This document shows positions 1 through 64,000 of a stretch of DNA of 64,000 nt, piece by piece. The notes beneath the pieces were generated by a model. The model was not told the origin of the DNA. It was given only the letters and a program-made list of their open reading frames with translations, and did not search any database. Position 1 is the stretch's first letter. Every line of letters begins with the position of its first letter. The position numbers and the translations under genes are program-made. Origin of the DNA: an uncultured Flavonifractor sp. (GTDB lineage Bacteria; Bacillota; Clostridia; Oscillospirales; Oscillospiraceae); contig CALWXT010000001.1 in the NCBI GenBank assembly GCA_944385575.1, positions 22,484 through 86,483 of the forward strand, read 5' to 3'.

Positions 1-891
1 ACCGGAAGCACCTGGAAGCGTTACCTTGCGGGTCCGGCCGGCCTCAAAGAGAAGCTGGAGTGCCTGAAGCATAACTTCGGAGTTGAAGTGGTCATCAAGA
101 CCAAGGAGGACCTGGAAGGGTACCTTGCGCAGGTGGACGACAATGAGGCTCAGAAGATCGCCGAGAGGTGGACGCGCAATGCGCTGGGCGTCATTGAGCC
201 TACGGCTCAGGATGTTTTCGAGTCGGCCAGAATGTATCTCGCCCTGAAAAAATCCGTGGAGGAGGAGCAGGCCGATGCGGTAAGCGTGGACTGCATCATG
301 ATGTTCTACACCACGGAGATGTCCGCCTATCCCTGCATGAGCCATGTGCAGATGAACGACGACGGACTGACCGGAACCTGCGAGTCTGACCTGGACTCCT
401 TGCTGACGCAGCTGGTCATCCGGTACATGACGGGCTACGCCAGCTTTGTGTCCGACCCCGTGATCGACACCGCCACCAATCAGATCATCTACGACCATTG
501 TTCCGCCGCCACAAAATGGTTCGGTAAGGATAGTGCCTGCTCCCCCTACTACCTGCGCAGCCATGCCGAGGACCACAACAGCACCTCCATCCAGACCATT
601 ATGCCCATTGGTCAGACTGTGACCACCGCGAAGATCGACATTGCCCACCATGCGATGGCGCTGCATACTGCAAAGGCCGTGGGCAACGTCTCGGAGGAGA
701 AGGGCTGCCGCACCAAGCTGGCCGCTGAGGTCCCCGACGCCCGGCTGCTCCTGGATAACTGGGATGCGGATATCTTCAGCTGGCATAAGGTCACGTTCTA
801 TGGTGATCACCGCCGGGAGCTGCTGGACATTGCCAAGCTGTACGACATGAAGGTGATCCAGGAGGACCGGGATATTCCCCGCTTTGACTAA
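1..891 (+). CDS. L-fucose/L-arabinose isomerase-family protein (5' end missing)
   Basis: Frame 1 is open from the first base, so this is the last 296 residues of a longer protein; the GTG at 88 is an internal codon, not the start. The visible part resembles the C-terminal region of FucI/AraA-type ketol isomerases, with a segment (RYMTGYASFVSDP, then DHCSAATKWFG) that resembles the family's conserved His-Cys region, followed by a small C-terminal beta-rich domain. Enzymes of this family interconvert an aldose and a ketose (for example L-fucose and L-fuculose) using Mn2+. It lies 100 bp before an FGGY sugar kinase, which fits an isomerase-kinase pair. The substrate cannot be named. The family call is fairly secure, the specific enzyme is not. 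Confidence 0.7.
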   Translation, partial: TGSTWKRYLAGPAGLKEKLECLKHNFGVEVVIKTKEDLEGYLAQVDDNEAQKIAERWTRNALGVIEPTAQDVFESARMYLALKKSVEEEQADAVSVDCIMMFYTTEMSAYPCMSHVQMNDDGLTGTCESDLDSLLTQLVIRYMTGYASFVSDPVIDTATNQIIYDHCSAATKWFGKDSACSPYYLRSHAEDHNSTSIQTIMPIGQTVTTAKIDIAHHAMALHTAKAVGNVSEEKGCRTKLAAEVPDARLLLDNWDADIFSWHKVTFYGDHRRELLDIAKLYDMKVIQEDRDIPRFD

Positions 892-925
892 TGGGGCGGC
901 CGCAGGTATAATATAAGAAACTTTA

Positions 926-971
926 TGCAATCGAAACCAGCTTCTCCGCGGGAAAGCTGGTTTCGATTGCA
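926..971 (+). terminator. Perfect 18-bp hairpin between isomerase and kinase genes
   Basis: TGCAATCGAAACCAGCTT at 926-943 and its exact reverse complement at 954-971 enclose a 10-nt loop. There is no T-run after it, and the kinase RBS follows 10 nt later. It may be a processing or attenuation site between the two genes, or a weak terminator. Confidence 0.5.
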
Positions 972-993
972 GCTGTATACAGGAGAATGTGCC

Positions 994-2544
994 ATGGCAT
1001 ATGTAATGGGTATAGACATCAATTCCAACAGCATCAAGGCGGTGGTCTATGACGAGCGGGGGAGCGCGGTGGCTTCCGGTTTGCAGCCTACCCCCCTTAC
1101 CTATGACAATAAAGCGCAGCCGTCCTGGTGCGTATGGGACCCGAAGCGTATATGGGGGAATGTGGTGTATGCCATAAGTGAGGCTACGGGCAAGACGGAG
1201 CATCCGGAGGAGATCCAGGCCCTTTCCGTCACCGGGTTTGGCATGGACGGCCTTCCGCTGCGGAGAGACGGACTTCCCCTGTACCCCATGATTTCCTGGC
1301 ATTGCCCGCGCACCATACCCCAGTATGAGGCGTTTTTGCGGAAAGTGGGGGAGGAGAACATCTTCCGCCGCACGGGCAAGCGCGCCATGGCCATCGACAG
1401 CATTTACCGCATGATGTGGATGCGCGAGAATGAGGAGGCAGCCTTTCAGGCTACGGATAAGTGGCTGTCTATCGTGGATTATATTAACTATATGCTCTGC
1501 GGCGTGAAGGCGACAGACTACTCCATGGCGGCCTGTACCTCAGCATTTGACCAGCGCGGCCACGCCTGGTGTGAGGATCTGCTGCGGGAGGCCGGCATCC
1601 CTCTCTCCATTTTTCCCAAAGCGTACCCTGCGGGGAAAGTATTGGGGACCTTGTCTCCTGTGGCGGCGCAGGAGACGGGGCTTTCCAGCAAGACACGGGT
1701 GGTGCTGGGGGGGCACGACTATATGTGCGCGGCCTTTGCCGCGGGCGCGATGGATGGGTCCACCCTGCTGGACATGACGGGCGGCTGGGAGATGCTGCTG
1801 CTGGCTACGGATAAGGCTGAGCTGTCGGACGAGCTGTATGACAGCGGCTATTATCTGGAAGGCCATGTCATCAAGGATAAGTGCTGCTATGTGGGCAGCG
1901 CTGTCAGCGGCGACATGACCGAGTGGATGAAAAAGACGCTGTGTGCGGAAGAACGGGTCATCGCCGAAGCCCAGGACGAAAATATCTGGGATATTATTTC
2001 CGACGCCTGCAGCAGGGCGGGGATTGGCAGCGGAGGCTGCATGTTCCTTCCGCACTTCTCCGGGGCTGGCGCGCCGTTCCGTGACCCCAACTCCATGGGC
2101 GCGTTTTTGGGCCTGCACCATCCGATCCGCAAGCGGGATATGATGCGTGCGGTGTTTGAGGGACTGGATTATCAGTTCCGCGCGATGCTGGAGGCCTTCC
2201 AGGCCTGCCGGCTGGGCACGCCCCGCCGGATCATCGCAACGGGAAAGGCCGCCCATAATGTCTTTTGGATGCAGAATAAGGCGGATGTGTCCGGCCTTGC
2301 GCTGGAGGTGCCCGATATTGAAGAGCCTGCGGCTCTGGGCGCCGCCATGCTGGCGGGGCTTGGCGTGGGCCTCTACTCCAGCGAGCGGGAAGCGGCGGAT
2401 GCCGTGCGGAAGGGATTGTCCGTCTATGAGCCGGATGAACAGGCCCACCGGAAGTATGACGACTACTATCAAAACATATATTGTAAACTCTATCGGTCCC
2501 TGGCGGAGGTAAACGGCGAGCTTTCCAGGCGCTTCCGCAGATAG
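994..2544 (+). CDS. FGGY-family carbohydrate kinase (xylulokinase-like)
   Basis: A 516-residue cytoplasmic sugar kinase that would phosphorylate a ketose with ATP. The N-terminal phosphate-1 motif is MGIDINSNSIKAVVYDERG. The central VTGFGMDGLPLRRDG and GGHDYMCAAFAAG segments match the FGGY sugar-binding and catalytic Asp regions. The C-terminal ATGKAAHNVFWMQNKAD followed by EEPAALGAAMLAG is the ATP-binding signature. The open frame begins earlier at 925, but the ATG at 994 is preceded by AGGAG at 981-985 and directly begins the family's first beta strand. Together with the upstream isomerase it suggests uptake and phosphorylation of a rare sugar. The sugar itself is not deducible. Confidence 0.88.
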   Translation: MAYVMGIDINSNSIKAVVYDERGSAVASGLQPTPLTYDNKAQPSWCVWDPKRIWGNVVYAISEATGKTEHPEEIQALSVTGFGMDGLPLRRDGLPLYPMISWHCPRTIPQYEAFLRKVGEENIFRRTGKRAMAIDSIYRMMWMRENEEAAFQATDKWLSIVDYINYMLCGVKATDYSMAACTSAFDQRGHAWCEDLLREAGIPLSIFPKAYPAGKVLGTLSPVAAQETGLSSKTRVVLGGHDYMCAAFAAGAMDGSTLLDMTGGWEMLLLATDKAELSDELYDSGYYLEGHVIKDKCCYVGSAVSGDMTEWMKKTLCAEERVIAEAQDENIWDIISDACSRAGIGSGGCMFLPHFSGAGAPFRDPNSMGAFLGLHHPIRKRDMMRAVFEGLDYQFRAMLEAFQACRLGTPRRIIATGKAAHNVFWMQNKADVSGLALEVPDIEEPAALGAAMLAGLGVGLYSSEREAADAVRKGLSVYEPDEQAHRKYDDYYQNIYCKLYRSLAEVNGELSRRFRR

Positions 2545-2556
2545 GCCGGCAGCCAT

Positions 2557-2587
2557 GATTCCCCAGCGCCTGGCGCGCTGGGGAATC
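2557..2587 (+). terminator. Hairpin after the FGGY kinase
   Basis: GATTCCCCAGCGC (2557-2569) pairs perfectly with GCGCTGGGGAATC (2575-2587) around a 5-nt loop. The following bases are only weakly T-rich, so termination may be partial before the regulator gene. Confidence 0.55.
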
Positions 2588-2647
2588 GTTGCGTCTGGGC
2601 ACCTGATATGGTAGAATAAACAAAAACGTTTGAAGGGGGGAGCGGCA

Positions 2648-3838
2648 GTGCCATCCCAGGAATGGAGCAACCGATGCCTGCAATGCTGTGCTGATATCCG
2701 TGCGTTTACCGGCCTGGACTGCCGCCTGGTGGATACGTCCGCCAAACGCATTGTGCACGGGGAGGACGCTCCGCCCGATTTTTGCAGCCGGTGTACCTAC
2801 ATCAGATGCCTGGCCCGATCCACACATTCCTATGGCTGCAACGAGGCGTACCGGTGGGGAGGACACTACCTCTATTATTGTCCGCTCGGTCTTGCTTTTG
2901 TGGCGGGATGCCTTTGCGATACATATGGGGCTCTGGTGGGCGGCATATCCGTGGGCCCATTTATCTCTGGTGACCGCGGAGAGACCCTGGAGCAGATCAG
3001 CGAGGCCACCCGGGCGGTCAAGGCGGACGATTTGCCGGAGTGCGGCAGCCAGATGCAGGAGGCTTTGGGCCGTCAGCTCAAGCTCCTTTGCTGTGGCCTG
3101 ATGAGTCCATACAGTTGGGAGAATGTTCCAAAAGAAGCCAGCCTCCCTGTAAAACCCCACGCGGCCGGCCCTGCTGACTTCCAGCTCCACCAGCAGGAGC
3201 GGCGGCTGGAGGAGCTGCTCCGCGCGTGCGATAAGGACGGGTCGAGAGAAATGCTGCACACCATGTTCTCCGACGCCTGCAGGGCAGGCGGCGGAGATCT
3301 GGAGCTGGTCAAGCAGGGCGCGGCGGGAATCGCTGGCGTGATTTCCAGAGCGTGCTTTGCCCAGGGCGTGGATGTGAAAGAGGTGTTCGGCCAGGAGCGC
3401 TATTTGGAAGAGATCCAGCGATTTCACTCGGTGGAGCCGCTGTATAACTGGATTTCCGCCATTTTCCGACGGTTTTTGGACTATGCCTTTGAATTTCAGC
3501 AGGCCAAACATTCCAATGTGCTGTTCAATGTGAAAAAATATATCTGCCAGCATTATGCGGAAAAAATTCCCCTGGAGGCGCTGGCCGCTCAGGTTTACCT
3601 GAGCCCGGGTTATCTGAGTACGCTGTTCAAGGAGGAGACGGGAGAGTCACTGGTTTCCTTTATCAACCGCACGCGGATTGATAAAAGCCGGGAGTTCCTG
3701 TTGGAGAAAAAGTACACCCTGCTGGATGTGGCGCAGATGTGCGGCTTTGAGGATCAGAATTATTTTGCTCGGGTGTTCAAGAAACAGGTGGGTGTCTCGC
3801 CCAAAAAATACCGGGACACAAACGGACGGATTATTTAG
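2648..3838 (+). CDS. AraC-family regulator with PocR-type sensory domain
   Basis: A 396-residue transcription factor. Residues about 5-170 form a PocR-like ligand-sensing domain with a cysteine cluster (CSRCTYIRC) typical of that family. The C-terminal 100 residues are a double helix-turn-helix AraC/XylS domain (IPLEALAAQVYLSPGYLS, then LLDVAQMCGFEDQNYFARVF). The chosen start is GTG 2648, preceded by the strong purine-rich GAAGGGGGGA; an in-frame TTG at 2630 has no comparable RBS. PocR in Salmonella senses 1,2-propanediol, a product of fucose or rhamnose breakdown. Placement beside a fucose-type isomerase is consistent with control of deoxysugar or diol metabolism, but the ligand is inferred. 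Confidence 0.85.
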   Translation: MPSQEWSNRCLQCCADIRAFTGLDCRLVDTSAKRIVHGEDAPPDFCSRCTYIRCLARSTHSYGCNEAYRWGGHYLYYCPLGLAFVAGCLCDTYGALVGGISVGPFISGDRGETLEQISEATRAVKADDLPECGSQMQEALGRQLKLLCCGLMSPYSWENVPKEASLPVKPHAAGPADFQLHQQERRLEELLRACDKDGSREMLHTMFSDACRAGGGDLELVKQGAAGIAGVISRACFAQGVDVKEVFGQERYLEEIQRFHSVEPLYNWISAIFRRFLDYAFEFQQAKHSNVLFNVKKYICQHYAEKIPLEALAAQVYLSPGYLSTLFKEETGESLVSFINRTRIDKSREFLLEKKYTLLDVAQMCGFEDQNYFARVFKKQVGVSPKKYRDTNGRII

Positions 3839-3851
3839 ACCCGTGAAGTGG

Positions 3852-3899
3852 AAAACCCCGGCTCTGCCGACCATATCGGTCGGCAGAGCCGGGGTTTTT
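3852..3899. terminator. Bidirectional terminator between the regulator and lpdA
   Basis: AAAACCCCGGCTCTGCCGACC (3852-3872) and its complement (3878-3898) form a long GC-rich hairpin. It has a T-run on the plus strand and A-run symmetry for the minus strand, and separates two convergent genes. Confidence 0.9.
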
Positions 3900-3911
3900 G
3901 CAGCTGTGGAT

Positions 3912-5306
3912 TTAACGGCGCTTCTTGGGCAGGTGGATGCACCGGCCCAGCGCGTCGCCGCAGGCTTCCATAAATGCCTCAGACAGGCTGGGGTGGGCGT
4001 GGATGATGGAGGCGCACTCCTCACAGGTGATCTCGGCGGCCATCAGAGAGGCGGGCTCGGCGATCATTTCGGCGGCGTGGGCGCCGCAGATATGTACGCC
4101 GCACAGCTCGGAGTACTTTTCCAGAATGACCACCTTGACAAATCCCTCCGGCTCGCCGCTGGCGAGAGAGCGGCCGTTGGCGGACAGGGGGAAGCGGCCC
4201 ACCCGGATCGCATCCCGGCCATACTTTTCAATCGCAGCTTCCTCCGTCAGACCCACGGAGGCGATTTGGGTCAGGGTATACACGCAGCTGGGTACAGCGC
4301 TCAGGTCGCATACGCTCTGATGCCCCATGGCGTTTTCCGCAGCCACTTCACCCATCTTGGATGCCGCGTGTGCAAGCATCAGGCGGCCGTTGATATCGCC
4401 GGCGGCGTAGATGTGGGGAATGTTGGTCTGCATGCGGTCATTCACGACCACCTTGCCACGGTCTGTGCGAATGGTTTCAGACAGAGTGCCAAGGCAGTCC
4501 AGATCGGTCGCCCGACCCACCGAGAGTAGAATCTTGTCAGCGGACAGGCGGAGTCCGTCTTCGCATTGGAGAACGGCCTGTCCCCCTTCGTCCTGGATGG
4601 AGGTGATTTTCTGGGACAGGTGCAGCTGTATGCCCTGAGCCTCCAGCGCGCCGGCCAAAGCGGTGGACAACTCCCGGTCCATCATGGGGACCAGACGGTC
4701 CGCGGCCTCCACAATGGAGACCTGGCATCCAAAGGCCTGGAAGGCGCAGGCCATTTCGCAGCCGATGACGCCGCCGCCGATTACCGTAAGCCGCGCAGGC
4801 AGTTCCTTCAGCTCCAGAATCTCCGTGCTGGTCAATACGTTGGGGTTGTCGATTCCGGGGATCGGGATTTTGACCGCCTTGGAACCGCCGCACAGGATGA
4901 TGGACTTGGCCTGGCAGGTGCCGTCGGCGTATTCAATGGTGTGCTCTCCGTTGAGTGACGCATGGCTTTTGATCACGTCCACTCCGTTGGAACGCAGCAG
5001 TCCGCCCACTCCGTTTGTCAGCTGTCGGACGACTGCGTCTTTGCAGGCTACAACCTGCTTCATGTCTACGGCGGGTTCGGAAACATTTAAAATGCCGCGG
5101 GAGGGCGCGTTTTTGATCTGATGGATGGTTTCGGCGGTCTTCAGATAGGACTTTGTGGGGATGCAGCCGCGGTTCAGGCAGGTGCCGCCTACCGTGTCCT
5201 GCTCAAACAGAACGACCTGTCCGCCCAGCTGAGCGGCACGGATTGCGGCAACATAACCGGCGGGGCCGCCGCCGATGACAGCCACATCATATACTTTTTC
5301 GGACAT
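3912..5306 (-). CDS. lpdA: Dihydrolipoyl dehydrogenase (E3)
   Basis: A 464-residue flavoprotein that reoxidises the dihydrolipoyl group of the E2 subunit with NAD+. Visible landmarks are the N-terminal FAD-binding GGGPAGYVAAIRAAQLG, the redox-active disulfide in GGTCLNRGCIPTK, the NAD-binding TVIGGGVIGCEMA, the second FAD motif HIYAAGDING, and the C-terminal interface His in HAHPSLSEAF. Length is normal for the family. It is the last gene of the operon E1alpha-E1beta-E2-E3, 17 bp after the E2 stop, and ends next to a bidirectional terminator. Nothing is missing from the active site. Confidence 0.95.
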   Translation of the reverse strand: MSEKVYDVAVIGGGPAGYVAAIRAAQLGGQVVLFEQDTVGGTCLNRGCIPTKSYLKTAETIHQIKNAPSRGILNVSEPAVDMKQVVACKDAVVRQLTNGVGGLLRSNGVDVIKSHASLNGEHTIEYADGTCQAKSIILCGGSKAVKIPIPGIDNPNVLTSTEILELKELPARLTVIGGGVIGCEMACAFQAFGCQVSIVEAADRLVPMMDRELSTALAGALEAQGIQLHLSQKITSIQDEGGQAVLQCEDGLRLSADKILLSVGRATDLDCLGTLSETIRTDRGKVVVNDRMQTNIPHIYAAGDINGRLMLAHAASKMGEVAAENAMGHQSVCDLSAVPSCVYTLTQIASVGLTEEAAIEKYGRDAIRVGRFPLSANGRSLASGEPEGFVKVVILEKYSELCGVHICGAHAAEMIAEPASLMAAEITCEECASIIHAHPSLSEAFMEACGDALGRCIHLPKKRR

Positions 5307-5323
5307 GCTGACCCTCCGTATCC

Positions 5324-6640
5324 TTATTGAACCAGAAAGAGTTCGGGATTTTCCAGGTATTCCTTCATTGTGGCCATAATGCTGCCCACCTCGCCGCCGT
5401 CAAACACGCGGTGGTCGTAGGTAACGGAAAGCACCATGCGGGTGCGGATGCAGATCTCACCGTTATATACGGCGGGCTTGTCGACGCAGCGGCCGAAGCC
5501 CAGGATGCAGGACTGAGGCGCAGGCAGAATGGGATTGAAGTTATCCACGGGGAAGATGCCCATGTTTGTCAGCGTGAAGGTACCGTTCTGCTGGTCGTAG
5601 GCGGTGAGCTTACGATCCCGGGCCCGTGTGACCACGTCGCGCATGGCCTTGCTCAGATCAACCAGAGTCATCTGATCGGCGTCATGAATGACGGGGGAGG
5701 TCAGACCATATTCTGTGGCCACAGCCATGCTCAGGTTGACATAGGGGAAGCAGAGAATTTCATCCTCTGTATAGCTGGCGTTGGCCAGCGGGTGGGTCTT
5801 CAGCATCTTTACAGCGGCATAGCTGAGCAGATCGTTGACTGTGATCTTGGTACCCAACAGATCCTGCCGGGCCACAAGGCGCTTGCGCAGGGCGATCAGC
5901 TCCGTAACATCGACCTCCACAGAGTCGGAGGTTTGAGCCATGTTATGCAGGCTGTTAAACATATTCCGGGCAATGGCCTTGCGGATGGGGGTGAGGGGAA
6001 TCCGCACGGGCTCGCGGCTGCCGGCGGGCTGGGCGGGTTCGGCCGCCAGCAGGACGTCGCTTTTCCGGATCTTGCCGGCTACGCCGGAACCGGCCACATG
6101 GCGCAGATCAACGCCTTCGGCCTCCGCGTATTTCCGGGCCAGCGGAGTGGCGGAGACATTTGTCTTGCCTTCCAGTGCCTTTTCCACGTCGTGTGCGCGG
6201 AGAGGACGGCCTTCCTCCCGGGGGATCTCCGCCAGCGCAAGACCATTTTCCCGGGCGAGGGTTTTGGCCAGGGGGGTGGCGGGGATAGCGCCGCTTTCGG
6301 AAACCAGCGCCGGAGACTTGGGCGCGGAAGTATCCTCGGCGGGAGCGCTGCTGCCGGGAACAGGGGCATCAGCCTGCTGGGCGGGCGTGGTGGGAATCTG
6401 CTCGCCAGGCTGGCCGATATAGCCGATGGTCTGGAGCACGGGTACAGTAGTGTTGTCTTCGATCAATTTGGCGAGCAGGATGCCGGTGCCGGGCGCTTCC
6501 GCTTCCATGGTGATCTTGTCGGTTTCGATCTCCATGATGGGCTCGTCCAGCTCCACGGGGTCGCCTACATTTTTCAGCCATCGGATCAGGCGGCCTTCCT
6601 TCATGTCCATGCCTGCCTTCGGCATAAAGATTTCGACCAT
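5324..6640 (-). CDS. Dihydrolipoamide acyltransferase (E2)
   Basis: A 438-residue core subunit of a 2-oxoacid dehydrogenase complex. An N-terminal lipoyl domain carries the lipoylated lysine in IETDKITME (Lys42). After an Ala/Pro-rich linker come two consecutive segments resembling the peripheral-subunit-binding domain, residues about 119-156 (IPATPLAKTLARENG) and 162-199 (VSATPLARKYAEAEG, then GSGVAGKIRKSDV). A catalytic domain ends with the active-site motif DHRVFDGG (His410). Most bacterial E2 proteins of this kind carry a single binding domain, so the tandem copy is unusual; the first lacks the typical G-G-I/V-K ending and looks degenerate. The acyl substrate (acetyl from pyruvate or acetoin, or branched-chain) cannot be fixed from sequence alone. 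Confidence 0.93.
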   Translation of the reverse strand: MVEIFMPKAGMDMKEGRLIRWLKNVGDPVELDEPIMEIETDKITMEAEAPGTGILLAKLIEDNTTVPVLQTIGYIGQPGEQIPTTPAQQADAPVPGSSAPAEDTSAPKSPALVSESGAIPATPLAKTLARENGLALAEIPREEGRPLRAHDVEKALEGKTNVSATPLARKYAEAEGVDLRHVAGSGVAGKIRKSDVLLAAEPAQPAGSREPVRIPLTPIRKAIARNMFNSLHNMAQTSDSVEVDVTELIALRKRLVARQDLLGTKITVNDLLSYAAVKMLKTHPLANASYTEDEILCFPYVNLSMAVATEYGLTSPVIHDADQMTLVDLSKAMRDVVTRARDRKLTAYDQQNGTFTLTNMGIFPVDNFNPILPAPQSCILGFGRCVDKPAVYNGEICIRTRMVLSVTYDHRVFDGGEVGSIMATMKEYLENPELFLVQ

Positions 6641-6660
6641 GAGGCTTCTCCTTTCCGGCC

Positions 6661-7641
6661 TTACATCAGGCTTTTGGCCTGAGCCACGATCTTCTCAACG
6701 GTGGGGAAGGTGGCCTTTTCCAGGTTGGGGTTGAAGGGAATGGGGCAGCTCAAAGCGCCCAGGCGGCGGATGGGAGCGTCCAGATAGTAGAAGGCTTCGC
6801 TGTCGGCGATCTGGCCGGCGATTTCTCCGCCGAAGCCGCCGAACTGCACGGCCTCATGGACGATCAGCGCCCTGTGGGTCTTCTTCACGGAATGGATGAT
6901 AGCGTCGGTGTCCAGGGGCAGCAGGGAGCGGAGATCCACCACTTCCACATGGATGCCGTCCTTCTCCAGCTCCTCGGCGGCCTGCAGGCTCATCTGCACC
7001 ATCCGGCCGTAGGTGATGATGGAGAGGTCGGAACCCTCCCGCTTGACATCCGCCATGCCCAGGGGGATGGTGTACTCCTCCTCGGGGACCATGCCCTTGG
7101 TGCGGTACAGCGTCTTCTGCTCCAGGAACATGACGGGGTTATCGTCCCGGATGGCGGTCTTCAGCAGGCCCTTGGCGTCATAGGGGGTAGAGGGGACTAC
7201 GACTTTCAGGCCGGGGAAGTGGGTCAGGCAGGCCTCCAGGCTCTGGGAGTGCTGGGCAGCAGCGCCGGTGCCGGCGCCGGCGGCGGTACGCATGACCATG
7301 GGTACCTTAACCTTCCCGCCGAACATGAAGCGCATCTTGGGCGCTTCGTTTACAAGCTCGTCAAAGCAGACGCACATAAAGTCGGAGAACATCAGCTCCA
7401 CAATGGGCCGCATGCCCGCCATAGCTGCGCCGATGGCTGCGCCCACGTAGGACTGCTCGGCGATGGGGGTATTCATAATGCGCTCTTTTCCGAATTTCTC
7501 CAGCATACCGCGGGAGACACCGAACGCGCCGCAGTATTCGGCGATGTCTTCGCCCATCATGAATACGTCCTGGTCCCGCTCCATTTCTTCGCACATTGCT
7601 TCATTGATCGCCTGTGCATAGGTAAGTTCTTTCATAGCCAT
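6661..7641 (-). CDS. 2-oxoacid/acetoin dehydrogenase E1 component, beta subunit
   Basis: A 326-residue transketolase-like protein that pairs with the E1alpha subunit to bind thiamine diphosphate and decarboxylate the substrate. It begins ELTYAQAINEAMCEEMERD, has the typical MGEDIAEYCGAFGVSRG and FMCVCFDELVNEAPKMRF segments, and a C-terminal transketolase domain (KKTHRALIVHEAVQFGGFG). It lies 14 bp downstream of E1alpha and 20 bp upstream of E2 in the same operon. Sequence pattern is closest to AcoB or PdhB of anaerobes. Whether the complex uses acetoin or pyruvate is not decidable here. Confidence 0.93.
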   Translation of the reverse strand: MAMKELTYAQAINEAMCEEMERDQDVFMMGEDIAEYCGAFGVSRGMLEKFGKERIMNTPIAEQSYVGAAIGAAMAGMRPIVELMFSDFMCVCFDELVNEAPKMRFMFGGKVKVPMVMRTAAGAGTGAAAQHSQSLEACLTHFPGLKVVVPSTPYDAKGLLKTAIRDDNPVMFLEQKTLYRTKGMVPEEEYTIPLGMADVKREGSDLSIITYGRMVQMSLQAAEELEKDGIHVEVVDLRSLLPLDTDAIIHSVKKTHRALIVHEAVQFGGFGGEIAGQIADSEAFYYLDAPIRRLGALSCPIPFNPNLEKATFPTVEKIVAQAKSLM

Positions 7642-7655
7642 AATGATTCCCTCCT

Positions 7656-8651
7656 TTATGCGTATACGTCGTTCAGCAAATCGTCGACAGAGGGTTCGGG
7701 AGAGTTCTTGGCAAATTCCTCGGCAGCCTCAATCTCCTCGGCAGCCTGCTTTGCCACGGCGTCCAGCTCCTCCTCGGTGAAAAAGCCGTTTTCGGTCAGA
7801 TACTTGCGGAAAGCCTTGATGGGGCACTTTTCTTTCCAGGCGTTGATTTCCTCTTTGGTGCGGTACAGATTGCCGTCGCTCTTGGAGTGGCCGGAAATCC
7901 GGTAGGTGTTTTCGACCACCAGCATGGGGCCGTTGCCGCCGGCAACGTATTCTCTGGCTTCCTTGATCGTGTTGTAGACCTCCAGCACGTTGTTGCCGTC
8001 GATGGATCTGGCGGGCATATCAAAGGGATAGGCGCGCTTGGAGATGTCGGTGTCCTTCATTGCGTCGGCAATGGGAGTGGACATGCCGTAGGTGTTGTTC
8101 ACGCAGACAAACAGAACCGGCAGGTTCCATACGGCTGCAAGGTTCATGGCTTCCCATGTGGCACCCTCGTTGGATGTGCCGTCGCCGAAGAAGACCAGGG
8201 AGATGCGGTCGGGCTCCTTCCGCTTCTTGATGGCCAGCGCGGTGCCAACGGACATGACGGCGCTGGCGCCGAGAATGCCGTCGGCGCCAAAGTAATGAAT
8301 GTCAGGGTCGGCAATATGCATGGAGCCGCCCTTGCCTTTGCACACGCCGGTCTCTCTGGCCAGGATCTCAGCCATCATATACTTTACATTGATACCCTTT
8401 GCGATGGCCTGGCTGTGGCCGCGGTGGGTACCGAAGACATAGTCGTCCGGCTTGGTGGCGGCTATGGTTCCGGCGGCCGTGGCCTCCTCACCAATACCCA
8501 GGTGCGTGGTGCCGTGAACAAGGCCCTTGGAGAACAACCACTGTACCCGCTCCTCGAAGTTGCGGGCCAGGTTCATGTTGCGCCACATTGTCATCATCAG
8601 CTCTTTGCTGGCGGGCTGCTGGGTATCCTTTTTTTTATCGGTCATAATCAT
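7656..8651 (-). CDS. 2-oxoacid/acetoin dehydrogenase E1 component, alpha subunit
   Basis: A 331-residue thiamine-diphosphate-dependent subunit. The ThDP-binding motif GDGTSNEGATWEAMNLAA ends with VNNTYGMSTP, and the active-site loop residues lie in YRISGHSKSD. It is the first gene of a four-gene minus-strand operon encoding the full complex. The start ATG at 8651 is preceded by a purine-rich RBS. A promoter on the minus strand is seen at 8732-8760. The divergent neighbour is a SorC-type regulator whose operon ends with a lipoate-protein ligase, suggesting the complex and the sugar operon are used together. Confidence 0.93.
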   Translation of the reverse strand: MIMTDKKKDTQQPASKELMMTMWRNMNLARNFEERVQWLFSKGLVHGTTHLGIGEEATAAGTIAATKPDDYVFGTHRGHSQAIAKGINVKYMMAEILARETGVCKGKGGSMHIADPDIHYFGADGILGASAVMSVGTALAIKKRKEPDRISLVFFGDGTSNEGATWEAMNLAAVWNLPVLFVCVNNTYGMSTPIADAMKDTDISKRAYPFDMPARSIDGNNVLEVYNTIKEAREYVAGGNGPMLVVENTYRISGHSKSDGNLYRTKEEINAWKEKCPIKAFRKYLTENGFFTEEELDAVAKQAAEEIEAAEEFAKNSPEPSVDDLLNDVYA

Positions 8652-8731
8652 GTACTCCTTTCCGAGGCTTCAACCATAATTTGGATCGGGATTTCTCCCT
8701 GCCCCATTGCACCCATTCTTATCTGAGACAG

Positions 8732-8760
8732 ATGCTAACATACTTCATAACAAAAGTCAA
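8732..8760 (-). promoter_or_regulatory. Sigma-A-type promoter for the dehydrogenase operon
   Basis: On the minus strand, TTGACT (8755-8760), a 17-nt spacer and TAGCAT (8732-8737) lie about 75 nt before the E1alpha start. The remainder of the 325-bp divergent gap is AT-rich and has no gene. Confidence 0.6.
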
Positions 8761-8895
8761 TACAGAGACTGGCGAAAAGGCGAGAATTGTTTTTGAGATA
8801 AAATGGGATAATAAATTGTGCATTACTACCAAAAACAAATGAAGAAGACATGGGTGAATGAGTTTGGATAAAACGTAAAAAATCTCGCTGCGTTT

Positions 8896-8924
8896 TTGAC
8901 ACGTGTTGTAAAATGTGATATTAT
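8896..8924 (+). promoter_or_regulatory. Sigma-A-type promoter for the SorC-family regulator
   Basis: TTGACA (8896-8901), 17-nt spacer, TATTAT (8919-8924). The spacer begins with the palindrome ACACGTGT overlapping the -35 box, a possible autoregulatory site. Confidence 0.75.
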
Positions 8925-8975
8925 GATAAAAACAAAATCAGGTAGTTTTTGCCTGTGGTTTGGGAGGAAAAACGA

Positions 8976-9995
8976 GTGGACAATGCCGACCTTCAAAAGC
9001 TGGTTGAAATCGCCAAGATGTATCACATTCAGGATATGAACCAGGAACAGATCGCAAAAGTTTTTGGAATATCCAGATCTGCTGTGTCGATGTGTTTGAC
9101 TGAAGCGAAAAACAACGGGATTATACAGGTACATATCAATGATATGTCTGTAAACAACGAGGAATTGGGCCGCGAGATGGAGGAGTGCTTTGGACTGCGC
9201 AAGTGTATCGTAGTGCCGAGCGGTGCCCGGAACACGGATGTGTTGCTGCGGATTGTGATTTCTCAGGCTGTCCGCTTTGCTGCCGAGGAGCTGTTTACCA
9301 GCCATTCCTCGGTGGGAATTGCATGGGGAACTACGTGCAGCGAGTTCATGCGCTCTTTTCCGGAGGATACCAACCTGTGTGACATCAGTGTGGTGCCACT
9401 GGTGGGCGCTTCGCCTCTGCTTACCCAGGAATATCAATTGAATGAAAGCATTCGTATGTTCGCGGAAAAGATGCGAGGAGTGCCTTTGTTTATTTATTCG
9501 CCCGGGTTAGTTGAAACTTTAGAGGATAAACGCCGCATTCTGGAGAGCAATTTTATGCAGCCGCTGCTGGACAGATGGGGGAATATGGATTATGCCATGC
9601 TGGGGATCGGCAGGCGGAGAGAAAAGGGAGAACTGAGGCTGTTTTACCAGGATGCCGAGAAGCCGGGCAGCGGAAGCCGGCAGCCCAAGCGGAGTACGCA
9701 GACCATGCTTGATGAGATATGCAGCTATTCCGATATGGTTGTGGGTGATATTTGCGCCAGGCAGTTTGATATCTATGGAAGGTTTGCGGACAACGACCAT
9801 AACAACAAACTGATCGGTGTCAGCGGGGAGCAGCTCGGGAAGATCAAGCATGTTCTTGCTGTGGCGGTGGGCAGTGATAAAGTGTTCGCCATTATTGGGG
9901 CGCTGCGGACGAAGACAATTCATTACTTTGTGACAGATGAAAACACGGCAAAATGGGTGCTGGAGATTATGAAGTCTGGAAAGCTGCCATCCTGA
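8976..9995 (+). CDS. SorC/DeoR-type sugar-binding transcriptional regulator
   Basis: A 339-residue regulator with an N-terminal helix-turn-helix (MNQEQIAKVFGISRSAVSMCLTEA) and a C-terminal sugar-phosphate-binding domain (SSVGIAWGTTCSEF and VVPLVGASPL) of the SorC/CggR/LsrR type. Start GTG 8976 has GGGAGGAAAAA upstream; the in-frame TTG at 8949 has no RBS. Such proteins normally repress a neighbouring catabolic operon until a phosphorylated sugar binds. Its position between the dehydrogenase operon and the ABC/aldolase operon suggests it controls one or both. The effector is unknown. Confidence 0.9.
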   Translation: MDNADLQKLVEIAKMYHIQDMNQEQIAKVFGISRSAVSMCLTEAKNNGIIQVHINDMSVNNEELGREMEECFGLRKCIVVPSGARNTDVLLRIVISQAVRFAAEELFTSHSSVGIAWGTTCSEFMRSFPEDTNLCDISVVPLVGASPLLTQEYQLNESIRMFAEKMRGVPLFIYSPGLVETLEDKRRILESNFMQPLLDRWGNMDYAMLGIGRRREKGELRLFYQDAEKPGSGSRQPKRSTQTMLDEICSYSDMVVGDICARQFDIYGRFADNDHNNKLIGVSGEQLGKIKHVLAVAVGSDKVFAIIGALRTKTIHYFVTDENTAKWVLEIMKSGKLPS

Positions 9996-10006
9996 ATCTG
10001 TACGAC

Positions 10007-10038
10007 AAAAAGCGGAGGCCAAATGCCTCCGCTTTTTT
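10007..10038 (+). terminator. Intrinsic terminator after the SorC-family regulator
   Basis: AAAAAGCGGAGGC (10007-10019) pairs with GCCTCCGCTTTTT (10025-10037), followed by a T-run. Confidence 0.92.
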
Positions 10039-10180
10039 GTTGCCTGAAACTGTCACGGATAATATCTGTTCGGTCAATGAAACAATGAGAGGGATTGGGT
10101 ATAAGTTTACTTGTCACCCATAAGAAGCAAAAAGGAAACTATTAAAAATGCACAAAAAATGGAGGTAAAATTAGTCATGA

Positions 10181-10195
10181 CGTTTGACAGAAACG
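10181..10195. promoter_or_regulatory. Operator-like inverted repeat upstream of the -35 box
   Basis: CGTTT-GACAG-AAACG forms a 5-bp inverted repeat with a 5-nt centre, ending 2 bp before the -35 box of the sugar operon promoter. It is a candidate binding site for the SorC-type regulator encoded just upstream; this is inferred from position only. Confidence 0.4.
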
Positions 10196-10197
10196 TG

Positions 10198-10226
10198 TTG
10201 ACGGTGTTCCAATAATTTGCTATAGT
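10198..10226 (+). promoter_or_regulatory. Sigma-A-type promoter of the sugar ABC operon
   Basis: TTGACG (10198-10203), 17-nt spacer, TATAGT (10221-10226), about 130 nt before the binding-protein start codon. Confidence 0.75.
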
Positions 10227-10358
10227 AAAGGCACAGCTAAAAAATGTGATGACAAATGTTTGAAGCGAGCGCGTGAAGAATTGCACTTGGACCAAGGCAA
10301 AGGGATGCACACCTGTTAAAACAACGACCAAACAAAAAATTTCAAGGAGGAAATTGAA

Positions 10359-11459
10359 ATGAAGAAACGGTTACTTGCTTTAACTATGGCGGCGGCAATG
10401 ACTTTGAGCTTAGTCGGCTGCAGCGGTGGGAACGACACTCCGAGCGGGAACACATCCACTCCCAGCGGAGCCACGGAGTCCGGTGGGCTGAAGGGCTCTG
10501 CGGATGAGCTTTACCTGATGAACGTGTTTGTGTCCGGCGTGGAGTACTGGTTCCCGGTGTATGCCGGCATGAAGGACGCTGCAAAGTATCTGGGCGTAAG
10601 CTGCGCCTACGGCGGAACTACAGAGTACGATGCGCAGAAGCAGGTGGATTCTTTCTATGCGGATATGGCGAAGAATCCTGCCGGCATCATTGTTTCCCCC
10701 ATTGAGGAGGCCGCTTTTGCCGCACCCATTGATGCGGCGGTGGAGCAGGGCATTTCTGTTGTGACCTTTGCCTCTGACTCTCCTGATTCCAGCCGGTGCG
10801 CCTACGTGACTTCCGACAATGTGAACGAAGGAAGCATCGCGGCCAAGACGATTTGCGAGGCCATGGGCGGCAGCGGGTCCGTTATGGTTCTGCGCAATCC
10901 CAGCCAGAGCAACCACAATATCCGCTGTGACGCGTTTATCGCCTATGTAGAGGAGAACTATCCGGATATTGAGGTCGTGGCTGACGTTGCCACCAACCAG
11001 AACGAGCAGGCAGGCTACGACGCGGTGATGTCCACCTATCAGAAGTACCCCGATCTGGGCGGCGTCTTTTGTCCCGAGGGCGTCTCCATTGTTGGCGCCG
11101 CTACCGCCGCCAAAGAGCTGAAGGCGACCGGAGCCGATATCAAGTGTATGTGTGTGGATACCAACGACACCCTTCTGGGTATGCTGAAAGACGGCGACAT
11201 GTTCGGCCTGATCTGCCCCGACCAGTACATGCAGGGCTGGCTGAGCATGCTGACCTGCTTCACAGATGCCCACCCCGAACTGGTAAATCCGATGAACGAG
11301 CGGAAAGCCAACGGTGATAATGTCCTGGATGTAACGATTGACAATGGCCTCACCATTGTAACTGCAGAAACCGCAGACTACTACTATTGTGCGGATTATG
11401 CTACTTCTCTGGGCTACAAGGATGTCAATGATATGCTGAGCGCTTATAACGCTGAGTAA
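10359..11459 (+). CDS. Sugar ABC transporter substrate-binding lipoprotein
   Basis: A 366-residue secreted lipoprotein: a basic N-terminus and hydrophobic stretch lead to the lipobox LVGC (Cys21), followed by a Ser/Thr/Gly-rich tether. The mature part is a type I periplasmic-binding fold of the ribose/AI-2 (RbsB/LsrB) group, with DAAKYLGVSCAYGGTTEYDAQ and the second-lobe signature CPEGVSIVGAATAAKELKA. It begins the operon whose next genes encode the ATPase and permease. It would capture a pentose, hexose or related sugar outside the membrane. The exact sugar is not predictable. Confidence 0.92.
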   Translation: MKKRLLALTMAAAMTLSLVGCSGGNDTPSGNTSTPSGATESGGLKGSADELYLMNVFVSGVEYWFPVYAGMKDAAKYLGVSCAYGGTTEYDAQKQVDSFYADMAKNPAGIIVSPIEEAAFAAPIDAAVEQGISVVTFASDSPDSSRCAYVTSDNVNEGSIAAKTICEAMGGSGSVMVLRNPSQSNHNIRCDAFIAYVEENYPDIEVVADVATNQNEQAGYDAVMSTYQKYPDLGGVFCPEGVSIVGAATAAKELKATGADIKCMCVDTNDTLLGMLKDGDMFGLICPDQYMQGWLSMLTCFTDAHPELVNPMNERKANGDNVLDVTIDNGLTIVTAETADYYYCADYATSLGYKDVNDMLSAYNAE

Positions 11460-11467
11460 ATGTCTCT

Positions 11468-11532
11468 GGGCTCCGTACTCTTAAGATCGGGTAGGCGTGA
11501 GCTGTGTACCGATCCAAAAGAGTACGGAGCCC
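11468..11532 (+). terminator. Long hairpin between binding-protein and ATPase genes
   Basis: GGGCTCCGTACTCTT (11468-11482) pairs with AAGAGTACGGAGCCC (11518-11532); the 35-nt interior contains a second helix (GATCGG with CCGATC). With no T-run it probably protects the binding-protein mRNA or reduces read-through, giving more binding protein than ATPase. Confidence 0.6.
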
Positions 11533-11558
11533 TTGCGTTTCGACAGGAGGTATTTGCA

Positions 11559-13100
11559 TTGGAAGAGGTAATGCGGCTGAAGAAGATCTCCAAATCATTT
11601 GGCAGAAACCAAGTGCTCTTTGGGGTGGACTTCAATCTGCGTGCAGGCGAAATCCATGGCATTATGGGCGAGAACGGTGCGGGCAAGTCCACGCTGATGA
11701 ACATTGTCTATGGCAATTTGCGGCCTGACAGCGGAGAAATCTGGATCGACGGTCAAAAGGTGACCATCCATGAGGTGCGGGACGCACAGAAGCTGGGCAT
11801 CTGCTTTGTGCAGCAGGAGATTGCGCTGTGCCAGGATGCAATGGTAGCTGAGAACATATTTATGAGCCGCATCAGCCAGGGAAAAGGGTTCAACTTAAAG
11901 AAAATGGCTGAAGAAGCCAGGCAGCTGCTGGAGCCGCTGTGCCATGGTGCCATTGATCCGTATGAAATTGTGGAGCGGCTCCCCATATCCTGCCAGCAGC
12001 TGGTGGAGATTGCGAAAGCCATTTCCAACAACTGCAAAATTTTGATTTTGGATGAGCCCACATCCTCTCTGTCCGGATCGGAAGCTGACGCGCTGCACAA
12101 GGTGGTGCAGGGCCTCAAAGAAAAGGGGATCGGGGTCATTTATATCACGCACCGCATGTCCGATGTCTTTGAACAGTGTGACCGGGTATCCGTACTGCGT
12201 GACGGTAACATGGTCTCCACAATGGACATCAAAGACGCCAGTGTGCAGGGCCTGGTCAACGATATGGCCGGGCGGGAAGTGGATATTCTTTATCCGGACA
12301 AGGCGGAGCACATATCCAAGAACGACGAGGACGTGGTGCTGGAAGTAACCAATCTCACGGATGCTGCCGGCCGGTTTAAAGATGTGAGCTTCCGGTTGTA
12401 TAAGGGCGAAATTTTGGGTTTCGCCGGACTGCTGGGGGCGGGACGCAGTGAGGTCATGATGGGGATCACCGGCCTGCGGAAGATGTCCGGTGGTTCGGTT
12501 ATATATAAAGGACAGAATATCCTGGGCAAAGCAACTTCGGATATTTTTGAGGACGGCCTGGTCCTGCTGCCTGAGGACCGCAAGGTGCAGGGGCTGTTCC
12601 TGGACATGGATATTGAATACAACACATCAGCGGTATATCTCCGACAGATCACCAAAAGAGGAGCCATTGACCGCGCCGCCGAGCGGGAGCAGGCGGAGAG
12701 AATGTGTAATGCTATGAATGTAAAATGCACGGGGCTCGGCCAGATCGTGCGGAGCCTGTCCGGCGGAAATCAGCAAAAGGTGCTGCTTGCCAAGGTTCTG
12801 GCGAAGAAACCGAAAGTGGTCATCATGGACGAGCCTACACGCGGCGTGGATGTGGGCGCCAAGGCCGAGATCCACCGTTTGCTTCGCCAGCTGACACAGG
12901 AAGGAGTCAGCGTAATCCTGATTTCCTCTGAGCTCAACGAGGTAATCGGGATGAGTGACCGGGTCATGATGATGGACAGCACCGGCTGCCTGGTTGGACA
13001 GGCGGAGGGAGAAGACATCAACTCTGATCACATTATGTATTACATTTCTGATGCATATAAGTACGCGGAAGTGAATCAAGAGGTGAAAGAGCATGAATAA
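11559..13100 (+). CDS. Sugar ABC transporter ATP-binding protein (two ATPase domains)
   Basis: A 513-residue RbsA/MglA-type tandem ATPase that powers uptake from the inner face of the membrane. The first domain has GENGAGKSTLMN (Walker A) and ILILDEPTSSL (Walker B) with a degenerate signature LPISCQQLVEIAKA, normal for this family. The second has the full signature SLSGGNQQKVLLAKVLA and VIMDEPTRGVDVGAKAE. The open frame starts at 11460, but the earlier codons lie inside the intergenic hairpin; TTG 11559 is 8 nt after the perfect RBS AGGAGG (11545-11550). ATG 11571 is a less likely alternative. Confidence 0.92.
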   Translation: MEEVMRLKKISKSFGRNQVLFGVDFNLRAGEIHGIMGENGAGKSTLMNIVYGNLRPDSGEIWIDGQKVTIHEVRDAQKLGICFVQQEIALCQDAMVAENIFMSRISQGKGFNLKKMAEEARQLLEPLCHGAIDPYEIVERLPISCQQLVEIAKAISNNCKILILDEPTSSLSGSEADALHKVVQGLKEKGIGVIYITHRMSDVFEQCDRVSVLRDGNMVSTMDIKDASVQGLVNDMAGREVDILYPDKAEHISKNDEDVVLEVTNLTDAAGRFKDVSFRLYKGEILGFAGLLGAGRSEVMMGITGLRKMSGGSVIYKGQNILGKATSDIFEDGLVLLPEDRKVQGLFLDMDIEYNTSAVYLRQITKRGAIDRAAEREQAERMCNAMNVKCTGLGQIVRSLSGGNQQKVLLAKVLAKKPKVVIMDEPTRGVDVGAKAEIHRLLRQLTQEGVSVILISSELNEVIGMSDRVMMMDSTGCLVGQAEGEDINSDHIMYYISDAYKYAEVNQEVKEHE

Positions 13101-14094
13101 ATCTAACACGAACGGTGCGGCCAGGCTCTTGAAAAAGGCATTGCAGCTGCGCGAGATGAGCCTGATTTTGATTATCGCGATTATGTGCGTGGTCCTGTCG
13201 TTCACAAATCCGTTTTTTGCCACTACGTCTAACCTACAGACGGTGCTGGGCAGCGTGGCTGTGGATGGCATCCTGACCATCGGCATGATTCTGGTCATGC
13301 TGACGGGCGGTCTGGATCTGTCCATCGGCTCCGTGATGTGCATGGGCATGGCCATTGCCGGAAAAGGCATCCAGATGGGACTGCCTGTTGTCGTTGCCCT
13401 GCTGCTGGGTATTCTGGCGGCGGCTGTGAGCGGCCTGCTCGTGGGCCTGATTGTTACCCGGCTGCATCTGTCTCACTTCATCGTCACACTGTGCTTTATG
13501 GGCATTGCCCGCGGCATCGTATATGCCATGACCTCCGGCATTGCCATTTCCCTGATTGCCCAGATGAAGGAGAACCCCGTTCTTTCCTACCTGGGTTCCG
13601 GCTATGTGGGCGGACTGGTCCCCATGTGCTTTGTGGTGTTCCTGATCCTGGCCATTGCCACAGACATTTATACCAGAAAATCTTCCGTGATGCGCAGAGT
13701 CTACTATACAGGCTCCAATGAAATGGCCGCAAAGCATTCGGGCATCAAGACTGACCGGATCAAGGTTGGCGTCTGCGTGGCGTGTAGCGTAATGGCGGGA
13801 ATTGCCAGCATTATTTACATGAGCAAGTATAACGGCGTTACGGTCAGCGCAGGCGAGGGCGCGGAGATGACCGCACTGTCCGCGGCTGTTATCGGCGGCG
13901 TCAGCATGAACGGCGGCAAGGGTACGATCGCGGGCGGCCTGCTGGGCCTTCTCTTTATCGTGCTGATTCAGGACGCGATGAACCTGTTCTCCGTGCAGGC
14001 GTTCTGGCAGGATCTTATCCGTTATCTGATCGTGCTGCTGGCCGTTATCCTGGATGTGCTTCAGGACAAGGCCAGAAAGAAGAAAAATTCCTGA
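13093..14094 (+). CDS. Sugar ABC transporter permease
   Basis: A 333-residue integral membrane protein of the RbsC/BPD_transp_2 family with about eight to ten hydrophobic segments. Conserved segments include LTGGLDLSIGSVMCMGM and ALSAAVIGGVSMNGGKGTIAGGLLG, hallmark loops of this permease class. Its start overlaps the ATPase stop by 8 bp, indicating translational coupling. With the binding protein and ATPase it completes an importer. Confidence 0.93.
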   Translation: MNKSNTNGAARLLKKALQLREMSLILIIAIMCVVLSFTNPFFATTSNLQTVLGSVAVDGILTIGMILVMLTGGLDLSIGSVMCMGMAIAGKGIQMGLPVVVALLLGILAAAVSGLLVGLIVTRLHLSHFIVTLCFMGIARGIVYAMTSGIAISLIAQMKENPVLSYLGSGYVGGLVPMCFVVFLILAIATDIYTRKSSVMRRVYYTGSNEMAAKHSGIKTDRIKVGVCVACSVMAGIASIIYMSKYNGVTVSAGEGAEMTALSAAVIGGVSMNGGKGTIAGGLLGLLFIVLIQDAMNLFSVQAFWQDLIRYLIVLLAVILDVLQDKARKKKNS

Positions 14095-14127
14095 TACTGG
14101 ATCATTAAGCCGTGAGGTGCTGTAATT

Positions 14128-14778
14128 ATGTATGAAAAGGACAAACTGGAAATCATCGAGGTAGCCAATGAGATAAAGCGGATCGGCCTTGTACAGCTGA
14201 CAGGCGGAAACGTAAGCGTGCGGAAGGAAAACGGTGATATCGTGGTCACGCCTTCCGGAATGCCCTACGAGACGATGGTGCCGGATCAGGTGCTGGTGCT
14301 GAACAAGGATGGCGAGATCATCGAAGGGAACCTGCGTCCCTCTGTTGATACCGTCGCGCTCAAGTACATCTACGACCACATGCCCTCCGTCAATGCGATC
14401 ATCCATACCCATCAGCCGTACGCCACTGCGGTGGGGCTGGTGGGGGATGAAATGCCTGCCTGCTGCACGACCCTGTGCAACGTGTGCCTGGGTGCGGTGC
14501 CGGTAGCGCCCTACTCCGCCGCCGCCAGCGAAGAAATGGGAATCCAGACAGTAAACTATATCGGGGACAAGCGGGCTATCATTTTGAAGCACCATGGCGT
14601 GATTGCTGTGGGCCCGACCCTGCATGATGCGGAATGTGCGGCGGTGTATCTGGAAGACGCGGCAAAATGCTACCTGATGGCGAAGGCGGCCTCTCCCAAT
14701 GGTGAGATTGCCTTGATGACCCCTGAACAGGCGGAAGAAGCGGTCAATACGCATAAGACATACGGTCAGAGAAAATAA
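14128..14778 (+). CDS. Class II aldolase/adducin-family protein (fuculose- or ribulose-phosphate type)
   Basis: A 216-residue zinc-dependent enzyme. The motif TGGNVSVRKENGDIVVTPSG binds the phosphate. The zinc ligands are the paired histidines in HTHQPYA and the later His in KHHGVIAVG. Relatives include L-fuculose-1-phosphate aldolase and L-ribulose-5-phosphate 4-epimerase; both reactions would fit an operon that also has an FGGY kinase and a 3-epimerase-like protein. Which of the two it performs cannot be decided without structure-based comparison of the catalytic acid. Confidence 0.88.
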   Translation: MYEKDKLEIIEVANEIKRIGLVQLTGGNVSVRKENGDIVVTPSGMPYETMVPDQVLVLNKDGEIIEGNLRPSVDTVALKYIYDHMPSVNAIIHTHQPYATAVGLVGDEMPACCTTLCNVCLGAVPVAPYSAAASEEMGIQTVNYIGDKRAIILKHHGVIAVGPTLHDAECAAVYLEDAAKCYLMAKAASPNGEIALMTPEQAEEAVNTHKTYGQRK

Positions 14779-14802
14779 CGGCTCTGCATGGTGAGGTGGC
14801 CT

Positions 14803-15441
14803 ATGGCAAAGCGATGGCAGAAGATACTGGTGGCGGCTATTGTGATCCTTGTTGCGGTAGTTGCTGTCGTCCTGTGGCAGGGTGGCCTGGCACGGGGCGG
14901 GGATGACGTGGTTTTGGATACAGGCAAAAGTGTGTTCACCAGGGAACATATACTTGCGCGGATCGACCTGACTTGCCGGAAGTATGGCATGACGTCGGAC
15001 GAACTGTATGAGGACCCCGGTTTTTGGAACCAGATGGTGAACGATATTGTCTTCGAGTACGCCGGAGCCGAGATCGCCAGGGAATATGCTGCCGAGCTGG
15101 GCTTTGAAGACCTGACTTCCGAGCAGAGGGAGGAAGGGGAAAACTACGCCGAGCAGTTTTACGAGCAGATTGCCATGGGAGACATGGATCGGGCTGAGAC
15201 CCTGGCTTCCGTGGGATTTACGGAAGAATCTCTGCTGGTATACGGCCAGAATCAGGTCTACGAAGCCATGCTGAAGGATCTATGGGCCCAATCCATAGAG
15301 CTGTCCCAGGATGCAACGGAAGCGGAATACCAAAAGATGGTCAATTATTCCCAGAAAATGAAGCAAGAGATAGAACATTCAGTCGAAGAAGGCAAAATGA
15401 AGATTGATTTGTCGTCGTTGCTTCAGAGCACAGAGAACTGA
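14803..15441 (+). CDS. Membrane-anchored protein resembling the N-terminal domain of SurA/PrsA chaperones
   Basis: A 212-residue protein with an N-terminal transmembrane segment (about residues 8-25, KILVAAIVILVAVVAVVLW) and an extracellular, acidic, mostly helical remainder. The order of helices (LARIDLTCRKYGMTSDEL, VNDIVFEYAGAEIAREYAAELG) recalls the SurA_N region of parvulin-type foldases, but no peptidyl-prolyl isomerase domain follows. ATG 14803 is chosen because GGTGAGGTGG precedes it; ATG 14788 lacks an RBS. It is unexpected inside a sugar-catabolism operon. The assignment is tentative and no function is claimed. Confidence 0.55.
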   Translation: MAKRWQKILVAAIVILVAVVAVVLWQGGLARGGDDVVLDTGKSVFTREHILARIDLTCRKYGMTSDELYEDPGFWNQMVNDIVFEYAGAEIAREYAAELGFEDLTSEQREEGENYAEQFYEQIAMGDMDRAETLASVGFTEESLLVYGQNQVYEAMLKDLWAQSIELSQDATEAEYQKMVNYSQKMKQEIEHSVEEGKMKIDLSSLLQSTEN

Positions 15442-15485
15442 CCGTGTATGTGCATAACTGCGGGAGAATCCCGCGGCATGCTCTG

Positions 15486-15523
15486 AAGGCAAGCGGATTG
15501 CGTCTGGGCAATCCGCTTGCCTT
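15486..15523 (+). terminator. Hairpin before the 3-epimerase-like gene
   Basis: AAGGCAAGCGGATTG (15486-15500) pairs with CAATCCGCTTGCCTT (15509-15523). The T-run is weak, so it may be an internal attenuator that divides the operon. The 140-bp gap holds no gene. Confidence 0.6.
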
Positions 15524-15580
15524 CCGTAGTTTATCGCTCGCTTATAGCGGGTAATTCGAGAGGGAAAGGGAGAATGTAGT

Positions 15581-16417
15581 GTGGACCGGCTGAAAACGCT
15601 GCCCCTTGGGATATATGAAAAAGCGATTTCCAACCATCTGAGCTGGAAGGAAAAGCTGGAACTGGCGCAAGAGAGCGGCTACGATTATGTGGAAATTAGT
15701 GTTGATGCCACGCCGGAGCGGCTGGAGCGGCTGTACAGTCCCTCGTGTGTTCTGGACCTGCGGCGGGCAGTGGAGGAGACGGGCGTACCCGTCTATACCA
15801 TGGCCCTGACGGCCAACCGGGCTTATCCCCTTGGCAGTGAGGATGATACGGTGCGGGAAAAGGGCCTGGAGATCGTGGAACGGGCTATTGCCTTTGCCGC
15901 TGCCACGGGAATTCGCGCGGTCCATCTTGCAGCTTATGACGAGCACGGGGACCGCTGCAATGCAAACACGCAGCTGCGGTTTAAAGCAGCTATGAACCGC
16001 TGTGTAGAGATGGCGGCGGGCAAAGGCGTGATCCTGGCTCTGGAAACCATGGACACACAGTTTATGGGAAGCTGCACCAATATCATGGCTTTGTGTGAGT
16101 CGATTGATTCTCCCTATCTGCAGTGTTATGCTGATATCGGCAACCTGACTGCATCTGGTATTTCGGTGGCGGAAGATATCAAGCGGGCGGGCAAACATAT
16201 TGTGGGAGTTCATTTGAAAGATTCCAAGCCGGGCGTTTATCGGGATGTGCTGTTTGGACAGGGTATCGTAGACTTTGATTCGTGTCTGCATGCGCTGGAG
16301 GATATAGATTATTCCGGCTTTTTTGTTGCGGAAATGTGGAGCTATGACAATGAGCAATTCCACAGCTATCTTCCCACTGCCAGCAGCTATTTGAGAGAGA
16401 AGCTCGCCAAATATTAA
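15581..16417 (+). CDS. Sugar-phosphate isomerase/epimerase (L-ribulose/L-xylulose 5-phosphate 3-epimerase-like)
   Basis: A 278-residue TIM-barrel of the AP_endonuc_2 (xylose-isomerase-like) superfamily. It begins LGIYEKAISNHLSWKEKL, which closely resembles UlaE/SgbU L-xylulose-5-phosphate 3-epimerases. Metal-ligand positions are visible in LALETMDTQF (Glu), YADIGNLTASG (Asp), GVHLKDSKPG (His) and FFVAEMW (Glu). The start is GTG 15581 with AAAGGGAG upstream. It would convert the kinase product into an isomer of the aldolase/4-epimerase pathway. Confidence 0.87.
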   Translation: MDRLKTLPLGIYEKAISNHLSWKEKLELAQESGYDYVEISVDATPERLERLYSPSCVLDLRRAVEETGVPVYTMALTANRAYPLGSEDDTVREKGLEIVERAIAFAAATGIRAVHLAAYDEHGDRCNANTQLRFKAAMNRCVEMAAGKGVILALETMDTQFMGSCTNIMALCESIDSPYLQCYADIGNLTASGISVAEDIKRAGKHIVGVHLKDSKPGVYRDVLFGQGIVDFDSCLHALEDIDYSGFFVAEMWSYDNEQFHSYLPTASSYLREKLAKY

Positions 16418-16431
16418 GGAGTGTATGTGGC

Positions 16432-17943
16432 ATGCGGTATCTGATGGGCGTAGATGTAGGCGGTTCGGTGGCAAAGGCCGCGATTTACGATATGGACGGT
16501 CGGGAGATCGGCTGTCATGGCATGAGAATGCAGACCCTGACCCCCGAAGCGGGTTTTTGTGAGCGGGACCCGGAGCAGATTCGGGAAAGCATTCTGGACG
16601 CAATAGCTGCGGCCGTGCAGAAGTCCGGCATAGAGGGCAGGGAGATCGGGGCCATAGGCGTAACGGGGCAGGCTAACGGCCTCTATATGTTCCGAAAAGA
16701 CGGAACTCCGGTTTACCCTGCGATCCTCAGCAGTGATATGCGGGCCAAGGAGTATATCAAGCGCTGGAACAAAGACGGCACGCAGGATGATATTCTGCCC
16801 ATGACCCGGCAGGTGCTGTGGGCGGGACAAACGGCGGCGCTGGTGGCTTGGTTTGCCGAACACCGCCCTGAGGTGCTGGAACAGGCAGAGGTGTTCCTGA
16901 CCGCAAAGGACTATGCCCGTTATCTCCTTACGGGACGCTTTGACCTGGAATGCACCGAGGCGTCTTCCACCAGTTTGATGGATCTGTCCACCTGCCAGCT
17001 CAGCGCGGAGATCATGGAGAAGCTGGGGATCGCCCAATACATGGATAAGTTCCCGGCCAGGATTTTGAAAAGCGCCGAGGTGTGCGGCACGGTGACCGCT
17101 TCCTGCGCGCAGAGAACAGGACTGGCTGCGGGAACTCCGGTGGTAGGCGGACTGATCGATACTGTGGCAAGCATCATCTCCCAGGGCATCGTCCATGAGG
17201 AGCAGCTCGGAATGGTTGTGGGTACATGGGGTGTCAATACCTTTATTACCACCCGCCCGCTGTACTCCAAGGACATTTTCAGCGCGTTTTACTATTGCCT
17301 GCCCGGCTACCAGCTTATTCTGGAGGGCAGCCCTACCTCCACGACCAATCTGGAGTGGTTTATCCAGACATTCCTGAAGCAAAAGGGAATGGATTTTGTC
17401 GGATATGATACCATCAATGCCTGGGTGGAAAGCAGCAGCATGAGAAACACCCTGGTGTTTCTGCCGTTTTTGTATGGGACAAACGTAAACATTGACGCAA
17501 AGTCCTGCTTTTTCGGGTTGAAGGGAAACCATGGGATTCCGGATCTGCTGCGCGCCATTTATGAGGGCATCGCTTTTTGCCACCGGTACCATATCGAGCG
17601 CTTGCTGAAGTTCCGCGATATGCCGGAGGTTGTGCGCGTGGCCGGCGGAGGCGCCCGTTCTGCGGTGTGGATGCAGATTTTTGCCGATGTGCTGGGTGTG
17701 CGCGTGGAGGTGTCCCAGGCGGAGGAGCTGGGTGCCATGGGTGCGGCAATGGCTGCTGCGGTTGGTTCCGGGATGTTTGAGAGTTTCCAGGCAGTCAGTG
17801 AGCGATTTACTCACATCCGTCAGACCTTTGGCTGTTCCAGTGAGCGGCATGCCTATTATGAAGAAAAGTATGCGCTGTACTGCAAGCTCCTGGCAGCAAT
17901 GGACCCTTTGTGGAATCAGCTGGATGCGTTGGGGATGAAGTAA
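16432..17943 (+). CDS. FGGY-family carbohydrate kinase (second copy)
   Basis: A 503-residue sugar kinase, distinct from the one at 994-2544. Motifs are MGVDVGGSVAKAAIYDMDG (phosphate 1), AIGVTGQANGLYMF, PVVGGLIDTVASI (catalytic Asp region) and RVAGGGARSAVWMQIFADVL with EELGAMGAAMAA (adenine pocket). It resembles L-xylulokinase (LyxK) and related kinases in layout. It starts 14 nt after the epimerase-like gene and is followed immediately by the metallo-beta-lactamase gene, so all three are probably co-expressed. It would phosphorylate the sugar imported by the ABC system. Confidence 0.9.
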   Translation: MRYLMGVDVGGSVAKAAIYDMDGREIGCHGMRMQTLTPEAGFCERDPEQIRESILDAIAAAVQKSGIEGREIGAIGVTGQANGLYMFRKDGTPVYPAILSSDMRAKEYIKRWNKDGTQDDILPMTRQVLWAGQTAALVAWFAEHRPEVLEQAEVFLTAKDYARYLLTGRFDLECTEASSTSLMDLSTCQLSAEIMEKLGIAQYMDKFPARILKSAEVCGTVTASCAQRTGLAAGTPVVGGLIDTVASIISQGIVHEEQLGMVVGTWGVNTFITTRPLYSKDIFSAFYYCLPGYQLILEGSPTSTTNLEWFIQTFLKQKGMDFVGYDTINAWVESSSMRNTLVFLPFLYGTNVNIDAKSCFFGLKGNHGIPDLLRAIYEGIAFCHRYHIERLLKFRDMPEVVRVAGGGARSAVWMQIFADVLGVRVEVSQAEELGAMGAAMAAAVGSGMFESFQAVSERFTHIRQTFGCSSERHAYYEEKYALYCKLLAAMDPLWNQLDALGMK

Positions 17944-17946
17944 GTG

Positions 17947-18714
17947 ATGCGGATTACGTTTGCTGCCAATGCGGGCGTGCTGGTGGAAGCGGGCGGCGCG
18001 CGCTTCCTGGTGGACGGGCTGCACCACACGCCGGGCCTCCCCTTCAGCATGGTACCGGATGAACTGTTGGAGCGGATGAACACACAGGAGAATCAATTCC
18101 GCAATGTGGACTATCTTGTGTTTACCCATGCCCATCCGGACCACTATACGCCTGACACGGTGTTGGACTATGTCCGGCACAACCGTGTCGGCAGGGTGTT
18201 TCTCCCGGCTGCCGGTGGTGCAGAGCACGACCGGCTGGTATCCTGGCTCAGGGATCGTCAGGTCCCAACCCGGATCTTGGAACACGACATGGAGAAGCCC
18301 CATACCTATTTTCTGAAAAAAGAGCTGCATCTGACCGCCGCCGGCGTGCCTCACATGAAGACCAGCTGGCCTGATTCTGTGTGCAACTGCGTGGTGCTTA
18401 CCGCCTGTGGAGAAAATGCGGTCTTTTTATCTGACTGCGATTTGCAAAGCGAGGCATATTACAGCTTTTTAAAAGCCGCCCATATTACGGCGGCCTTCGT
18501 AAACCCCTATTTCTTTCATGACTGCGCTGGCCGAAAGATTTTGCAGGAAATCATTGCGCCGGACTGCTTGTTTATTTATCATATGCCCTTTGCCAATGAG
18601 GATAAGACCGGGCTGCGGGGCCTGGTCCGGCAGGATATGAAAAAATACGGGGACAGCTTTGCGCGGATAGAGGTGCTTGTGGAGCAGGAACAGACTGTGT
18701 GGGTCGGGGAATAA
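17947..18714 (+). CDS. Metallo-beta-lactamase-fold hydrolase (UlaG/YtkL-like)
   Basis: A 255-residue enzyme with the binuclear metal motif HAHPDH (in VFTHAHPDHYTPD), a downstream His in AAGVPHMKTSWPD and Asp in FLSDCDL. A C-terminal HMPF segment supplies a further His. Relatives include the lactonase UlaG of ascorbate catabolism; with a UlaE-like epimerase and a FucA/UlaF-like aldolase nearby, a lactone-hydrolysing role is plausible but inferred. The start is either GTG 17944 or ATG 17947, directly after the kinase stop, implying coupling. Confidence 0.75.
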   Translation: MRITFAANAGVLVEAGGARFLVDGLHHTPGLPFSMVPDELLERMNTQENQFRNVDYLVFTHAHPDHYTPDTVLDYVRHNRVGRVFLPAAGGAEHDRLVSWLRDRQVPTRILEHDMEKPHTYFLKKELHLTAAGVPHMKTSWPDSVCNCVVLTACGENAVFLSDCDLQSEAYYSFLKAAHITAAFVNPYFFHDCAGRKILQEIIAPDCLFIYHMPFANEDKTGLRGLVRQDMKKYGDSFARIEVLVEQEQTVWVGE

Positions 18715-18750
18715 GTCCCGCCTCTCTGTTCCAATTTGCGGGAGGAAAGC

Positions 18751-19743
18751 ATGTATTATATTGAAAGCAGCAAAACGGACCCCTACTGGAATCTTGCCCT
18801 GGAGCAATATGTATTTGATGAGCTGGGCAGGGAACAGGACTGCTTTATGCTTTGGCAGAATGACAAAACCATTGTGGTGGGGAAGCACCAGAATACGATT
18901 GAAGAAATCGACCCGGAGTATGTAAAGCGGCAGGGAATTCGGGTGGCCCGACGCCTTTCGGGCGGCGGCGCGGTGTATCATGACCTGGGAAACATCAATT
19001 TTACCTTTGTCTCAAACAACCGGGACGGAAATGCCTTTGAGTTTTCCACGTTCTGCCGGCCGGTTGCAGATGCTCTGCGCCAGATCGGCGTTCCGGCTGA
19101 AATCAACGGACGGAACGATATGACCATCCAGGGACAGAAATTCTCCGGCAATGCACAGTATAGAAAGCATGGACGGATCATGCATCACGGAACGCTGCTG
19201 TTTGACTCTGACCTGGAAGAAGTGGGCCGGGCGCTGCAGGTCAAGCCGGACAAGGTGGAGTCCAAAGGCCTGAAGTCGGTCAGAAGCCGGGTCACGAATA
19301 TCCGGCCCTACGTAAAGGACCCTGCCGTCAGCGTGAGCGATTTCTGGAACATCCTGCGCGATTATATGTTTCGGTCATACCCTATGGAGCCATATTCCCT
19401 TACGGAAGACGATATCCGGGCGGTGGACGCTCTGCGGGATACTGTGTACAGCCGTTGGGAGTGGATTTACGGTACCTCGCCCGACTATTCCATCCGGAAA
19501 GAACGCCGTGTGGAAGGCTGCGGCATGATCCAGGTGTACATGGAGGTGGAAGGCGGAAAGATCCGCCAGATCGCGTTTCGTGGCGACTATTTCTCTTTGG
19601 AAGACAGCGGAGCTTTGGAACAGCTGCTTCAGGGTGTTGCTCTGGAGGAGCATGCGCTTGTACAGGCGCTGCACGGCTGCGATATCAGCCGGTTTTTTGC
19701 CAATCTGGATCTGGAAGCCTTCCTTTCCGTCCTTCTGCAGTAA
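18751..19743 (+). CDS. lplA: Lipoate-protein ligase A
   Basis: A 330-residue enzyme that activates lipoate with ATP and transfers it to lipoyl domains. It shows the catalytic-domain features NLALEQYVFDELG, LWQNDKTIVVGKHQN, the RRLSGGGAVYHDLGN loop that binds lipoyl-AMP, and GQKFSGNAQY, followed by the C-terminal accessory domain. ATG 18751 follows GGGAGGAAA; the in-frame TTG at 18736 is rejected. Its target is very likely the E2 encoded at 5324-6640, since no other lipoyl protein is in the window. It ends the sugar operon, linking it to the dehydrogenase. Confidence 0.93.
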   Translation: MYYIESSKTDPYWNLALEQYVFDELGREQDCFMLWQNDKTIVVGKHQNTIEEIDPEYVKRQGIRVARRLSGGGAVYHDLGNINFTFVSNNRDGNAFEFSTFCRPVADALRQIGVPAEINGRNDMTIQGQKFSGNAQYRKHGRIMHHGTLLFDSDLEEVGRALQVKPDKVESKGLKSVRSRVTNIRPYVKDPAVSVSDFWNILRDYMFRSYPMEPYSLTEDDIRAVDALRDTVYSRWEWIYGTSPDYSIRKERRVEGCGMIQVYMEVEGGKIRQIAFRGDYFSLEDSGALEQLLQGVALEEHALVQALHGCDISRFFANLDLEAFLSVLLQ

Positions 19744-19758
19744 GGAACTGCTCCAGAG

Positions 19759-19804
19759 AAAAGCCAGATGCCTGCGCAAGCTTTGCGCAGGCATCTGGCT
19801 TTTT
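19759..19804. terminator. Terminator after lplA
   Basis: A 21-bp perfect hairpin (19759-19779 with 19783-19803) with a 3-nt loop and T-run; it lies between convergent genes and is symmetric enough to act both ways. Confidence 0.92.
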
Positions 19805-19832
19805 GCGTGCTCCATGGGGAAATAACAGAAAA

Positions 19833-19860
19833 GGCAGACAGCGCGGCTGCGCTGTCTGCC
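19833..19860 (-). terminator. Terminator of glmM
   Basis: GGCAGACAGCGC (19833-19844) pairs with GCGCTGTCTGCC (19849-19860). On the minus strand it is followed by a T-rich run (the complement of the A-rich bases at 19821-19832). Confidence 0.85.
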
Positions 19861-19893
19861 TAAGACGTTCAATCAACCTGGGATACCAGACGG

Positions 19894-21258
19894 TTACACC
19901 CCGTGCCCTTTCGCGAGTACCACGTCCACCACCCGCTGGGCCAGCTGCTGACACTGTTCGTGCTCGGGGGCCTCTACCATCACCCGGATGAGGGGCTCGG
20001 TGCCAGACTCGCGCACCAGGATGCGGCCCGTGTCTCTCAGCTCGTCGGCCACGGCGGCCACGGCGGCCCGGACGTCCTGATCGGCCTGGGCCTCTGCCTT
20101 ATCCTTTACCCGCACATTGATGAGCACCTGGGGATAGATGGTCACCGGTTCAGCCAGCTTGCTCAGGGGCTGCTTCTGGGCCAGCATGGCCTCCATCACC
20201 TTCAGGGAGGTAAGGATGCCGTCACCGGTGCGGGCGTACTTGGTGAAGATGATGTGGCCGGACTGCTCGCCGCCGATCCGGTGGCCGTTTTTCACCATGT
20301 TCTCGTAGACGTACTTGTCTCCCACGGCGGTCTTCTCGTAGTTAATGCCTACCTCGTCCAGAGCCTTGTACAGGCCAAAATTGGACATGACAGTGGTGAC
20401 AACAGTATTGGTGGTGAGCTTATCCCGGCCCTTCATATAACAGGCATAGAGGTACATGATCTGGTCTCCGTCCACCAGCTTGCCGTTTTCGTCCACCGCC
20501 AGGCAGCGGTCGGCGTCGCCGTCATAGGCAAAGCCTACGTCCATACCGTTTTCCACCACGTACCGCTGAAGCCCCTCGATGTGCGTGGAACCCGCATCCA
20601 GATTGATGTTGGTGCCGTCAGGGTGGGTGTTGATGGTGTGCACCTGTGCACCCAGAGCCTCGAAAACCCGGGGAGCGATGTTCCAGGCGCTGCCGTTGGC
20701 GCAGTCCAGGGCCACCTTTTTCCCCTTAAAGGAATACACTGCCAGGGAAATGAGGTAGCCCATGTACCGGTTGCGGCCGGCCACATCGTCCACGATGCTG
20801 CCGACGTCTCCCTCGGCGGCCATGGGGAGGGTTTCCACCTTCTGCCCGTCCACTACCAGCTTGCCGTCCAGGTAGTCCTCCACCAGGGAAATGACGCTTT
20901 CCTCCATCTTTTCCCCTTCGCTGTTGAGCAGCTTGATGCCGTTGTCATAGAAGGGATTGTGGGAGGCGCTGATCATCACGCCGCAATCAAAGGTGTCGGT
21001 CCGGGTCACGTAGGACACGGAGGGGGTGGTGGTGACGTGGAGCAGATGTACGTCCGCGCCCGATGCAGCCATGCCGGCGCTGATGGCGTACTCCAGCATA
21101 TAGCTGGAGCGACGGGTGTCCTTACCTACTACGATTTGAGCCTTGTGCTCCCGGCCGTAATACCAGCCCAGGAAACGGCCGATCTGGTAGGCGTGATCGG
21201 TGGTCAGGCCCACCCCGGCCTTGCCCCGGAATCCGTCAGTTCCAAAGTATTTTCCCAT
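19894..21258 (-). CDS. glmM: Phosphoglucosamine mutase
   Basis: A 454-residue enzyme converting glucosamine-6-phosphate to glucosamine-1-phosphate for UDP-GlcNAc synthesis. It has the opening MGKYFGTDGFRGKAG, the phosphoserine loop MISASHNPFYDNGIKL, the Mg2+ loop DGDADRCLAVD, the sugar-binding GGEQSGHIIF and the phosphate-binding ESGTEPLIRVMVE. Length is standard. It stands alone in its orientation with its own promoter and terminator. UDP-GlcNAc made through this enzyme would feed both the peptidoglycan and the surface-polymer genes downstream. Confidence 0.97.
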   Translation of the reverse strand: MGKYFGTDGFRGKAGVGLTTDHAYQIGRFLGWYYGREHKAQIVVGKDTRRSSYMLEYAISAGMAASGADVHLLHVTTTPSVSYVTRTDTFDCGVMISASHNPFYDNGIKLLNSEGEKMEESVISLVEDYLDGKLVVDGQKVETLPMAAEGDVGSIVDDVAGRNRYMGYLISLAVYSFKGKKVALDCANGSAWNIAPRVFEALGAQVHTINTHPDGTNINLDAGSTHIEGLQRYVVENGMDVGFAYDGDADRCLAVDENGKLVDGDQIMYLYACYMKGRDKLTTNTVVTTVMSNFGLYKALDEVGINYEKTAVGDKYVYENMVKNGHRIGGEQSGHIIFTKYARTGDGILTSLKVMEAMLAQKQPLSKLAEPVTIYPQVLINVRVKDKAEAQADQDVRAAVAAVADELRDTGRILVRESGTEPLIRVMVEAPEHEQCQQLAQRVVDVVLAKGHGV

Positions 21259-21339
21259 TGCCGTTCACTCTTTCTTTTAGGTTTGGATAAAAGGGGCGCA
21301 ACCCTGGCGGGCGTATGTGACTCCCTTTGCTTTAGATAT

Positions 21340-21348
21340 ATTATAGCA
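21340..21348 (-). promoter_or_regulatory. Extended -10 promoter of glmM
   Basis: On the minus strand TGC-TATAAT (21348-21340) is an extended -10 element, with a weak TTGTTT 15 nt further upstream, about 80 nt before the start codon. Confidence 0.55.
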
Positions 21349-21661
21349 TGCAATATTAAAAAACAAGAAGAGTTTACAATATTATTTATTATTGTTTCGC
21401 GGAAAGTGTTTTTTGGTTTGACGGAAACCATCACCTCGAGCTCATGCGGAATGTGGCGGCATCGTCAAGGATGTTATTCAAATGTGCACCTTGCGTGAAA
21501 TTTTTTGAAAACCTGAATGATATCTCTTGCAATATTATATAATTAGTAAATTTAGTAATAATTAGAAAAAATATAAGATTAAAATATGGCTTATGCGAAA
21601 ATATTGTTCCAGAAAAAAGGACTTCATGTCGCAATGGAAATAATGTTTTAAAAACTGGCAG

Positions 21662-21690
21662 TTGAAATATACTGCAAAATAAAGTAAAAT
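21662..21690 (+). promoter_or_regulatory. Sigma-A-type promoter of the membrane-anchored coiled-coil gene
   Basis: TTGAAA (21662-21667), 17-nt spacer, TAAAAT (21685-21690), about 80 nt before the TTG start. Confidence 0.6.
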
Positions 21691-21772
21691 AGAAAAAGAA
21701 TCATGTCCGGATATCCGCACCGTTTGACTTTGCGAGCTGGTGCAAGGACAGGAAAGAAGGTGAGTATTCGGA

Positions 21773-22504
21773 TTGAAGCGCTCCAGAAACAAAGAAAATG
21801 GGGGCAGTAAAAAAAGACGATGGTTGCCTGTAGTTCTGATTGGACTGCTTCTGGTGGTAGTTGCAGGCGCCGGATGGCTTTGGATCACTCAAGGAAATAA
21901 CCTGAAAGCGCTGTATCTGGCAGCCAGGAACGATAAAGAGAGTCTGGAACAGATTCAGCAGGAGCAGGATAAAAAGCAAGATGAGCTACTTGAGAAATAT
22001 GGTTTGACAAAGCCGGGCGGTATTCAGAGCGGTGGAGAGACTGATCTCCCGACCGGGGAGTCGGCCGATCCGCAGACAACTGACCAGCCGGGGCAGACCA
22101 GCGGACCGGAACAAGGGACAGGCGGAGCCTCCGTCAATCCGTCTGATAAGCAGGAGGAGCTTCAGAAGCAGCTGCAGGAGAAAATCAATCAACTTTATGA
22201 TGTGGAAGCAACCTATCGTGGTATTCTGGACGATGCGGTAGCCCAGGCCAAGGCGGAATTCCGACAGCTGCCGGCAGATCAGCGTACGAAGAGCAACAAA
22301 ATGGCCATTGTGAAAGCAAAAGCCAACACGCTGATTGCGCAAGAGAAGCAGTGTGATGCTCAGGTGTATGCCATACTGGACGAGATCCGTGATATCCTCC
22401 AGCAGATGGGAAAATCCAACGAGCTGGCCAATGAGATTAGCAGCTATTATGAGGAAAGCAAGGCAAACTGGAAAGCTGCGAAAATGACGGAACTGTACAG
22501 TTGA
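21773..22504 (+). CDS. Membrane-anchored coiled-coil protein of unknown function
   Basis: A 243-residue protein with a strongly basic N-terminus, one transmembrane segment (WLPVVLIGLLLVVVAGAGWL) and an extracellular portion. That portion has two charged helical regions (LEQIQQEQDKKQDELLEKYG and residues 130-240) separated by a Gly/Thr/Pro-rich linker. It is not recognised as a named family; the arrangement suggests a cell-envelope spacer. The start is TTG 21773 after AAGAAGG, with rather long spacing, so the exact start is uncertain. It precedes the SLH genes by 50 bp and may be cotranscribed with them. Confidence 0.7.
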   Translation: MKRSRNKENGGSKKRRWLPVVLIGLLLVVVAGAGWLWITQGNNLKALYLAARNDKESLEQIQQEQDKKQDELLEKYGLTKPGGIQSGGETDLPTGESADPQTTDQPGQTSGPEQGTGGASVNPSDKQEELQKQLQEKINQLYDVEATYRGILDDAVAQAKAEFRQLPADQRTKSNKMAIVKAKANTLIAQEKQCDAQVYAILDEIRDILQQMGKSNELANEISSYYEESKANWKAAKMTELYS

Positions 22505-22554
22505 ACGCACTTATCTAACCCAGAGAAAAAATTTTATTGTAAGGAGAGATCAAC

Positions 22555-24552
22555 ATGAAGAGACAAGTTGTATCCACGTGCCTTGTCGGTAGCATGCTGG
22601 TGGGCACTATGGCGGCTCCCGCCATGGCTGTGAGCATGGACAAGCTGACAGACGTCAAGACCACCGACTGGTTCTATCCTGCTGTTCAGTATGTGGCCGA
22701 GCATGACTACATGATCGGTGTGGGCGGCGAGCGCTTTGCACCTACCATGGAGATGACTCGCTCCATGTTTGTCACCGTGCTGGCCAGACTGGAAGGCGTG
22801 AAGGACGAGAGCGCAAAGAGTAATTTTAAGGATGTGCCCGACAACACTTGGTATACCAAGGCTGTTAACTGGGCCGCCGCCAACGGCATCGTGGAGGGCA
22901 ACGGCGCCGACATGTTCCTGCCTGATCAGGTGATTACCCGTCAGGATATGTGCACCATGATGGCCCGGTACATTGCTTATCACGAGAAGAAGCACAATGT
23001 CACGCACGAAAAGAAGGGAGAGGAAAAAACCTTCCCCGATGCGGACAAGATCAGCAGCTATGCCCAGGAGGCCGTCAAGAAGTGCGTGACCTGGGGGCTG
23101 GTCGAGGGCAACGAACTGGGCTACTTCATGCCTCAGGGTACCGCTACCCGCGCTGAGGCTGCTACCATTGTCTCCCGTCTGAGCTGGAAGTCCAATCCCA
23201 GCGGCGGCGGCGGTGGCGGCGGCGGCACTACTCCCACTACTGAGACGGCCAACTACGTAATCAAGGTCAAGCTGGATGTGCCCGGTAGCGTGAGCGCCAC
23301 CGATCCTGAGCTTCTGGTGAACTACAGCAACGTGACCGTCAGCGGCACCACCGTCACTGGCGACAAGACCTTCGGCCAGGTGGCCAATGATCTGGTCACT
23401 GGTGAGAACGCCAATGCTCTGAGCAACGCCATTAACGAGGCCATGAACAAGGTCAAGGGCAAGACTGTTACCCAGACTGTGGGTGGCCGCCAGGTTACCG
23501 TCAGCATTTCCGATGACTACACCATTTCCGCCACCGCGACCGTGAAGGCCACCGAGGTCATCAATAATACCCAGGGTGTCTCCCTCCTCGCCAGCCAGGC
23601 TGAGCTGGAGGCTCTCATCAACAAGCTCCAGACCGGCGGCGAGATGACCTTTACCAAGGACGAGTTGCTGGTTATGAGCGATCTGCTGGATGAGATCGCT
23701 GAGGTCGGGACCATGACTGACGAGCAGATCCAGGAGAAGATCGATCAGGTCGTGGCTGACAAGCCCGAGCTGGAGCAGCTGGCCAGCGGCATGACTCCCG
23801 ACGCTGTGAGAGATGCTGCCGCCGACTACCAGGTGCAGGTGGAGGAGGTCCTCACCGAGATCGGTGTGACCAAGGATGAGATCGCCGGCCTGCCTGCTGA
23901 TTTCGAGAGCACCGAGATTACCAAGGACCCCGTGCTCATGAACGTGGCCGTGGACCTGGGTGCTTACTATGACAAGGCTGTTGGAAAGTTCAACACCAGC
24001 AAGGATAAGGTTATCAGCCGCATGGAGACCGAGCTGGGCCTGACCTTTACTGCCGATCAGAAGGCTAAGGCTGAGGCCGTGTATGACCTGAACGACCCCG
24101 CCAAGTATGTGAAGAACAACAACGACGGTACCCTCACCCTGAAGGCTACTGCCGATTACCTCAAGCTGATCCAGGACAACGTGGCCGCCGCCGGCGACTT
24201 CTACGCCAGCCTGGGCCAGAATGAGACGTTCTACAAGGGCCTGCTGGAGCGGATCGAGAACAAGTACCAGGACGGCTACGGCGTGGACTATGACTGCACC
24301 TCTGGTAGCTTTATGGACAGCATGGCCGCTCTGCTGGGCGACAGCGACGGCATCATGGTGGACGGCACCACCTTCCGCGAGGATGTGACCTTCTCTGTGA
24401 GCGCGGACGTGAATGAGGACACCTATTCCGCCTGGCGCGACCTGCTGATGCGCAAGTTCAGCTGGGCCGATATCCTGCCCGCTGACATGCCCGGCGCTCT
24501 CGACCGTCTAGTGGGTAACTACGAGCTGACCTTTACCATTGACAAGCAGTAA
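22555..24552 (+). CDS. SLH-domain surface (S-layer-type) protein
   Basis: A 665-residue secreted protein. A signal peptide (about residues 1-23, ending MAAPAMA) is followed by three SLH repeats (about 27-75, 84-140 and 160-215), each with the WFYPAV/WYTKAV-type opening and the GVGGERFAP/GNGADMFLP/GNELGYFMP turn, with TRSM/TRQD/TRAE endings. A run of glycines (GGGGGGGG) and a Thr/Pro linker lead into a long beta- then helix-rich region of unknown function. SLH domains bind pyruvylated secondary cell-wall polymers. Codon choice is strongly biased to a small codon set, suggesting high expression. The RBS AAGGAGAG lies before the ATG. Confidence 0.92.
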   Translation: MKRQVVSTCLVGSMLVGTMAAPAMAVSMDKLTDVKTTDWFYPAVQYVAEHDYMIGVGGERFAPTMEMTRSMFVTVLARLEGVKDESAKSNFKDVPDNTWYTKAVNWAAANGIVEGNGADMFLPDQVITRQDMCTMMARYIAYHEKKHNVTHEKKGEEKTFPDADKISSYAQEAVKKCVTWGLVEGNELGYFMPQGTATRAEAATIVSRLSWKSNPSGGGGGGGGTTPTTETANYVIKVKLDVPGSVSATDPELLVNYSNVTVSGTTVTGDKTFGQVANDLVTGENANALSNAINEAMNKVKGKTVTQTVGGRQVTVSISDDYTISATATVKATEVINNTQGVSLLASQAELEALINKLQTGGEMTFTKDELLVMSDLLDEIAEVGTMTDEQIQEKIDQVVADKPELEQLASGMTPDAVRDAAADYQVQVEEVLTEIGVTKDEIAGLPADFESTEITKDPVLMNVAVDLGAYYDKAVGKFNTSKDKVISRMETELGLTFTADQKAKAEAVYDLNDPAKYVKNNNDGTLTLKATADYLKLIQDNVAAAGDFYASLGQNETFYKGLLERIENKYQDGYGVDYDCTSGSFMDSMAALLGDSDGIMVDGTTFREDVTFSVSADVNEDTYSAWRDLLMRKFSWADILPADMPGALDRLVGNYELTFTIDKQ

Positions 24553-24574
24553 CCCTTAAACCGTTATACAGTAA

Positions 24575-24617
24575 GAATGGGGCGCAGGATATGCATATGC
24601 ATGTCCTGCGCCCATTC
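24575..24617 (+). terminator. Hairpin between the two SLH genes
   Basis: GAATGGGGCGCAGGATATGCAT (24575-24596) pairs with the region to 24617 with one bulge and one wobble. Only a moderate T-run follows and the next RBS overlaps, so partial read-through is likely. Confidence 0.6.
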
Positions 24618-24633
24618 AGGAAGGAATTTTCTT

Positions 24634-25725
24634 ATGAAGCGTTTTTCTTGCGGCCTGCTGGCTGTCGTCATGGCCGCCGGCCTGCTGACCGTTCCCGCCT
24701 CCGCTGTGGAGTTTTCCGATGTCCAGGGCCACTGGGCTCAGTCTGCTATCCAGCAGGTGACCGACTGGGAACTCTTTACCGGAAACGATAAGGGCGAGTT
24801 CATGCCCGATGAGACCATGACCCGCGGCATGTTCGTTACCGTGATGGAGCGCTGCGCCAAGATGCTGGACGTGTATCAGCAGCCCGAGCAGACCGCCGCC
24901 TTTACCGATGTTCAGCCCTCTGATTACTTTGCTTCCGGGGCCTCCTGGGCTCAGGCCAACGGCCTGGTGACCGGCGTGGGCGGCGGCCGCTTTGCACCCA
25001 ACGATCCCATCACCCGGGAGCAGATGTGCGTCATCATGGACCGCTTCCTGCGTGCCTTTACCGACTACGATCTGGACGCCTATCTCGCCGTGCAGAACGC
25101 CTTCCTGGACAAGAAGGACATTGGGGACTACGCCATGCAGAGCGTGGACCTGTGTGTGGCCCTGGGCCTCATTCAGGGCGTCAGCGTGGAGGGCGGCGTG
25201 GTGTTCCAGCCTGTCCAGCCCGCCACCCGGGCTGCTGTGGCTGTGATCCTGGGACGCCTGGTGCCCGTCTTCAAGGAGCTTCCTCCCGTTCCTGAGCAGC
25301 CCGGCGAGGGCGGCGGCACGGAAGGCGGTGGCACCGAGGGCGGCGGACAGGAGCCCACCGATCCTGAAGAACCCACTGATCAGGAAAAGGCCGACGAGGC
25401 TAAGATGGCCGAGTACCTCCAGATTATGCTGGATAACTATAACAACTCCTCCTACCTGCCCACCACTGATCAGCAGGTTCAGGATTGCATGGCTATCCTC
25501 ATGGGCGCCATCAGCGATGCCCTGGTCCAGCGCCAGAACGGCCAGTTCCTGGACCGCGCCTTTGTGCAGGAGCACTATGCTGACCAGATCAGCCAGCTCC
25601 ACACCGAGTATGACAAGCTGACTGAGGATCAGCTCAACCAGATCAACAACGTCATCGTCCGTCTGGGTGATTCCGAACAGATCTATTTTGTTATGGACTA
25701 CTTCGGCGTTTCCATGGACCGCTGA
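24634..25725 (+). CDS. SLH-domain surface protein, smaller
   Basis: A 363-residue secreted protein with a signal peptide ending VPASA, and SLH repeats beginning FSDVQGHWAQSAI, FTDVQPSDYFASGASW and a less regular third, each ending in the typical TRGM/TREQ/TRAA. A repetitive linker of EGGGTEGGG units and a Pro/Asp/Glu stretch precede a short helical C-terminal domain. The start ATG 24634 follows AGGAAGGA; upstream in-frame codons lie in the preceding hairpin. It is the paralogous partner of the 665-residue SLH protein and is ended by a strong terminator. Confidence 0.9.
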   Translation: MKRFSCGLLAVVMAAGLLTVPASAVEFSDVQGHWAQSAIQQVTDWELFTGNDKGEFMPDETMTRGMFVTVMERCAKMLDVYQQPEQTAAFTDVQPSDYFASGASWAQANGLVTGVGGGRFAPNDPITREQMCVIMDRFLRAFTDYDLDAYLAVQNAFLDKKDIGDYAMQSVDLCVALGLIQGVSVEGGVVFQPVQPATRAAVAVILGRLVPVFKELPPVPEQPGEGGGTEGGGTEGGGQEPTDPEEPTDQEKADEAKMAEYLQIMLDNYNNSSYLPTTDQQVQDCMAILMGAISDALVQRQNGQFLDRAFVQEHYADQISQLHTEYDKLTEDQLNQINNVIVRLGDSEQIYFVMDYFGVSMDR

Positions 25726-25740
25726 GACCAGCCTTATTAA

Positions 25741-25789
25741 AGCAGCCCTGTTGGTACAGTCAGTATCTGTACCAACAGGGCTGCTTTTT
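25741..25789 (+). terminator. Strong intrinsic terminator after the SLH genes
   Basis: AGCAGCCCTGTTGGTACAG (25741-25759) and its perfect complement (25767-25785) with a 7-nt loop, followed by a T-run. Confidence 0.95.
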
Positions 25790-26315
25790 GCTCTTTTGAG
25801 ATGCATTATGATTAAAGTAAATCTAAATGGGAAAATAGAGTCGGCGAGCAACAATTTTGCTGGGGACAGGTAGATGTCGGAGCCTGTTAAATATAAATTC
25901 GATCCCTTGGGCGGCTGCTCTGACATGCATCATCTGCTTTGCTGTCAGCCACCAAAATAACCGCTGTTCGGCTGGGTGATGTACAGAAAAAGGGAAAAAT
26001 TAAAATAGGATAACCGGATGTGACAAAAACGGGGAAAACCTGTGTAATTTCCCAAAAGTACCCCCATATTCCATGCGGTTTTTCCTCTTTCCCACCTTGA
26101 AAATACTGGGACGGGTTGCTATAATTAAGATTAATGACGAAAAAGCAGCAGGGTTATTGCGCGGAAATTTTTTGATTCTTACAGAGGTGGTATATTTTCG
26201 GGAAAATACAGGTTTTAGGCGAAAAACGTCCTATACTGTGTGCATACGGAATGCTGAGAACCTGTAGGAGTCCTGCAGATTTTTATTTTGTTTGAGAGAA
26301 AGACAGGGATATGGG
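25790..26315. other. Leader region of the surface-polymer locus
   Basis: No supported gene in 526 bp. A 64-residue open frame at 26073-26267 has no RBS or recognisable composition. The region holds the locus promoter (26097-26125) and about 185 nt of 5' untranslated leader, which could carry regulatory structure. Confidence 0.6.
26097..26125 (+). promoter_or_regulatory. Sigma-A-type promoter of the surface-polymer locus
   Basis: TTGAAA (26097-26102), 17-nt spacer, consensus TATAAT (26120-26125). The leader to the first start codon is about 185 nt. Confidence 0.8.
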
Positions 26316-27542
26316 ATGAAGCCGTTTGAGAAAAGAGTTTGGTTGGCCACTCCTACCATGCATGGAGAGGAACTGACCTATATCACTAAGGCCTATGAAA
26401 CCAACTGGATGTCCACTGTGGGAGAGAACATCAACGAGGTGGAGCGTATCACCTGTGAAAAGGTGGGGTGTAAATATGCGGTTGCCTTGTCCGCAGGTAC
26501 CGCTGCCCTTCACTTGTGCGTGAAGTTGGCGGGGGTAAAGCCAGGGGACAAGGTGTTTTGCTCTGATATGACCTTTAGTGCCACCGTGAACCCGGTGGTG
26601 TATGAGGGAGGTATCCCGGTATTTATTGATACGGAGCGGGAGACCTGGAACATGGACCCGGTGGCTCTGGAAAAGGCGTTTGAACTGTACCCAGAGGTGA
26701 AGGTGGTCATGATGGCCCATCTGTACGGGACCCCGGGCAAGATAGATGAGATCCGCTCTGTCTGTGAGAAGCACCGGGCTGTTCTCATCGAGGATGCCGC
26801 CGAGTCCCTGGGAGCCACCTACAAAGGGGCGCAAACCGGAACCTTCGGTACCTGTCGCGCTATTTCCTTTAATGGCAATAAGATCATCACCGGTTCTTCC
26901 GGCGGTATGCTCCTGACTGACGATCTGGAGGCAGCCAATAAAGCCCGGAAGTGGTCCACCCAGAGTCGGGAGAATGCCCCTTGGTATCAGCATGAGGAGT
27001 TGGGCTATAACTATCGCATGAGCAATGTGATTGCCGGTGTAGTTCGGGGACAGTATCCTTATCTGGAAGAGCATATTGCCAAGAAAAAAGCCATCTATAT
27101 GCGTTACAAAGAGGGCTTCAAGGATCTGCCTGTGACTATGAATCCCTATGACGAAGTTAACAGCGAACCCAATTTCTGGCTCTCCTGCCTGCTCATCGAC
27201 CGGGAAGCCATGTGCCCCCAGATCCGCGGAGAGCAAAAGGCACTCTTTATCTCTCAGCCCGGAAAAAGTTGCCCCACTGAGATTCTGGAAACACTGGCGG
27301 CTTACAATGCTGAGGGCCGGCCTATCTGGAAGCCCATGCATATGCAGCCGATCTACCGGATGCACGGCTTTGTCACCCGAGAGGGAAACGGCCGGGCCAA
27401 CACTAACGCTTATATCGCCGGCGAGGGCATGGACGTGGGCGTGGATATCTTCGAGCGCGGCTTGTGCCTGCCCAGTGATATTAAGATGACCGCGGCGGAG
27501 CAGGACATTGTAATCGACATTGTTCACAGGTGTTTTGAGTAA
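26316..27542 (+). CDS. DegT/DnrJ/EryC1/StrS-family PLP aminotransferase
   Basis: A 408-residue nucleotide-sugar aminotransferase. It opens with LATPTMHGEELTYITKAYETN, the usual 'plus-plus-Gly' N-terminus. It has ALSAGTAALHLCVKLAGV (PLP phosphate pocket), IEDAAESLGATYKG (PLP ring Asp) and the internal aldimine lysine in FNGNKIITGSSGGML. Relatives transfer an amino group from glutamate to a UDP- or GDP-4-keto-6-deoxysugar. A matching 4,6-dehydratase is encoded at 54867-56831, so a UDP-4-amino-4,6-dideoxysugar (as in bacillosamine synthesis) is a reasonable product. ATG 26316 is the chosen start. It is the first gene of the polymer locus. Confidence 0.92.
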   Translation: MKPFEKRVWLATPTMHGEELTYITKAYETNWMSTVGENINEVERITCEKVGCKYAVALSAGTAALHLCVKLAGVKPGDKVFCSDMTFSATVNPVVYEGGIPVFIDTERETWNMDPVALEKAFELYPEVKVVMMAHLYGTPGKIDEIRSVCEKHRAVLIEDAAESLGATYKGAQTGTFGTCRAISFNGNKIITGSSGGMLLTDDLEAANKARKWSTQSRENAPWYQHEELGYNYRMSNVIAGVVRGQYPYLEEHIAKKKAIYMRYKEGFKDLPVTMNPYDEVNSEPNFWLSCLLIDREAMCPQIRGEQKALFISQPGKSCPTEILETLAAYNAEGRPIWKPMHMQPIYRMHGFVTREGNGRANTNAYIAGEGMDVGVDIFERGLCLPSDIKMTAAEQDIVIDIVHRCFE

Positions 27543-27760
27543 CTCTATTCCGTACTGGCTGACACGGAGCAGTGTTATGCCTGCTGATGACCTGATAGAG
27601 ACTTCATAAGCAAGGGTAGCGCTGCCCAAGCGCGGCACAAGCTCGGGCCTCTGAGAGTTTGTTTTAGCGATACGAAATCTGAGTGTTTCAGCAAACTAGG
27701 AGAAACTCACTCAATATCTGTTTGCTATATGCACCCTTTGATTATTCGGAGGACATACCG

Positions 27761-28975
27761 ATGGTTTTTACAAAATCGAGTAAGCTTGATAATGTTTTAT
27801 ATGATGTTCGTGGACCGGTAGTTGATGAAGCCGCGCGAATGGAAGAACACGGTTTGCATATTTTGAAATTAAACATTGGCAATCCTGCTCCATTCGGGTT
27901 CCGGGCGCCTGATGAAGTCGTAACAGATATGCGATCGGCCATAGCAGATTCAGAAGGGTATTCTGATTCCAGAGGTTTGGTGGCAGCAAGAAAAGCAATT
28001 ATGCAATATGCGCAGCTCAAGTCTATCCCTAATGTGAATATGAAAGATATCTACACGGGAAATGGGGCAAGTGAGCTTATCCAGCTTTCACTTCATGCAT
28101 TGCTGAATAACGGCGACGAGGTTTTAGTTCCCGCACCAGACTATCCTCTCTGGACCGCATGTGTTAACCTTGCAGGGGGAAAGGCTGTTCATTATATCTG
28201 CGATGAAAAAGCCGACTGGTATCCAGATATTGCGGATATGGAATCGAAAATCACAGACAAGACAAAGGCGATTGTTGTGATTAATCCAAACAATCCAACA
28301 GGAGCCTTGTATCCGAAAGAAGTACTGGAACGGATAGTAGATGTTGCCCGTCGTCATGGCCTCATGATTATGGCTGATGAAATTTATGATCGACTGGTTA
28401 TGGACGGAGAAAAGCATATTTCGATTGCTTCTCTTGCTCCGGACCTGTTTTGCGTTACTTTTAATGGGCTTTCTAAATCACATATGGTGTGTGGTTTCCG
28501 GGTCGGCTGGATGATCTTCAGCGGAAACAAAAAACTGGGTAGAGATTACATCAGCGGTGTTAATATGCTCTCTAATATGCGCCTTTGCTCCAATGTACCA
28601 GGCCAATCCATTATTCAGACGGCTCTTGGCGGCTACCAGAGTGCCAATGAGTATATTGTTCCCGGCGGAAGAATTTATGAGCAGAGGGAAGCAATCTATA
28701 AACTGCTAAATAACATTCCGGGTATCAGCGCAAAGAAGCCAAAGGCTGCGTTTTATATTTTCCCCAAAATTGATACAGCCAAATTTAATATCACAGATGA
28801 TAATCAGTTTGCTTTGGATTTTTTGAAGGAGAAGCGAGTTCTTGTGGTGCCAGGCCGTGGTTTCAACTGGGAACAGCCGGATCACTTCAGAATTGTATAT
28901 CTGCCGCGTCCCTCTGTATTGAAGGAGGCCATGGACAAACTGAGTGATTTCTTAGAGACTTATCATCAAGGCTGA
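27761..28975 (+). CDS. Class I/II PLP aminotransferase, alanine transaminase-like (AlaA group)
   Basis: A 404-residue enzyme whose length and motifs match AlaA-type glutamate-pyruvate transaminases: LNIGNPAPFGFRAPDEV, YTGNGASELIQLSLHALL, PAPDYPLWTACVNLAGG, NPNNPTGALY and the PLP-lysine segment NGLSKSHMVCGFRVGW. ATG 27761 follows GGAGGACA; the frame extends upstream without an RBS. It would supply L-alanine, which fits a locus containing a D-Ala-D-Ala-type ligase. This gene and the next two are visibly more AT-rich than the flanking genes, suggesting a separate origin. The 218-bp gap before it holds no gene. Confidence 0.88.
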   Translation: MVFTKSSKLDNVLYDVRGPVVDEAARMEEHGLHILKLNIGNPAPFGFRAPDEVVTDMRSAIADSEGYSDSRGLVAARKAIMQYAQLKSIPNVNMKDIYTGNGASELIQLSLHALLNNGDEVLVPAPDYPLWTACVNLAGGKAVHYICDEKADWYPDIADMESKITDKTKAIVVINPNNPTGALYPKEVLERIVDVARRHGLMIMADEIYDRLVMDGEKHISIASLAPDLFCVTFNGLSKSHMVCGFRVGWMIFSGNKKLGRDYISGVNMLSNMRLCSNVPGQSIIQTALGGYQSANEYIVPGGRIYEQREAIYKLLNNIPGISAKKPKAAFYIFPKIDTAKFNITDDNQFALDFLKEKRVLVVPGRGFNWEQPDHFRIVYLPRPSVLKEAMDKLSDFLETYHQG

Positions 28976-29006
28976 TTCATTGTGAAGTGTGATGAGGGAG
29001 TAGTAT

Positions 29007-30308
29007 ATGAGGCAAGATTTAAACGGTAAAACCATTTTATTTTTGGATGGGTCAACCGGAAATATTTGTGTAATTGAAAAAGCTAAAGAATTAGGAGCAC
29101 GGACAGTTGTCGCAAATTTCTTTCCTCTGGAGAGCCAACCTGCTAAGCAGATTGCTGATAAGGCATACCAGGTAAACTTCTGGGATGCCGATATCATGAA
29201 AAAACTGGTTGAAGACGAACATATCGACGGTATCTTCACTACGGCATCTGACTCACATCTCAGAGCTTATTCCCTGATATGTGAAGCAAACAATTTTTTT
29301 GCATACGCCACAAGCGAACAAATTAACGATATCTCGAACAAAATTCGTTTTAAGGAGCTTTGTCCACAGTACGGGCTTAAAGTCATTCCAGAGTACACAA
29401 TTTCTGAAGGTGAAGATATACACGACCTGGATATCCAGTATCCTGTGATGGTTAAATCTCCGGACAATTCCGGTGGCTCTAAAGGTATGACGCTGGTTTA
29501 TGAGGAAAGCGCATTGCCTGCGGCTATTGAATTGGCGAAGGAGTACTCTCCTACCAAAAGTGTCGTGGTAGAGCATTTCATTGATGGCGACGAGTTTGTC
29601 ATCAACTATATGTTTGTGGATGGAGAACCCTTTGTGCTTTATACAAAGGACTATTGCAAGGCAATCCAAAGCGGGCAGGTACTTCGAGATAACGCAATGA
29701 TCAGTCCTTCAAAATTTGAGAAGCTGTTTTATGAGAAAGCAGATCAGAAGCTCCGTGCGATGTTTAAAGATATTGGCATGACAAACGGCATCATTTTTCT
29801 TCAGTGTTTTGTTGAAGATGGCGAGCTTTACTTCTTTGAGGGCGGTTGCCGTGCCGGTGGTGCGGATGAGTATTATCTGTGGGAAGATATCTACGGGATT
29901 GACTTTATCAAATGCCTTTTACGGTTTGCGGCTTATGGAAGCTATAACGAGCCGTCTCTAAAGGAAAAACTGCTGAATACAAAACAGCAAAGGATTGAGA
30001 GCGTGCTGAATATTCTGCTCAATCCTGGCACAATCCAAGAAATTCGCGGGGTGGAAGAAGTCAAAAGAATGCCGGGTGTGCTGACGGCCCATGTTAATGT
30101 CTCGCCTGGAGAGTCAATTAAGGAGGACTTTACATCTGGGCAGATTGGTATGAGAGTCATGGTAACAGCTCAAGACGGATATGACTACATCCGAATTATT
30201 GAGCAGATTTATTCTACACTGCAGTTTAATACCGCGGATGGCGTTAATTTGCTGAAGCCCAGGATTCGTTTTGAACACTGGCTTTTCAATGAGCCCTGGC
30301 AAAACTGA
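29007..30308 (+). CDS. ATP-grasp enzyme (carboxylate-amine/thiol ligase type)
   Basis: A 433-residue cytoplasmic ligase. The N-terminal Rossmann-like preATP-grasp domain opens TILFLDGSTGNICVIEKAKE. The ATP-grasp core has NKIRFKELCPQYGL, YPVMVKSPDNSGGSKGM (nucleotide-binding lysine and glycine loop) and the Mg2+-binding LYFFEGGCRAGGADE. Such enzymes join a carboxylate to an amine through an acyl-phosphate. No close named homologue is recognised. It is one of three ATP-grasp proteins in the locus, which suggests stepwise addition of amino acids or other acids to a sugar precursor. Confidence 0.87.
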   Translation: MRQDLNGKTILFLDGSTGNICVIEKAKELGARTVVANFFPLESQPAKQIADKAYQVNFWDADIMKKLVEDEHIDGIFTTASDSHLRAYSLICEANNFFAYATSEQINDISNKIRFKELCPQYGLKVIPEYTISEGEDIHDLDIQYPVMVKSPDNSGGSKGMTLVYEESALPAAIELAKEYSPTKSVVVEHFIDGDEFVINYMFVDGEPFVLYTKDYCKAIQSGQVLRDNAMISPSKFEKLFYEKADQKLRAMFKDIGMTNGIIFLQCFVEDGELYFFEGGCRAGGADEYYLWEDIYGIDFIKCLLRFAAYGSYNEPSLKEKLLNTKQQRIESVLNILLNPGTIQEIRGVEEVKRMPGVLTAHVNVSPGESIKEDFTSGQIGMRVMVTAQDGYDYIRIIEQIYSTLQFNTADGVNLLKPRIRFEHWLFNEPWQN

Positions 30309-30348
30309 ATATTCCATGGTTCATCCAGGAAAGGCGGACGATATAAAT

Positions 30349-31005
30349 ATGAACGTATTGGTTTTTGCTCCACATAATGATGATGAAACCATTGGCGTCG
30401 GAGGAACTATTGCAAAGTTGGCAAGAGCCGGACATCACATTACAGTTTGTGAAGTGACAAGTGGGGCGCCTACTCCAGTTGCCATTAAGGTTGTTGAAGA
30501 AGCAAAGAAAGCTCACGCGATTCTTGGAGTCTCTGAGAGCCTTTTTTTAGAATTGCCGGTGGTTGACCTCCATCTAATACCTACCAGAGAGAAAAACAAG
30601 CCCTTTATTGAGTTGGTCGAGCGAGTAAATCCGGATATCGCATTTATTCCGCATCATGGTGACCTGCATACTGACCATGCCACAACAGCTGGAAGCGCAA
30701 TGGTTGCGCTTAGACCAATGCATGCGCCGAATCTAAAGGCACTGTACGCATATGAGACGCTTTCAGAGAGTGAATGGAATGTGCCAGATGGTGCGCACGC
30801 CTTTATTCCGAATACTTGGTGCGATATTACAGACACCATGGATATTAAACTGAAAGCTATGGCCTGCTACGAAACGCAGCTCAGGCCGTTTCCTCATCCC
30901 CGCTCCCTGGAGGCGATTGAGGCGCAGGCAAAGGTCCGTGGTTCTACGGTATGCCTGGAGCGGGCGGAGGCGTTCATACAGCTTCGGGGTGTGCTTTCCT
31001 TTTGA
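30349..31005 (+). CDS. PIG-L/LmbE-family deacetylase
   Basis: A 218-residue zinc-dependent N-acetylglucosaminyl deacetylase-like protein. The signature APHNDDETIGVGG supplies the metal His and Asp pair, and the third ligand region is HHGDLHTDHATT. ATG 30349 is chosen because AGGAAAGG lies just upstream. Family members remove the acetyl group from GlcNAc-linked substrates. Here it could unmask an amino group on the polymer's sugar that is then acylated by an ATP-grasp or Mur-type ligase. That coupling is inferred from context. Confidence 0.88.
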   Translation: MNVLVFAPHNDDETIGVGGTIAKLARAGHHITVCEVTSGAPTPVAIKVVEEAKKAHAILGVSESLFLELPVVDLHLIPTREKNKPFIELVERVNPDIAFIPHHGDLHTDHATTAGSAMVALRPMHAPNLKALYAYETLSESEWNVPDGAHAFIPNTWCDITDTMDIKLKAMACYETQLRPFPHPRSLEAIEAQAKVRGSTVCLERAEAFIQLRGVLSF

Positions 31006-31038
31006 TGAGATAGAAAGACAGAGCGGGAGGTTGCAGGT

Positions 31039-32013
31039 GTGAGCAGGCTATCACGAATCAATAAATGGGTCAACATGGAGAGCAAGCGCAGCGGAAAGAG
31101 CAAGGCCAAGGTGCTCTCCGAGTTTGCCCATGACTATATGACCTATGGGGTCAATCCCAAGGAATATTACTGGTTTGGCTTTGATAAAAAGACGCCGGAG
31201 CAGAAAAAGACGTTTTTCACCAAGAAAATGTTCCTGAAGCTCCTGAAACGGAACAACGACCCGGAGTTTGTGCAGATTCTGAACGACAAATATATTTTCT
31301 CTCAGACGTTTGCGGCGTTTACAGGGCGCAGGGTGATTCGCAGCGGCAGGGACATGGAGACGCAGGCGCTGGAGGACCTTTTGAAGGATACGCAGCGGGT
31401 TGTCTATAAGCCGAAGGACGGCAGCGGCGGCGCCGGCGTGCAGGTGTTTGACAAGAAGGACTATCCGGATGTATCCGTCCTGGCGGACGAGCTGCGCTCC
31501 CTGCCTGACGGAGTGGTGGAGCAGTGGATTGGGCAGCACGAGAGCATGAGCGCGGCCTACCCCGACGCGGTCAACTGCATCCGGGTCGCCACCCTTTACC
31601 GGGATGGCGTGTGCCACTGGCTGGGGGCGGTGTTTACCCTGGGCCGCAACCACAGCAAGATTACAAATTCGTTCCAGGGCGCCCTGTTCGGCCTGATTGA
31701 TGTGGAAACCGGCATCGTGACCACGGACCTGTGCAGCTATTCTGACGAGCTGTTCAAGGTGCATCCCGACACGGGGTTTGTGGCCAGGGGCTTCCAGGTC
31801 CCGTACTGGAAAGAAATTCTGGAGCTGACCGCCAAGGCCGCGGCGGTGGTCCCCCAGGTGGGCTATGTGGGCTGGGACGTTGCCATTGCCGAGAACGGGC
31901 CGGTACTGATTGAGGGCAACAGCGTCTCCGCCGGGTACTATGCCTATCAGCACTACATGCTCCGGGAGGACGGAATGGGCTCCCGGGCGGTGTGGGAGCC
32001 GTATACCATTTAA
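31039..32013 (+). CDS. Sugar-transfer-associated ATP-grasp protein
   Basis: A 324-residue protein of the ATPgrasp_ST type found in polysaccharide clusters. It shows the ATP-binding YKPKDGSGGAGVQVF, the charged AVNCIRVATLYRDG segment, the family hallmark HPDTGFVARGFQVPYWKEIL and the metal-binding PVLIEGNSVSAGY. The N-terminal 90 residues are basic and helical. The start GTG 31039 follows GCGGGAGG. From here to about 41.7 kb base composition is clearly more GC-rich than in the preceding three genes. Its carboxylate and amine substrates are unknown. Confidence 0.88.
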   Translation: MSRLSRINKWVNMESKRSGKSKAKVLSEFAHDYMTYGVNPKEYYWFGFDKKTPEQKKTFFTKKMFLKLLKRNNDPEFVQILNDKYIFSQTFAAFTGRRVIRSGRDMETQALEDLLKDTQRVVYKPKDGSGGAGVQVFDKKDYPDVSVLADELRSLPDGVVEQWIGQHESMSAAYPDAVNCIRVATLYRDGVCHWLGAVFTLGRNHSKITNSFQGALFGLIDVETGIVTTDLCSYSDELFKVHPDTGFVARGFQVPYWKEILELTAKAAAVVPQVGYVGWDVAIAENGPVLIEGNSVSAGYYAYQHYMLREDGMGSRAVWEPYTI

Positions 32014-32036
32014 ACTTGGAAAGGTCGAAAACGGAA

Positions 32037-33095
32037 ATGAAGACAATCTGTGTACTGTTCGGCGGCAAATCCAGCGAGTTCTATGTGTCCTGCAAGTCCG
32101 CATACACCATTATCACCCACATTCCCCGCGAAACATATAATGTGATTCCGGTGGGCATTACCCAGCAGGGTGACTGGTATTTGTATGAGGGGGATATTGA
32201 ACTGCTTCCGGAGGCCAAGTGGCTGGAGTCAGAGGAGAAGTGCCCAGCGTCCTTCTTGACCAACTCTCGTTATCCCGGCCTGACGGTGTTCCGGGACACG
32301 GGCATGGAGCAGATTGCCGTCGATGCGGTATTCCCGGTGCTCCACGGGAAAAACGGAGAGGACGGCACTATCCAGGGTCTGCTGGACATGCTGGAAATCC
32401 CCTATGTGGGCTGCGGCCTGCTTTCTTCCGCCATGTCCATGGACAAGTCCTACACAAAGATTGCGGTGGATACCTTGGGTATTCGCCAAGCTCCCTACGT
32501 TCTGCTTACCAGCAGGAATACCCCGGCCGAGCGAGCGGAAAAAGTGACGCAGGCGGAGAAGGAACTGGGCTATCCCATGTTCATTAAGCCCTGCAAGGCA
32601 GGCTCCTCCTGCGGCGTCTCCAAGGCCAAGGACAGGCAGGAGCTGGAGCGCGCGCTGGACGAGGCCCTGCGGTTTGACAGCAAGGTGCTGATTGAAAAGG
32701 CAATTGTAGGCCGTGAGCTGGAGTGCGCTGTGCTGGATGCGGAGCCGCTGATTGCTTCCAGAGTGGGTGAAATTGTGGTTACGGCGGAGTTTTACTCCTA
32801 TGACGCCAAGTATGCCGACGCTACATCCCGGACCGATACAGAACCGGATCTGCCGGAGGAGGTTGTGGAGCGTATCCAGGATGCGGCCTGCCGGATTTTC
32901 CGGGTGCTGGACTGCCGCGGACTTTCCCGGGTAGATTTCTTCCTGGAGCAGGAGACTGGCGAGATTGTATTCAATGAAATCAATACGTTGCCTGGTTTTA
33001 CTAATATTAGCATGTATCCCATGCTGATGAGCAAAGTAGGTTATCCGTTGCCTGAGTTGGTGGAAAAACTGATTGAGACAGCGTTTATGAAGTGA
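32037..33095 (+). CDS. D-alanine-D-alanine ligase-family protein (Ddl/Van type)
   Basis: A 352-residue D-Ala-D-X ligase. It has the FGGKSSEFYVS opening with the substrate Glu14, VFPVLHGKNGEDGTIQG, GCGLLSSAMSMDK, the ATP-binding PMFIKPCKAGSSCGVSKA, the active-site tyrosine region YSYDAKYADA and the C-terminal NEINTLPGFTNISMYP that binds Mg2+ and the second amino acid. Catalytic residues appear intact. The unusual point is location: within a Wzx/Wzy polymer locus, followed by a MurF-like ligase, rather than beside murF/murE or a vanHX set. Whether the second residue is D-Ala, D-Ser or another amine cannot be read with confidence. ATG 32037 is used; the longer frame overlaps the previous gene. 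Confidence 0.9.
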   Translation: MKTICVLFGGKSSEFYVSCKSAYTIITHIPRETYNVIPVGITQQGDWYLYEGDIELLPEAKWLESEEKCPASFLTNSRYPGLTVFRDTGMEQIAVDAVFPVLHGKNGEDGTIQGLLDMLEIPYVGCGLLSSAMSMDKSYTKIAVDTLGIRQAPYVLLTSRNTPAERAEKVTQAEKELGYPMFIKPCKAGSSCGVSKAKDRQELERALDEALRFDSKVLIEKAIVGRELECAVLDAEPLIASRVGEIVVTAEFYSYDAKYADATSRTDTEPDLPEEVVERIQDAACRIFRVLDCRGLSRVDFFLEQETGEIVFNEINTLPGFTNISMYPMLMSKVGYPLPELVEKLIETAFMK

Positions 33096-33137
33096 AAGGC
33101 AACCGTATTGGCAGGTAGCAAGGGAGCAAAGAGGACG

Positions 33138-34445
33138 ATGGAACATCAGGAACTTTCATTGAATAAAATTATTCGTAGTGATACGAATGAATATGCGGAG
33201 ATTGCCTTTGAGCTGTCGCTGGGAGACAAGCGGGAGAACCTCTGGTACCGGGTGAAGCCGGAACATGGTCAGTATCTCTGCGACGACCGTGCGGACAGCT
33301 TTATTGTAACCTTTTTTGCCTTTGCCATGGAGCGGGGGCTGAATCTGAGGAGCGCCTATCCCGTGTCGCAAAAGCTGTGGTACCAGCTGACCACGCAGGT
33401 TATGCCCCAGCTGGCGGTGACAAGCAAGGGCCTGGGGCAGGAAATTGAGATTTTTGCCGAAAAGGTTACGGAGCCCTATCCCGGCAGCCGCGGGGTAGGT
33501 ACCGGAATGTCCTGCGGCGTGGATTCTTTTGCTACACTGTATGAATATACGGAGCTTTGCGATCTGCCGGAATATAGGCTTACTCACCTGACTCACTTTA
33601 ATGTGGGTGCCCACCATGGCCAGACCGGCTCCTTTGACGCCGAGCTGCAAAGAAGGCTGTACCAAAAAGATGTGGCCATGGTGCAGAAATTCTGTGATAC
33701 GTATGGCTATCAGCTGGTGGCGGTTGATTCCAACCTGACCGAGGTGCTCGACCGCTTTTGGGGCTATGTGCCGTTTAGCGCGACCCACACATACAGAAAT
33801 GTGGGAACTGTTCTCCTGCTGCAAAAACTCTTTTCCAAGTACTATTACTCCCCGGCGTACAACCTGGACCACTTTATCTGCAAGCTGGGGGAGGATACCG
33901 CGGCGTATGAGAAATACCTTCTCCCCAACCTGTGCACAGAGACCACCAGCTTTTACAATTCCAACCGCAGCTGGACCCGGGAGGAAAAGCTGAAGCGGAT
34001 TGCGGAATTCCCCCAGAGCTACGATTGGCTGAAGGTATGCGTGAAAAGTGACACAAACTGCTGCAAGTGTGTGAAATGCATGCGGACGATTCTGGGGCTG
34101 GAGGCCATTGGGAAAACGCATCTGTATGCCCGGGCGTTTGACCCCCAGACAGTGGCAGACAGCCGGGAGCGGCTGAAAACGTATATGCTCTGTCAGGTCA
34201 AAAAGGGAGATTTGCTCCATAAGGAGATTTACGAGGAGGCCATTAAGAACGGCATGACCTTTTCCGCCAGGAGCAAGGCCTACGCGGCAATGTACCGCCT
34301 TTCCCTGAAGGTGCTGCCCAGAAAACTCTATGTTAAGATAAAAAAGAGAAGCCTGAACCATACGCTCCAGGTGGATGTCAACGAGCTGTTCACCCAGGCG
34401 TCCGAGCAGCGGCGGAGCGAACTGAGAAAGCAGGCAAGGAAGTAA
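33138..34445 (+). CDS. PP-loop (N-type ATP pyrophosphatase) protein with Cys cluster, unknown role
   Basis: A 435-residue protein. Residues about 120-134 read GVGTGMSCGVDSFATL, a PP-loop of the S-G-G-x-D-S class with one Gly replaced by Cys. A later cluster, DTNCCKCVKCMRTILG (CCxCxxC), resembles a zinc site like those of QueC-type PP-loop enzymes. Such enzymes adenylate a carboxylate or amide and use ammonia, sulfur or an amine. The N-terminal 115 residues and C-terminal basic helices are not recognised. It sits between the Ddl-like and MurF-like genes. I do not assign a reaction; an amidation or amide-forming step on the polymer precursor is a possibility only. ATG 33138 follows AGGGAGCAAAGAGG. 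Confidence 0.72.
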   Translation: MEHQELSLNKIIRSDTNEYAEIAFELSLGDKRENLWYRVKPEHGQYLCDDRADSFIVTFFAFAMERGLNLRSAYPVSQKLWYQLTTQVMPQLAVTSKGLGQEIEIFAEKVTEPYPGSRGVGTGMSCGVDSFATLYEYTELCDLPEYRLTHLTHFNVGAHHGQTGSFDAELQRRLYQKDVAMVQKFCDTYGYQLVAVDSNLTEVLDRFWGYVPFSATHTYRNVGTVLLLQKLFSKYYYSPAYNLDHFICKLGEDTAAYEKYLLPNLCTETTSFYNSNRSWTREEKLKRIAEFPQSYDWLKVCVKSDTNCCKCVKCMRTILGLEAIGKTHLYARAFDPQTVADSRERLKTYMLCQVKKGDLLHKEIYEEAIKNGMTFSARSKAYAAMYRLSLKVLPRKLYVKIKKRSLNHTLQVDVNELFTQASEQRRSELRKQARK

Positions 34446-34448
34446 GTC

Positions 34449-35975
34449 ATGGTGTTGAGAAAATTTGCGGCGAAGCGCAGAGCGCACGTCAAGAAAGAGC
34501 TTTATCAGCAGGCGCAGGAGCGCATCCGTCAGGGCAGCGGCTCCTTTTTGTCCATCCGCCAGTGCTGTGAGGTACTGGGTGTAAATCCTGCCGCGGTAAA
34601 GCTGGCCCCGGGACAGAACCTGGATGAGCCGTTTACCTGTATCTGTGCCTGGGACTACTATCTGATTCCGGGCAGCCTCTATGCCGCGCTCCCCCTATAC
34701 GCCAACCTCTCCCCGGAGCAGGCCATGGCCAGGGGCGCGAAGGCGCTGCTCACCGACAAGCAGGAGGGGAACTATCCCTGCGTGGTGGTTCCCGACGTGC
34801 TGGAAGCCTACTGCAAGCTGTGCGGATATCTTGAGAGCCTGACCCACCGGCGGACGGTGGCGGTCACGGGAAGCGTAGGCAAAACCACCACCAAGGACAT
34901 GGTTAAGTCGGTATTTTCCCAGGCCTGTCAAACCTTCTGCGACGTGGAAAATAACAATATGGCCACGCTGGTGGGCTATCTGGTCCAGCACATCCCCCAG
35001 CAGGCGGAATGCTATGTGCAGGAGGTCCATGAGGGGGACCCCGGCTCCGCGCGGAGCATTTCGAGCATTATTCATCCGGACATTGCCGTTATCACCAACA
35101 TCGGGGAGTCCCATTTGGGGAATTTTGGCTCCTATGAGGGCCTGGTTAAGGGCGTGACCGACATTACTGCCGGGATGCCGGAAAACGGTATTGTGATCCT
35201 GGACGGAGAGGATGAGCCCTCCGTCTCCGCCGCCTGGGACAGGCGGGTAATCCGGGTCAGCACGGCGAATCCCGGGGCGGACTACTATGCGGACCATATT
35301 ACCACCGCCGAAAACGGGCTAAGGTTTGATGTTGTTTTTGAAAAGGGCAGGCAGCCTGTGCAGCTGAAGCTGTACGGACTCCATAATGTTACGGACGCGC
35401 TGCTGGCCTTCGCGGCCGGCGCGGAGGCGGGGATCGCCCCGGAAAAAATTGCGCGGGGCCTGGCGGAATATACCCCCAGAGGCATGCGCCAGAACGTGGT
35501 AAAGGCGGGAGGACGCCTGCTTTACCTGGACTGTTTCAATGCCGCGGTCAAATCCATGCAGACGGCGCTGGACACGCTGTGCGGGCTCCCCGTCGGGCGG
35601 GGCGGCAAGCGGGTGGCCGTGCTTGGAGACATGGCGGAGCTGGGCGGGGAAGCGGAGGCCATGCACCGCGAGGTGGGCCGGATAGCCGCCCGTTCCGGGA
35701 TTGACACGCTGATATGCTATGGGCCGCTGTCGGTCGGCATGGCGGAGGAGGCCCGCAAAGCGGGCGGGGTTTCCGTGTTCCACGCGGCGGATTTGGCGGA
35801 GCTCAACCGCCTGATAAAACAGCAGGTCGGGCGCAGCGACGCGGTCCTTTTCAAGGCCAGCCATGCCACCAATCTGATTGCCGCCGTACGGGCCAATTAC
35901 CCTCTGGTATACTTCCGGGCCGTTTATCTGGACCGCCTGCGCAGGCATTTCGCCCGGACCGCCAGTCTGAAATGA
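34449..35975 (+). CDS. MurF-like Mur ligase in polymer locus
   Basis: A 508-residue three-domain ligase. The central ATPase domain has TGSVGKTTTKD (Walker A, residues 141-147), VENNNMATLVGYL, VQEVHEGDPGSARS and PDIAVITNIGESHLGNFGS, all as in MurF. The C-terminal domain has YTPRGMRQ and GDMAELGGEAEAMHREVG. In MurF the first domain binds UDP-MurNAc-tripeptide through a DSR motif; here the aligned site reads ICAWDYYLIPGSLYAALP, and the C-terminal DxYNANP motif is DCFNAAVKS. Both changes suggest a different acceptor, possibly the amino-sugar nucleotide of this locus. It begins 3 nt after the previous stop and overlaps the next gene by 4 bp. Confidence 0.88.
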   Translation: MVLRKFAAKRRAHVKKELYQQAQERIRQGSGSFLSIRQCCEVLGVNPAAVKLAPGQNLDEPFTCICAWDYYLIPGSLYAALPLYANLSPEQAMARGAKALLTDKQEGNYPCVVVPDVLEAYCKLCGYLESLTHRRTVAVTGSVGKTTTKDMVKSVFSQACQTFCDVENNNMATLVGYLVQHIPQQAECYVQEVHEGDPGSARSISSIIHPDIAVITNIGESHLGNFGSYEGLVKGVTDITAGMPENGIVILDGEDEPSVSAAWDRRVIRVSTANPGADYYADHITTAENGLRFDVVFEKGRQPVQLKLYGLHNVTDALLAFAAGAEAGIAPEKIARGLAEYTPRGMRQNVVKAGGRLLYLDCFNAAVKSMQTALDTLCGLPVGRGGKRVAVLGDMAELGGEAEAMHREVGRIAARSGIDTLICYGPLSVGMAEEARKAGGVSVFHAADLAELNRLIKQQVGRSDAVLFKASHATNLIAAVRANYPLVYFRAVYLDRLRRHFARTASLK

Positions 35976-37039
35976 GCGGCGTCAGAGAGATAGGCAGCGA
36001 GTTCTGGCAGGCGGAGTGTGGGGGCGCTTATCAGGGAAGGGGAAACACTTATCTCTCTGGAAGGACGGCTCTGAGTGCAATCCTGCTGGATCTGAAAGCA
36101 CGAGGAGCGGATTCCGTGTGCCTGCCGGATTACTGCTGTGAATCCATGATTGAGCCGTTTCTGCGGCAGAATATCCGTATCGGCTTCTATCCTACGGCGG
36201 CGGACAGCTCCGGTATAATTCTTTTTCCGGACGCAGCCGCTGGCTTTGATGCCATACTGCTTGTCAATTATTTTGGGTTTATGACCGAGCGCGTGGAAAT
36301 GTGCGCCAGGCAATGCCGCGAACGCGGCCAGCTGGTGCTGCTGGACCTGACTCACGCGGTATTTGAGACGGAGCGAGCCTGGCCGGCGGATTATATCTTT
36401 GGCAGCTACCGCAAATGGAGCGGGGTGGAAGCCGGCTTTGCGTGGAGGCAGGGCGGGGAGAATGTCGTGCTGCCCGCCTGGCCGCTGAACCGGGCTGGCC
36501 TGCGCTATCTGGAACTGCGCAGGCGGGCCAGGGAGCAAAAGACGGCATTTGTGACTGGTGGATATGAGGATGAGCGGCTGCGCCGGGCCCAGCTTGCCGC
36601 GTTTTCAGAGGCGGAGGAGATGCTGGATGCGGATTATCTCAGCGACACGGATGAGGAGAACAAGGCGCGGCTAAGGAGCCTTGACGGGGCGTACATAAAA
36701 GCGCGCCGGCGGGAAAACGCCGCGGTGGTGTATCAGTACCTCGCGCGGATAAAGGGGTGCAGGCCCCTCTTCCCTGCCCTGGACGCGGATGTGACGCCGC
36801 TGGCGGTCCCTGTGCTGGCCGAGGGCGGGCAGCGCGCGCCGCTTCGGGCGTTTCTCCGGGAGCACGGTGTGTTTTGCCCCGTACACTGGCCGCTGTCCGC
36901 CATGCACCGGACGGGGCCGGCCTGCCGGGAGCTGTATGAGAACGAGCTTTCTTTGGTGTGCGACCAGCGATATGACGCATCAGACATGGTGCGGATGATG
37001 GAGACAGTAGAGCAATGGGAGAGAATGCAATTCGTGTAA
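35972..37039 (+). CDS. Divergent fold-type I PLP aminotransferase-like protein
   Basis: A 355-residue protein starting at ATG 35972 in an ATGA overlap with the MurF-like gene. The segment GNTYLSGRTALSAILLDLKA resembles the PLP-phosphate pocket of DegT-type enzymes, LVLLDLTHAVFE provides the PLP-ring Asp and IFGSYRKWSGVEAGFAW offers the probable aldimine lysine. It is shorter and more divergent than the DegT protein at 26316. It may aminate a second sugar position or act on an amino acid. The product is unknown. Confidence 0.72.
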   Translation: MSGVREIGSEFWQAECGGAYQGRGNTYLSGRTALSAILLDLKARGADSVCLPDYCCESMIEPFLRQNIRIGFYPTAADSSGIILFPDAAAGFDAILLVNYFGFMTERVEMCARQCRERGQLVLLDLTHAVFETERAWPADYIFGSYRKWSGVEAGFAWRQGGENVVLPAWPLNRAGLRYLELRRRAREQKTAFVTGGYEDERLRRAQLAAFSEAEEMLDADYLSDTDEENKARLRSLDGAYIKARRRENAAVVYQYLARIKGCRPLFPALDADVTPLAVPVLAEGGQRAPLRAFLREHGVFCPVHWPLSAMHRTGPACRELYENELSLVCDQRYDASDMVRMMETVEQWERMQFV

Positions 37040-38085
37040 TTGAACTGAGCTGCGCGCAGGAGTGGGACCGTATTGTACGCTCTTTTGAAGACCACGATGT
37101 ATACAGCCTCAGCGGTTACGTAAAAGCGTTTCAAATCCATGGCGACGGACAGCCGGTGCTTTTCTACTATGAGGGCGGCGGACTGCGCGGGTTCAACGTG
37201 GCGATGAAGCGGGACATTGCGCAGGACCCCCATTTTTCCGGGCGGCTGGCGCCGGGGACCTGGTTTGACCTTGCCACCCCGTATGGATACGGCGGCTGGC
37301 TGCTGGAGGGGTCCGGGGACACGGAGGAGCTGGACAGAGCCTATTCCGACAAGTGTGCCGCAGAGCATATTGTCTCGGAATTTGTGCGCTATCACCCTGT
37401 GTGGAATAACGCGGAGCGGATGGAGCAGATGTATCAGGTGGTTTACCTGGGCTCCACCATTGCAATGGATTTGCAGGACGCGGATACGATTTGGAGCAAT
37501 ATCGTCAGCAAGAACCGCAATATGATTCGCAAGGCCGAAAAGAGCGGGGTAATTGTCACCCAGGGCAGGGAGCCGGAGCGGTTTGCCGCCTTCCAGCGGA
37601 TGTACAACGAGACCATGCGCAAGGACCGGGCGGAGGCGTACTATTATTTTGAGGACGCGTTTTATGAGAGTATCCGCACAGACCTCTGCGGCAACGCGCA
37701 GGTGTTTCTGGCGGCCTATGAAGACCGGCCAATCGCGGGAGCGATTATGATTTACGCCAACGGAAGGCTGAACTATCACCTTTCCGGCTCGGACATGGCG
37801 TACCGCCCACTGGCGCCCACCAACCTGATTCTGTACAGGGCAGCGCTGTGGGGCAGCGAAAATGGATATAAAACCTTCCATCTGGGGGGAGGGCTCGGCT
37901 CTCAGGAGGACAGCCTGTACAAATTTAAGCGGGCGTTTTACCGGGGAGAGCCCAAGCGGTTTGCCATCGGAAAGAAGATATTTCTGCGGGAGATATACCA
38001 AGAGCTGAACGCGGCACGATCGGACACACCGGAAAGTGCCTTTTTCCCGGAATATCGGAGGCCAGCGGTGCAAAGCGAGGAGTAA
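37015..38085 (+). CDS. FemAB/GNAT-type aminoacyltransferase-like protein
   Basis: A 356-residue protein built of two acetyltransferase-like halves. The C-terminal half has the typical segments NRNMIRKAEKSGV, FLAAYEDRPIAGAIMIYANGRLNYHLSGS, PTNLILYRAALWGSENGYKTFHLGGG and LYKFKRAFYRG, as in FemABX and GNAT_6 proteins. FemAB members transfer amino acids from aminoacyl-tRNA to a peptidoglycan precursor side chain. Location after Ddl-like and MurF-like genes argues for aminoacylation of the surface-polymer precursor. The start ATG 37015 lies inside the preceding gene (25-bp overlap). Confidence 0.85.
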   Translation: MGENAIRVIELSCAQEWDRIVRSFEDHDVYSLSGYVKAFQIHGDGQPVLFYYEGGGLRGFNVAMKRDIAQDPHFSGRLAPGTWFDLATPYGYGGWLLEGSGDTEELDRAYSDKCAAEHIVSEFVRYHPVWNNAERMEQMYQVVYLGSTIAMDLQDADTIWSNIVSKNRNMIRKAEKSGVIVTQGREPERFAAFQRMYNETMRKDRAEAYYYFEDAFYESIRTDLCGNAQVFLAAYEDRPIAGAIMIYANGRLNYHLSGSDMAYRPLAPTNLILYRAALWGSENGYKTFHLGGGLGSQEDSLYKFKRAFYRGEPKRFAIGKKIFLREIYQELNAARSDTPESAFFPEYRRPAVQSEE

Positions 38086-38094
38086 GTATTTAGT

Positions 38095-39639
38095 ATGTCG
38101 GACACAAGAACTGGGAATTCAATTAAAAATTCAGGCGCCACCATTTTTGGACGCGCCGCAACGCTGGTAATGGAGTTTGTGCTCCGTACAGTTCTTATCA
38201 AAACCCTTGGCATTGAGTATGGAGGCGTATCCAGCCTATTTACGGATATTTTGCAGGTTCTCTCCCTGATGGAGCTCGGCCTGGGAAGCGCGATTGTATT
38301 TGCCCTGTACAAACCCCTTGCACAGCAGGATTTTTCAAGGATAAATGCGCTGATGCATTTTTATAAAACCGCATACAACATGATTGCTGCGGGTGTATTT
38401 CTCCTCGGGCTGTGCTTCATTCCGTTTTTGAACGCCATTGTAACCGATGTTCCCAACATCAAAGAGGATATCCGTGTAATTTTCATGCTGTATGTGGCGG
38501 CCTCCTCCTGCTCCTATCTGGTTATCTATAAAGAGACCTTGATTCGGGCCAGCCAGCAGTCCAGGGTTGCGGTCCGGATTGAGATGACGGTGCAAATCAT
38601 ATTTATGGGTCTGGAAAGTCTGGCACTTTTCCTCTTCCATGAATATATGATTTATCTGGTTCTGCGGGTTGTTACATATCTGGTTCGGAACCTTTTAATC
38701 AGCCGGGAAGTGAAAAAGCGATTTCCGCAGGTGAACTTCGGCAGCAAAGAGCGCCTGGGTGAAAAGGACCGGCAGAAGCTGATGCGGGATATCGGCGCGA
38801 TGGCACTGTATAAAGTTTCCGGCGTTGTGCTCAACGGAACGGACAGCATTATCATCTCGGCATTTTTAAGCACAAGTATGGTGGGCATTATGGGCCATTT
38901 CCGTATGCTCTCCAATTGCATTACCAATTTAACCAATAAAGTATGGGCGGCGGTGCTTCCCAGCGTGGGAAATTTGGCCGCGGTTGACCGGGAAAATAAG
39001 CAGTACCGCGTTTTTATGAAGGCCAATTTTGCGTCCTACCTTTTTTCCGGCTTTTGCTCGATAGCCATGTTTCATCTGATGAATCCCCTTGTGACGGTGT
39101 GGCTGGGTGCGGAATATACCGTTTCAACCGCCACGGCGTTTGCCATTGCGTTTAACATATACCTGTTTCTTACCATCCTCCCCTTCCAGACGTTCCGTGA
39201 CGCAAACGGGCTGTTTGTCCAGGGGAAATACAGGCCGGTCATCATGTCGGTCATCAATATTGTGCTCTCCCTTCTCCTGGTAAAGCCGTGGGGGCTTTTC
39301 GGCGTGCTGATTGCCACCCCCATTTCCAGAGTGGCAACCCAGACGTGGTTTGACCCCTATGTGGTTTACAAACACGTGTTTAAACGCTCTCCTGCGCCGT
39401 ATTACAGGGAGTTTGCCTTCCACAGCCTGCTCACATTGGCAATAGGCGCCGTTATCTGGGCTTTGCTGGAGGCGTCCGGGGTTGGCGGCGGTCTCCTGCG
39501 GCTCTTGCTTGGCGGCGTGGTGTGCGTCGTGATTCCACTTTCCGTCTACTGCCTGCTGTTCCGCAAAAACCAGCAGTTTGTGCAGCTGGTAGAGTACGGG
39601 AAGAAATTCTTAAACCGTATCCTGAAGAAGAAAAGGTAA
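38095..39639 (+). CDS. Polysaccharide flippase (Wzx/MATE-like)
   Basis: A 514-residue protein with about 12 to 14 hydrophobic segments, beginning NSIKNSGATIFGRAATLVMEFVLRTVLIKTLG, a pattern typical of Gram-positive Wzx proteins. The segment YGGVSSLFTDILQVLSLMELGLGSAIVFALYKPLA is highly characteristic of this exporter family. It would move the lipid-linked repeat unit across the membrane. It is followed 5 nt later by the polymerase gene. Confidence 0.92.
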   Translation: MSDTRTGNSIKNSGATIFGRAATLVMEFVLRTVLIKTLGIEYGGVSSLFTDILQVLSLMELGLGSAIVFALYKPLAQQDFSRINALMHFYKTAYNMIAAGVFLLGLCFIPFLNAIVTDVPNIKEDIRVIFMLYVAASSCSYLVIYKETLIRASQQSRVAVRIEMTVQIIFMGLESLALFLFHEYMIYLVLRVVTYLVRNLLISREVKKRFPQVNFGSKERLGEKDRQKLMRDIGAMALYKVSGVVLNGTDSIIISAFLSTSMVGIMGHFRMLSNCITNLTNKVWAAVLPSVGNLAAVDRENKQYRVFMKANFASYLFSGFCSIAMFHLMNPLVTVWLGAEYTVSTATAFAIAFNIYLFLTILPFQTFRDANGLFVQGKYRPVIMSVINIVLSLLLVKPWGLFGVLIATPISRVATQTWFDPYVVYKHVFKRSPAPYYREFAFHSLLTLAIGAVIWALLEASGVGGGLLRLLLGGVVCVVIPLSVYCLLFRKNQQFVQLVEYGKKFLNRILKKKR

Positions 39640-39644
39640 TCAAT

Positions 39645-40976
39645 ATGCGAATCAGAATTCCGCTAAAATTTAGGCTGACGGCAGAAGAGCTGGCCTGTAT
39701 GGGCTTATTCCTGTATCTGATTAAAAGCCCCATCAAGACCTTCCTCTATTATGTGCTGCGCACCCCGGCCGAAGTGAACTCGTGGATTGCCATTGTGCTG
39801 AGCTACATTCCGGTGATATTGATTTTGCTGGCGGGCAAAAAGCGGCGCGCATTCCTGCGGTTCGGCTGCGTTTTGCTGTGCATCTTTGCAATCTGCATGC
39901 TTACCTATCTGTTTCATCCGGAGTACGAGCAATGGCTGTTCCAGGGTGAGTTCAATATTTGGCTGGCAATCTTCCGACCGGATATGGCGCCCTACCTCTT
40001 TCTGTTTATCTGCCTGATAGACGATTCGGGCAGGCTGCTGAATACCCTGAAGTGGGCAGGCTTTGTTCTGCTTGCCTACAACGTATACAAGCTGGTATAC
40101 GCGGAGCTGGTCAGAGGCTACTGGGTTGCAACAGGCGTAAACAGAGGTGTAGAAGGCGAGTACAACCTGGGCTTCGGATATGACGTGCTGCTGCTGTTTG
40201 TGCTCTTCTCCATCCTGGGGAAGCGAGAGGGAAAACGGTATTATGTACTCTCCGCCATCTCCCTGCTGTGTATTTTGGTTGCCGGCTCCCGGGGCCCGCT
40301 GGTGGGTGTCGGGCTGGTTGTGCTGCTCCAGCTCTGGGAATATATCCGGGCAAAGCGGCCGATGCAGCGGATGATTTGGATTGGCGGTTTTCTTGTGGTC
40401 TTTGGCCTGATTCTATTCAATTTGTCCTCCCTCCTGATGGGCGCAGGACGGTTCCTCCAGGAGCTGGGGATTTCTTCCCGCACCGTGGAGATGCTGGCAG
40501 ACGGAAGCTATTATACCGAGGACTCGGGGCGCTCTGTGATATGGGGGGTTGCCGGCGACCTGATTCGTACGGGCGGCCCGTTTGGCCACGGAATTTACGG
40601 CGACCGCTACGAGATAGCCCGACAGACCACCCTTTGGATTGGTTACTGTCACAATATTGCCCTTGAAATCCTGGTGGATTTTGGATACCTGCTGGGCGGC
40701 ATCATTCTGGTTGTTATGCTGTACCGGATAGTTCGCATCTTGCGGGCGCCTGAGAGTGAATGGCGAAGCGTGTATCTCATTTTCCTGCTTTCCGCCTCGC
40801 AGCTCATTTTTTCCGGCTCGTTCTGGTATATTTCCACCTTCTGGGGGGCCATAGCCGCGGACATCTGCTGGCGGGAAAAATGCGGCGCAAAAGAGACGGC
40901 TTCGGTCAGGCGGGAAGCCGGAGGAATGCGCCTGTATCCTGTCGGACCGGAGCAGTCCGGGGGACGCCTAGTTTGA
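39645..40976 (+). CDS. O-antigen polymerase/ligase-type membrane protein (Wzy)
   Basis: A 443-residue protein with about 10 to 12 transmembrane segments and one large extracellular loop (about residues 275-345, including SSRTVEMLADGSYYTEDSGRS), the layout of Wzy polymerases and WaaL-type ligases. ATG 39645 is used; the longer frame from 39522 reads through the previous gene. Its position between the flippase and the priming transferase supports the Wzy role. Sequence conservation in this family is too low to give linkage specificity. Confidence 0.85.
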   Translation: MRIRIPLKFRLTAEELACMGLFLYLIKSPIKTFLYYVLRTPAEVNSWIAIVLSYIPVILILLAGKKRRAFLRFGCVLLCIFAICMLTYLFHPEYEQWLFQGEFNIWLAIFRPDMAPYLFLFICLIDDSGRLLNTLKWAGFVLLAYNVYKLVYAELVRGYWVATGVNRGVEGEYNLGFGYDVLLLFVLFSILGKREGKRYYVLSAISLLCILVAGSRGPLVGVGLVVLLQLWEYIRAKRPMQRMIWIGGFLVVFGLILFNLSSLLMGAGRFLQELGISSRTVEMLADGSYYTEDSGRSVIWGVAGDLIRTGGPFGHGIYGDRYEIARQTTLWIGYCHNIALEILVDFGYLLGGIILVVMLYRIVRILRAPESEWRSVYLIFLLSASQLIFSGSFWYISTFWGAIAADICWREKCGAKETASVRREAGGMRLYPVGPEQSGGRLV

Positions 40977-40993
40977 AGGTTGGAGGACAGCCC

Positions 40994-41677
40994 ATGTATT
41001 CGTTTGTAAAGCGTGCGTTTGATATTTTCTTCGGCTGCCTGCTGATGCTTGCCATGATTGTCACCTACCCGTTTGTGGCGCTGGGCATCAAGCTGTCCAG
41101 CCCGGGGCCCGTGCTGTATGTATCCACGCGAATCGGGAAGGACGGAAAACCCTTCCGGTTTTACAAATATCGCTCGATGCATCTGGATAACGGCCAGTTC
41201 AAGGGCATGTCGGAGGAGCAGAAGCGGGTTTTCACCGTGGGGAAAATCCTGCGCAAGACCAAGATTGACGAACTGCCCCAGGCCCTTAATGTGGTCAAGG
41301 GGGATATTTCCGTAGTTGGCCCCCGGCCCATGCTTACCACCAATGTGTCCAAAATGTATGGGGGGCGATATGCGTCGGTTTTGCGCGTGAGGCCGGGCCT
41401 GACCAGCTATGCCAGCCTGTTTGACTACACCCACGGTGACGCACTGGTAGCGCAGCGGGAGGTGTATCTCAGCACCATTGTACCTATCAAGCGGGAGCTG
41501 GAGTTGTATTATGTAGAGCGCAGGGGCCTGTGGACAGACACCAAGCTGATTTTCCGGACGGCGGCAATTATCCTTGCGGTGGTGTTCGGGAAGAAGAACT
41601 TTGCCTATCCCCCGGAGTACTATGAGGTAAAGGAGAGACTGGAAGCCCTGGAGGAGAGAGGGCAGGTACCTGTATAG
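40994..41677 (+). CDS. Priming sugar-phosphate transferase (WcaJ/PglC type)
   Basis: A 227-residue membrane-associated enzyme that transfers a sugar phosphate from UDP-sugar to undecaprenyl phosphate. It has the opening KRAFDIFFGCLLMLA membrane segment, GPVLYVSTRIGKDGKPFRFYKYRSM, KIDELPQALNVVKGDISVVGPRP with the catalytic Asp-Glu pair, and RPGLTSYA. The short form without WcaJ's N-terminal domains is of the PglC/EpsL type. It is the only sugar-transferring enzyme recognised in the locus. ATG 40994 follows TTGGAGGACAG. Confidence 0.94.
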   Translation: MYSFVKRAFDIFFGCLLMLAMIVTYPFVALGIKLSSPGPVLYVSTRIGKDGKPFRFYKYRSMHLDNGQFKGMSEEQKRVFTVGKILRKTKIDELPQALNVVKGDISVVGPRPMLTTNVSKMYGGRYASVLRVRPGLTSYASLFDYTHGDALVAQREVYLSTIVPIKRELELYYVERRGLWTDTKLIFRTAAIILAVVFGKKNFAYPPEYYEVKERLEALEERGQVPV

Positions 41678-41764
41678 GTGCGGGTGCAAAAAAGCGCGGA
41701 AAGGAACGAATGTATGCAAGGAAGCAGGACGTGGATAACGCCTCGTCTGTGAACAATTTGAAGC

Positions 41765-42251
41765 AGTGTCAAGAGAGCGGCATATCTTAAGAAGCATCAT
41801 GTATTTGCGTCGATAGATGAAGGGTACAGCATTCAGACGCGTTCTGTACCGCTGTATGCAAAGCTGATTAAGATTGGGAACAATGTCCATGTGGCGTCAA
41901 ACGTTGGATTTGTAACACATGATGCTTAATAAATCAGATATAGCGAAGGAATTAGCGTGTGGGGAGCGTTTTAAGGAACAAATTGGCTACATTGAGATCG
42001 GAGACAATGTGTTTATTGGCTCCGGAAGCGTTGTGAACAGGGATATTCCGGACAATTGCGTTGCGGCAGGCATTCCTGCCAGAGTGGTAGGTACATTTGA
42101 TGAGTTTGTTAAAAAGCACATAAAGGAAACGACGTATTCTGCGGAATTTGCACCCTCACATGAAAACGTGTGCAAAGAGCTGGCAGAAATTGCGTGGAGT
42201 GAATTCTACAAAAAACGGGAAAATAAAGAAGCGTTGCAAGCGGGTGAATAA
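41765..42251 (+). pseudogene. Decayed hexapeptide-repeat acyltransferase
   Basis: Reading from 41765, frame 2 gives SSVKRAAYLKKHHVFASIDE, then NNVHVASNVGFVTHDA before two stop codons at 41927 and 41930. The continuation (MMLNKSDIAKELACGERFKE, then IGDNVFIGSGSVVNRDIPDN and AAGIPARVVGTFDEFVKKH) is in another frame from 41919. Together they match a left-handed beta-helix sugar acyltransferase. The region between NVFIGS and GSVVNRD appears to lack about 20 residues that normally form another coil. No start codon precedes the first part. The gene is therefore broken by a frameshift, stops and an internal deletion; a 110-residue fragment at 41919 is unlikely to be active. Confidence 0.8.
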
Positions 42252-42255
42252 GCAG

Positions 42256-43410
42256 ATGGACTTTACAAAAGTTCGAGTATTAGTTACAGATGGTGGCGGC
42301 CGGCAGACGCTTACTATCATTCGTGGTTTGAAAGAGATTGGCTGCCATGTAACGGTGCTGTGCCGGAACAAGCTGGATCTGTGCTATGTATCAAAATATC
42401 CGGACCGGAAGCTGCTGGTCCAAGACATGGTAGGAGCTGAGGGCTTTCATAAGGTGATTCTCCGGGAGATATCCACCGGAAATTACGATGCCCTGTTTCC
42501 TATCGCGGAGAATTCCACCAATTTGGTAACACAACATGAAGACGAATACAAAAAATACGTCCGCATTGCGTGTGCCCCCCGTGATATTTACATACAAGCA
42601 TTTGATAAGCAGAAGACGTTTGAATTAGCAATGGCTGCGGGTATCCCCTGCCCGATTACGCGACATGATGGGGAAGATATTGACGATTTCCTGGAACGGG
42701 TACCATTTCCCATCATTATAAAGCCTCGCAACGGTGTTGGGTCCATAGGTTTTCATAAGATGGACACTCCTGAGCAGTTCAGAGCCTACATCGCAGAAAA
42801 GCAAATCAATATTGACGAATATGTGGTACAGGAGTTTATTCACTTTACGCAGAGGCGCAGCGGTTACATCTTGATGGATGGAAAGGGAAATGCAAAAACG
42901 GCGCTTGTGTCAGAAGTGAAGCGGTGGTTCCCTCTTGATGCCGGAACTGGAACCTGCATTCAGACAGTTGATGACCCGGTACTGTTAGATAATGCAATCA
43001 AACTCCTTCAGCGTATGAATTGGAAGGGCTTTGCAAACGTCTGCTTTATGAAGGATGACCATGATGGCGTTGTCAAGCTCCTGGAGATTAATGGGCGTAT
43101 ACCAGCCAGTGTGAAAATCTGTTTTATGTGCGGAAGCAATGTTTCCAAGCAGATGATGGAACTAGCGTTTGACCAAGAAGTTACCGCTTATCCGGTCAAT
43201 ACAAAATTTGGGTTGCTTACCCGGCACTTTCAAGCCGATTTTATATGGTTCCTAAAATCACCGAACAGATTTCACTGCTCTCCCTCTTGGTTTAGCTGGA
43301 AGAATACGAAGGACATCGTTTTTTCAGCGGATGATCCGTTACCGTTCTTTGCGTATTCTATTGAGCAGGTAACGCATTACAAGTCTGCCATGAAGAAAAG
43401 AGAACGATGA
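42256..43410 (+). CDS. ATP-grasp ligase (third in locus)
   Basis: A 384-residue carboxylate-amine ligase-like protein. The N-terminal Rossmann-like part opens VRVLVTDGGGRQTLTIIRGLKEIG. The ATP-grasp part has DKQKTFELAMAAGIPCP, FPIIIKPRNGVGSIGF, DEYVVQEFIHFTQR and the metal-binding VKLLEINGRIPASV. The C-terminal 60 residues are rich in aromatic residues (HFQADFIWFLKSPNRFH). ATG 42256 is chosen over an upstream frame that runs through the pseudogene. It is the last polymer gene before the catabolic operon and may have been separated from the others by insertions. Confidence 0.87.
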   Translation: MDFTKVRVLVTDGGGRQTLTIIRGLKEIGCHVTVLCRNKLDLCYVSKYPDRKLLVQDMVGAEGFHKVILREISTGNYDALFPIAENSTNLVTQHEDEYKKYVRIACAPRDIYIQAFDKQKTFELAMAAGIPCPITRHDGEDIDDFLERVPFPIIIKPRNGVGSIGFHKMDTPEQFRAYIAEKQINIDEYVVQEFIHFTQRRSGYILMDGKGNAKTALVSEVKRWFPLDAGTGTCIQTVDDPVLLDNAIKLLQRMNWKGFANVCFMKDDHDGVVKLLEINGRIPASVKICFMCGSNVSKQMMELAFDQEVTAYPVNTKFGLLTRHFQADFIWFLKSPNRFHCSPSWFSWKNTKDIVFSADDPLPFFAYSIEQVTHYKSAMKKRER

Positions 43411-43440
43411 GCCCTATGGGAAGCTGAGGTTTTTGTCGCG

Positions 43441-44361
43441 ATGAATATGAAACAGCTTCGCTATGTCCTGGTTTTGGCGAATGAAGGGAGTTTCTCAAGA
43501 GCTGCGGATACACTGGGAATTACACAGCCATCACTCAGCCAATACATCAAGAAAATTGAAAAGCAGATGGAAGTGCAGCTTTTTGACAGAACTGGTGGAG
43601 ATGTTCGTATAACAGATGCCGGCAGAGTCTATATTGATATTGGAAGAAAAATCCTGGACTTAGAAAAGCAGATGGAGAGCCGCTTTGATGATCTGGTATC
43701 TTTTCGAACCGGAAGTATTATGGTTGGGGTAAGTCCCCACAGGTGCATTCATTTGATGCCTGAAATCGCAAAGCGGTTTAAGGAAAAGTATCCCGGCATG
43801 TATCTTGTCGTGGAAGAGCGTGCAGGGGAAAGTCTTCTTGAAGATGCTGAGCATGGGCTATTTGACCTTTGCATTGCTAATCTTCCGGTTGATGAGAAGG
43901 TATTTAATTCTCATTTGATGCAGAAAGAGGAATTGCTTCTGGCGGTCAACACATCTACCACATTGTACAGCAAGCTCATGAAGTCTTTAACGCTTGTGGA
44001 GGGCAGGAAGTATCCGGCCGTAGATTTGAGCGAACTGGAAGGTGAACCGTTTGTCATGCTTTCCGATACACAGGTCATGCAACGTCATCTGGTCAGGATT
44101 TGCGAAAGTGCGCATATCACTGTACGTAAGGCGGTGGAGTGCAGAACGATTGAGACACAGTTTGCAATGGTACGGGCTGGGATAGGATCTGCATTGGTCC
44201 CTTCTGGTATATCGGAATTTAGCAATGCTGAAAAAGTTGCGTTTTTTTCCTTTGTACAGCCCATACCCTATCGAGATATGGCGGTTATTTATCGAAAAGG
44301 TCAGTATTTATCACAGCCAGTAAAGGACCTTCTTGATATCATGATTCATTTGGATTCTTAA
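43441..44361 (+). CDS. LysR-family transcriptional regulator
   Basis: A 306-residue regulator. The N-terminal helix-turn-helix is MKQLRYVLVLANEGSFSRAADTLGITQPSLSQYIKKIEKQ, followed by the usual linker helix and a periplasmic-binding-like effector domain (GSIMVGVSPHRCIHLMPEIAKRF). It is the first gene of a plus-strand catabolic cluster and is transcribed in the same direction, 17 nt before the nitrilase gene. It probably senses the compound catabolised by the cluster, perhaps a hydantoin or N-carbamoyl amino acid. Confidence 0.93.
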   Translation: MNMKQLRYVLVLANEGSFSRAADTLGITQPSLSQYIKKIEKQMEVQLFDRTGGDVRITDAGRVYIDIGRKILDLEKQMESRFDDLVSFRTGSIMVGVSPHRCIHLMPEIAKRFKEKYPGMYLVVEERAGESLLEDAEHGLFDLCIANLPVDEKVFNSHLMQKEELLLAVNTSTTLYSKLMKSLTLVEGRKYPAVDLSELEGEPFVMLSDTQVMQRHLVRICESAHITVRKAVECRTIETQFAMVRAGIGSALVPSGISEFSNAEKVAFFSFVQPIPYRDMAVIYRKGQYLSQPVKDLLDIMIHLDS

Positions 44362-44377
44362 GAAAGTGGAGAGAAAA

Positions 44378-45274
44378 ATGAAAGTTCGCATTTTAGGTAT
44401 TCAGCCCGGTACTGTTACAGATGAAATGACTAACAAGGAGTATTTTGAAAAACAGCTCGCATTGGCAGCGGAGAAGCACACTGGCGAAGAATTGATTGTC
44501 TTTCCGGAATTAATGACTGGCAAATATTTTGGCTATGTTCGTGAAAAGCGGTGGTTCCAATATGCGGAGGATTTTTTGACAGGGCCCACCACCACCGCAA
44601 TGCTAGCACTTTGTAAAAAACTCAACACTAACATCTGCTATTCTCTCTTTGAGAAAGCAGCAGATGGATATTTTAATACACTGGGGCTTGTGTCTCCTAT
44701 TCGTGGTGTCTATGGGAAGTATCGGAAGATCCATATGCCGGGTGGTGATCTTCGATATAACGAGTGCTATGAAAATTATTACTTTAAGTCGGGCAACACA
44801 ATGCCAGTCTATGACCTGGACAATGGTGTGAAGATTGCGATGCTGACTTGCTATGACCGTTCCTTCCCGGAGCAGTGGAGAGCATATTTTCTGAAGGGAG
44901 CGGAAATTATCTGTGTCCCAGCATGCACGATGGGGCTGCGGAAAGATATGTTTGTGACGGAACTTCAGACCCGTGCGTTGGAGAGTCATAGCTATGTTAT
45001 CGCGCTTAACCGTGCTGGTGAGGAAAAGACAGAGAACGAAGAAAAGCCGCGCGTTCATTTTGGAAAGTCTCTGGCGATTGATCCATTGGGTAATATTGTT
45101 GCATCTTTGGAGGATGAGCCGTGGACAACGTTCTCTGTGGAAATTGATACCGACAATATTAAATATGCCAGAGCAAGACTGAATTGGGAACGCGACCGCC
45201 ATCCGGAGTTATATGGTATTGTCTCCGATGTCCACTATGGCAAGGAGGGGGTCATGTATGAGCTCGGTTTCTAA
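44378..45274 (+). CDS. Nitrilase-superfamily amidohydrolase, N-carbamoyl-amino-acid hydrolase-like
   Basis: A 298-residue C-N hydrolase with the full catalytic triad: Glu44 in VFPELMTG, Lys117 in GKYRKIHMPGG and Cys158 in MLTCYDRSFPEQWRAYFLKG. The Cys segment is very like the CNDRRWPE region of N-carbamoyl-D-amino-acid amidohydrolases. These cleave the carbamoyl group to release CO2, NH3 and the amino acid. The presence of a hydantoinase in the same cluster supports that reaction; beta-ureidopropionase is the main alternative. The start ATG 44378 is preceded by GTGGAGAG. Confidence 0.85.
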   Translation: MKVRILGIQPGTVTDEMTNKEYFEKQLALAAEKHTGEELIVFPELMTGKYFGYVREKRWFQYAEDFLTGPTTTAMLALCKKLNTNICYSLFEKAADGYFNTLGLVSPIRGVYGKYRKIHMPGGDLRYNECYENYYFKSGNTMPVYDLDNGVKIAMLTCYDRSFPEQWRAYFLKGAEIICVPACTMGLRKDMFVTELQTRALESHSYVIALNRAGEEKTENEEKPRVHFGKSLAIDPLGNIVASLEDEPWTTFSVEIDTDNIKYARARLNWERDRHPELYGIVSDVHYGKEGVMYELGF

Positions 45275-46628
45275 AGACACCGCTCTCTGTCTCAGCAGAT
45301 TTATTGATGAACTGACATTTGAAAAGATTCCATCCGAAGCGGTCGAAGCTGCGCGGATGTTTATTGCAGATTATTACGCGGCATGCTATGCGGGAATCAA
45401 AGTAAATCAAGCATTCAACAAAGTCATGCTGAATATTGTGCAGAGCATGAGCCGGGATGGAGAAGCAACCGTATTAGAGCTTGAGCAGAAGCTTCCAGCG
45501 GAGAGCGCGGCTTTTATGAATGCCATCTATGCCCATGGAGCAGATATGGATGACGGGAATCGAAAGGCAATGGGGCACGTTGGCGCCCACGTAATGTCCG
45601 CTATTTTTGCCTTGGCTGAGAGTTTAGGGAATAAGACTTGGCGGGATGTTCTGACAGCGATCATAGTCGGTTATGAGGTATATAACCGCGTTAGTGCGAT
45701 GGCACAGCCTGGCCTTGTTCACAGAGGGTTTCATTCTACTGGAACTGCCGGAGCTGTTGCCTGCGGTGCAGCCTGTGCCAAACTGATGGGAGGGGACGCG
45801 GCCGGTATTTATAACGCGATGGGGATTGCCGCAATTCAAGCAAGCGGATTGATTATCATAGCGGAGAGTGGACAGGCATGTAAGCCGCTGAATCCAGCGA
45901 ATGCAGCGAAAACAGGCATCATTTCTGCAAAGCTTGCGTTGTCTGGTGTGAAAGGCCCGGTTCTTCCTCTGGAGAGTCAAAAAGGCTGGTTCCATGCAAT
46001 GACTGATGAGATTCATTATGAAATGTTGGATGATCTGGGACAGGTGTTTACCATCTGCGAGAGTTATCTGAAGCCCTATCCTTCCTGCCGCCATACGCAC
46101 TGTGGTATTGAAGCAGCCATCAGCATCCGAGATGAAATGCAAGCGAAGGAAATGACAGCAAGGGATATTCGGAGCATAAAGCTCTATATTTACAATAATG
46201 CCATTCAGATTGCCGGACAGATTAAAATCCCCGCAACACCGGATGATGCCAAGTTCTCCATTCATTACAGTCTTGCAGTTGCTATGCTGACAGGAAACTA
46301 TATGCTTGACGATTTGGAGAAGGCTCCAACAGAAGAAGCAAAGAAACTTGTAGAAAAGATTGAGCTAATTCCGGATTCTTCAATGGAAGACACTGCGTCT
46401 GGTATACGGGGTGCACGGCTTTTAGTGGAATTTACTGATAACAGCTGTACAGAACGTACCGTTTTGCTTCCAAAAGGAGACGCTGCAAACCCATTCACCT
46501 GGGCAGATATGCAGAGAAAGATGGAGGCTTGTTTTGCTGGATTTGGGCTTTCCGCAGAAGCAGTTATAAATAAAATTCGGGAGATAGACACATCAAGCGG
46601 CTACAAAGGAATTCGGAGCCTTTTGTAA
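45258..46628 (+). CDS. MmgE/PrpD-family protein
   Basis: A 456-residue protein of the 2-methylcitrate dehydratase/cis-aconitate decarboxylase fold. It has the helical segment YAHGADMDDGNRKAMGHVGAHV, GYEVYNRVSAMAQP, GFHSTGTAGAVACGAACAKL and CESYLKPYPSCRHTHCGIEA, which include the conserved active-site His and Lys positions. Its start codon overlaps the nitrilase gene by 17 bp, with the RBS CAAGGAGGGGG inside it. Family members act on small di- or tricarboxylates. What it does beside a hydantoinase is not clear; isomerisation or dehydration of an amino-acid-derived acid is possible. Confidence 0.85.
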   Translation: MSSVSKDTALCLSRFIDELTFEKIPSEAVEAARMFIADYYAACYAGIKVNQAFNKVMLNIVQSMSRDGEATVLELEQKLPAESAAFMNAIYAHGADMDDGNRKAMGHVGAHVMSAIFALAESLGNKTWRDVLTAIIVGYEVYNRVSAMAQPGLVHRGFHSTGTAGAVACGAACAKLMGGDAAGIYNAMGIAAIQASGLIIIAESGQACKPLNPANAAKTGIISAKLALSGVKGPVLPLESQKGWFHAMTDEIHYEMLDDLGQVFTICESYLKPYPSCRHTHCGIEAAISIRDEMQAKEMTARDIRSIKLYIYNNAIQIAGQIKIPATPDDAKFSIHYSLAVAMLTGNYMLDDLEKAPTEEAKKLVEKIELIPDSSMEDTASGIRGARLLVEFTDNSCTERTVLLPKGDAANPFTWADMQRKMEACFAGFGLSAEAVINKIREIDTSSGYKGIRSLL

Positions 46629-46715
46629 AATTATGGAAGAAAAATAAAAGATTTTTTGCTCATTTCATAGGCAAAAGATTATAGAATTTATAATTAAAAG
46701 AGAGGATATGACTCT

Positions 46716-47897
46716 ATGAGAAAACATCGAAAGCCAATATTTATCGTTGCGGCGCTGCTCCTGTTATCCATGCTGCTGTCCGGCTGCGGTGGCCAGGATG
46801 ATACAGGAACCATCAAAATTGGCTCTGTTCATCCCCTGACGGGCAGTATGGCATATGAGGGACAGGCTATGGTTAACGCGCAGATGATTGCTATTGACAA
46901 AATTAATGCCGAAGGCGGAATCAACGGAAGAATGCTTGAACTTGTCGTAAGAGACAGTCTGGGAACATCAAGCGGTGCGGCAAATGCGGCACTCAAATTG
47001 ACAAACAGCGGAGTAGTCGCATTGACCGGAACCTATACGAGCAGTTCTGCTCAGGTTGTTTCCCGAACCGCTGAGAAGACGAAAATTCCGTTGGTGATTA
47101 CAGTCGCTTCCAGTGACAATCTTCTCAGTAATGGATACCGCTACACCTTCCGCATTCAGCCCAGTGTTTCCGTATTTAGCAAGAATTTTCTTGAGTATAT
47201 GGAGTATTTTATTACTCCTGATATGAAAACAGTTGCTTTTATTTATGAAAACTCTAATTACGGAACCGGTATTGCAGACTATATTTCCAGCCATATTGAG
47301 GAAGCCGGCTTAGAGGTTGTGGGAATGCTGGCGTATCCGGCAACGACATCCACACTAAGTTCCGAAGTGACCCGGCTGGCCGCCTTGGACCCGGATTTGC
47401 TGGTGCCAATCGGATACTACTCGGACCAGACTTTGCTTATGAAAGAAATTCTGGAAAGAGGAATTCATTTTAATAAGATTGTTGGATGTGCAAACGGCGC
47501 TTTTTCTGATGCAAAATTTCTGCGTACCTATGGCACAGAGGTAGACGGAATCTATGATATTAATTACCGGTACAATCCCAATAGCGAAGAAGCGCAGTAC
47601 ATGCTTGATACGTATCGAGAAGTATATGGCGAGGACATACCGGTTCATGCTATTTATGGATATGAATCCATTATGGTAATTGCGGATGCTCTTAAGCGCT
47701 GTGACAATCCGGATGATCCGGAAGCTGTCAGAGATGCAATTGCTACTTCAGAGATAACGGAGCATGTGCTTCCCCAGGGAGTTATCAAATTTGATGAGAC
47801 CGGAGAAAATATCAATTCTGCCGGCGTTCTCGTTGAAATTCGCGAAGGGAAACATGTGATTGTATATCCTGAAGAGTATGCAGATCATGAAGAGTAA
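46716..47897 (+). CDS. Branched-chain amino acid-type ABC transporter substrate-binding lipoprotein
   Basis: A 393-residue lipoprotein. The signal sequence ends with the lipobox LLSGC (Cys24), and the mature part begins IKIGSVHPLTGSMAYEGQAMVNA, the classic LivJ/Peripla_BP_6 opening. The second lobe has PDMKTVAFIYENSNYGTGIADY and HAIYGYESIMVIADALKRC. It is followed by livH, livM, livG and livF-type genes. Though named for branched amino acids, this family also takes up amides, urea and aromatic acids, so a hydantoin or N-carbamoyl compound is possible. The 87-bp gap before it is AT-rich and may hold a promoter. Confidence 0.9.
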   Translation: MRKHRKPIFIVAALLLLSMLLSGCGGQDDTGTIKIGSVHPLTGSMAYEGQAMVNAQMIAIDKINAEGGINGRMLELVVRDSLGTSSGAANAALKLTNSGVVALTGTYTSSSAQVVSRTAEKTKIPLVITVASSDNLLSNGYRYTFRIQPSVSVFSKNFLEYMEYFITPDMKTVAFIYENSNYGTGIADYISSHIEEAGLEVVGMLAYPATTSTLSSEVTRLAALDPDLLVPIGYYSDQTLLMKEILERGIHFNKIVGCANGAFSDAKFLRTYGTEVDGIYDINYRYNPNSEEAQYMLDTYREVYGEDIPVHAIYGYESIMVIADALKRCDNPDDPEAVRDAIATSEITEHVLPQGVIKFDETGENINSAGVLVEIREGKHVIVYPEEYADHEE

Positions 47898-47909
47898 GGA
47901 GGTTCTCGG

Positions 47910-48788
47910 ATGAGTATACAGGTATTGCAGTCATTGCTTGACGGGATTCTCATGGGCGGTGTTTATGCGTTGGCCGCCCTTGGGCTTTCCCTAATCTTTG
48001 GTGTATTGAAAATTACGAACTTTGCGCACGGCGCCATGATGACCGTTGGTATGTATGTGGTATACGCACTTGCATCAGGATTAGGCTTTAACGCTTATCT
48101 GGCACTGCCGTTTGCAATGATTTTGATGTTTGTAATCGGATTTTTGATTCAGAGATTCCCGATTCACTATATCGAGCATGCCCCCGCCCACAACCAGCTG
48201 CTTTTAACCTTAGGCATGGCGTATATACTGGAAAATGTCCTTCTTGTTATCTTTACTCCTAATTATAAAACATTGACGGTTGACGGTTTCGAGAAAGCCC
48301 TCCGTATTGGAAACTTGACAGTTGCCCCGGCAAAACTTGTCGCTTTTGCCGTTGTCGTTTTTGTGACGGGTTGCATTTATTTCATTCTTTATCGTACACA
48401 TACTGGAAATTCGATTCGTGCATCAGCTCAAAATGATACAGGCGCCAAGCTGATGGGTATTAACGTGAGGAACATTCGCGCAATTGCCTTTGGACTTGGA
48501 GCTGTATGTACAGGAATTGCCGGCGGCCTTTTGACTCCGATTATGAGCATTTATCCAACATTGGGAGAAAGCTTTCAGTTAAAGTGCTTTGTTATTGCAG
48601 TCCTGGGAGGCATGGGAAATCTCTGGGGCGCACTGCTCTCTGGACTTTTAATTGGTGTAATTGAATCGCTGTCCAGTTATTATCTTGGTGGAAGCTGGAG
48701 TGAGATGCTGATTTATGGAATCTTTATTCTGATTCTATTTGTGCGGCCGACAGGGCTTTTTGGAAGGGGAAATCGTCGTGAAAACTAA
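47910..48788 (+). CDS. LivH-type ABC permease
   Basis: A 292-residue membrane protein with about eight hydrophobic segments. It contains LLDGILMGGVYALAALGLSLIFGVLKITNFAHGAMM, the conserved opening of LivH permeases, the cytoplasmic loop SAQNDTGAKLMGINVRNI, and VIAVLGGMGNLWGALLSGLLIG near the end. It is 12 nt after the binding-protein gene and overlaps the next permease gene. Confidence 0.93.
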   Translation: MSIQVLQSLLDGILMGGVYALAALGLSLIFGVLKITNFAHGAMMTVGMYVVYALASGLGFNAYLALPFAMILMFVIGFLIQRFPIHYIEHAPAHNQLLLTLGMAYILENVLLVIFTPNYKTLTVDGFEKALRIGNLTVAPAKLVAFAVVVFVTGCIYFILYRTHTGNSIRASAQNDTGAKLMGINVRNIRAIAFGLGAVCTGIAGGLLTPIMSIYPTLGESFQLKCFVIAVLGGMGNLWGALLSGLLIGVIESLSSYYLGGSWSEMLIYGIFILILFVRPTGLFGRGNRREN

Positions 48789-49737
48789 AAGAGTAGAGCA
48801 GGGGACGCTTCTAATCCTGCTGGTGATAGCACTGATTTTTCCGCTTTTGTCGGAAAGGTATATGCTCAGTGTGGGTATTTCGATTTTGATTATGGCATTG
48901 CTGGGGCAGAGCTGGAACATTATGAGCGGTTATGCGGGTCAGTTTTCCTTCGGTCACGCTGCGTTCTTTGGGCTTGGCGCGTACACATCCAGCATTCTCT
49001 ACATTGACTTTAACATTAGCCCATGGGTTGGCATGATAGCCGGCATGTGCGTTGCAGCATTGGTGGGTGTGCTGATCGGGTTTCTTTCTTTTCGCTATAA
49101 GCTCAGAGGAGATTTCTTCGCACTGGTTACTCTCGCATTTGCTGAAATACTTCGGGTGCTATTTAACAACACGAAGGCACTCAAGGGGGCAACGGGTATT
49201 CTGATTCCATATAAAGATGCATGGAAAGAATTTCAGTTTGCAAACGATAGAATCTTTTACTTTATTATTTTGGGAATGGTCATACTGGCGACTCTTTTTA
49301 TCGGAGTTATGAGCAGACGTAAGTTTGGCATTTTCTTAATTGCGATTAAGGAAAATCAGGAGGCAGCCGGCTCTTTGGGCGTTCCGGTTCTTCAGTATAA
49401 GCTAGTTGCGATGGCAATTAGCGCAGCGATTGCAGCAATGGCCGGGACCTTCTATGCACAGTATTATGGATTTATCGATCCCACTGTTGTATTTGTATCT
49501 TCCATATCTGTGGAAGCCATCGTACCCTGTATCATTGGCGGAGCTGGCACACTCGGTGGCCCGCTATTGGGTGCACTGGTTATTATTCCCTTGCAGGAGC
49601 TGAGCAATAATTTGTTTGAAGGTATCAATGGCATGAATATGATTATTTACGGTGTGCTGATTGTCCTGTTTGTTGTGTTCTGCCGTGATGGGATATACGG
49701 AACTGTTATCCGCAGGTTGAAAGGAGCGAGAAGCTGA
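48778..49737 (+). CDS. LivM-type ABC permease
   Basis: A 319-residue membrane protein of the LivM group, with GQSWNIMSGYAGQFSFGHAAFFGLGAY, the hallmark first conserved loop, and AIKENQEAAGSLGVPVLQYKL in the coupling region. The start GTG 48778 follows GGAAGGGG and overlaps livH by 11 bp. It pairs with LivH to form the channel. Confidence 0.92.
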   Translation: MKTKRVEQGTLLILLVIALIFPLLSERYMLSVGISILIMALLGQSWNIMSGYAGQFSFGHAAFFGLGAYTSSILYIDFNISPWVGMIAGMCVAALVGVLIGFLSFRYKLRGDFFALVTLAFAEILRVLFNNTKALKGATGILIPYKDAWKEFQFANDRIFYFIILGMVILATLFIGVMSRRKFGIFLIAIKENQEAAGSLGVPVLQYKLVAMAISAAIAAMAGTFYAQYYGFIDPTVVFVSSISVEAIVPCIIGGAGTLGGPLLGALVIIPLQELSNNLFEGINGMNMIIYGVLIVLFVVFCRDGIYGTVIRRLKGARS

Positions 49738-50462
49738 TGGAAGCATTGAAAGCAGTGGATATCTGCAAGTCCTTCCGAGGCAATATGGCTGTCAACCACG
49801 CATCTATGGATGTAAAAGCGGGTGAGATTACCGGATTGATTGGAGCCAACGGTGCAGGAAAGACAACACTATTTAATTGCATCTCCGGATATTACCCCGC
49901 GACATCAGGAAAAGTGGTTTATAAAGGAGAAGAAGTACAGCATAAGACAGCGCAGCATTTATGCCATATGGGAATTGCGCGAACTTTTCAAATTGCCAAG
50001 CCTTTTGGGATGCTTTCTGCCCTCGACAATGTGGCAGTTGGGGGTTACAATAAAGCCAAAAGCAGGAAAGAAGCCTATCAGATCGCAGAGAAGAGCCTGG
50101 AGATGGTGGAACTTCTTGACAGGAAAGACAATCTCGCGATGTTGTTGAACACCGGTGAGCAGCGGAGGCTGGAACTGGCCAGGGCATTGGCAACACAGCC
50201 GGAAGTGTTGCTATTGGATGAAGTGATGGCTGGTCTGACACCCACCGAGTCCAGAGAAATGATTAAGCTGATTAAAAAAGTAAACAACGCCGGTATTACG
50301 ATTTTGATGATTGAACACATTATGCCTGTCATTATGAGTCTCTCCAACTATGTCTATGTAATGGAACGGGGAAAAATGATTGCGCAGGGGCTTCCTGAAG
50401 AGGTCGCAAATAATCCCAAGGTCATTGAGTCGTACCTTGGAAAGGGACTGGAGGTGGAGTGA
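49737..50462 (+). CDS. LivG-type ABC ATPase
   Basis: A 241-residue ATPase: GLIGANGAGKTTLFNCISG (Walker A), LNTGEQRRLELARALATQP (signature) and VLLLDEVMAGLTPTE (Walker B). In Walker B, D-E-V-M-A-G-L replaces the more common D-E-P; this variant is frequent in LivG proteins. Overlaps livM by one base, and its TGA overlaps the next ATG. Confidence 0.94.
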   Translation: MEALKAVDICKSFRGNMAVNHASMDVKAGEITGLIGANGAGKTTLFNCISGYYPATSGKVVYKGEEVQHKTAQHLCHMGIARTFQIAKPFGMLSALDNVAVGGYNKAKSRKEAYQIAEKSLEMVELLDRKDNLAMLLNTGEQRRLELARALATQPEVLLLDEVMAGLTPTESREMIKLIKKVNNAGITILMIEHIMPVIMSLSNYVYVMERGKMIAQGLPEEVANNPKVIESYLGKGLEVE

Positions 50463-51166
50463 TGCTGGAACTTAATAACTTGCATGTGGATATTGGAAAT
50501 TTAAAAATTATCCAGGGTGTTTCTCTTGAAGTCAAGAGTGGAGAAGTCGTTTCGCTGATGGGAGCCAATGGCGCAGGAAAAACGACCCTTATGCGAGCCA
50601 TCTCGGGTCTCGGCCATATTACGGGTGGAAAAATAGAGTTTGAAGGAGAAGATATTACCCACTGGACCTCAGAGAAGATCGTTGAATCTGGTTTAATTCA
50701 AGTCCCGGAAGGCAGACAATTATTCTCTCTTATGACCGTAAGGGAAAATCTTGAAATTGGAGCCCACACAAAACGTGCCAGAGAAAAGCTGAGGGATAAT
50801 CTGGAATATGTCTATACGCTTTTCCCTGAATTGAAGGAAATGAGCACCCAAGCTGCGGGAAATTTGAGTGGTGGGCAGCAGCAAATGGTAGCCATTGGCA
50901 GAGGAATTATGGCTGACCCCAAATTGCTGATTTTGGACGAACCATCCATTGGACTTTCGCCCATTATGACACAGAAGGTTTTGAAGGCAGTGATAGAAAT
51001 TCACATCAAGGGTGTGGCTGTATTGATTGCAGAGCAGAACATCCACGATGTGCTTAAAATTGCAAATCATGCGTATGTGCTAGAGCAGGGAATGATTCGC
51101 GCAAGCGGTTCTGCCAAGGAAATGGCAGCTAACAGCGACATCAAAGCCATGTACCTCGGACTGTGA
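50462..51166 (+). CDS. LivF-type ABC ATPase
   Basis: A 234-residue ATPase with SLMGANGAGKTTLMRAISG (Walker A), NLSGGQQQMVAIGRGIM (signature) and LLILDEPSIGLSPI (Walker B), followed by the LivF-type IAEQNIHDVLKIAN segment. It starts within the stop codon of livG. Together LivG and LivF power import of the binding protein's ligand. Confidence 0.94.
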   Translation: MLELNNLHVDIGNLKIIQGVSLEVKSGEVVSLMGANGAGKTTLMRAISGLGHITGGKIEFEGEDITHWTSEKIVESGLIQVPEGRQLFSLMTVRENLEIGAHTKRAREKLRDNLEYVYTLFPELKEMSTQAAGNLSGGQQQMVAIGRGIMADPKLLILDEPSIGLSPIMTQKVLKAVIEIHIKGVAVLIAEQNIHDVLKIANHAYVLEQGMIRASGSAKEMAANSDIKAMYLGL

Positions 51167-51199
51167 TGAACCATACCAAATAAAAAGGAGGAATTGAAT

Positions 51200-52594
51200 A
51201 TGGATAAGCTCATCAAAAACGGTAATGTGGTGTTTGAAACCAGTGTGCGCAAAGCGGATATTCTGGTGCGCGGTGAGAAGATTGCTGCAATCTTGGAACC
51301 AGGTGAGTACAGTGGAGATGCAGAGGTTATTGATGCGGAGGGGCTGTATGTTATGCCCGGTACCATTGATCCTCATCAGCATTTGGGCCTGTATAAGCCG
51401 CTGGGGGATGCTTTCCGTGCTGATACACCCCGGCAGGCTATTGGCGGCTTGACCACACTTCTAAACTATCATCGCGGCAAGGGAAACTACTATGAAACTG
51501 TGCAGGAAGCAATTGAAGACGGAGAAAAGAACAGTCTTGTCGATTTTGCTCTTTCCTTGGGCTTGTGCGCAAAGGAACACCTGACCGAGCTGGAAGGCTA
51601 TGTGGACAAGCTGGGTATTACTTCGTTCAAGTTTTTCTTTGACAAGCAGGATATCGCCCATCAGTTTTATGGCCTTGAAAAGGATGCTGCGCTGACACTG
51701 GACAAGGCAGATTTTTACCGCATTCTGAAGCGCCTGCGTGAAATCTCTCCTGAGCTGCTTCTGTGTATCCATTGTGAGGATGCAGATCTTTTCCGCATGC
51801 TCCAGAAGGACGTGAAGGATGCGGATGATCCGGCTGACCGCTACTCTTTGGCTGGCTTTGAGAAGACCCGTCCGGGTTGGGTCGAGACGATTACAGTTGC
51901 CGATACCATGTGGATAAACCATGTGCTCGATGGCAATATGTACGTAGTCCATACCTCCGCTGCGACATCTGTGGAGATGTATGAGACACTCAGCAAAGTG
52001 CTGAACGGAACTGTGACTCTGGAGACCTGCCCGCATTATCTGCTGCTGACCAAGGATGCGCAGTGCGGTCTGCTGGCTAAGGTAAACCCGCCGCTGCGTA
52101 CCATTGCCGATAACGACGCACTCTGGGAAGGCATCCGCAATGGCAGTGTGAAGACAATGGGTACCGATAATGTTCCGGTGCGCAAGGAAAAGCGTTATGA
52201 GCGCGGTAATGATATCTGGGATGTATTCGTTGGCTTCGGTGGTCCCGGTATGATCCTGCCAACCTTGATCAGTGAGGGCTATCATAAGCGGGGCATTCCG
52301 CTGACCACACTTTCCATGGTAAATAGCACCAATGCGGCAAGAATCTTTTTGCTCCGTGATAAAGGTGTGATTGCACCGGGATATGACGCCGACCTCGCTT
52401 TGGTAGACCTGGATTGGGAGCGGGAAATTACCCCTGACCTGTTTGGTGACAGTGATTTCTCAGTCTATGAAGGCATGAAGCTGAAAGGCTGGCCACGCTA
52501 TACCATCAGCCGTGGTGAAGTTATCCAAAAGGATGGCGTGATCACAGCGGAACCGGGCCGTGGGAAGTATATCCGCCGCCACGTTGAAAAGTAG
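51200..52594 (+). CDS. Hydantoinase/dihydropyrimidinase-family amidohydrolase
   Basis: A 464-residue TIM-barrel metal enzyme that opens cyclic amides. Metal-binding elements are PGTIDPHQHLG (HxH), the carboxylated lysine in SFKFFFD, IHCEDADLF and VHTSAATSVE (His ligands), and the catalytic Asp in MGTDNVP. TCPHYLLLTKD and KVNPPLR form the substrate loops. It produces N-carbamoyl amino acids from hydantoins (or ureido acids from dihydropyrimidines). The nitrilase at 44378 would complete release of the amino acid. RBS AAAAGGAGGAATT precedes ATG 51200. The catalytic residues are complete. Confidence 0.9.
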   Translation: MDKLIKNGNVVFETSVRKADILVRGEKIAAILEPGEYSGDAEVIDAEGLYVMPGTIDPHQHLGLYKPLGDAFRADTPRQAIGGLTTLLNYHRGKGNYYETVQEAIEDGEKNSLVDFALSLGLCAKEHLTELEGYVDKLGITSFKFFFDKQDIAHQFYGLEKDAALTLDKADFYRILKRLREISPELLLCIHCEDADLFRMLQKDVKDADDPADRYSLAGFEKTRPGWVETITVADTMWINHVLDGNMYVVHTSAATSVEMYETLSKVLNGTVTLETCPHYLLLTKDAQCGLLAKVNPPLRTIADNDALWEGIRNGSVKTMGTDNVPVRKEKRYERGNDIWDVFVGFGGPGMILPTLISEGYHKRGIPLTTLSMVNSTNAARIFLLRDKGVIAPGYDADLALVDLDWEREITPDLFGDSDFSVYEGMKLKGWPRYTISRGEVIQKDGVITAEPGRGKYIRRHVEK

Positions 52595-52680
52595 CTGAGC
52601 TTTCATGACACCGCAGAAGCCCATACCTGACTTATGGTGCAAGAAGTATTACTGTGTCGTGAGGAAAGGACTGTACCTAT

Positions 52681-53799
52681 ATGGTGCCTAATTATCGTGG
52701 AAGATCCTGGACGGAAATTTCACTAGAAACGATAAAAAACAATTACAAAATCTATAAGGAAAAATTGCCTGACAGCGTAGAGATTATGGCTGTTGTGAAA
52801 GCCGATGCCTATGGCCACGGAGATAAGGAAGTTGCAGCAGCTATACAGGAATTAGGTTGCAAACAGTTTGCTGTCTCTAATGTTCACGAAGCACTTAGGC
52901 TCCGTGAGGTCCATATCCAGGGTAAGATTTTGGTTTTGGGTTATACCCCACCCCATTATATGAATGCTGTATATGAGAATGATATTACGCAAGCAATCCC
53001 GTCAGAGGAATATGCGGAAGAGCTTGTAAAAAATGGGGTTCCTGTCCGTTGTCAGTTTGCCATTGACACAGGGATGAATCGAATCGGATTAAATGCCGAT
53101 AATCCGGAATGCTGTGAGCGCGCTATTAGAAAGTATGCGGGAAAGCTGAATGTGACCGGCATGTTTACTCATCTCTGTGTTGCTGATTCAGAAGCGGAGG
53201 ATAATGTCGCGTTTACCAGGAGGCAGATTGATAAATTCAGAGAAGTTGCAGACTCTGTGAAAGATTTGGGGCTGAAGGAAGTACACTGCCTGAATTCTGC
53301 CGGCGGATTATGGCACAAGCAGACGGGGAGCTTTGTAAGGCTCGGAATTATTTTATATGGTCTGAAGCCTGACTATCTGAATCAGCTCCCAGTTGGTATC
53401 CAACCTGCCTTGCAGTGGAAATCTGTAGTTGCTATGGTGAAGGATGTATTCCCCGGCGAAGATATTGGTTATGGACGAACATTCCATGTTGACCGCAAGA
53501 TGCAAATTGCTACGATTCCTACTGGATATGCCGATGGCTATAATCGTCTGATTTCCAACAGAGGATATGTTCTCATAAATGGGTGCAAAGCTCCGGTTGT
53601 TGGCCGTGTTTGCATGGATCAGTTTATGGCAGATGTAACTGGAATCCCTGGTGTAGCCATGGGTACAGAAGTTGTTCTCATCGGAAAAAGTGGAAATGAG
53701 GTGATAACGGCCGATGATATGGCCCAATGGGCGGGAACAATAGGTTATGAAATTGTGTGTAATATTTCTGGTCGAGTGGAAAGAACGTATATAGACTAA
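52681..53799 (+). CDS. Alanine racemase-family protein
   Basis: A 372-residue PLP racemase: the lysine motif is VVKADAYGHGDKEVAAA, QFAIDTGMNRIGL is the family's central motif and DIGYGRTFHVD carries the catalytic tyrosine. VCMDQFMADVTG is the dimer-interface active-site loop. It interconverts L- and D-alanine (or a similar amino acid such as serine). It lies 86 nt after the hydantoinase and could racemise the amino acid that pathway releases, or supply D-Ala to the Ddl-like ligase at 32037. The housekeeping alr of the organism is presumably elsewhere. No racemase of the membrane-fused VanT type is indicated, since no transmembrane part is present. Confidence 0.92.
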   Translation: MVPNYRGRSWTEISLETIKNNYKIYKEKLPDSVEIMAVVKADAYGHGDKEVAAAIQELGCKQFAVSNVHEALRLREVHIQGKILVLGYTPPHYMNAVYENDITQAIPSEEYAEELVKNGVPVRCQFAIDTGMNRIGLNADNPECCERAIRKYAGKLNVTGMFTHLCVADSEAEDNVAFTRRQIDKFREVADSVKDLGLKEVHCLNSAGGLWHKQTGSFVRLGIILYGLKPDYLNQLPVGIQPALQWKSVVAMVKDVFPGEDIGYGRTFHVDRKMQIATIPTGYADGYNRLISNRGYVLINGCKAPVVGRVCMDQFMADVTGIPGVAMGTEVVLIGKSGNEVITADDMAQWAGTIGYEIVCNISGRVERTYID

Positions 53800-54866
53800 A
53801 CTTTAACAAATATTGCGATACCGACTTGAGCCCTATATTTGGGAAGGATGGCGGTGTTTGGCGGTAATTGGATATGATGCCTGGATGAGTATAAAGATAC
53901 GGAACCCATTAGTATCAAACCAGCTGCATACATAAAGTCTCGTGTATTTGATAGGCCTATCTTTGCATATCAAACCTGTTCGCCCTGAATTTGTCTATCT
54001 GTAGGGGCGCTCATCCCTGGTGACCTAGTACACTGTTAGCGTTAGCCTTTGGAATAGCGCTATGATGCGAATAGACATCAGTTTGGCTCTTTGGGCATGC
54101 TTGAATTCTTTGAAAAGATGGTGTGGCACAAAAAGGGCCAGGAAAGCAGTGTGGGAGGGACCCTTATCAAGATAGATGTACCTGGCTGGATTATCCGTCA
54201 GGTGTGTGCAAAATATTGCGGAGGTCCTTTAGGGCAGAAAAATATTTTCCTCCACCATTCATTTATGCAAAGACCTGTAAATCAAAGTGGAAAATTCTTG
54301 CGACTACCATCCAAAATAAAAAAGGAGTGGCGCTGCTGACGCTGCGCCACTCCTTTTTTATCAAATACAGAGGCTTCTAATACTGTCCACATAATCTGAA
54401 ACAGTCATAGATCAGATACTGCTTTGTTCACCTTTTCGGATGTTTTGTTTCCAGTTCCTCCATCAGCAAGCAGTATTGCTGTGGGGCGTTAGGGGCTGCA
54501 TTTCTTCCGTACTTCGCAGCCATTGAGAACTACCTATCTCCAGATCCTAATACAGCAATAGAAGGCCGTACTTTGCTGAATAGAGGAGTGCCTGGATCCG
54601 TGTACTGTTACTACAGACTCGGAGGGCTGGGATAGTTCCATGACTGGCGCGTCTGTACAGGTTACCTGTTGGACTTCTTTTAAGGTCTAAAGTACCTTCA
54701 TAATACCTGCATCCCACTACTTCGGAGTTTTGGACACGCTCCGGCACTACATTCTACTAGCATGTCTTTTCTTAAAACTCTTTTATAGTTCGGCAGATAC
54801 TTGTTTTACTGGAAGGCTACCGACTGATTTTGCTGCCATGGCCCACTTTTACTGGACCTATTTATT
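53800..54866. other. Non-coding stretch of about 1.07 kb with one terminator
   Basis: No gene is supported on either strand; open frames here are under 90 codons, lack RBS and show no family signature. It contains the hairpin at 54318-54359. The sequence looks like degenerate DNA between the catabolic operon and the convergent dehydratase gene. I could not recognise a transposase or other remnant. Confidence 0.5.
54318..54359. terminator. Intrinsic terminator between alr-like and convergent dehydratase genes
   Basis: AAAAAAGGAGTGGCG (54318-54332) pairs with CGCCACTCCTTTTTT (54345-54359), with A-run and T-run on either side so that it can act on both strands. Confidence 0.92.
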
Positions 54867-56831
54867 TTACATGGCTACTGCGTTTTTACATTCGGTTTCA
54901 TCCTTTTCTTGCTTTGCAGCAAATTCAGCAACTTGGTTCACGTCTTCTGGCCTTCTAAAAGTCGGCACAACTTTTCTTAAGACCTCTCGTGCATGTGACT
55001 CGTCTCCTGTTTCACATGCTTCTCTAAGCATATCCAGCCGGGTGTTAATTTCTTCTGAACTCAAGGCTAAATCTCGTTCAATAAAAATCATGCTGTTGCT
55101 TGTTTTATCCAGTTCCTCTGTCTTAACAAGCAATTCTTCATATAACTTTTCTCCTGGCCTTAATCCGGTTTCAACAATTTTTATTCCCTGAACGCCGGAC
55201 AAGCGAATCATATTTTCTGCCAAGTCCATAATTTTTATGGGCTGCCCCATGTCCAATACGAACAGTTCTCCGTTCTTTGCCATAGCTCCGCTCTGGAGAA
55301 CAAGCTGCGATGCCTCAGGAATCGTCATAAAGTAACGAATAATTCTCTTATCCGTAACCGTAACCGGTCCGCCGTTCGCAATCTGACGTTTAAACAATGG
55401 AATCACTGACCCAGCGCTGCCCAATACATTGCCAAAACGTGTCGCACTGTATTTCACTTTTCCGTGTGTGCTTGCGCTCTGCACAATCATCTCGCACATT
55501 CTTTTGGTAGCGCCCATAACGTTGGTAGGATTGACGGCTTTGTCTGTTGATACCATCATAAAACGTTCTACCTTATATTTTTCACAAAGCTCTACCAAAT
55601 TCTGTGTGCCAAATATGTTGTTATAGATTGCTTCGATACAATTGTGCTCCATCAACGGCACATGCTTATGTGCTGCAGCATTGATGACAATCTGCGGATG
55701 GTACTTAAAAAATACACGTTCAAGCGCTTTCACGTGCGTAATGGAACAGATTTCAATCTGAAGATTTAGTGTATTTCCATATGCAATTTTTAATTCCTGC
55801 TGAATATCGTATGCGCCGTTTTCGTAAATATCCAGAATCACGATTTGCTTTGGCTGCATCTTTGCCAACTGGCGGCACAGCTCAGACCCAATGGAACCAC
55901 CGCCGCCAGTGATCAAAATGACCTTATCTTTGTAATATTCATTTGTGTGCTCATCAGATATCACCAATGGCTTTCTGAACAGCAATTCCTCAACATCGAA
56001 TTCTCTTAAATGCCTCTTTCCGCCTGCTACATAAACGGTCGGATAATCGTAAACTTTTAACTTATATCCAGCGTTTTTATAGTGCTCATATAGTGATTTT
56101 TTCTTTTCCGTATCCATTGACGGAATCGCAAATACGATTTCCTGTACTTCGTATTCATCCAATTTTCTGAAAGTTGCCTCATCTTCTGACCATACAGGCA
56201 AGCCCTGAATCTCGCGTCCTATTTTATCTTCGCTAATATCAATAAAGCCTCTCGGAATATATGCGCTTTCATCACTGCTCAGAAGATCTTCCGCAAAACT
56301 CACGCCTACACGTCCTGCCCCGATGATAGCGATTTTAATTTTCTGAACTTCTTTGTCGTTTCCTTTCCTCATTCTGCCGAAGATGTACAACAAGGAAGCC
56401 AAAAACCTTCCGCGTTTCGTTTCCAGGTTACTGCATTTATAAGCATATCTGTACATCATTCTCATTGCCAATGCGCCCAAAAGGTTTATGCTGCTCAAAC
56501 TCAGCATTCTGGCAAATGTAATCTTTTCAACCGGAAGAAGCAATTCCAGAACAAAGTAAACAATAAATGCAATGGCGTCTGCGTACAGCAGTCGAATATA
56601 GCACTGGATTCCGCCATATCTCCAAATCTGCTTATATATATTCCGAATCAATCTGATTGGAAATATGCAAACCAGTGCAAGTGCTGTTTGCTGCAGAATT
56701 CCATAAATAGAAAGCCTATCGTTCCCACCATAAATTCCCAAAAGCAATGTTGCTGACAATCCATAGACGACCAGATCGTATAGGACCAGCGTCCATCGAT
56801 TATTATGTAACTTGTATCTCTTATCTTTCAT
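54867..56831 (-). CDS. Membrane-bound nucleotide-sugar 4,6-dehydratase (FlaA1/CapD/PglF type)
   Basis: A 654-residue protein with four N-terminal transmembrane helices, a Rossmann domain (IAIIGAGRVGVSFAEDLL) and a C-terminal extended short-chain dehydrogenase domain. The NAD-binding loop is ITGGGGSIGSELCRQ, followed by NAAAHKHVPLMEHN. The catalytic segment is STDKAVNPTNVMGATKR, with Met in place of the usual active-site Tyr, normal for PglF-type enzymes. Known members convert UDP-GlcNAc to a UDP-4-keto-6-deoxysugar, the substrate of DegT aminotransferases such as the one at 26316. ATG 56831 is preceded by GGATGGAGAAG; the longer TTG-initiated frame from 56888 lacks an RBS. Confidence 0.92.
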   Translation of the reverse strand: MKDKRYKLHNNRWTLVLYDLVVYGLSATLLLGIYGGNDRLSIYGILQQTALALVCIFPIRLIRNIYKQIWRYGGIQCYIRLLYADAIAFIVYFVLELLLPVEKITFARMLSLSSINLLGALAMRMMYRYAYKCSNLETKRGRFLASLLYIFGRMRKGNDKEVQKIKIAIIGAGRVGVSFAEDLLSSDESAYIPRGFIDISEDKIGREIQGLPVWSEDEATFRKLDEYEVQEIVFAIPSMDTEKKKSLYEHYKNAGYKLKVYDYPTVYVAGGKRHLREFDVEELLFRKPLVISDEHTNEYYKDKVILITGGGGSIGSELCRQLAKMQPKQIVILDIYENGAYDIQQELKIAYGNTLNLQIEICSITHVKALERVFFKYHPQIVINAAAHKHVPLMEHNCIEAIYNNIFGTQNLVELCEKYKVERFMMVSTDKAVNPTNVMGATKRMCEMIVQSASTHGKVKYSATRFGNVLGSAGSVIPLFKRQIANGGPVTVTDKRIIRYFMTIPEASQLVLQSGAMAKNGELFVLDMGQPIKIMDLAENMIRLSGVQGIKIVETGLRPGEKLYEELLVKTEELDKTSNSMIFIERDLALSSEEINTRLDMLREACETGDESHAREVLRKVVPTFRRPEDVNQVAEFAAKQEKDETECKNAVAM

Positions 56832-57033
56832 TCCAACTTCTCCATCCACAGATATCAGGTATCTTAATTTGTCTTTTATTTTGGTCAAAACATTAAATTA
56901 CGCTGAAAAATCGGTGGCCTTGGCAACAGCCGCTACTGCCGCGATGCCGTAGATGACAATGTCTATCACACACTTTGCAACATGATCTTGCCTGACGTTA
57001 ATATGCGCAAGAGTATCTTCTTTAAAAGGCTGC

Positions 57034-57055
57034 CTATGACATGTCTGATCCTCCT
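57034..57055 (-). other. Ribosome-binding site with two-codon open frame
   Basis: On the minus strand a perfect AGGAGG (57055-57050) stands 7 nt before ATG TCA TAG (57042-57034). It lies in the leader of the 4,6-dehydratase gene and is either a minimal leader ORF or the broken start of a lost small gene. Confidence 0.35.
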
Positions 57056-57124
57056 TGGCACAAAGGAGCGGTGCCGCACAGCGGACGCTTCCACCAAACT
57101 CTCCTCCATTAATCTGTGCCCTAT

Positions 57125-57133
57125 AGTATACCA
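57125..57133 (-). promoter_or_regulatory. Extended -10 promoter for the 4,6-dehydratase gene
   Basis: Minus-strand TGG-TATACT at 57133-57125; no good -35 box at 17 nt. It would give a leader of about 290 nt. Confidence 0.45.
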
Positions 57134-57494
57134 TGTCAAACAAAAAAAGAAAATGAGATTTTTACTCAAAATTATCCATATATGGCAAAAGAAATGGGCA
57201 GAACTGGATATAGGAACGGAAATATAAAAAGTTTTCCTATGCTGGCAGCATCAGGTTTCATGAAAAAAGAACGGGAGTCCTTGGTAACCGGCGACAGAAG
57301 CTAAGGCGTTTTTTCTGTGGAGAGAGGCGACTGGAAACGGCCGTAGTGGAAAGAATATAGCAGAGATACAAAAAATAGCTGATACGCAGGGCTTGCGTAT
57401 TGGACATTTTGCGTATAAACTGGTGGAAATGAAAGGAAATAAGCGGCAGTATTCTAACAAATAAGACAATATTTTGGCAAAACAATGTAAGACC

Positions 57495-57523
57495 TTGTCT
57501 GAAAGTAAAAGTGAGTATATAAT
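57495..57523 (+). promoter_or_regulatory. Sigma-A-type promoter of the wecB-wzz-cpsD-cpsB operon
   Basis: TTGTCT (57495-57500), 17-nt spacer, consensus TATAAT (57518-57523), about 240 nt before wecB. Confidence 0.75.
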
Positions 57524-57612
57524 AATAGTGTTTGGCGTCTTGCTTTATGCTTTGCCGGAACTTGGCCTGGATGCAAATTAGACATGAGGCCGCAGTTATA
57601 GCCAGCCTCTAA

Positions 57613-57765
57613 AGTAAAGACAATGGCGTGGTGGACCTGCTGGTCATCATGGCCAAACACAATGAGATCAAGGCGCAGATGGACAAGCTGGCTGGAAAAG
57701 CCGGACTGCAATATCTGCCCTTCTGTCCGGCGAGTACCATTTGTGAGAGAGAGGCATCTTTATGA
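57613..57765 (+). pseudogene. 3' remnant of an unidentified gene coupled to wecB
   Basis: A 50-codon open frame (including VVDLLVIMAKHNEIKAQM and GKAGLQYLPFCPASTICE) ends in a TGA that overlaps the wecB ATG as ATGA, the usual sign of translational coupling. Upstream the frame closes at 57610 and no RBS-start pair is seen, so it looks like the tail of a lost gene. Family not recognised. Confidence 0.35.
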
Positions 57766-58853
57766 AAAAAGTGATGCTGGTGTTCGGCACCCGGCCGGAG
57801 GCCATCAAAATGTGCCCACTGGTCAACGAACTCAAGACCCGCCCCCGGCTTAAGACAGTGGTCTGCGTCACCGGTCAGCATCGCCAGATGCTGGACCAGG
57901 TGCTGGAGGCATTCCATGTGATCCCCGACTACGACTTGTCTATCATGAAGGAGCGTCAGACTCTGTTTGATGTGACTACCAATATTCTCAATTCCATCAA
58001 GGATGTACTGGAGCAGGAAAAGCCTGATGTGGTCCTGGTCCATGGGGACACATCCACTACCTTTGTGACCGCTTTGGCTTGCTTCTACCTCCAGATTCCC
58101 GTAGGTCATGTGGAGGCCGGCCTGCGTACCTACGACATTTACTCGCCCTATCCTGAGGAGTTCAACCGTCAGGCAGTGGGCATCATCGCCAAGTACAACT
58201 TTGCCCCCACCCAAATGTCCCGGGACAATTTGCTGCGGGAGGGAAAGAACGCAGAATCCATCTATGTCACTGGCAACACCGCGATCGATGCTCTTAAGAC
58301 CACCGTGCGAGAGAGTTACACCCACCCAGAGCTGGAATGGGCCTCCGACAGTCGCCTTATTATGCTCACTGCTCACCGGCGGGAAAACCTGGGCCAGCCC
58401 ATGCACAACATGTTCCGTGCTATCCGCCGAGTTATGGAGGAGCACCCCGACGTCAAGGCCATCTACCCCATCCATATGAACCCTGTGGTCCGAAAGGCTG
58501 CTGAGGAAGAATTGGGCGGCCTGGATCGGCTACATATCATCGAGCCGCTGGATGTATTGGACTTCCACAATTTCCTTGCCAGAAGCTACCTCATCCTTAC
58601 TGATAGCGGCGGCATCCAGGAGGAGGCGCCTTCCCTGGGCAAGCCGGTGCTGGTCATGCGGGACACCACCGAGCGCCCTGAGGGCATCGCCGCCGGCACC
58701 CTCAAGCTGGTGGGCACCGAAGAGGAGACCATCTACACCCAGTTCAAGCTGCTGTTGGAAGACAAGACCGCCTATAACGCCATGGCTCACGCCTCCAATC
58801 CGTACGGTGACGGCTTTGCCTGCCGCCGGATCGCGGATATCTTGTGCCAATAA
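57762..58853 (+). CDS. wecB: UDP-N-acetylglucosamine 2-epimerase
   Basis: A 363-residue non-hydrolysing epimerase that converts UDP-GlcNAc to UDP-ManNAc. Motifs are VFGTRPEAIKMCPLV, VCVTGQHRQMLDQVL, VHGDTSTTFVTALA, GHVEAGLRTYDIYSPYPEE and the C-terminal TDSGGIQEEAPSLGKPVLVMR with the UDP-binding TERPEG. Length is standard. GAGAGAGAGG lies before the ATG. A ManNAc residue in the surface polymer is implied, or the enzyme supplies wall teichoic acid linkage sugar. Confidence 0.96.
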   Translation: MKKVMLVFGTRPEAIKMCPLVNELKTRPRLKTVVCVTGQHRQMLDQVLEAFHVIPDYDLSIMKERQTLFDVTTNILNSIKDVLEQEKPDVVLVHGDTSTTFVTALACFYLQIPVGHVEAGLRTYDIYSPYPEEFNRQAVGIIAKYNFAPTQMSRDNLLREGKNAESIYVTGNTAIDALKTTVRESYTHPELEWASDSRLIMLTAHRRENLGQPMHNMFRAIRRVMEEHPDVKAIYPIHMNPVVRKAAEEELGGLDRLHIIEPLDVLDFHNFLARSYLILTDSGGIQEEAPSLGKPVLVMRDTTERPEGIAAGTLKLVGTEEETIYTQFKLLLEDKTAYNAMAHASNPYGDGFACRRIADILCQ

Positions 58854-58884
58854 TGGGAGTGCAATGCTGATATCTAAAAATACC

Positions 58885-58953
58885 CTGAGGAACAGCCTGT
58901 GAACGAAAGCTGTTCGGGTAAGGCCGCAAGTGGCTTAGACGCTGTTTTTTCAG
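58885..58953 (+). ncRNA. Candidate structured leader RNA between wecB and wzz
   Basis: CTGAGGAACAGC (58885-58896) can close a stem with GCTGTTTTTTCAG (58941-58953). Inside it lies a hairpin CC-GCAAGT-GG (58924-58933, with flanking pairs). GAACAGC (58890-58896) can alternatively pair with GCTGTTC (58909-58915). The two mutually exclusive pairings, with T6 at 58945-58950, resemble an attenuator or a riboswitch-like element. No known riboswitch class is recognised. The remaining 260-bp gap has no gene. Confidence 0.35.
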
Positions 58954-59117
58954 GCCCCTGTGTCGGCCGAGGGAGAAAGGAAGGAACAGAGGTAAATTTG
59001 GGTTTGACAGAGGATACCGTGTCAGAAAACAAGTAAAAGCGAGTGCTATACAAAAGAATAGAGAAAAGCTGTTTTTATATGGAAATCCAATCACCAGTAT
59101 TTTACGGAGGAGTTTAA

Positions 59118-59834
59118 ATGCACGAAAATGAAACTGTGACAATCGATTTGAGAGACATCTTTCTACTGTTCAAAAAGAACCTGCTGGCCATGATTGCCGC
59201 TGCCGTGGTTTTTGCCGCCATCGGCGGACTGTACACTCAATTTCTCATCACACCCCAGTATGAAGCAGATGCCACTCTCATTGTTAATTCTAGGGAAGAT
59301 CAGAGTGGACAGGCATCTATTACGAACGACCAGATCACCTCTGCCACCAAGCTGGTCAACACCTATTCGGTCATCCTCACCAGCGACACCGTCCTGAACA
59401 AGACCATTGCTGATCTGGGCCTGGACATGACTTATCAAGAGCTAGTGAAGAAGGTCTCTATCACCTCCGTCAATGACACCCAGGTGATGAAGATTACCGT
59501 GCGGGACGCCGATCCCGAGTTGGCCCAGCAGGTTGCCGCCAGCATTGTAGAGCAGGCCCCCGACATGATCATCCAGACTGTCAAGGCCGGCAGCGTGGAA
59601 GTCATATCCCAGGCCAAGGTCGGGCAGGAGCCCGTTTCCCCCAGCCTGAAGAAAAACGTGGCCATTGCCGGCATCATTGGCTTTCTGCTGTGCTTTGCAG
59701 TTTTCTTCATCCGCCACATGCTCAACAACAGGTTTATGACCGAAAGCGATATTACGAACAAACTGGGACTGACGGTTCTGGGTGTGATCCCAAGCGTCGA
59801 AATCCCCGAGCGAAAGGGTGAGAAGCATGGTTAA
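59118..59834 (+). CDS. Chain-length determinant / CpsC-type polysaccharide co-polymerase (Wzz)
   Basis: A 238-residue membrane protein with two transmembrane helices (about residues 20-40 LLAMIAAAVVFAAIGGLY and 178-197 VAIAGIIGFLLCFAVFF) bracketing an extracellular domain, YEADATLIVNSREDQSGQ onward. It ends with a short cytoplasmic tail. In Gram-positive systems this protein activates the separate tyrosine kinase encoded next. It overlaps that gene by 8 bp. RBS ACGGAGGAG precedes the ATG. Confidence 0.92.
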   Translation: MHENETVTIDLRDIFLLFKKNLLAMIAAAVVFAAIGGLYTQFLITPQYEADATLIVNSREDQSGQASITNDQITSATKLVNTYSVILTSDTVLNKTIADLGLDMTYQELVKKVSITSVNDTQVMKITVRDADPELAQQVAASIVEQAPDMIIQTVKAGSVEVISQAKVGQEPVSPSLKKNVAIAGIIGFLLCFAVFFIRHMLNNRFMTESDITNKLGLTVLGVIPSVEIPERKGEKHG

Positions 59835-60540
59835 GAAAAAAAGACGCACCGAACGAAACTTCCTTCTGGTGGGACGAGACACTCCGTTTTCTTATAATGA
59901 GGCATACAAAAGCCTTCGTACTAACCTGAAATTCCTGGCCATGGGTAAGAGCTGCAAGAAAATCATTCTCACCAGTGCCATCCCTGCCGAGGGAAAGAGC
60001 AGCGTTTGCATCAATCTGGCCACCTCCCTGGTGGAGGGCGGCAGCCGGGTCCTCCTGGTGGATGCCGACCTGCGTAAACCTGTCCTCCACCGCTATCTTA
60101 AGCTCCATCGTGCGCAGAAGGGGTTAACCTCTCTCCTCTCTGATGGAAACATGGAGGAGACCATCTTGAAAATGGACTCCGGCCTGCATGTGCTTCTTTC
60201 TGATGCTATCCCCCCGAACCCTGCTGAGCTGTTGGGGTCTGAGCAGATGAAAAAGCTCATTGACGCCCTGACTCAGTCCTATGACTATATTATCTTCGAT
60301 ACGCCTCCCGTCTCTGTTGTCACCGATGCCGCCGTCCTCAGCCAGTACGCCGACGGCGTCATCCTGGTCATTCGACAGAATCACGCCACGTTTGAGGAGG
60401 TCGAACTGGCCAAGAAAAACCTGGATACCGTTCACGCCCGGATTCTGGGCGCTGTGCTCAATGATTTTGATACGAAATCGGCCGACCGGGAGAGCGGCTA
60501 TTATTACAGCTATAACTACGATTATAGCAACGAATCATGA
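59827..60540 (+). CDS. cpsD: CpsD/CapB-type tyrosine kinase
   Basis: A 237-residue BY-kinase. It shows NEAYKSLRTNLKFLA, Walker A SAIPAEGKSSVCINLATSL, Walker A' LLVDADLRKPVLHRYLK and Walker B YDYIIFDTPPVSVVTDA. The C-terminus carries a tyrosine cluster (YYYSYNYDYSN) that is autophosphorylated. With Wzz it regulates export and chain length of the surface polymer; the cognate phosphatase is the next gene. ATG 59827 is chosen over an upstream in-frame codon. Confidence 0.95.
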   Translation: MVKKKRRTERNFLLVGRDTPFSYNEAYKSLRTNLKFLAMGKSCKKIILTSAIPAEGKSSVCINLATSLVEGGSRVLLVDADLRKPVLHRYLKLHRAQKGLTSLLSDGNMEETILKMDSGLHVLLSDAIPPNPAELLGSEQMKKLIDALTQSYDYIIFDTPPVSVVTDAAVLSQYADGVILVIRQNHATFEEVELAKKNLDTVHARILGAVLNDFDTKSADRESGYYYSYNYDYSNES

Positions 60541-61295
60541 CGGACCTTCACACTCACATCCTTCCCGGCATGGATGACGGAGCTCAGTCCCCGGAGGACT
60601 CGCTCTCCCTTCTCCGGATGGAATGCCTCCAGGGCGTCTCTCAGGTTGCGCTGACGCCCCATTTCCGGGTGGACAAGGAATCTGTTCAGGAATTCCTGAA
60701 ACGTCGCCAGAATGCCGCTGAGCGCCTGAGAGAGGCTTTGGACGGGCAGGAACTGCCTGTCACCCTCAAGCTGGGCGCAGAAGTCTTCTACTCCACCTCC
60801 CTGGCACAGATGGACGATGTGGACACCCTGTGTCTGGAAGGCACCAATGTGCTGCTGGTAGAGTTTTCCCCTGGCCTCTATCCGAGAGATGCCGCCGATA
60901 CCCTTTATCAACTTACCCGCCAGGGAATCCTGCCCCTCATTGCCCATGTAGAGCGATACGCCTTTGTGCGTAATGACCCGAACCTGCTTTCTGAGTGGAT
61001 AGAGGCCGGCGCATGCACGCAGATGAACGCTACCAGCCTGGTGATGCATGCTAAGCAGCGTAAGCTTCTCTTTTCCATGCTCCGCCACAACCTGATCCAT
61101 GTGCTGTCCACGGATACCCATTCCATGGCCAAACGCCCACCTATGCTGGACAAGGCCATGGAACTGGTGAACCAGCACTGCGGGCAGAATATTGCACAGA
61201 CCCTTCAGCACCAGGCTGATACTCTGTTTCAGGGTGAGATGCCCCGGTTACCTGATCCTGTGCCCATGAAGAAACTTCTGGGCCGGTGGTGGTAA
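60537..61295 (+). CDS. cpsB: CpsB/CapC-type PHP-domain tyrosine phosphatase
   Basis: A 252-residue manganese-dependent protein-tyrosine phosphatase. Metal-binding motifs are DLHTHILPGMDDGAQSPEDS, TPHFRVDKESVQEF, VEFSPGLYPRDAAD, LIAHVERY and STDTHSMAKRPP. It dephosphorylates CpsD. It overlaps cpsD by 4 bp (ATGA) and closes the operon, followed by a terminator. Confidence 0.95.
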   Translation: MTDLHTHILPGMDDGAQSPEDSLSLLRMECLQGVSQVALTPHFRVDKESVQEFLKRRQNAAERLREALDGQELPVTLKLGAEVFYSTSLAQMDDVDTLCLEGTNVLLVEFSPGLYPRDAADTLYQLTRQGILPLIAHVERYAFVRNDPNLLSEWIEAGACTQMNATSLVMHAKQRKLLFSMLRHNLIHVLSTDTHSMAKRPPMLDKAMELVNQHCGQNIAQTLQHQADTLFQGEMPRLPDPVPMKKLLGRWW

Positions 61296-61401
61296 GTAGT
61301 AACGGCCACAAAGGATATTGAGGTGTGGTATAATCTTGGAGCTGGACGATTCACCGGCTCTGACAGCGGCCATCATTGGCTGCCTGAACCCAGAGAAAAA
61401 G

Positions 61402-61440
61402 GCCCCGTACATTTCCAGTGTGGAGTGTACGGGGCTTATT
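61402..61440 (+). terminator. Terminator of the wecB-cpsB operon
   Basis: GCCCCGTACA (61402-61411) pairs with TGTACGGGGC (61426-61435), followed by TTATTTTTA. The 190-bp gap between cpsB and the convergent recombinase holds no gene. Confidence 0.8.
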
Positions 61441-61483
61441 TTTACAGAGAAGCAGAAATGCAATGCAGGACTGTTTGTCCTCT

Positions 61484-63073
61484 TCACATTGTCCTGTGCT
61501 CCCCAATCGGGGTGCACGCCTGGATTTTGACGCAATAGTTTCGACCTGTACCCTCTCCTGCGGCCTTTACACGAAAGCGTACCGGAAGTTCGGCAACCTC
61601 CACCAGAAAGGCGTCTTGCTCCACGGTGATGCTTTGAATCACTTCGTCCAGGATGGCGTCCCCGCCTCTCAGTTCACGTTCCAGGAAGGCTCGGATTTCC
61701 TTAAACCGTTCCGCCTCATGGCTGATATCTGTCTGGCTGTGCTCTAACCTTTCCGCACGGCTGTGCAGCCTGGCCATTTCCGCTTCGCAGCGGGCCACCA
61801 GGCGGGACATATCCTCCCGGCTGAGGGCTCCATCCAGCCAGGCATCCATCACCCTGTCCTTCCGGGCCACCTGCCGTTGGAGCTCTCTCCTGATTTGAGC
61901 CAGCTCCCGGGCGCTGCCGTTCTCTGTGCTGGGCAGGGTCTTCAATTCCTCCATCAGCCGACCGATTATATCCGGGCTATTCAGGGACAGCTGGCCCAGT
62001 ACGTGCCGGGCTACTGCCAGGAGCACCGGCCCGTGTACAGCCCGCATGGAGCATACGCCGTCCAGATGTCCGCGGCAGACAAAGCGGGTGTACACATCCC
62101 CGTTGGCCCGGCGGGTACGCTTGCAGGTGAAGCTTTTGCCGCAGCAGCCGCAGCGGATTTTCCCCGAATACCAATATCGGCCTGAAAACCGGGACTGATT
62201 CTCGTGCTTGGCTGACCGCCGCGCTAACTCTGCCTGCGCTTCCTGAAAATCCTCCCGGCTGACGATAGGCTCATGGTGGTCCGGAAGGAAAATTTGCGCC
62301 TCCTCCCCATGGTTGGCAAGTTTGCGGTGGGTCAGGTGGTCGGTGGTGAAATATTTTTTCTGGAGCAGGTCACCGCAGTATTTCTCATTGCGGAGGATGC
62401 GGAGCACCATGGTTGAGGACCAGCTCCCTCCGGGCCGCAGGGGAGGGGGAATGCCGTCCCGGGTCAATTCCCGGGCAATGGTGTGGGCTCCTTTGCGCTC
62501 TGCCAGGAATTTGCGGTAGATCTGCTTTATCACGTCGGCCTGCTCCAGCTCTATCGTCAGGATTCCTTCCCGCAGCGTGTAGCCGTAAATGGAATTGTTT
62601 CCGAACACCACGCCCCGGCGCATGGCCTGGAGCTGTCCCCAGCGGGTGCGCTCAGACACCTTTCTGCTCTCCTCCTGGGCCACACTGGCCATGATGGTCA
62701 GGCGGAACTCACCGTCATTGTCCCTGGTATCAATGTTGTCGTTGAGAAAACGGACCCCAACGCCGCGGGACTTGAGCTGGCGGGTGATCTGTAAGGTGTC
62801 CACGGTGTTGCGCGCAAAACGGGACACCTCTTTGGTGAGGATCAGGTTGATCTCGCCGTCCATGGCACGACGGATCATCTCGGTGAACTGGGGCCTCCGC
62901 TTGGTCGAAGTACCCGACAGACCCTCGTCGGCAAAGATACCGACGAGGGTCCAGCCGGGCTGCGCCTGTATGTAGTCCAGGAAGAAAGCCTGCTGGGCGG
63001 CCAGGGAATTGCGCTGATCTTCCTTATCGGTGGATACGCGGCAGTAAGCGGCCACTCGCAGGGAACTGTCCAT
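61484..63073 (-). CDS. Large serine recombinase
   Basis: A 529-residue site-specific recombinase. The N-terminal resolvase domain has VAAYCRVSTDKEDQRNSLAAQ with the catalytic Ser14, GTSTKRRPQFTEMIRRAMDG, and LTKEVSRFARN with conserved Arg. The recombinase domain (about 160-260) contains GYTLREGILTIELEQADVIKQIYRKF. It is followed by a zinc-ribbon domain (GKIRCGCCGKSFTCKRT, then CRGHLDGVC) and a long coiled-coil. ATG 63073 follows GGGAGGAT. It is transcribed away from dpaA, and its start lies about 120 bp from the point where dpaA homology begins. No excision-directionality factor or phage gene is nearby. Confidence 0.94.
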   Translation of the reverse strand: MDSSLRVAAYCRVSTDKEDQRNSLAAQQAFFLDYIQAQPGWTLVGIFADEGLSGTSTKRRPQFTEMIRRAMDGEINLILTKEVSRFARNTVDTLQITRQLKSRGVGVRFLNDNIDTRDNDGEFRLTIMASVAQEESRKVSERTRWGQLQAMRRGVVFGNNSIYGYTLREGILTIELEQADVIKQIYRKFLAERKGAHTIARELTRDGIPPPLRPGGSWSSTMVLRILRNEKYCGDLLQKKYFTTDHLTHRKLANHGEEAQIFLPDHHEPIVSREDFQEAQAELARRSAKHENQSRFSGRYWYSGKIRCGCCGKSFTCKRTRRANGDVYTRFVCRGHLDGVCSMRAVHGPVLLAVARHVLGQLSLNSPDIIGRLMEELKTLPSTENGSARELAQIRRELQRQVARKDRVMDAWLDGALSREDMSRLVARCEAEMARLHSRAERLEHSQTDISHEAERFKEIRAFLERELRGGDAILDEVIQSITVEQDAFLVEVAELPVRFRVKAAGEGTGRNYCVKIQACTPIGEHRTM

Positions 63074-63148
63074 TGGATATCCTCCCATTCCTTATGTAAA
63101 GAGATGGATGTAGATATATTCCAATATGCCGCCTGACGGAATAATATG

Positions 63149-63185
63149 AAGCCGGCGCGCCTGTGAAAAGGCGCTCCGGCTTTTT
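63149..63185 (+). terminator. Terminator-like hairpin at the dpaA junction
   Basis: AAGCCGGCGCGCCT (63149-63162) and AGGCGCTCCGGCTT (63169-63182) pair with one mismatch, followed by T5. It reads toward dpaA and lies immediately before the point where dpaA homology begins. Confidence 0.65.
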
Positions 63186-63192
63186 GTGTCCG

Positions 63193-63687
63193 ATTGCCAA
63201 TGCGCTCCCCACCGCAGAGGGGGCCATCCAGATCGCTCTGGAGGAGATGCCCGTCACCCTTCACGGCAGCCGGGCCCTGGTCATCGGCTATGGACGGCTG
63301 GGCAAGGCGCTGGCTCCCCGGCTGGCCGGGCTGGGCGCCAAAGTCAGCGTGGCCGCCCGAAAGTATGCTGACCTGGCCTGGGCGGAAGGCTTCGGCTTTG
63401 GCACGGAGCACACCGGAGAACTGAAAGGCTGGCTGTGCGGCTATGATCTCATCGTCAATACCGTGCCTGCGCCGGTGCTGGGCGAGGATGAACTGAAGGA
63501 ACTCAAGCCGGAGTGCGTGGTCATCGACCTGGCCTCCCTGCCCGGGGGAGTGGACTTCCAGGCGGCCGAAATCCTGGGTATCAAAGCCGTCCAGGCCCTG
63601 TCCCTGCCGGGACGGGTGGCCCCCGCCACGGCGGCGGCCTATCTGCGCAGCACCATCTGCCACATTTTGAATGAGTTAGGAGTGTAG
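63193..63687 (+). pseudogene. dpaA: Dipicolinate synthase subunit A, 3' part only (5' half absent)
   Basis: The frame from 63193 encodes IANALPTAEGAIQIALEE followed by LVIGYGRLGKALAPRLAGLG and VVIDLASLPGGVDF, matching the C-terminal NAD-binding half of DpaA (SpoVFA), which reduces the dihydrodipicolinate-derived intermediate for spore dipicolinic acid. About 165 residues remain of roughly 290. The N-terminal half and start codon are missing; upstream sequence from 63181 back is terminator and recombinase leader. A GTG at 63163 continues the frame but has no RBS and gives no DpaA residues. The copy is therefore interrupted, either permanently or by an element removed during sporulation. It is followed by dpaB after 2 nt. 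Confidence 0.88.
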
Positions 63688-63689
63688 CT

Positions 63690-64000
63690 ATGGAACCCAT
63701 TCGGGTGGGGTTCGCCTTCTGCGGATCCTTTTGTACCTATCATCAGGCCATGACGGCCCTGGAGAAAATCCACGCCCGCTACGGCGACGTGACTCCCATC
63801 GTCTCGGAGAACAGCGCCGCTACCGACAGCCGGTTCGGACCGGCCCATGAGTACATGCGGGAGATGGAGCGCATCTGTGGTAAGCGGGTGATCGACTCCA
63901 TCCCCAAGGCAGAGCCCATCGGACCCAAGCACCTGCTGGATGTGCTGGTCATCTGTCCCTGCACCGGCAATACCCTGGCAAAGCTGGCCAACGGCATTAC
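63690..64000 (+). CDS. dpaB: Dipicolinate synthase subunit B (3' end beyond window)
   Basis: The first 103 residues of DpaB (SpoVFB), a flavoprotein that works with DpaA in the mother cell to make dipicolinic acid. Visible features are RVGFAFCGSFCTYHQAMTAL, a GSFC flavin-binding loop, and CPCTGNTLAKLANGI in the FMN site. The ATG at 63690 is preceded by GTTAGGAGTGT. It appears intact as far as the window goes; its promoter would lie upstream of the missing dpaA 5' half. Confidence 0.92.
   Translation, partial: MEPIRVGFAFCGSFCTYHQAMTALEKIHARYGDVTPIVSENSAATDSRFGPAHEYMREMERICGKRVIDSIPKAEPIGPKHLLDVLVICPCTGNTLAKLANGI

Follow-up and report, generated by a model that had tools for sequence, protein, structure and literature searches.

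Results

Genes of the locus

The window, which is the whole 64,000-nucleotide stretch analysed, carries a tightly packed gene cluster on one strand between positions 26292 and 43410. It opens with DegT1, AlaA, an LAL-type ATP-grasp ligase, PIG-L, a sugar-type ATP-grasp ligase, Ddl2 and a PP-loop protein, and continues with MurF2, a second PLP enzyme, a FemX-like protein, a flippase-like protein, a Wzy_C protein, a priming transferase and a third ATP-grasp ligase (Table 1). Every gene named in a sequence-only reading of this DNA was found where that reading had placed it, and its description of consecutive muropeptide-like genes followed by export genes agrees with the families assigned here, the assignments being weak for the PP-loop protein, the second PLP enzyme, FemX and the flippase. 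Within the cluster, no gene was assigned to MurC, MurD or MurE or to a transpeptidase family, and no glycosyltransferase was recognised. Among the components of a Wzx/Wzy-type locus, Bac_transf, Wzy_C, Wzz and CpsB were matched, and the flippase match was weak.

Table 1. Features of the locus, with the evidence for each assignment and protein identity to the related locus L061
Feature	Position	Strand	Evidence	Identity in L061
DegT1, LegC/PglE-type sugar-nucleotide aminotransferase; resident anchor gene of the locus	26292..27542	+	Pfam DegT 259 bits	75%
AlaA-type glutamate-pyruvate aminotransferase (L-Ala supply)	27761..28975	+	Aminotran_1_2; E. coli AlaA 4cvq 560 bits	
ATPg1, ATP-grasp ligase with LAL_C2 domain	29007..30308	+	LAL_C2 41 bits	81%
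PIG-L deacetylase, BshB1-like	30349..31005	+	PIG-L 70 bits	91%
ATPgST, sugar-transfer-associated ATP-grasp	31039..32013	+	PF14397 (ATPgrasp_ST) 157 bits	83%
Ddl2, D-Ala-D-Ala-type ligase	32037..33095	+	Ddl N domain 121 bits, C domain 234 bits	83%
PP-loop (N-type) ATPase-like protein, C-rich motif	33138..34445	+	SCGVDS motif, weak fold match	74%
MurF2, accessory MurF-type ligase	34449..35975	+	MurF 265 bits; MurF structures	69%
AT2, divergent DegT-like PLP enzyme	35972..37039	+	via L061 ortholog	54%
FemX/FemAB-like (GNAT) transferase	37015..38085	+	FemAB 52 bits; FemX 4ii9 E 7e-5	68%
Flippase-like membrane protein (Wzx)	38095..39639	+	weak: NCBIfam WZX_like E 0.012; 8 hydrophobic segments	78%
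Wzy_C family polymerase/ligase	39645..40976	+	PF04932 48 bits	59%
Priming phosphoglycosyl transferase	40994..41677	+	PF02397 (Bac_transf) 162 bits; PDB: WbaP, diNAcBac-1-P transferase	79%
Hexapeptide acetyltransferase remnant, broken	41700..42250	+	in L061 broken too	
ATPg3, third ATP-grasp (ATPgrasp_Ter/PRK12767-like)	42256..43410	+	family profiles	74%
LysR regulator	43441..44361	+		70%
Carbon-nitrogen hydrolase (N-carbamoyl amidase-like)	44378..45274	+	93% identity in L119	
MmgE/PrpD family protein	45213..46628	+	76% identity in L119	
Branched-chain amino-acid-type ABC importer, five genes	46716..51166	+	82-88% identity in L119	
Hydantoinase/allantoinase-like amidohydrolase	51200..52594	+	88% identity in L119	
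Alanine racemase (Alr) of the block	52681..53799	+	TIGR00492 327 bits (cut-off 168)	65%
CapD/PglF-type sugar-nucleotide dehydratase	54867..56888	-	PF02719 383 bits	
UDP-GlcNAc 2-epimerase	57762..58853	+	PF02350 409 bits	
Wzz chain-length protein, tyrosine-kinase-like ATPase, CpsB phosphatase	59118..61295	+	profile search	

Alanine supply and the Ddl2 ligase

At E<=1e-50, AlaA was found in one of ten genomes, the window's own; a 62% relative is present in the family member G1192, so AlaA is not confined to the block. In L061, the slot held by AlaA in the window is occupied by Alr. The block Alr is 37% identical to the other two Alr of G000, the window's own genome, as compared to 65% for the Alr of L061.

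Ddl2 possesses both the N and C domains of its family, and its best NCBIfam model is the D-Ala-D-Ala ligase (423.5 bits, cut-off 262). Its best PDB match is 4fu0, which we take to be VanG. The KY pair is kept in Ddl2, and its NISMYP loop is of the DdlA-type second-subsite form, where 4fu0 has SHSRYP instead. Against the VanG-type D-Ala-D-Ser ligase, Ddl2 scores 382.5 bits, under the curated VanG cut-off of 495, and the SHSRYP-type loop is absent. From the KY pair and the NISMYP loop, we infer that Ddl2 is probably specific for D-Ala-D-Ala; against this stands its omega loop, which deviates from other Ddl in the alignment.

MurF2 belongs to a separate MurF-type clade

MurF structures are the best matches of MurF2 by sequence and by fold, and the Mur ligase central and C-terminal domains are present. 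Its score falls below the TIGR01143 cut-off of 288.6 bits, whereas the housekeeping copy on contig C98 reaches 425 bits. The N-domain motifs D[STN]R and DGH-type occur in none of the seven MurF2-type proteins, as against 56 and 59, respectively, of the 61 other MurFs. MurF2-type proteins form a single clade (support 99/94), whose sister (99/96), a fusion of MurF with an S11 D-Ala-D-Ala carboxypeptidase domain (L105), is flagged as a long branch. Among the relatives, L054 and, as read from sequence, L149 are fused to a PGA_cap/CapA domain, which MurF2 itself lacks. These data support the placement of MurF2 in a separate, non-housekeeping MurF-type clade, members of which could be mistaken in annotation for an ordinary cell-wall enzyme. 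Separate ddl and murF genes adjoin each other on C98 of G000, and so the cluster's own ddl- and murF-like genes are not the housekeeping copies, in line with the sequence-only reading; the opposite reading of Ddl2 and MurF2 was thereby ruled out.

Other ligases, tailoring enzymes and the catabolic genes

The best PDB match of ATPg1 is 4dim ("phosphoribosylglycinamide synthetase", E 4.9e-18), followed by the L-amino acid ligase 3vot (E 1.3e-10); at E<=1e-40, ATPg1 was matched in 2 of 239 phylum genomes, the window's own counted. Neither Pfam nor NCBIfam matched the PP-loop gene at 0.001, and there was no PDB sequence match; DUF6395 appears weakly at E 0.04, and the fold matches to TilS/QueC lie between E 1.5e-3 and 3.3e-3, none below 0.001. 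Its SCGVDS motif is presumably a PP-loop ATPase signature. AT2 matches no Pfam family, even with the threshold relaxed to E 5, and its L061 ortholog barely exceeds the DegT cut-off (21.6 versus 19.8 bits). The flippase-like protein has no Pfam match, nor does its L061 ortholog match NCBIfam WZX_like.

Among the genes further along the block (43441-53799), the importer's binding protein is supported by Pfam, and the names of the other four importer genes come from their sequence and position.

Conservation and distribution

The genes DegT1 and ATPg1 to ATPg3 recur in the same order, with 54-91% protein identity, in L061, a MAG locus apparently of another lineage. Co-occurrence of the genes in other genomes is thus seen, though they are absent from the five congeners listed. 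The shared block continues to 53799 at 65-93% identity, an extension missed by the sequence-only reading. L061's genome has a complete, separate murF. Given the block identity of 54-91%, against 31% for the one pair of housekeeping MurF proteins compared (the window's genome and L061's), the block looks horizontally acquired; the L061 housekeeping MurF is a long branch, such that the 31% may exaggerate genome divergence. This second set of D-alanine- and peptide-ligating genes is probably transferable.

The complete block was found just twice. The search for related loci returned four, of which L061 alone is close. L062 proved to be a dcw cluster, L064 seems to resemble MurE, and in L063 a divergent gene of Mur type adjoins one of Ddl type. 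Partial resemblance extends to two export loci whose export genes are named from sequence: L074 holds a MurF fusion, Ddl and ATPgST with ABC exporter and TagF-like genes, and L149 holds a CapA-MurF fusion and two ATPgST with an ABC exporter, no Ddl being present on its contig. The surroundings of L075 (MurF2-type) and of the sister L105 are not comparable clusters.

MurF2 searches matched at least 27 of 394 order genomes (E<=1e-60), at least 8 of 391 class genomes (E<=1e-80) and at least 29 of 398 phylum genomes (E<=1e-85). Besides the window's own, MurF2-type proteins were proved in G099 of the order and G488 of the class, and G1045 of the phylum belongs to the sister; at most three candidates per genome were scored, so that MurF2-type genes were possibly overlooked. 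The PP-loop protein was matched at E<=0.001 in 7 of 295 order genomes, the six besides the window's own at 27-35% identity. Within the sequence retrieved around these six, no gene resembles MurF2, Ddl2, Fem or ATP-grasp proteins at E<=1e-5; one of them, L048, carries DegT1 and a priming-transferase-like gene. ATPgST was matched at E<=1e-10 in 22 of 91 family genomes including the window's own, the others at 26-37% identity. Of its 25 places, 20 regions were examined, leaving out the window's own, the two of G1182 and that of G1159; a MurF2-type gene was present in one of the 20 and absent from 19. The second ATPgST place of G1174 falls within L149.

Discussion

A proposed route to a peptide-bearing polymer

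With moderate confidence, we propose that the locus produces an exported amino-sugar surface polymer bearing a short peptide capped by D-Ala-D-Ala, made by a dedicated second muropeptide-type gene set acquired as a block. On this view, a peptide of cell-wall type is probably attached to a sugar polymer that the cell exports. The idea of redirected muropeptide logic, put forward in the sequence-only reading, gains support from the block Alr, the Ddl2 residues, the separate MurF-type clade, the conserved gene order and the partial recurrence elsewhere. That reading is thus partly supported, in its coupling of D-Ala, D-Ala-D-Ala and MurF chemistry to export; the acceptor, a polymer as opposed to a protein glycan, and any cross-linking are conjectural.

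In the proposed route, L- and D-alanine would be supplied by AlaA and the block Alr, as their enzyme families indicate, and Ddl2 would form D-Ala-D-Ala. A UDP-4-amino-6-deoxy sugar could arise from the dehydratase and DegT1, with a further amine perhaps freed by PIG-L. Amino acids would be added by the ATP-grasp ligases, to which the PP-loop enzyme may contribute, such that a free carboxylate remains. The homology of MurF2 to MurF, together with its loss of N-domain motifs, suggests that it joins D-Ala-D-Ala to that carboxylate on an acceptor other than UDP-MurNAc-tripeptide. The FemX-like protein might put on an aminoacyl branch. Judging by their families, the priming transferase would place the sugar on undecaprenyl phosphate, and the flippase-like and Wzy_C proteins would export and polymerise the product under Wzz, kinase and CpsB control. 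Since no glycosyltransferase is recognised in the cluster, the repeat unit may be a single sugar.

An extended form of this proposal, which we consider unlikely, is a horizontally mobile second peptidoglycan-like envelope polymer, independent of murein, with a D-Ala-D-Ala-ended peptide on each sugar, Wzx/Wzy-type export and cross-links made outside the cell by DD-transpeptidases. If the main proposal is true, muropeptide enzymes would be re-used as a transferable kit for a D-amino-acid-bearing surface polymer. This would bear on the targets met by D-Ala-D-Ala-binding antibiotics, lysozymes, penicillin-binding proteins and immune sensors, and on a new origin of cell-wall-like polymers.

Alternative explanations

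The same chemistry could instead yield a glycopeptide with a single sugar, moved by the Wzy_C protein onto an S-layer, pilus or flagellar protein by O-linkage, with no polymer formed. The Wzy_C family includes O-oligosaccharyltransferases, and the protein here is annotated as an O-antigen ligase; in addition, the cluster lacks a recognised glycosyltransferase, and proteins with SLH-like repeats, as read from sequence, lie immediately upstream of the locus. There is also a precedent in C. difficile type B flagellin. In excerpts of the published accounts, an ATP-grasp protein is required for its peptide-amide glycan cap, with a FemAB-like gene alongside (PMC5207246), and the cap contains taurine, alanine and glycine (PMC5207245). 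That system resembles the block in tying ATP-grasp and FemAB-like genes to a glycan, and differs in having glycosyltransferases and a protein linkage; the excerpts name no Ddl, MurF or Alr. Against protein glycosylation, the polymer-control genes Wzz, kinase-like and CpsB lie in the same window, and the anchor gene DegT1, 86% identical in the congener G139, is followed there by what their sequence suggests are ordinary polysaccharide genes. We regard this alternative as unlikely.

Ddl2, Alr, MurF2 and the FemX-like protein might also produce an alternative peptidoglycan precursor, as a Van-like resistance or stress module. This is consistent with the match of Ddl2 to 4fu0 and with VanT-G being the top NCBIfam model for Alr, though under that model's cut-off. 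In the Desulfitobacterium vanI cluster, as excerpted, murF and a D-Ala ligase are grouped, with the Fem-type gene vanK in some strains (PMC4229326), much as in the block. The vanI cluster acts on peptidoglycan and has its own vanX and a VanRS pair, whereas no VanR/S, VanX or VanY-type gene is among the block's assigned genes (the four importer genes named from gene order lay outside the scan). G000 has such a set elsewhere, on C23, comprising VanY, a Ddl-type ligase and a racemase, with response-regulator and kinase genes as read from sequence. The missing MurF2 motifs and the interleaving with the deacetylase, ligases, priming transferase and Wzy_C likewise argue against a Van operon, which we rate as quite improbable. 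Very improbable, in our estimate, is a scavenging or storage role, in which a hydantoin, ureide and amino-acid uptake operon feeds an extracellular nitrogen-rich peptide polymer. The LysR, CN-hydrolase, MmgE/PrpD, Liv transporter, hydantoinase-like and Alr genes do occur alongside the polymer genes in each of the two genomes, matches to the CN-hydrolase at E<=1e-70 were confined, among 177 order genomes, to that of the window, and an MmgE/PrpD gene adjoins an ATPg1 relative within a polysaccharide locus of G859. These catabolic enzymes are known here from family alone, and their association may stem from co-transfer of neighbours.

Comparison with known systems

No described locus of like make-up was found in the open-licence papers searched, in keeping with the sequence-only reading, which knew of no characterised locus with this combination. 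The proposed polymer pathway shares with bacterial muropeptide synthesis the Alr, Ddl, MurF and FemX families and the logic of D-Ala, D-Ala-D-Ala and then MurF. It departs from it in that the block genes are second copies, MurF2 lacks the N-domain motifs, ATP-grasp ligases stand in a cluster with no assigned MurC/D/E, and the priming transferase, flippase-like and Wzy_C proteins are found rather than MraY/MurG. To our knowledge, archaeal pseudomurein holds no D-amino acids, which sets it apart from the block. MurF2 is also closest to bacterial MurF, the pMur profiles scoring at most 51 bits. The likeness is that Mur-type and ATP-grasp ligases build a non-murein peptide polymer there, according to excerpts of an account that also presents CapB as another Mur-type lineage (PMC11915815). 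The CapA/PGA_cap fusions among its relatives liken MurF2 to CapA-associated Mur-like ligases, from which it differs in having no CapA domain and in its position within a Wzx/Wzy-type locus.

Results

The window is part of contig C1 of G000, a 2.65-Mb draft in 204 contigs (81.9% complete). Gene families and gene order confirmed the sequence-only reading's observation that a muropeptide-like gene set lies within a surface-polymer locus.

Features of the window and comparison loci (†, here and in the text: name read from the sequence)
Location	Positions	Strand	Feature
Window	22555-25725		S-layer-homology-like repeats† in two proteins directly upstream of the locus
Window	26292-43410	+	DegT1, AlaA, ATPg1, PIG-L, ATPgST, Ddl2, PP-loop, MurF2, AT2, Fem, flippase-like, Wzy_C, priming transferase, broken acetyltransferase remnant, ATPg3 (this order)
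Window	41700-42250		Hexapeptide acetyltransferase, broken
L061	17208-17826		Hexapeptide acetyltransferase, broken at the same position
Window	43441-53799		LysR, CN-hydrolase, MmgE/PrpD, five-gene Liv-type importer (four genes†), hydantoinase/allantoinase-like enzyme, alanine racemase
Window	44378-52594		LysR-linked CN-hydrolase, MmgE/PrpD, Liv importer and hydantoinase-like set
Window	52681-53799		Alr
Window	beyond 53799		CapD/PglF-type dehydratase, UDP-GlcNAc 2-epimerase, Wzz, kinase-like ATPase, CpsB
Window	61484-63088	-	Serine-recombinase-like gene†, towards the right-hand end of the locus
L052 (G000, C23)	6394-11693		VanR†-VanS†-VanG-like ligase-VanY-acetyltransferase†-VanT-like set (VanY, ligase, racemase by Pfam)
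L063	8408-11226		Muribaculaceae contig; divergent 532-aa Mur-type protein adjoining a Ddl-type gene (34% to Ddl2)
L105	9308-11527		S11 D-Ala-D-Ala carboxypeptidase domain fused to a MurF-type ligase
L106	7555-10062		835-aa Ddl-like†-MurF fusion, outside any cluster seen
L124 (G859)	15846-18514		ATPg1 relative (28-29%), MmgE/PrpD gene immediately after; polysaccharide locus
L149	7706-8302		Short open frame† near the CapA-MurF fusion, start like an alanine racemase N-terminus; may be a remnant

One collection scan, with the accessory MurF-type ligase MurF2 as query, retrieved L061, a locus of the Clostridiaceae MAG AS08sgBPME_403 in which DegT1 and all genes from ATPg1 to ATPg3 follow the order of the window. 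Identities are 75% for DegT1, 81% for ATPg1, 91% for PIG-L, 83% for ATPgST (the sugar-transfer-associated ATP-grasp), 83% for Ddl2, 74% for PP-loop, 69% for MurF2, 54% for AT2, 68% for Fem, 78% for the flippase-like protein, 59% for Wzy_C, 79% for the priming transferase and 74% for ATPg3. Synteny continues through LysR (70%), CN-hydrolase (93%), MmgE/PrpD (76%), the transporter (82-88%) and the hydantoinase-like enzyme (88%), with an additional MmgE/PrpD-type gene in L061 between ATPg3 and LysR. The sole housekeeping pair compared, MurF, is 31% identical between the two genomes, a contrast that may be overstated because the L061 housekeeping MurF is a long branch in the tree. No MurF2-like protein was found at E 1e-60 in the five congeners listed, and ATPgST never exceeded 37% identity among 90 other family genomes. 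The congener G139 has an 86% DegT1 followed by glycan genes†, including glycosyltransferases†. We infer from sequence comparison that the block probably arrived by horizontal transfer into a variable surface-glycan locus. G+C is uneven over window 27761-53799 (43-51% in AlaA, ATPg1 and ATPg3-to-Alr; 50-62% from ATPgST to the priming transferase), which suggests a mosaic history.

Housekeeping roles for Ddl2 and MurF2 were ruled out, since G000 holds two other Ddl-type genes, of which the one on contig C98 adjoins a full-scoring murF (425 bits). The other, on C23, adjoins VanY and a racemase, with a response regulator† and kinase†. The L061 genome likewise carries, in addition to MurF2 (274 bits), a distinct murF that scores above the cut-off at 322 bits.

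MurF2 matches the MurF structure 1gg4 by sequence (E 1e-45), and its predicted model (pLDDT 81) has MurF 4qf5 as top fold match. In a 68-row tree built before L149 joined the comparison, a single clade (99/94) nested among housekeeping MurFs unites MurF2 with its L061 ortholog, with L054 and L075, and with two fusions from L074; the MurF-S11 carboxypeptidase fusion of L105 is its sister (99/96), on a long branch of unsure placement. Before the P-loop, D[STN]R occurs in none of the seven MurF2-type proteins (L149 included) versus 56 of 61 others, and a DGH-type motif in none versus 59, the 61 counting one locus twice (L066/L078) and including L077 (= L105) and L103, which have neither motif. 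In MurE/MurF structures these motifs bind the uridine portion of the substrate, and their loss suggests that MurF2 may use a different acceptor.

The second-substrate loop of Ddl enzymes discriminates D-Ala from D-Ser. In Ddl2 its residues are as in DdlA, unlike those of 4fu0, which is listed as D-Ala-D-Ala ligase 7 and which we take to be VanG. The top NCBIfam model for Ddl2 is D-Ala-D-Ala ligase, above cut-off; the VanG model ranks next but falls short of its own threshold. The omega loop reads EPD or DPD, and PA in the others aligned.

The window Alr is 65% identical to that of L061 versus 37% to each of two other G000 racemases. The L061 Alr sits at the cluster's 5' end, in the position held by AlaA in the window; the filling of one slot by two unrelated alanine-supplying enzymes points to alanine as a substrate. 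At E<=1e-50, AlaA was found in one of ten genomes, the window's own, and was absent from five congeners, three other family members and the L061 genome; a 62% relative in family member G1192 shows, however, that it is not exclusive to the block. The CN-hydrolase to hydantoinase-like set lies alongside polymer genes in both genomes, and D-amino acids could in principle be obtained from a hydantoinase and an N-carbamoyl amidase.

Beyond the two full blocks, a MurF-type gene, ATPgST and an exporter recur together in two loci, one of them with Ddl. L074 (G488) combines a MurF fusion, Ddl (38% to Ddl2), ATPgST (34%) and CapA with ABC-exporter†, TagF-like† and nucleotidyltransferase† genes; L149 (G1174, of the window's family) has a CapA-MurF fusion flanked by two ATPgST, with ABC exporter genes†, and Ddl is absent from its contig. 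No such cluster surrounds the MurF-type genes of L075 and L105, and the L054 contig, with its MurF2-type gene, is too short to judge.

Discussion

The proposal that muropeptide chemistry is redirected to an exported sugar polymer stands in part: families, gene order, conservation, the MurF2 clade and its motif loss were observed directly and favor it, while substrates and bonds are all inferred. Most likely, the locus makes a peptide-bearing surface glycopolymer with a mobile set of enzymes borrowed from muropeptide synthesis. The presence of DegT1 and the dehydratase hints at a UDP-4-amino-6-deoxy sugar, whose free 4-amine might be offered to the ATP-grasp ligases, an idea made attractive by the broken acetyltransferase in both genomes. 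Structure matches for the priming transferase are of two kinds, WbaP and PglC-type, so more than one sugar would fit.

The gene combination was not found described in the open-licence literature searched. The nearest gene mix there is the vanI cluster, which has murF and vanK (PMC4229326). The nearest chemistry there is the type B flagellin glycan of Clostridioides difficile, which is capped with taurine, alanine and glycine; the cap depends on an ATP-grasp protein, and the glycan's genes adjoin a FemAB-like gene (PMC5207246, PMC5207245). Mur and ATP-grasp ligases also serve other peptide products, according to work on pseudomurein (PMC11915815) and non-ribosomal peptide ligases (PMC2922099).
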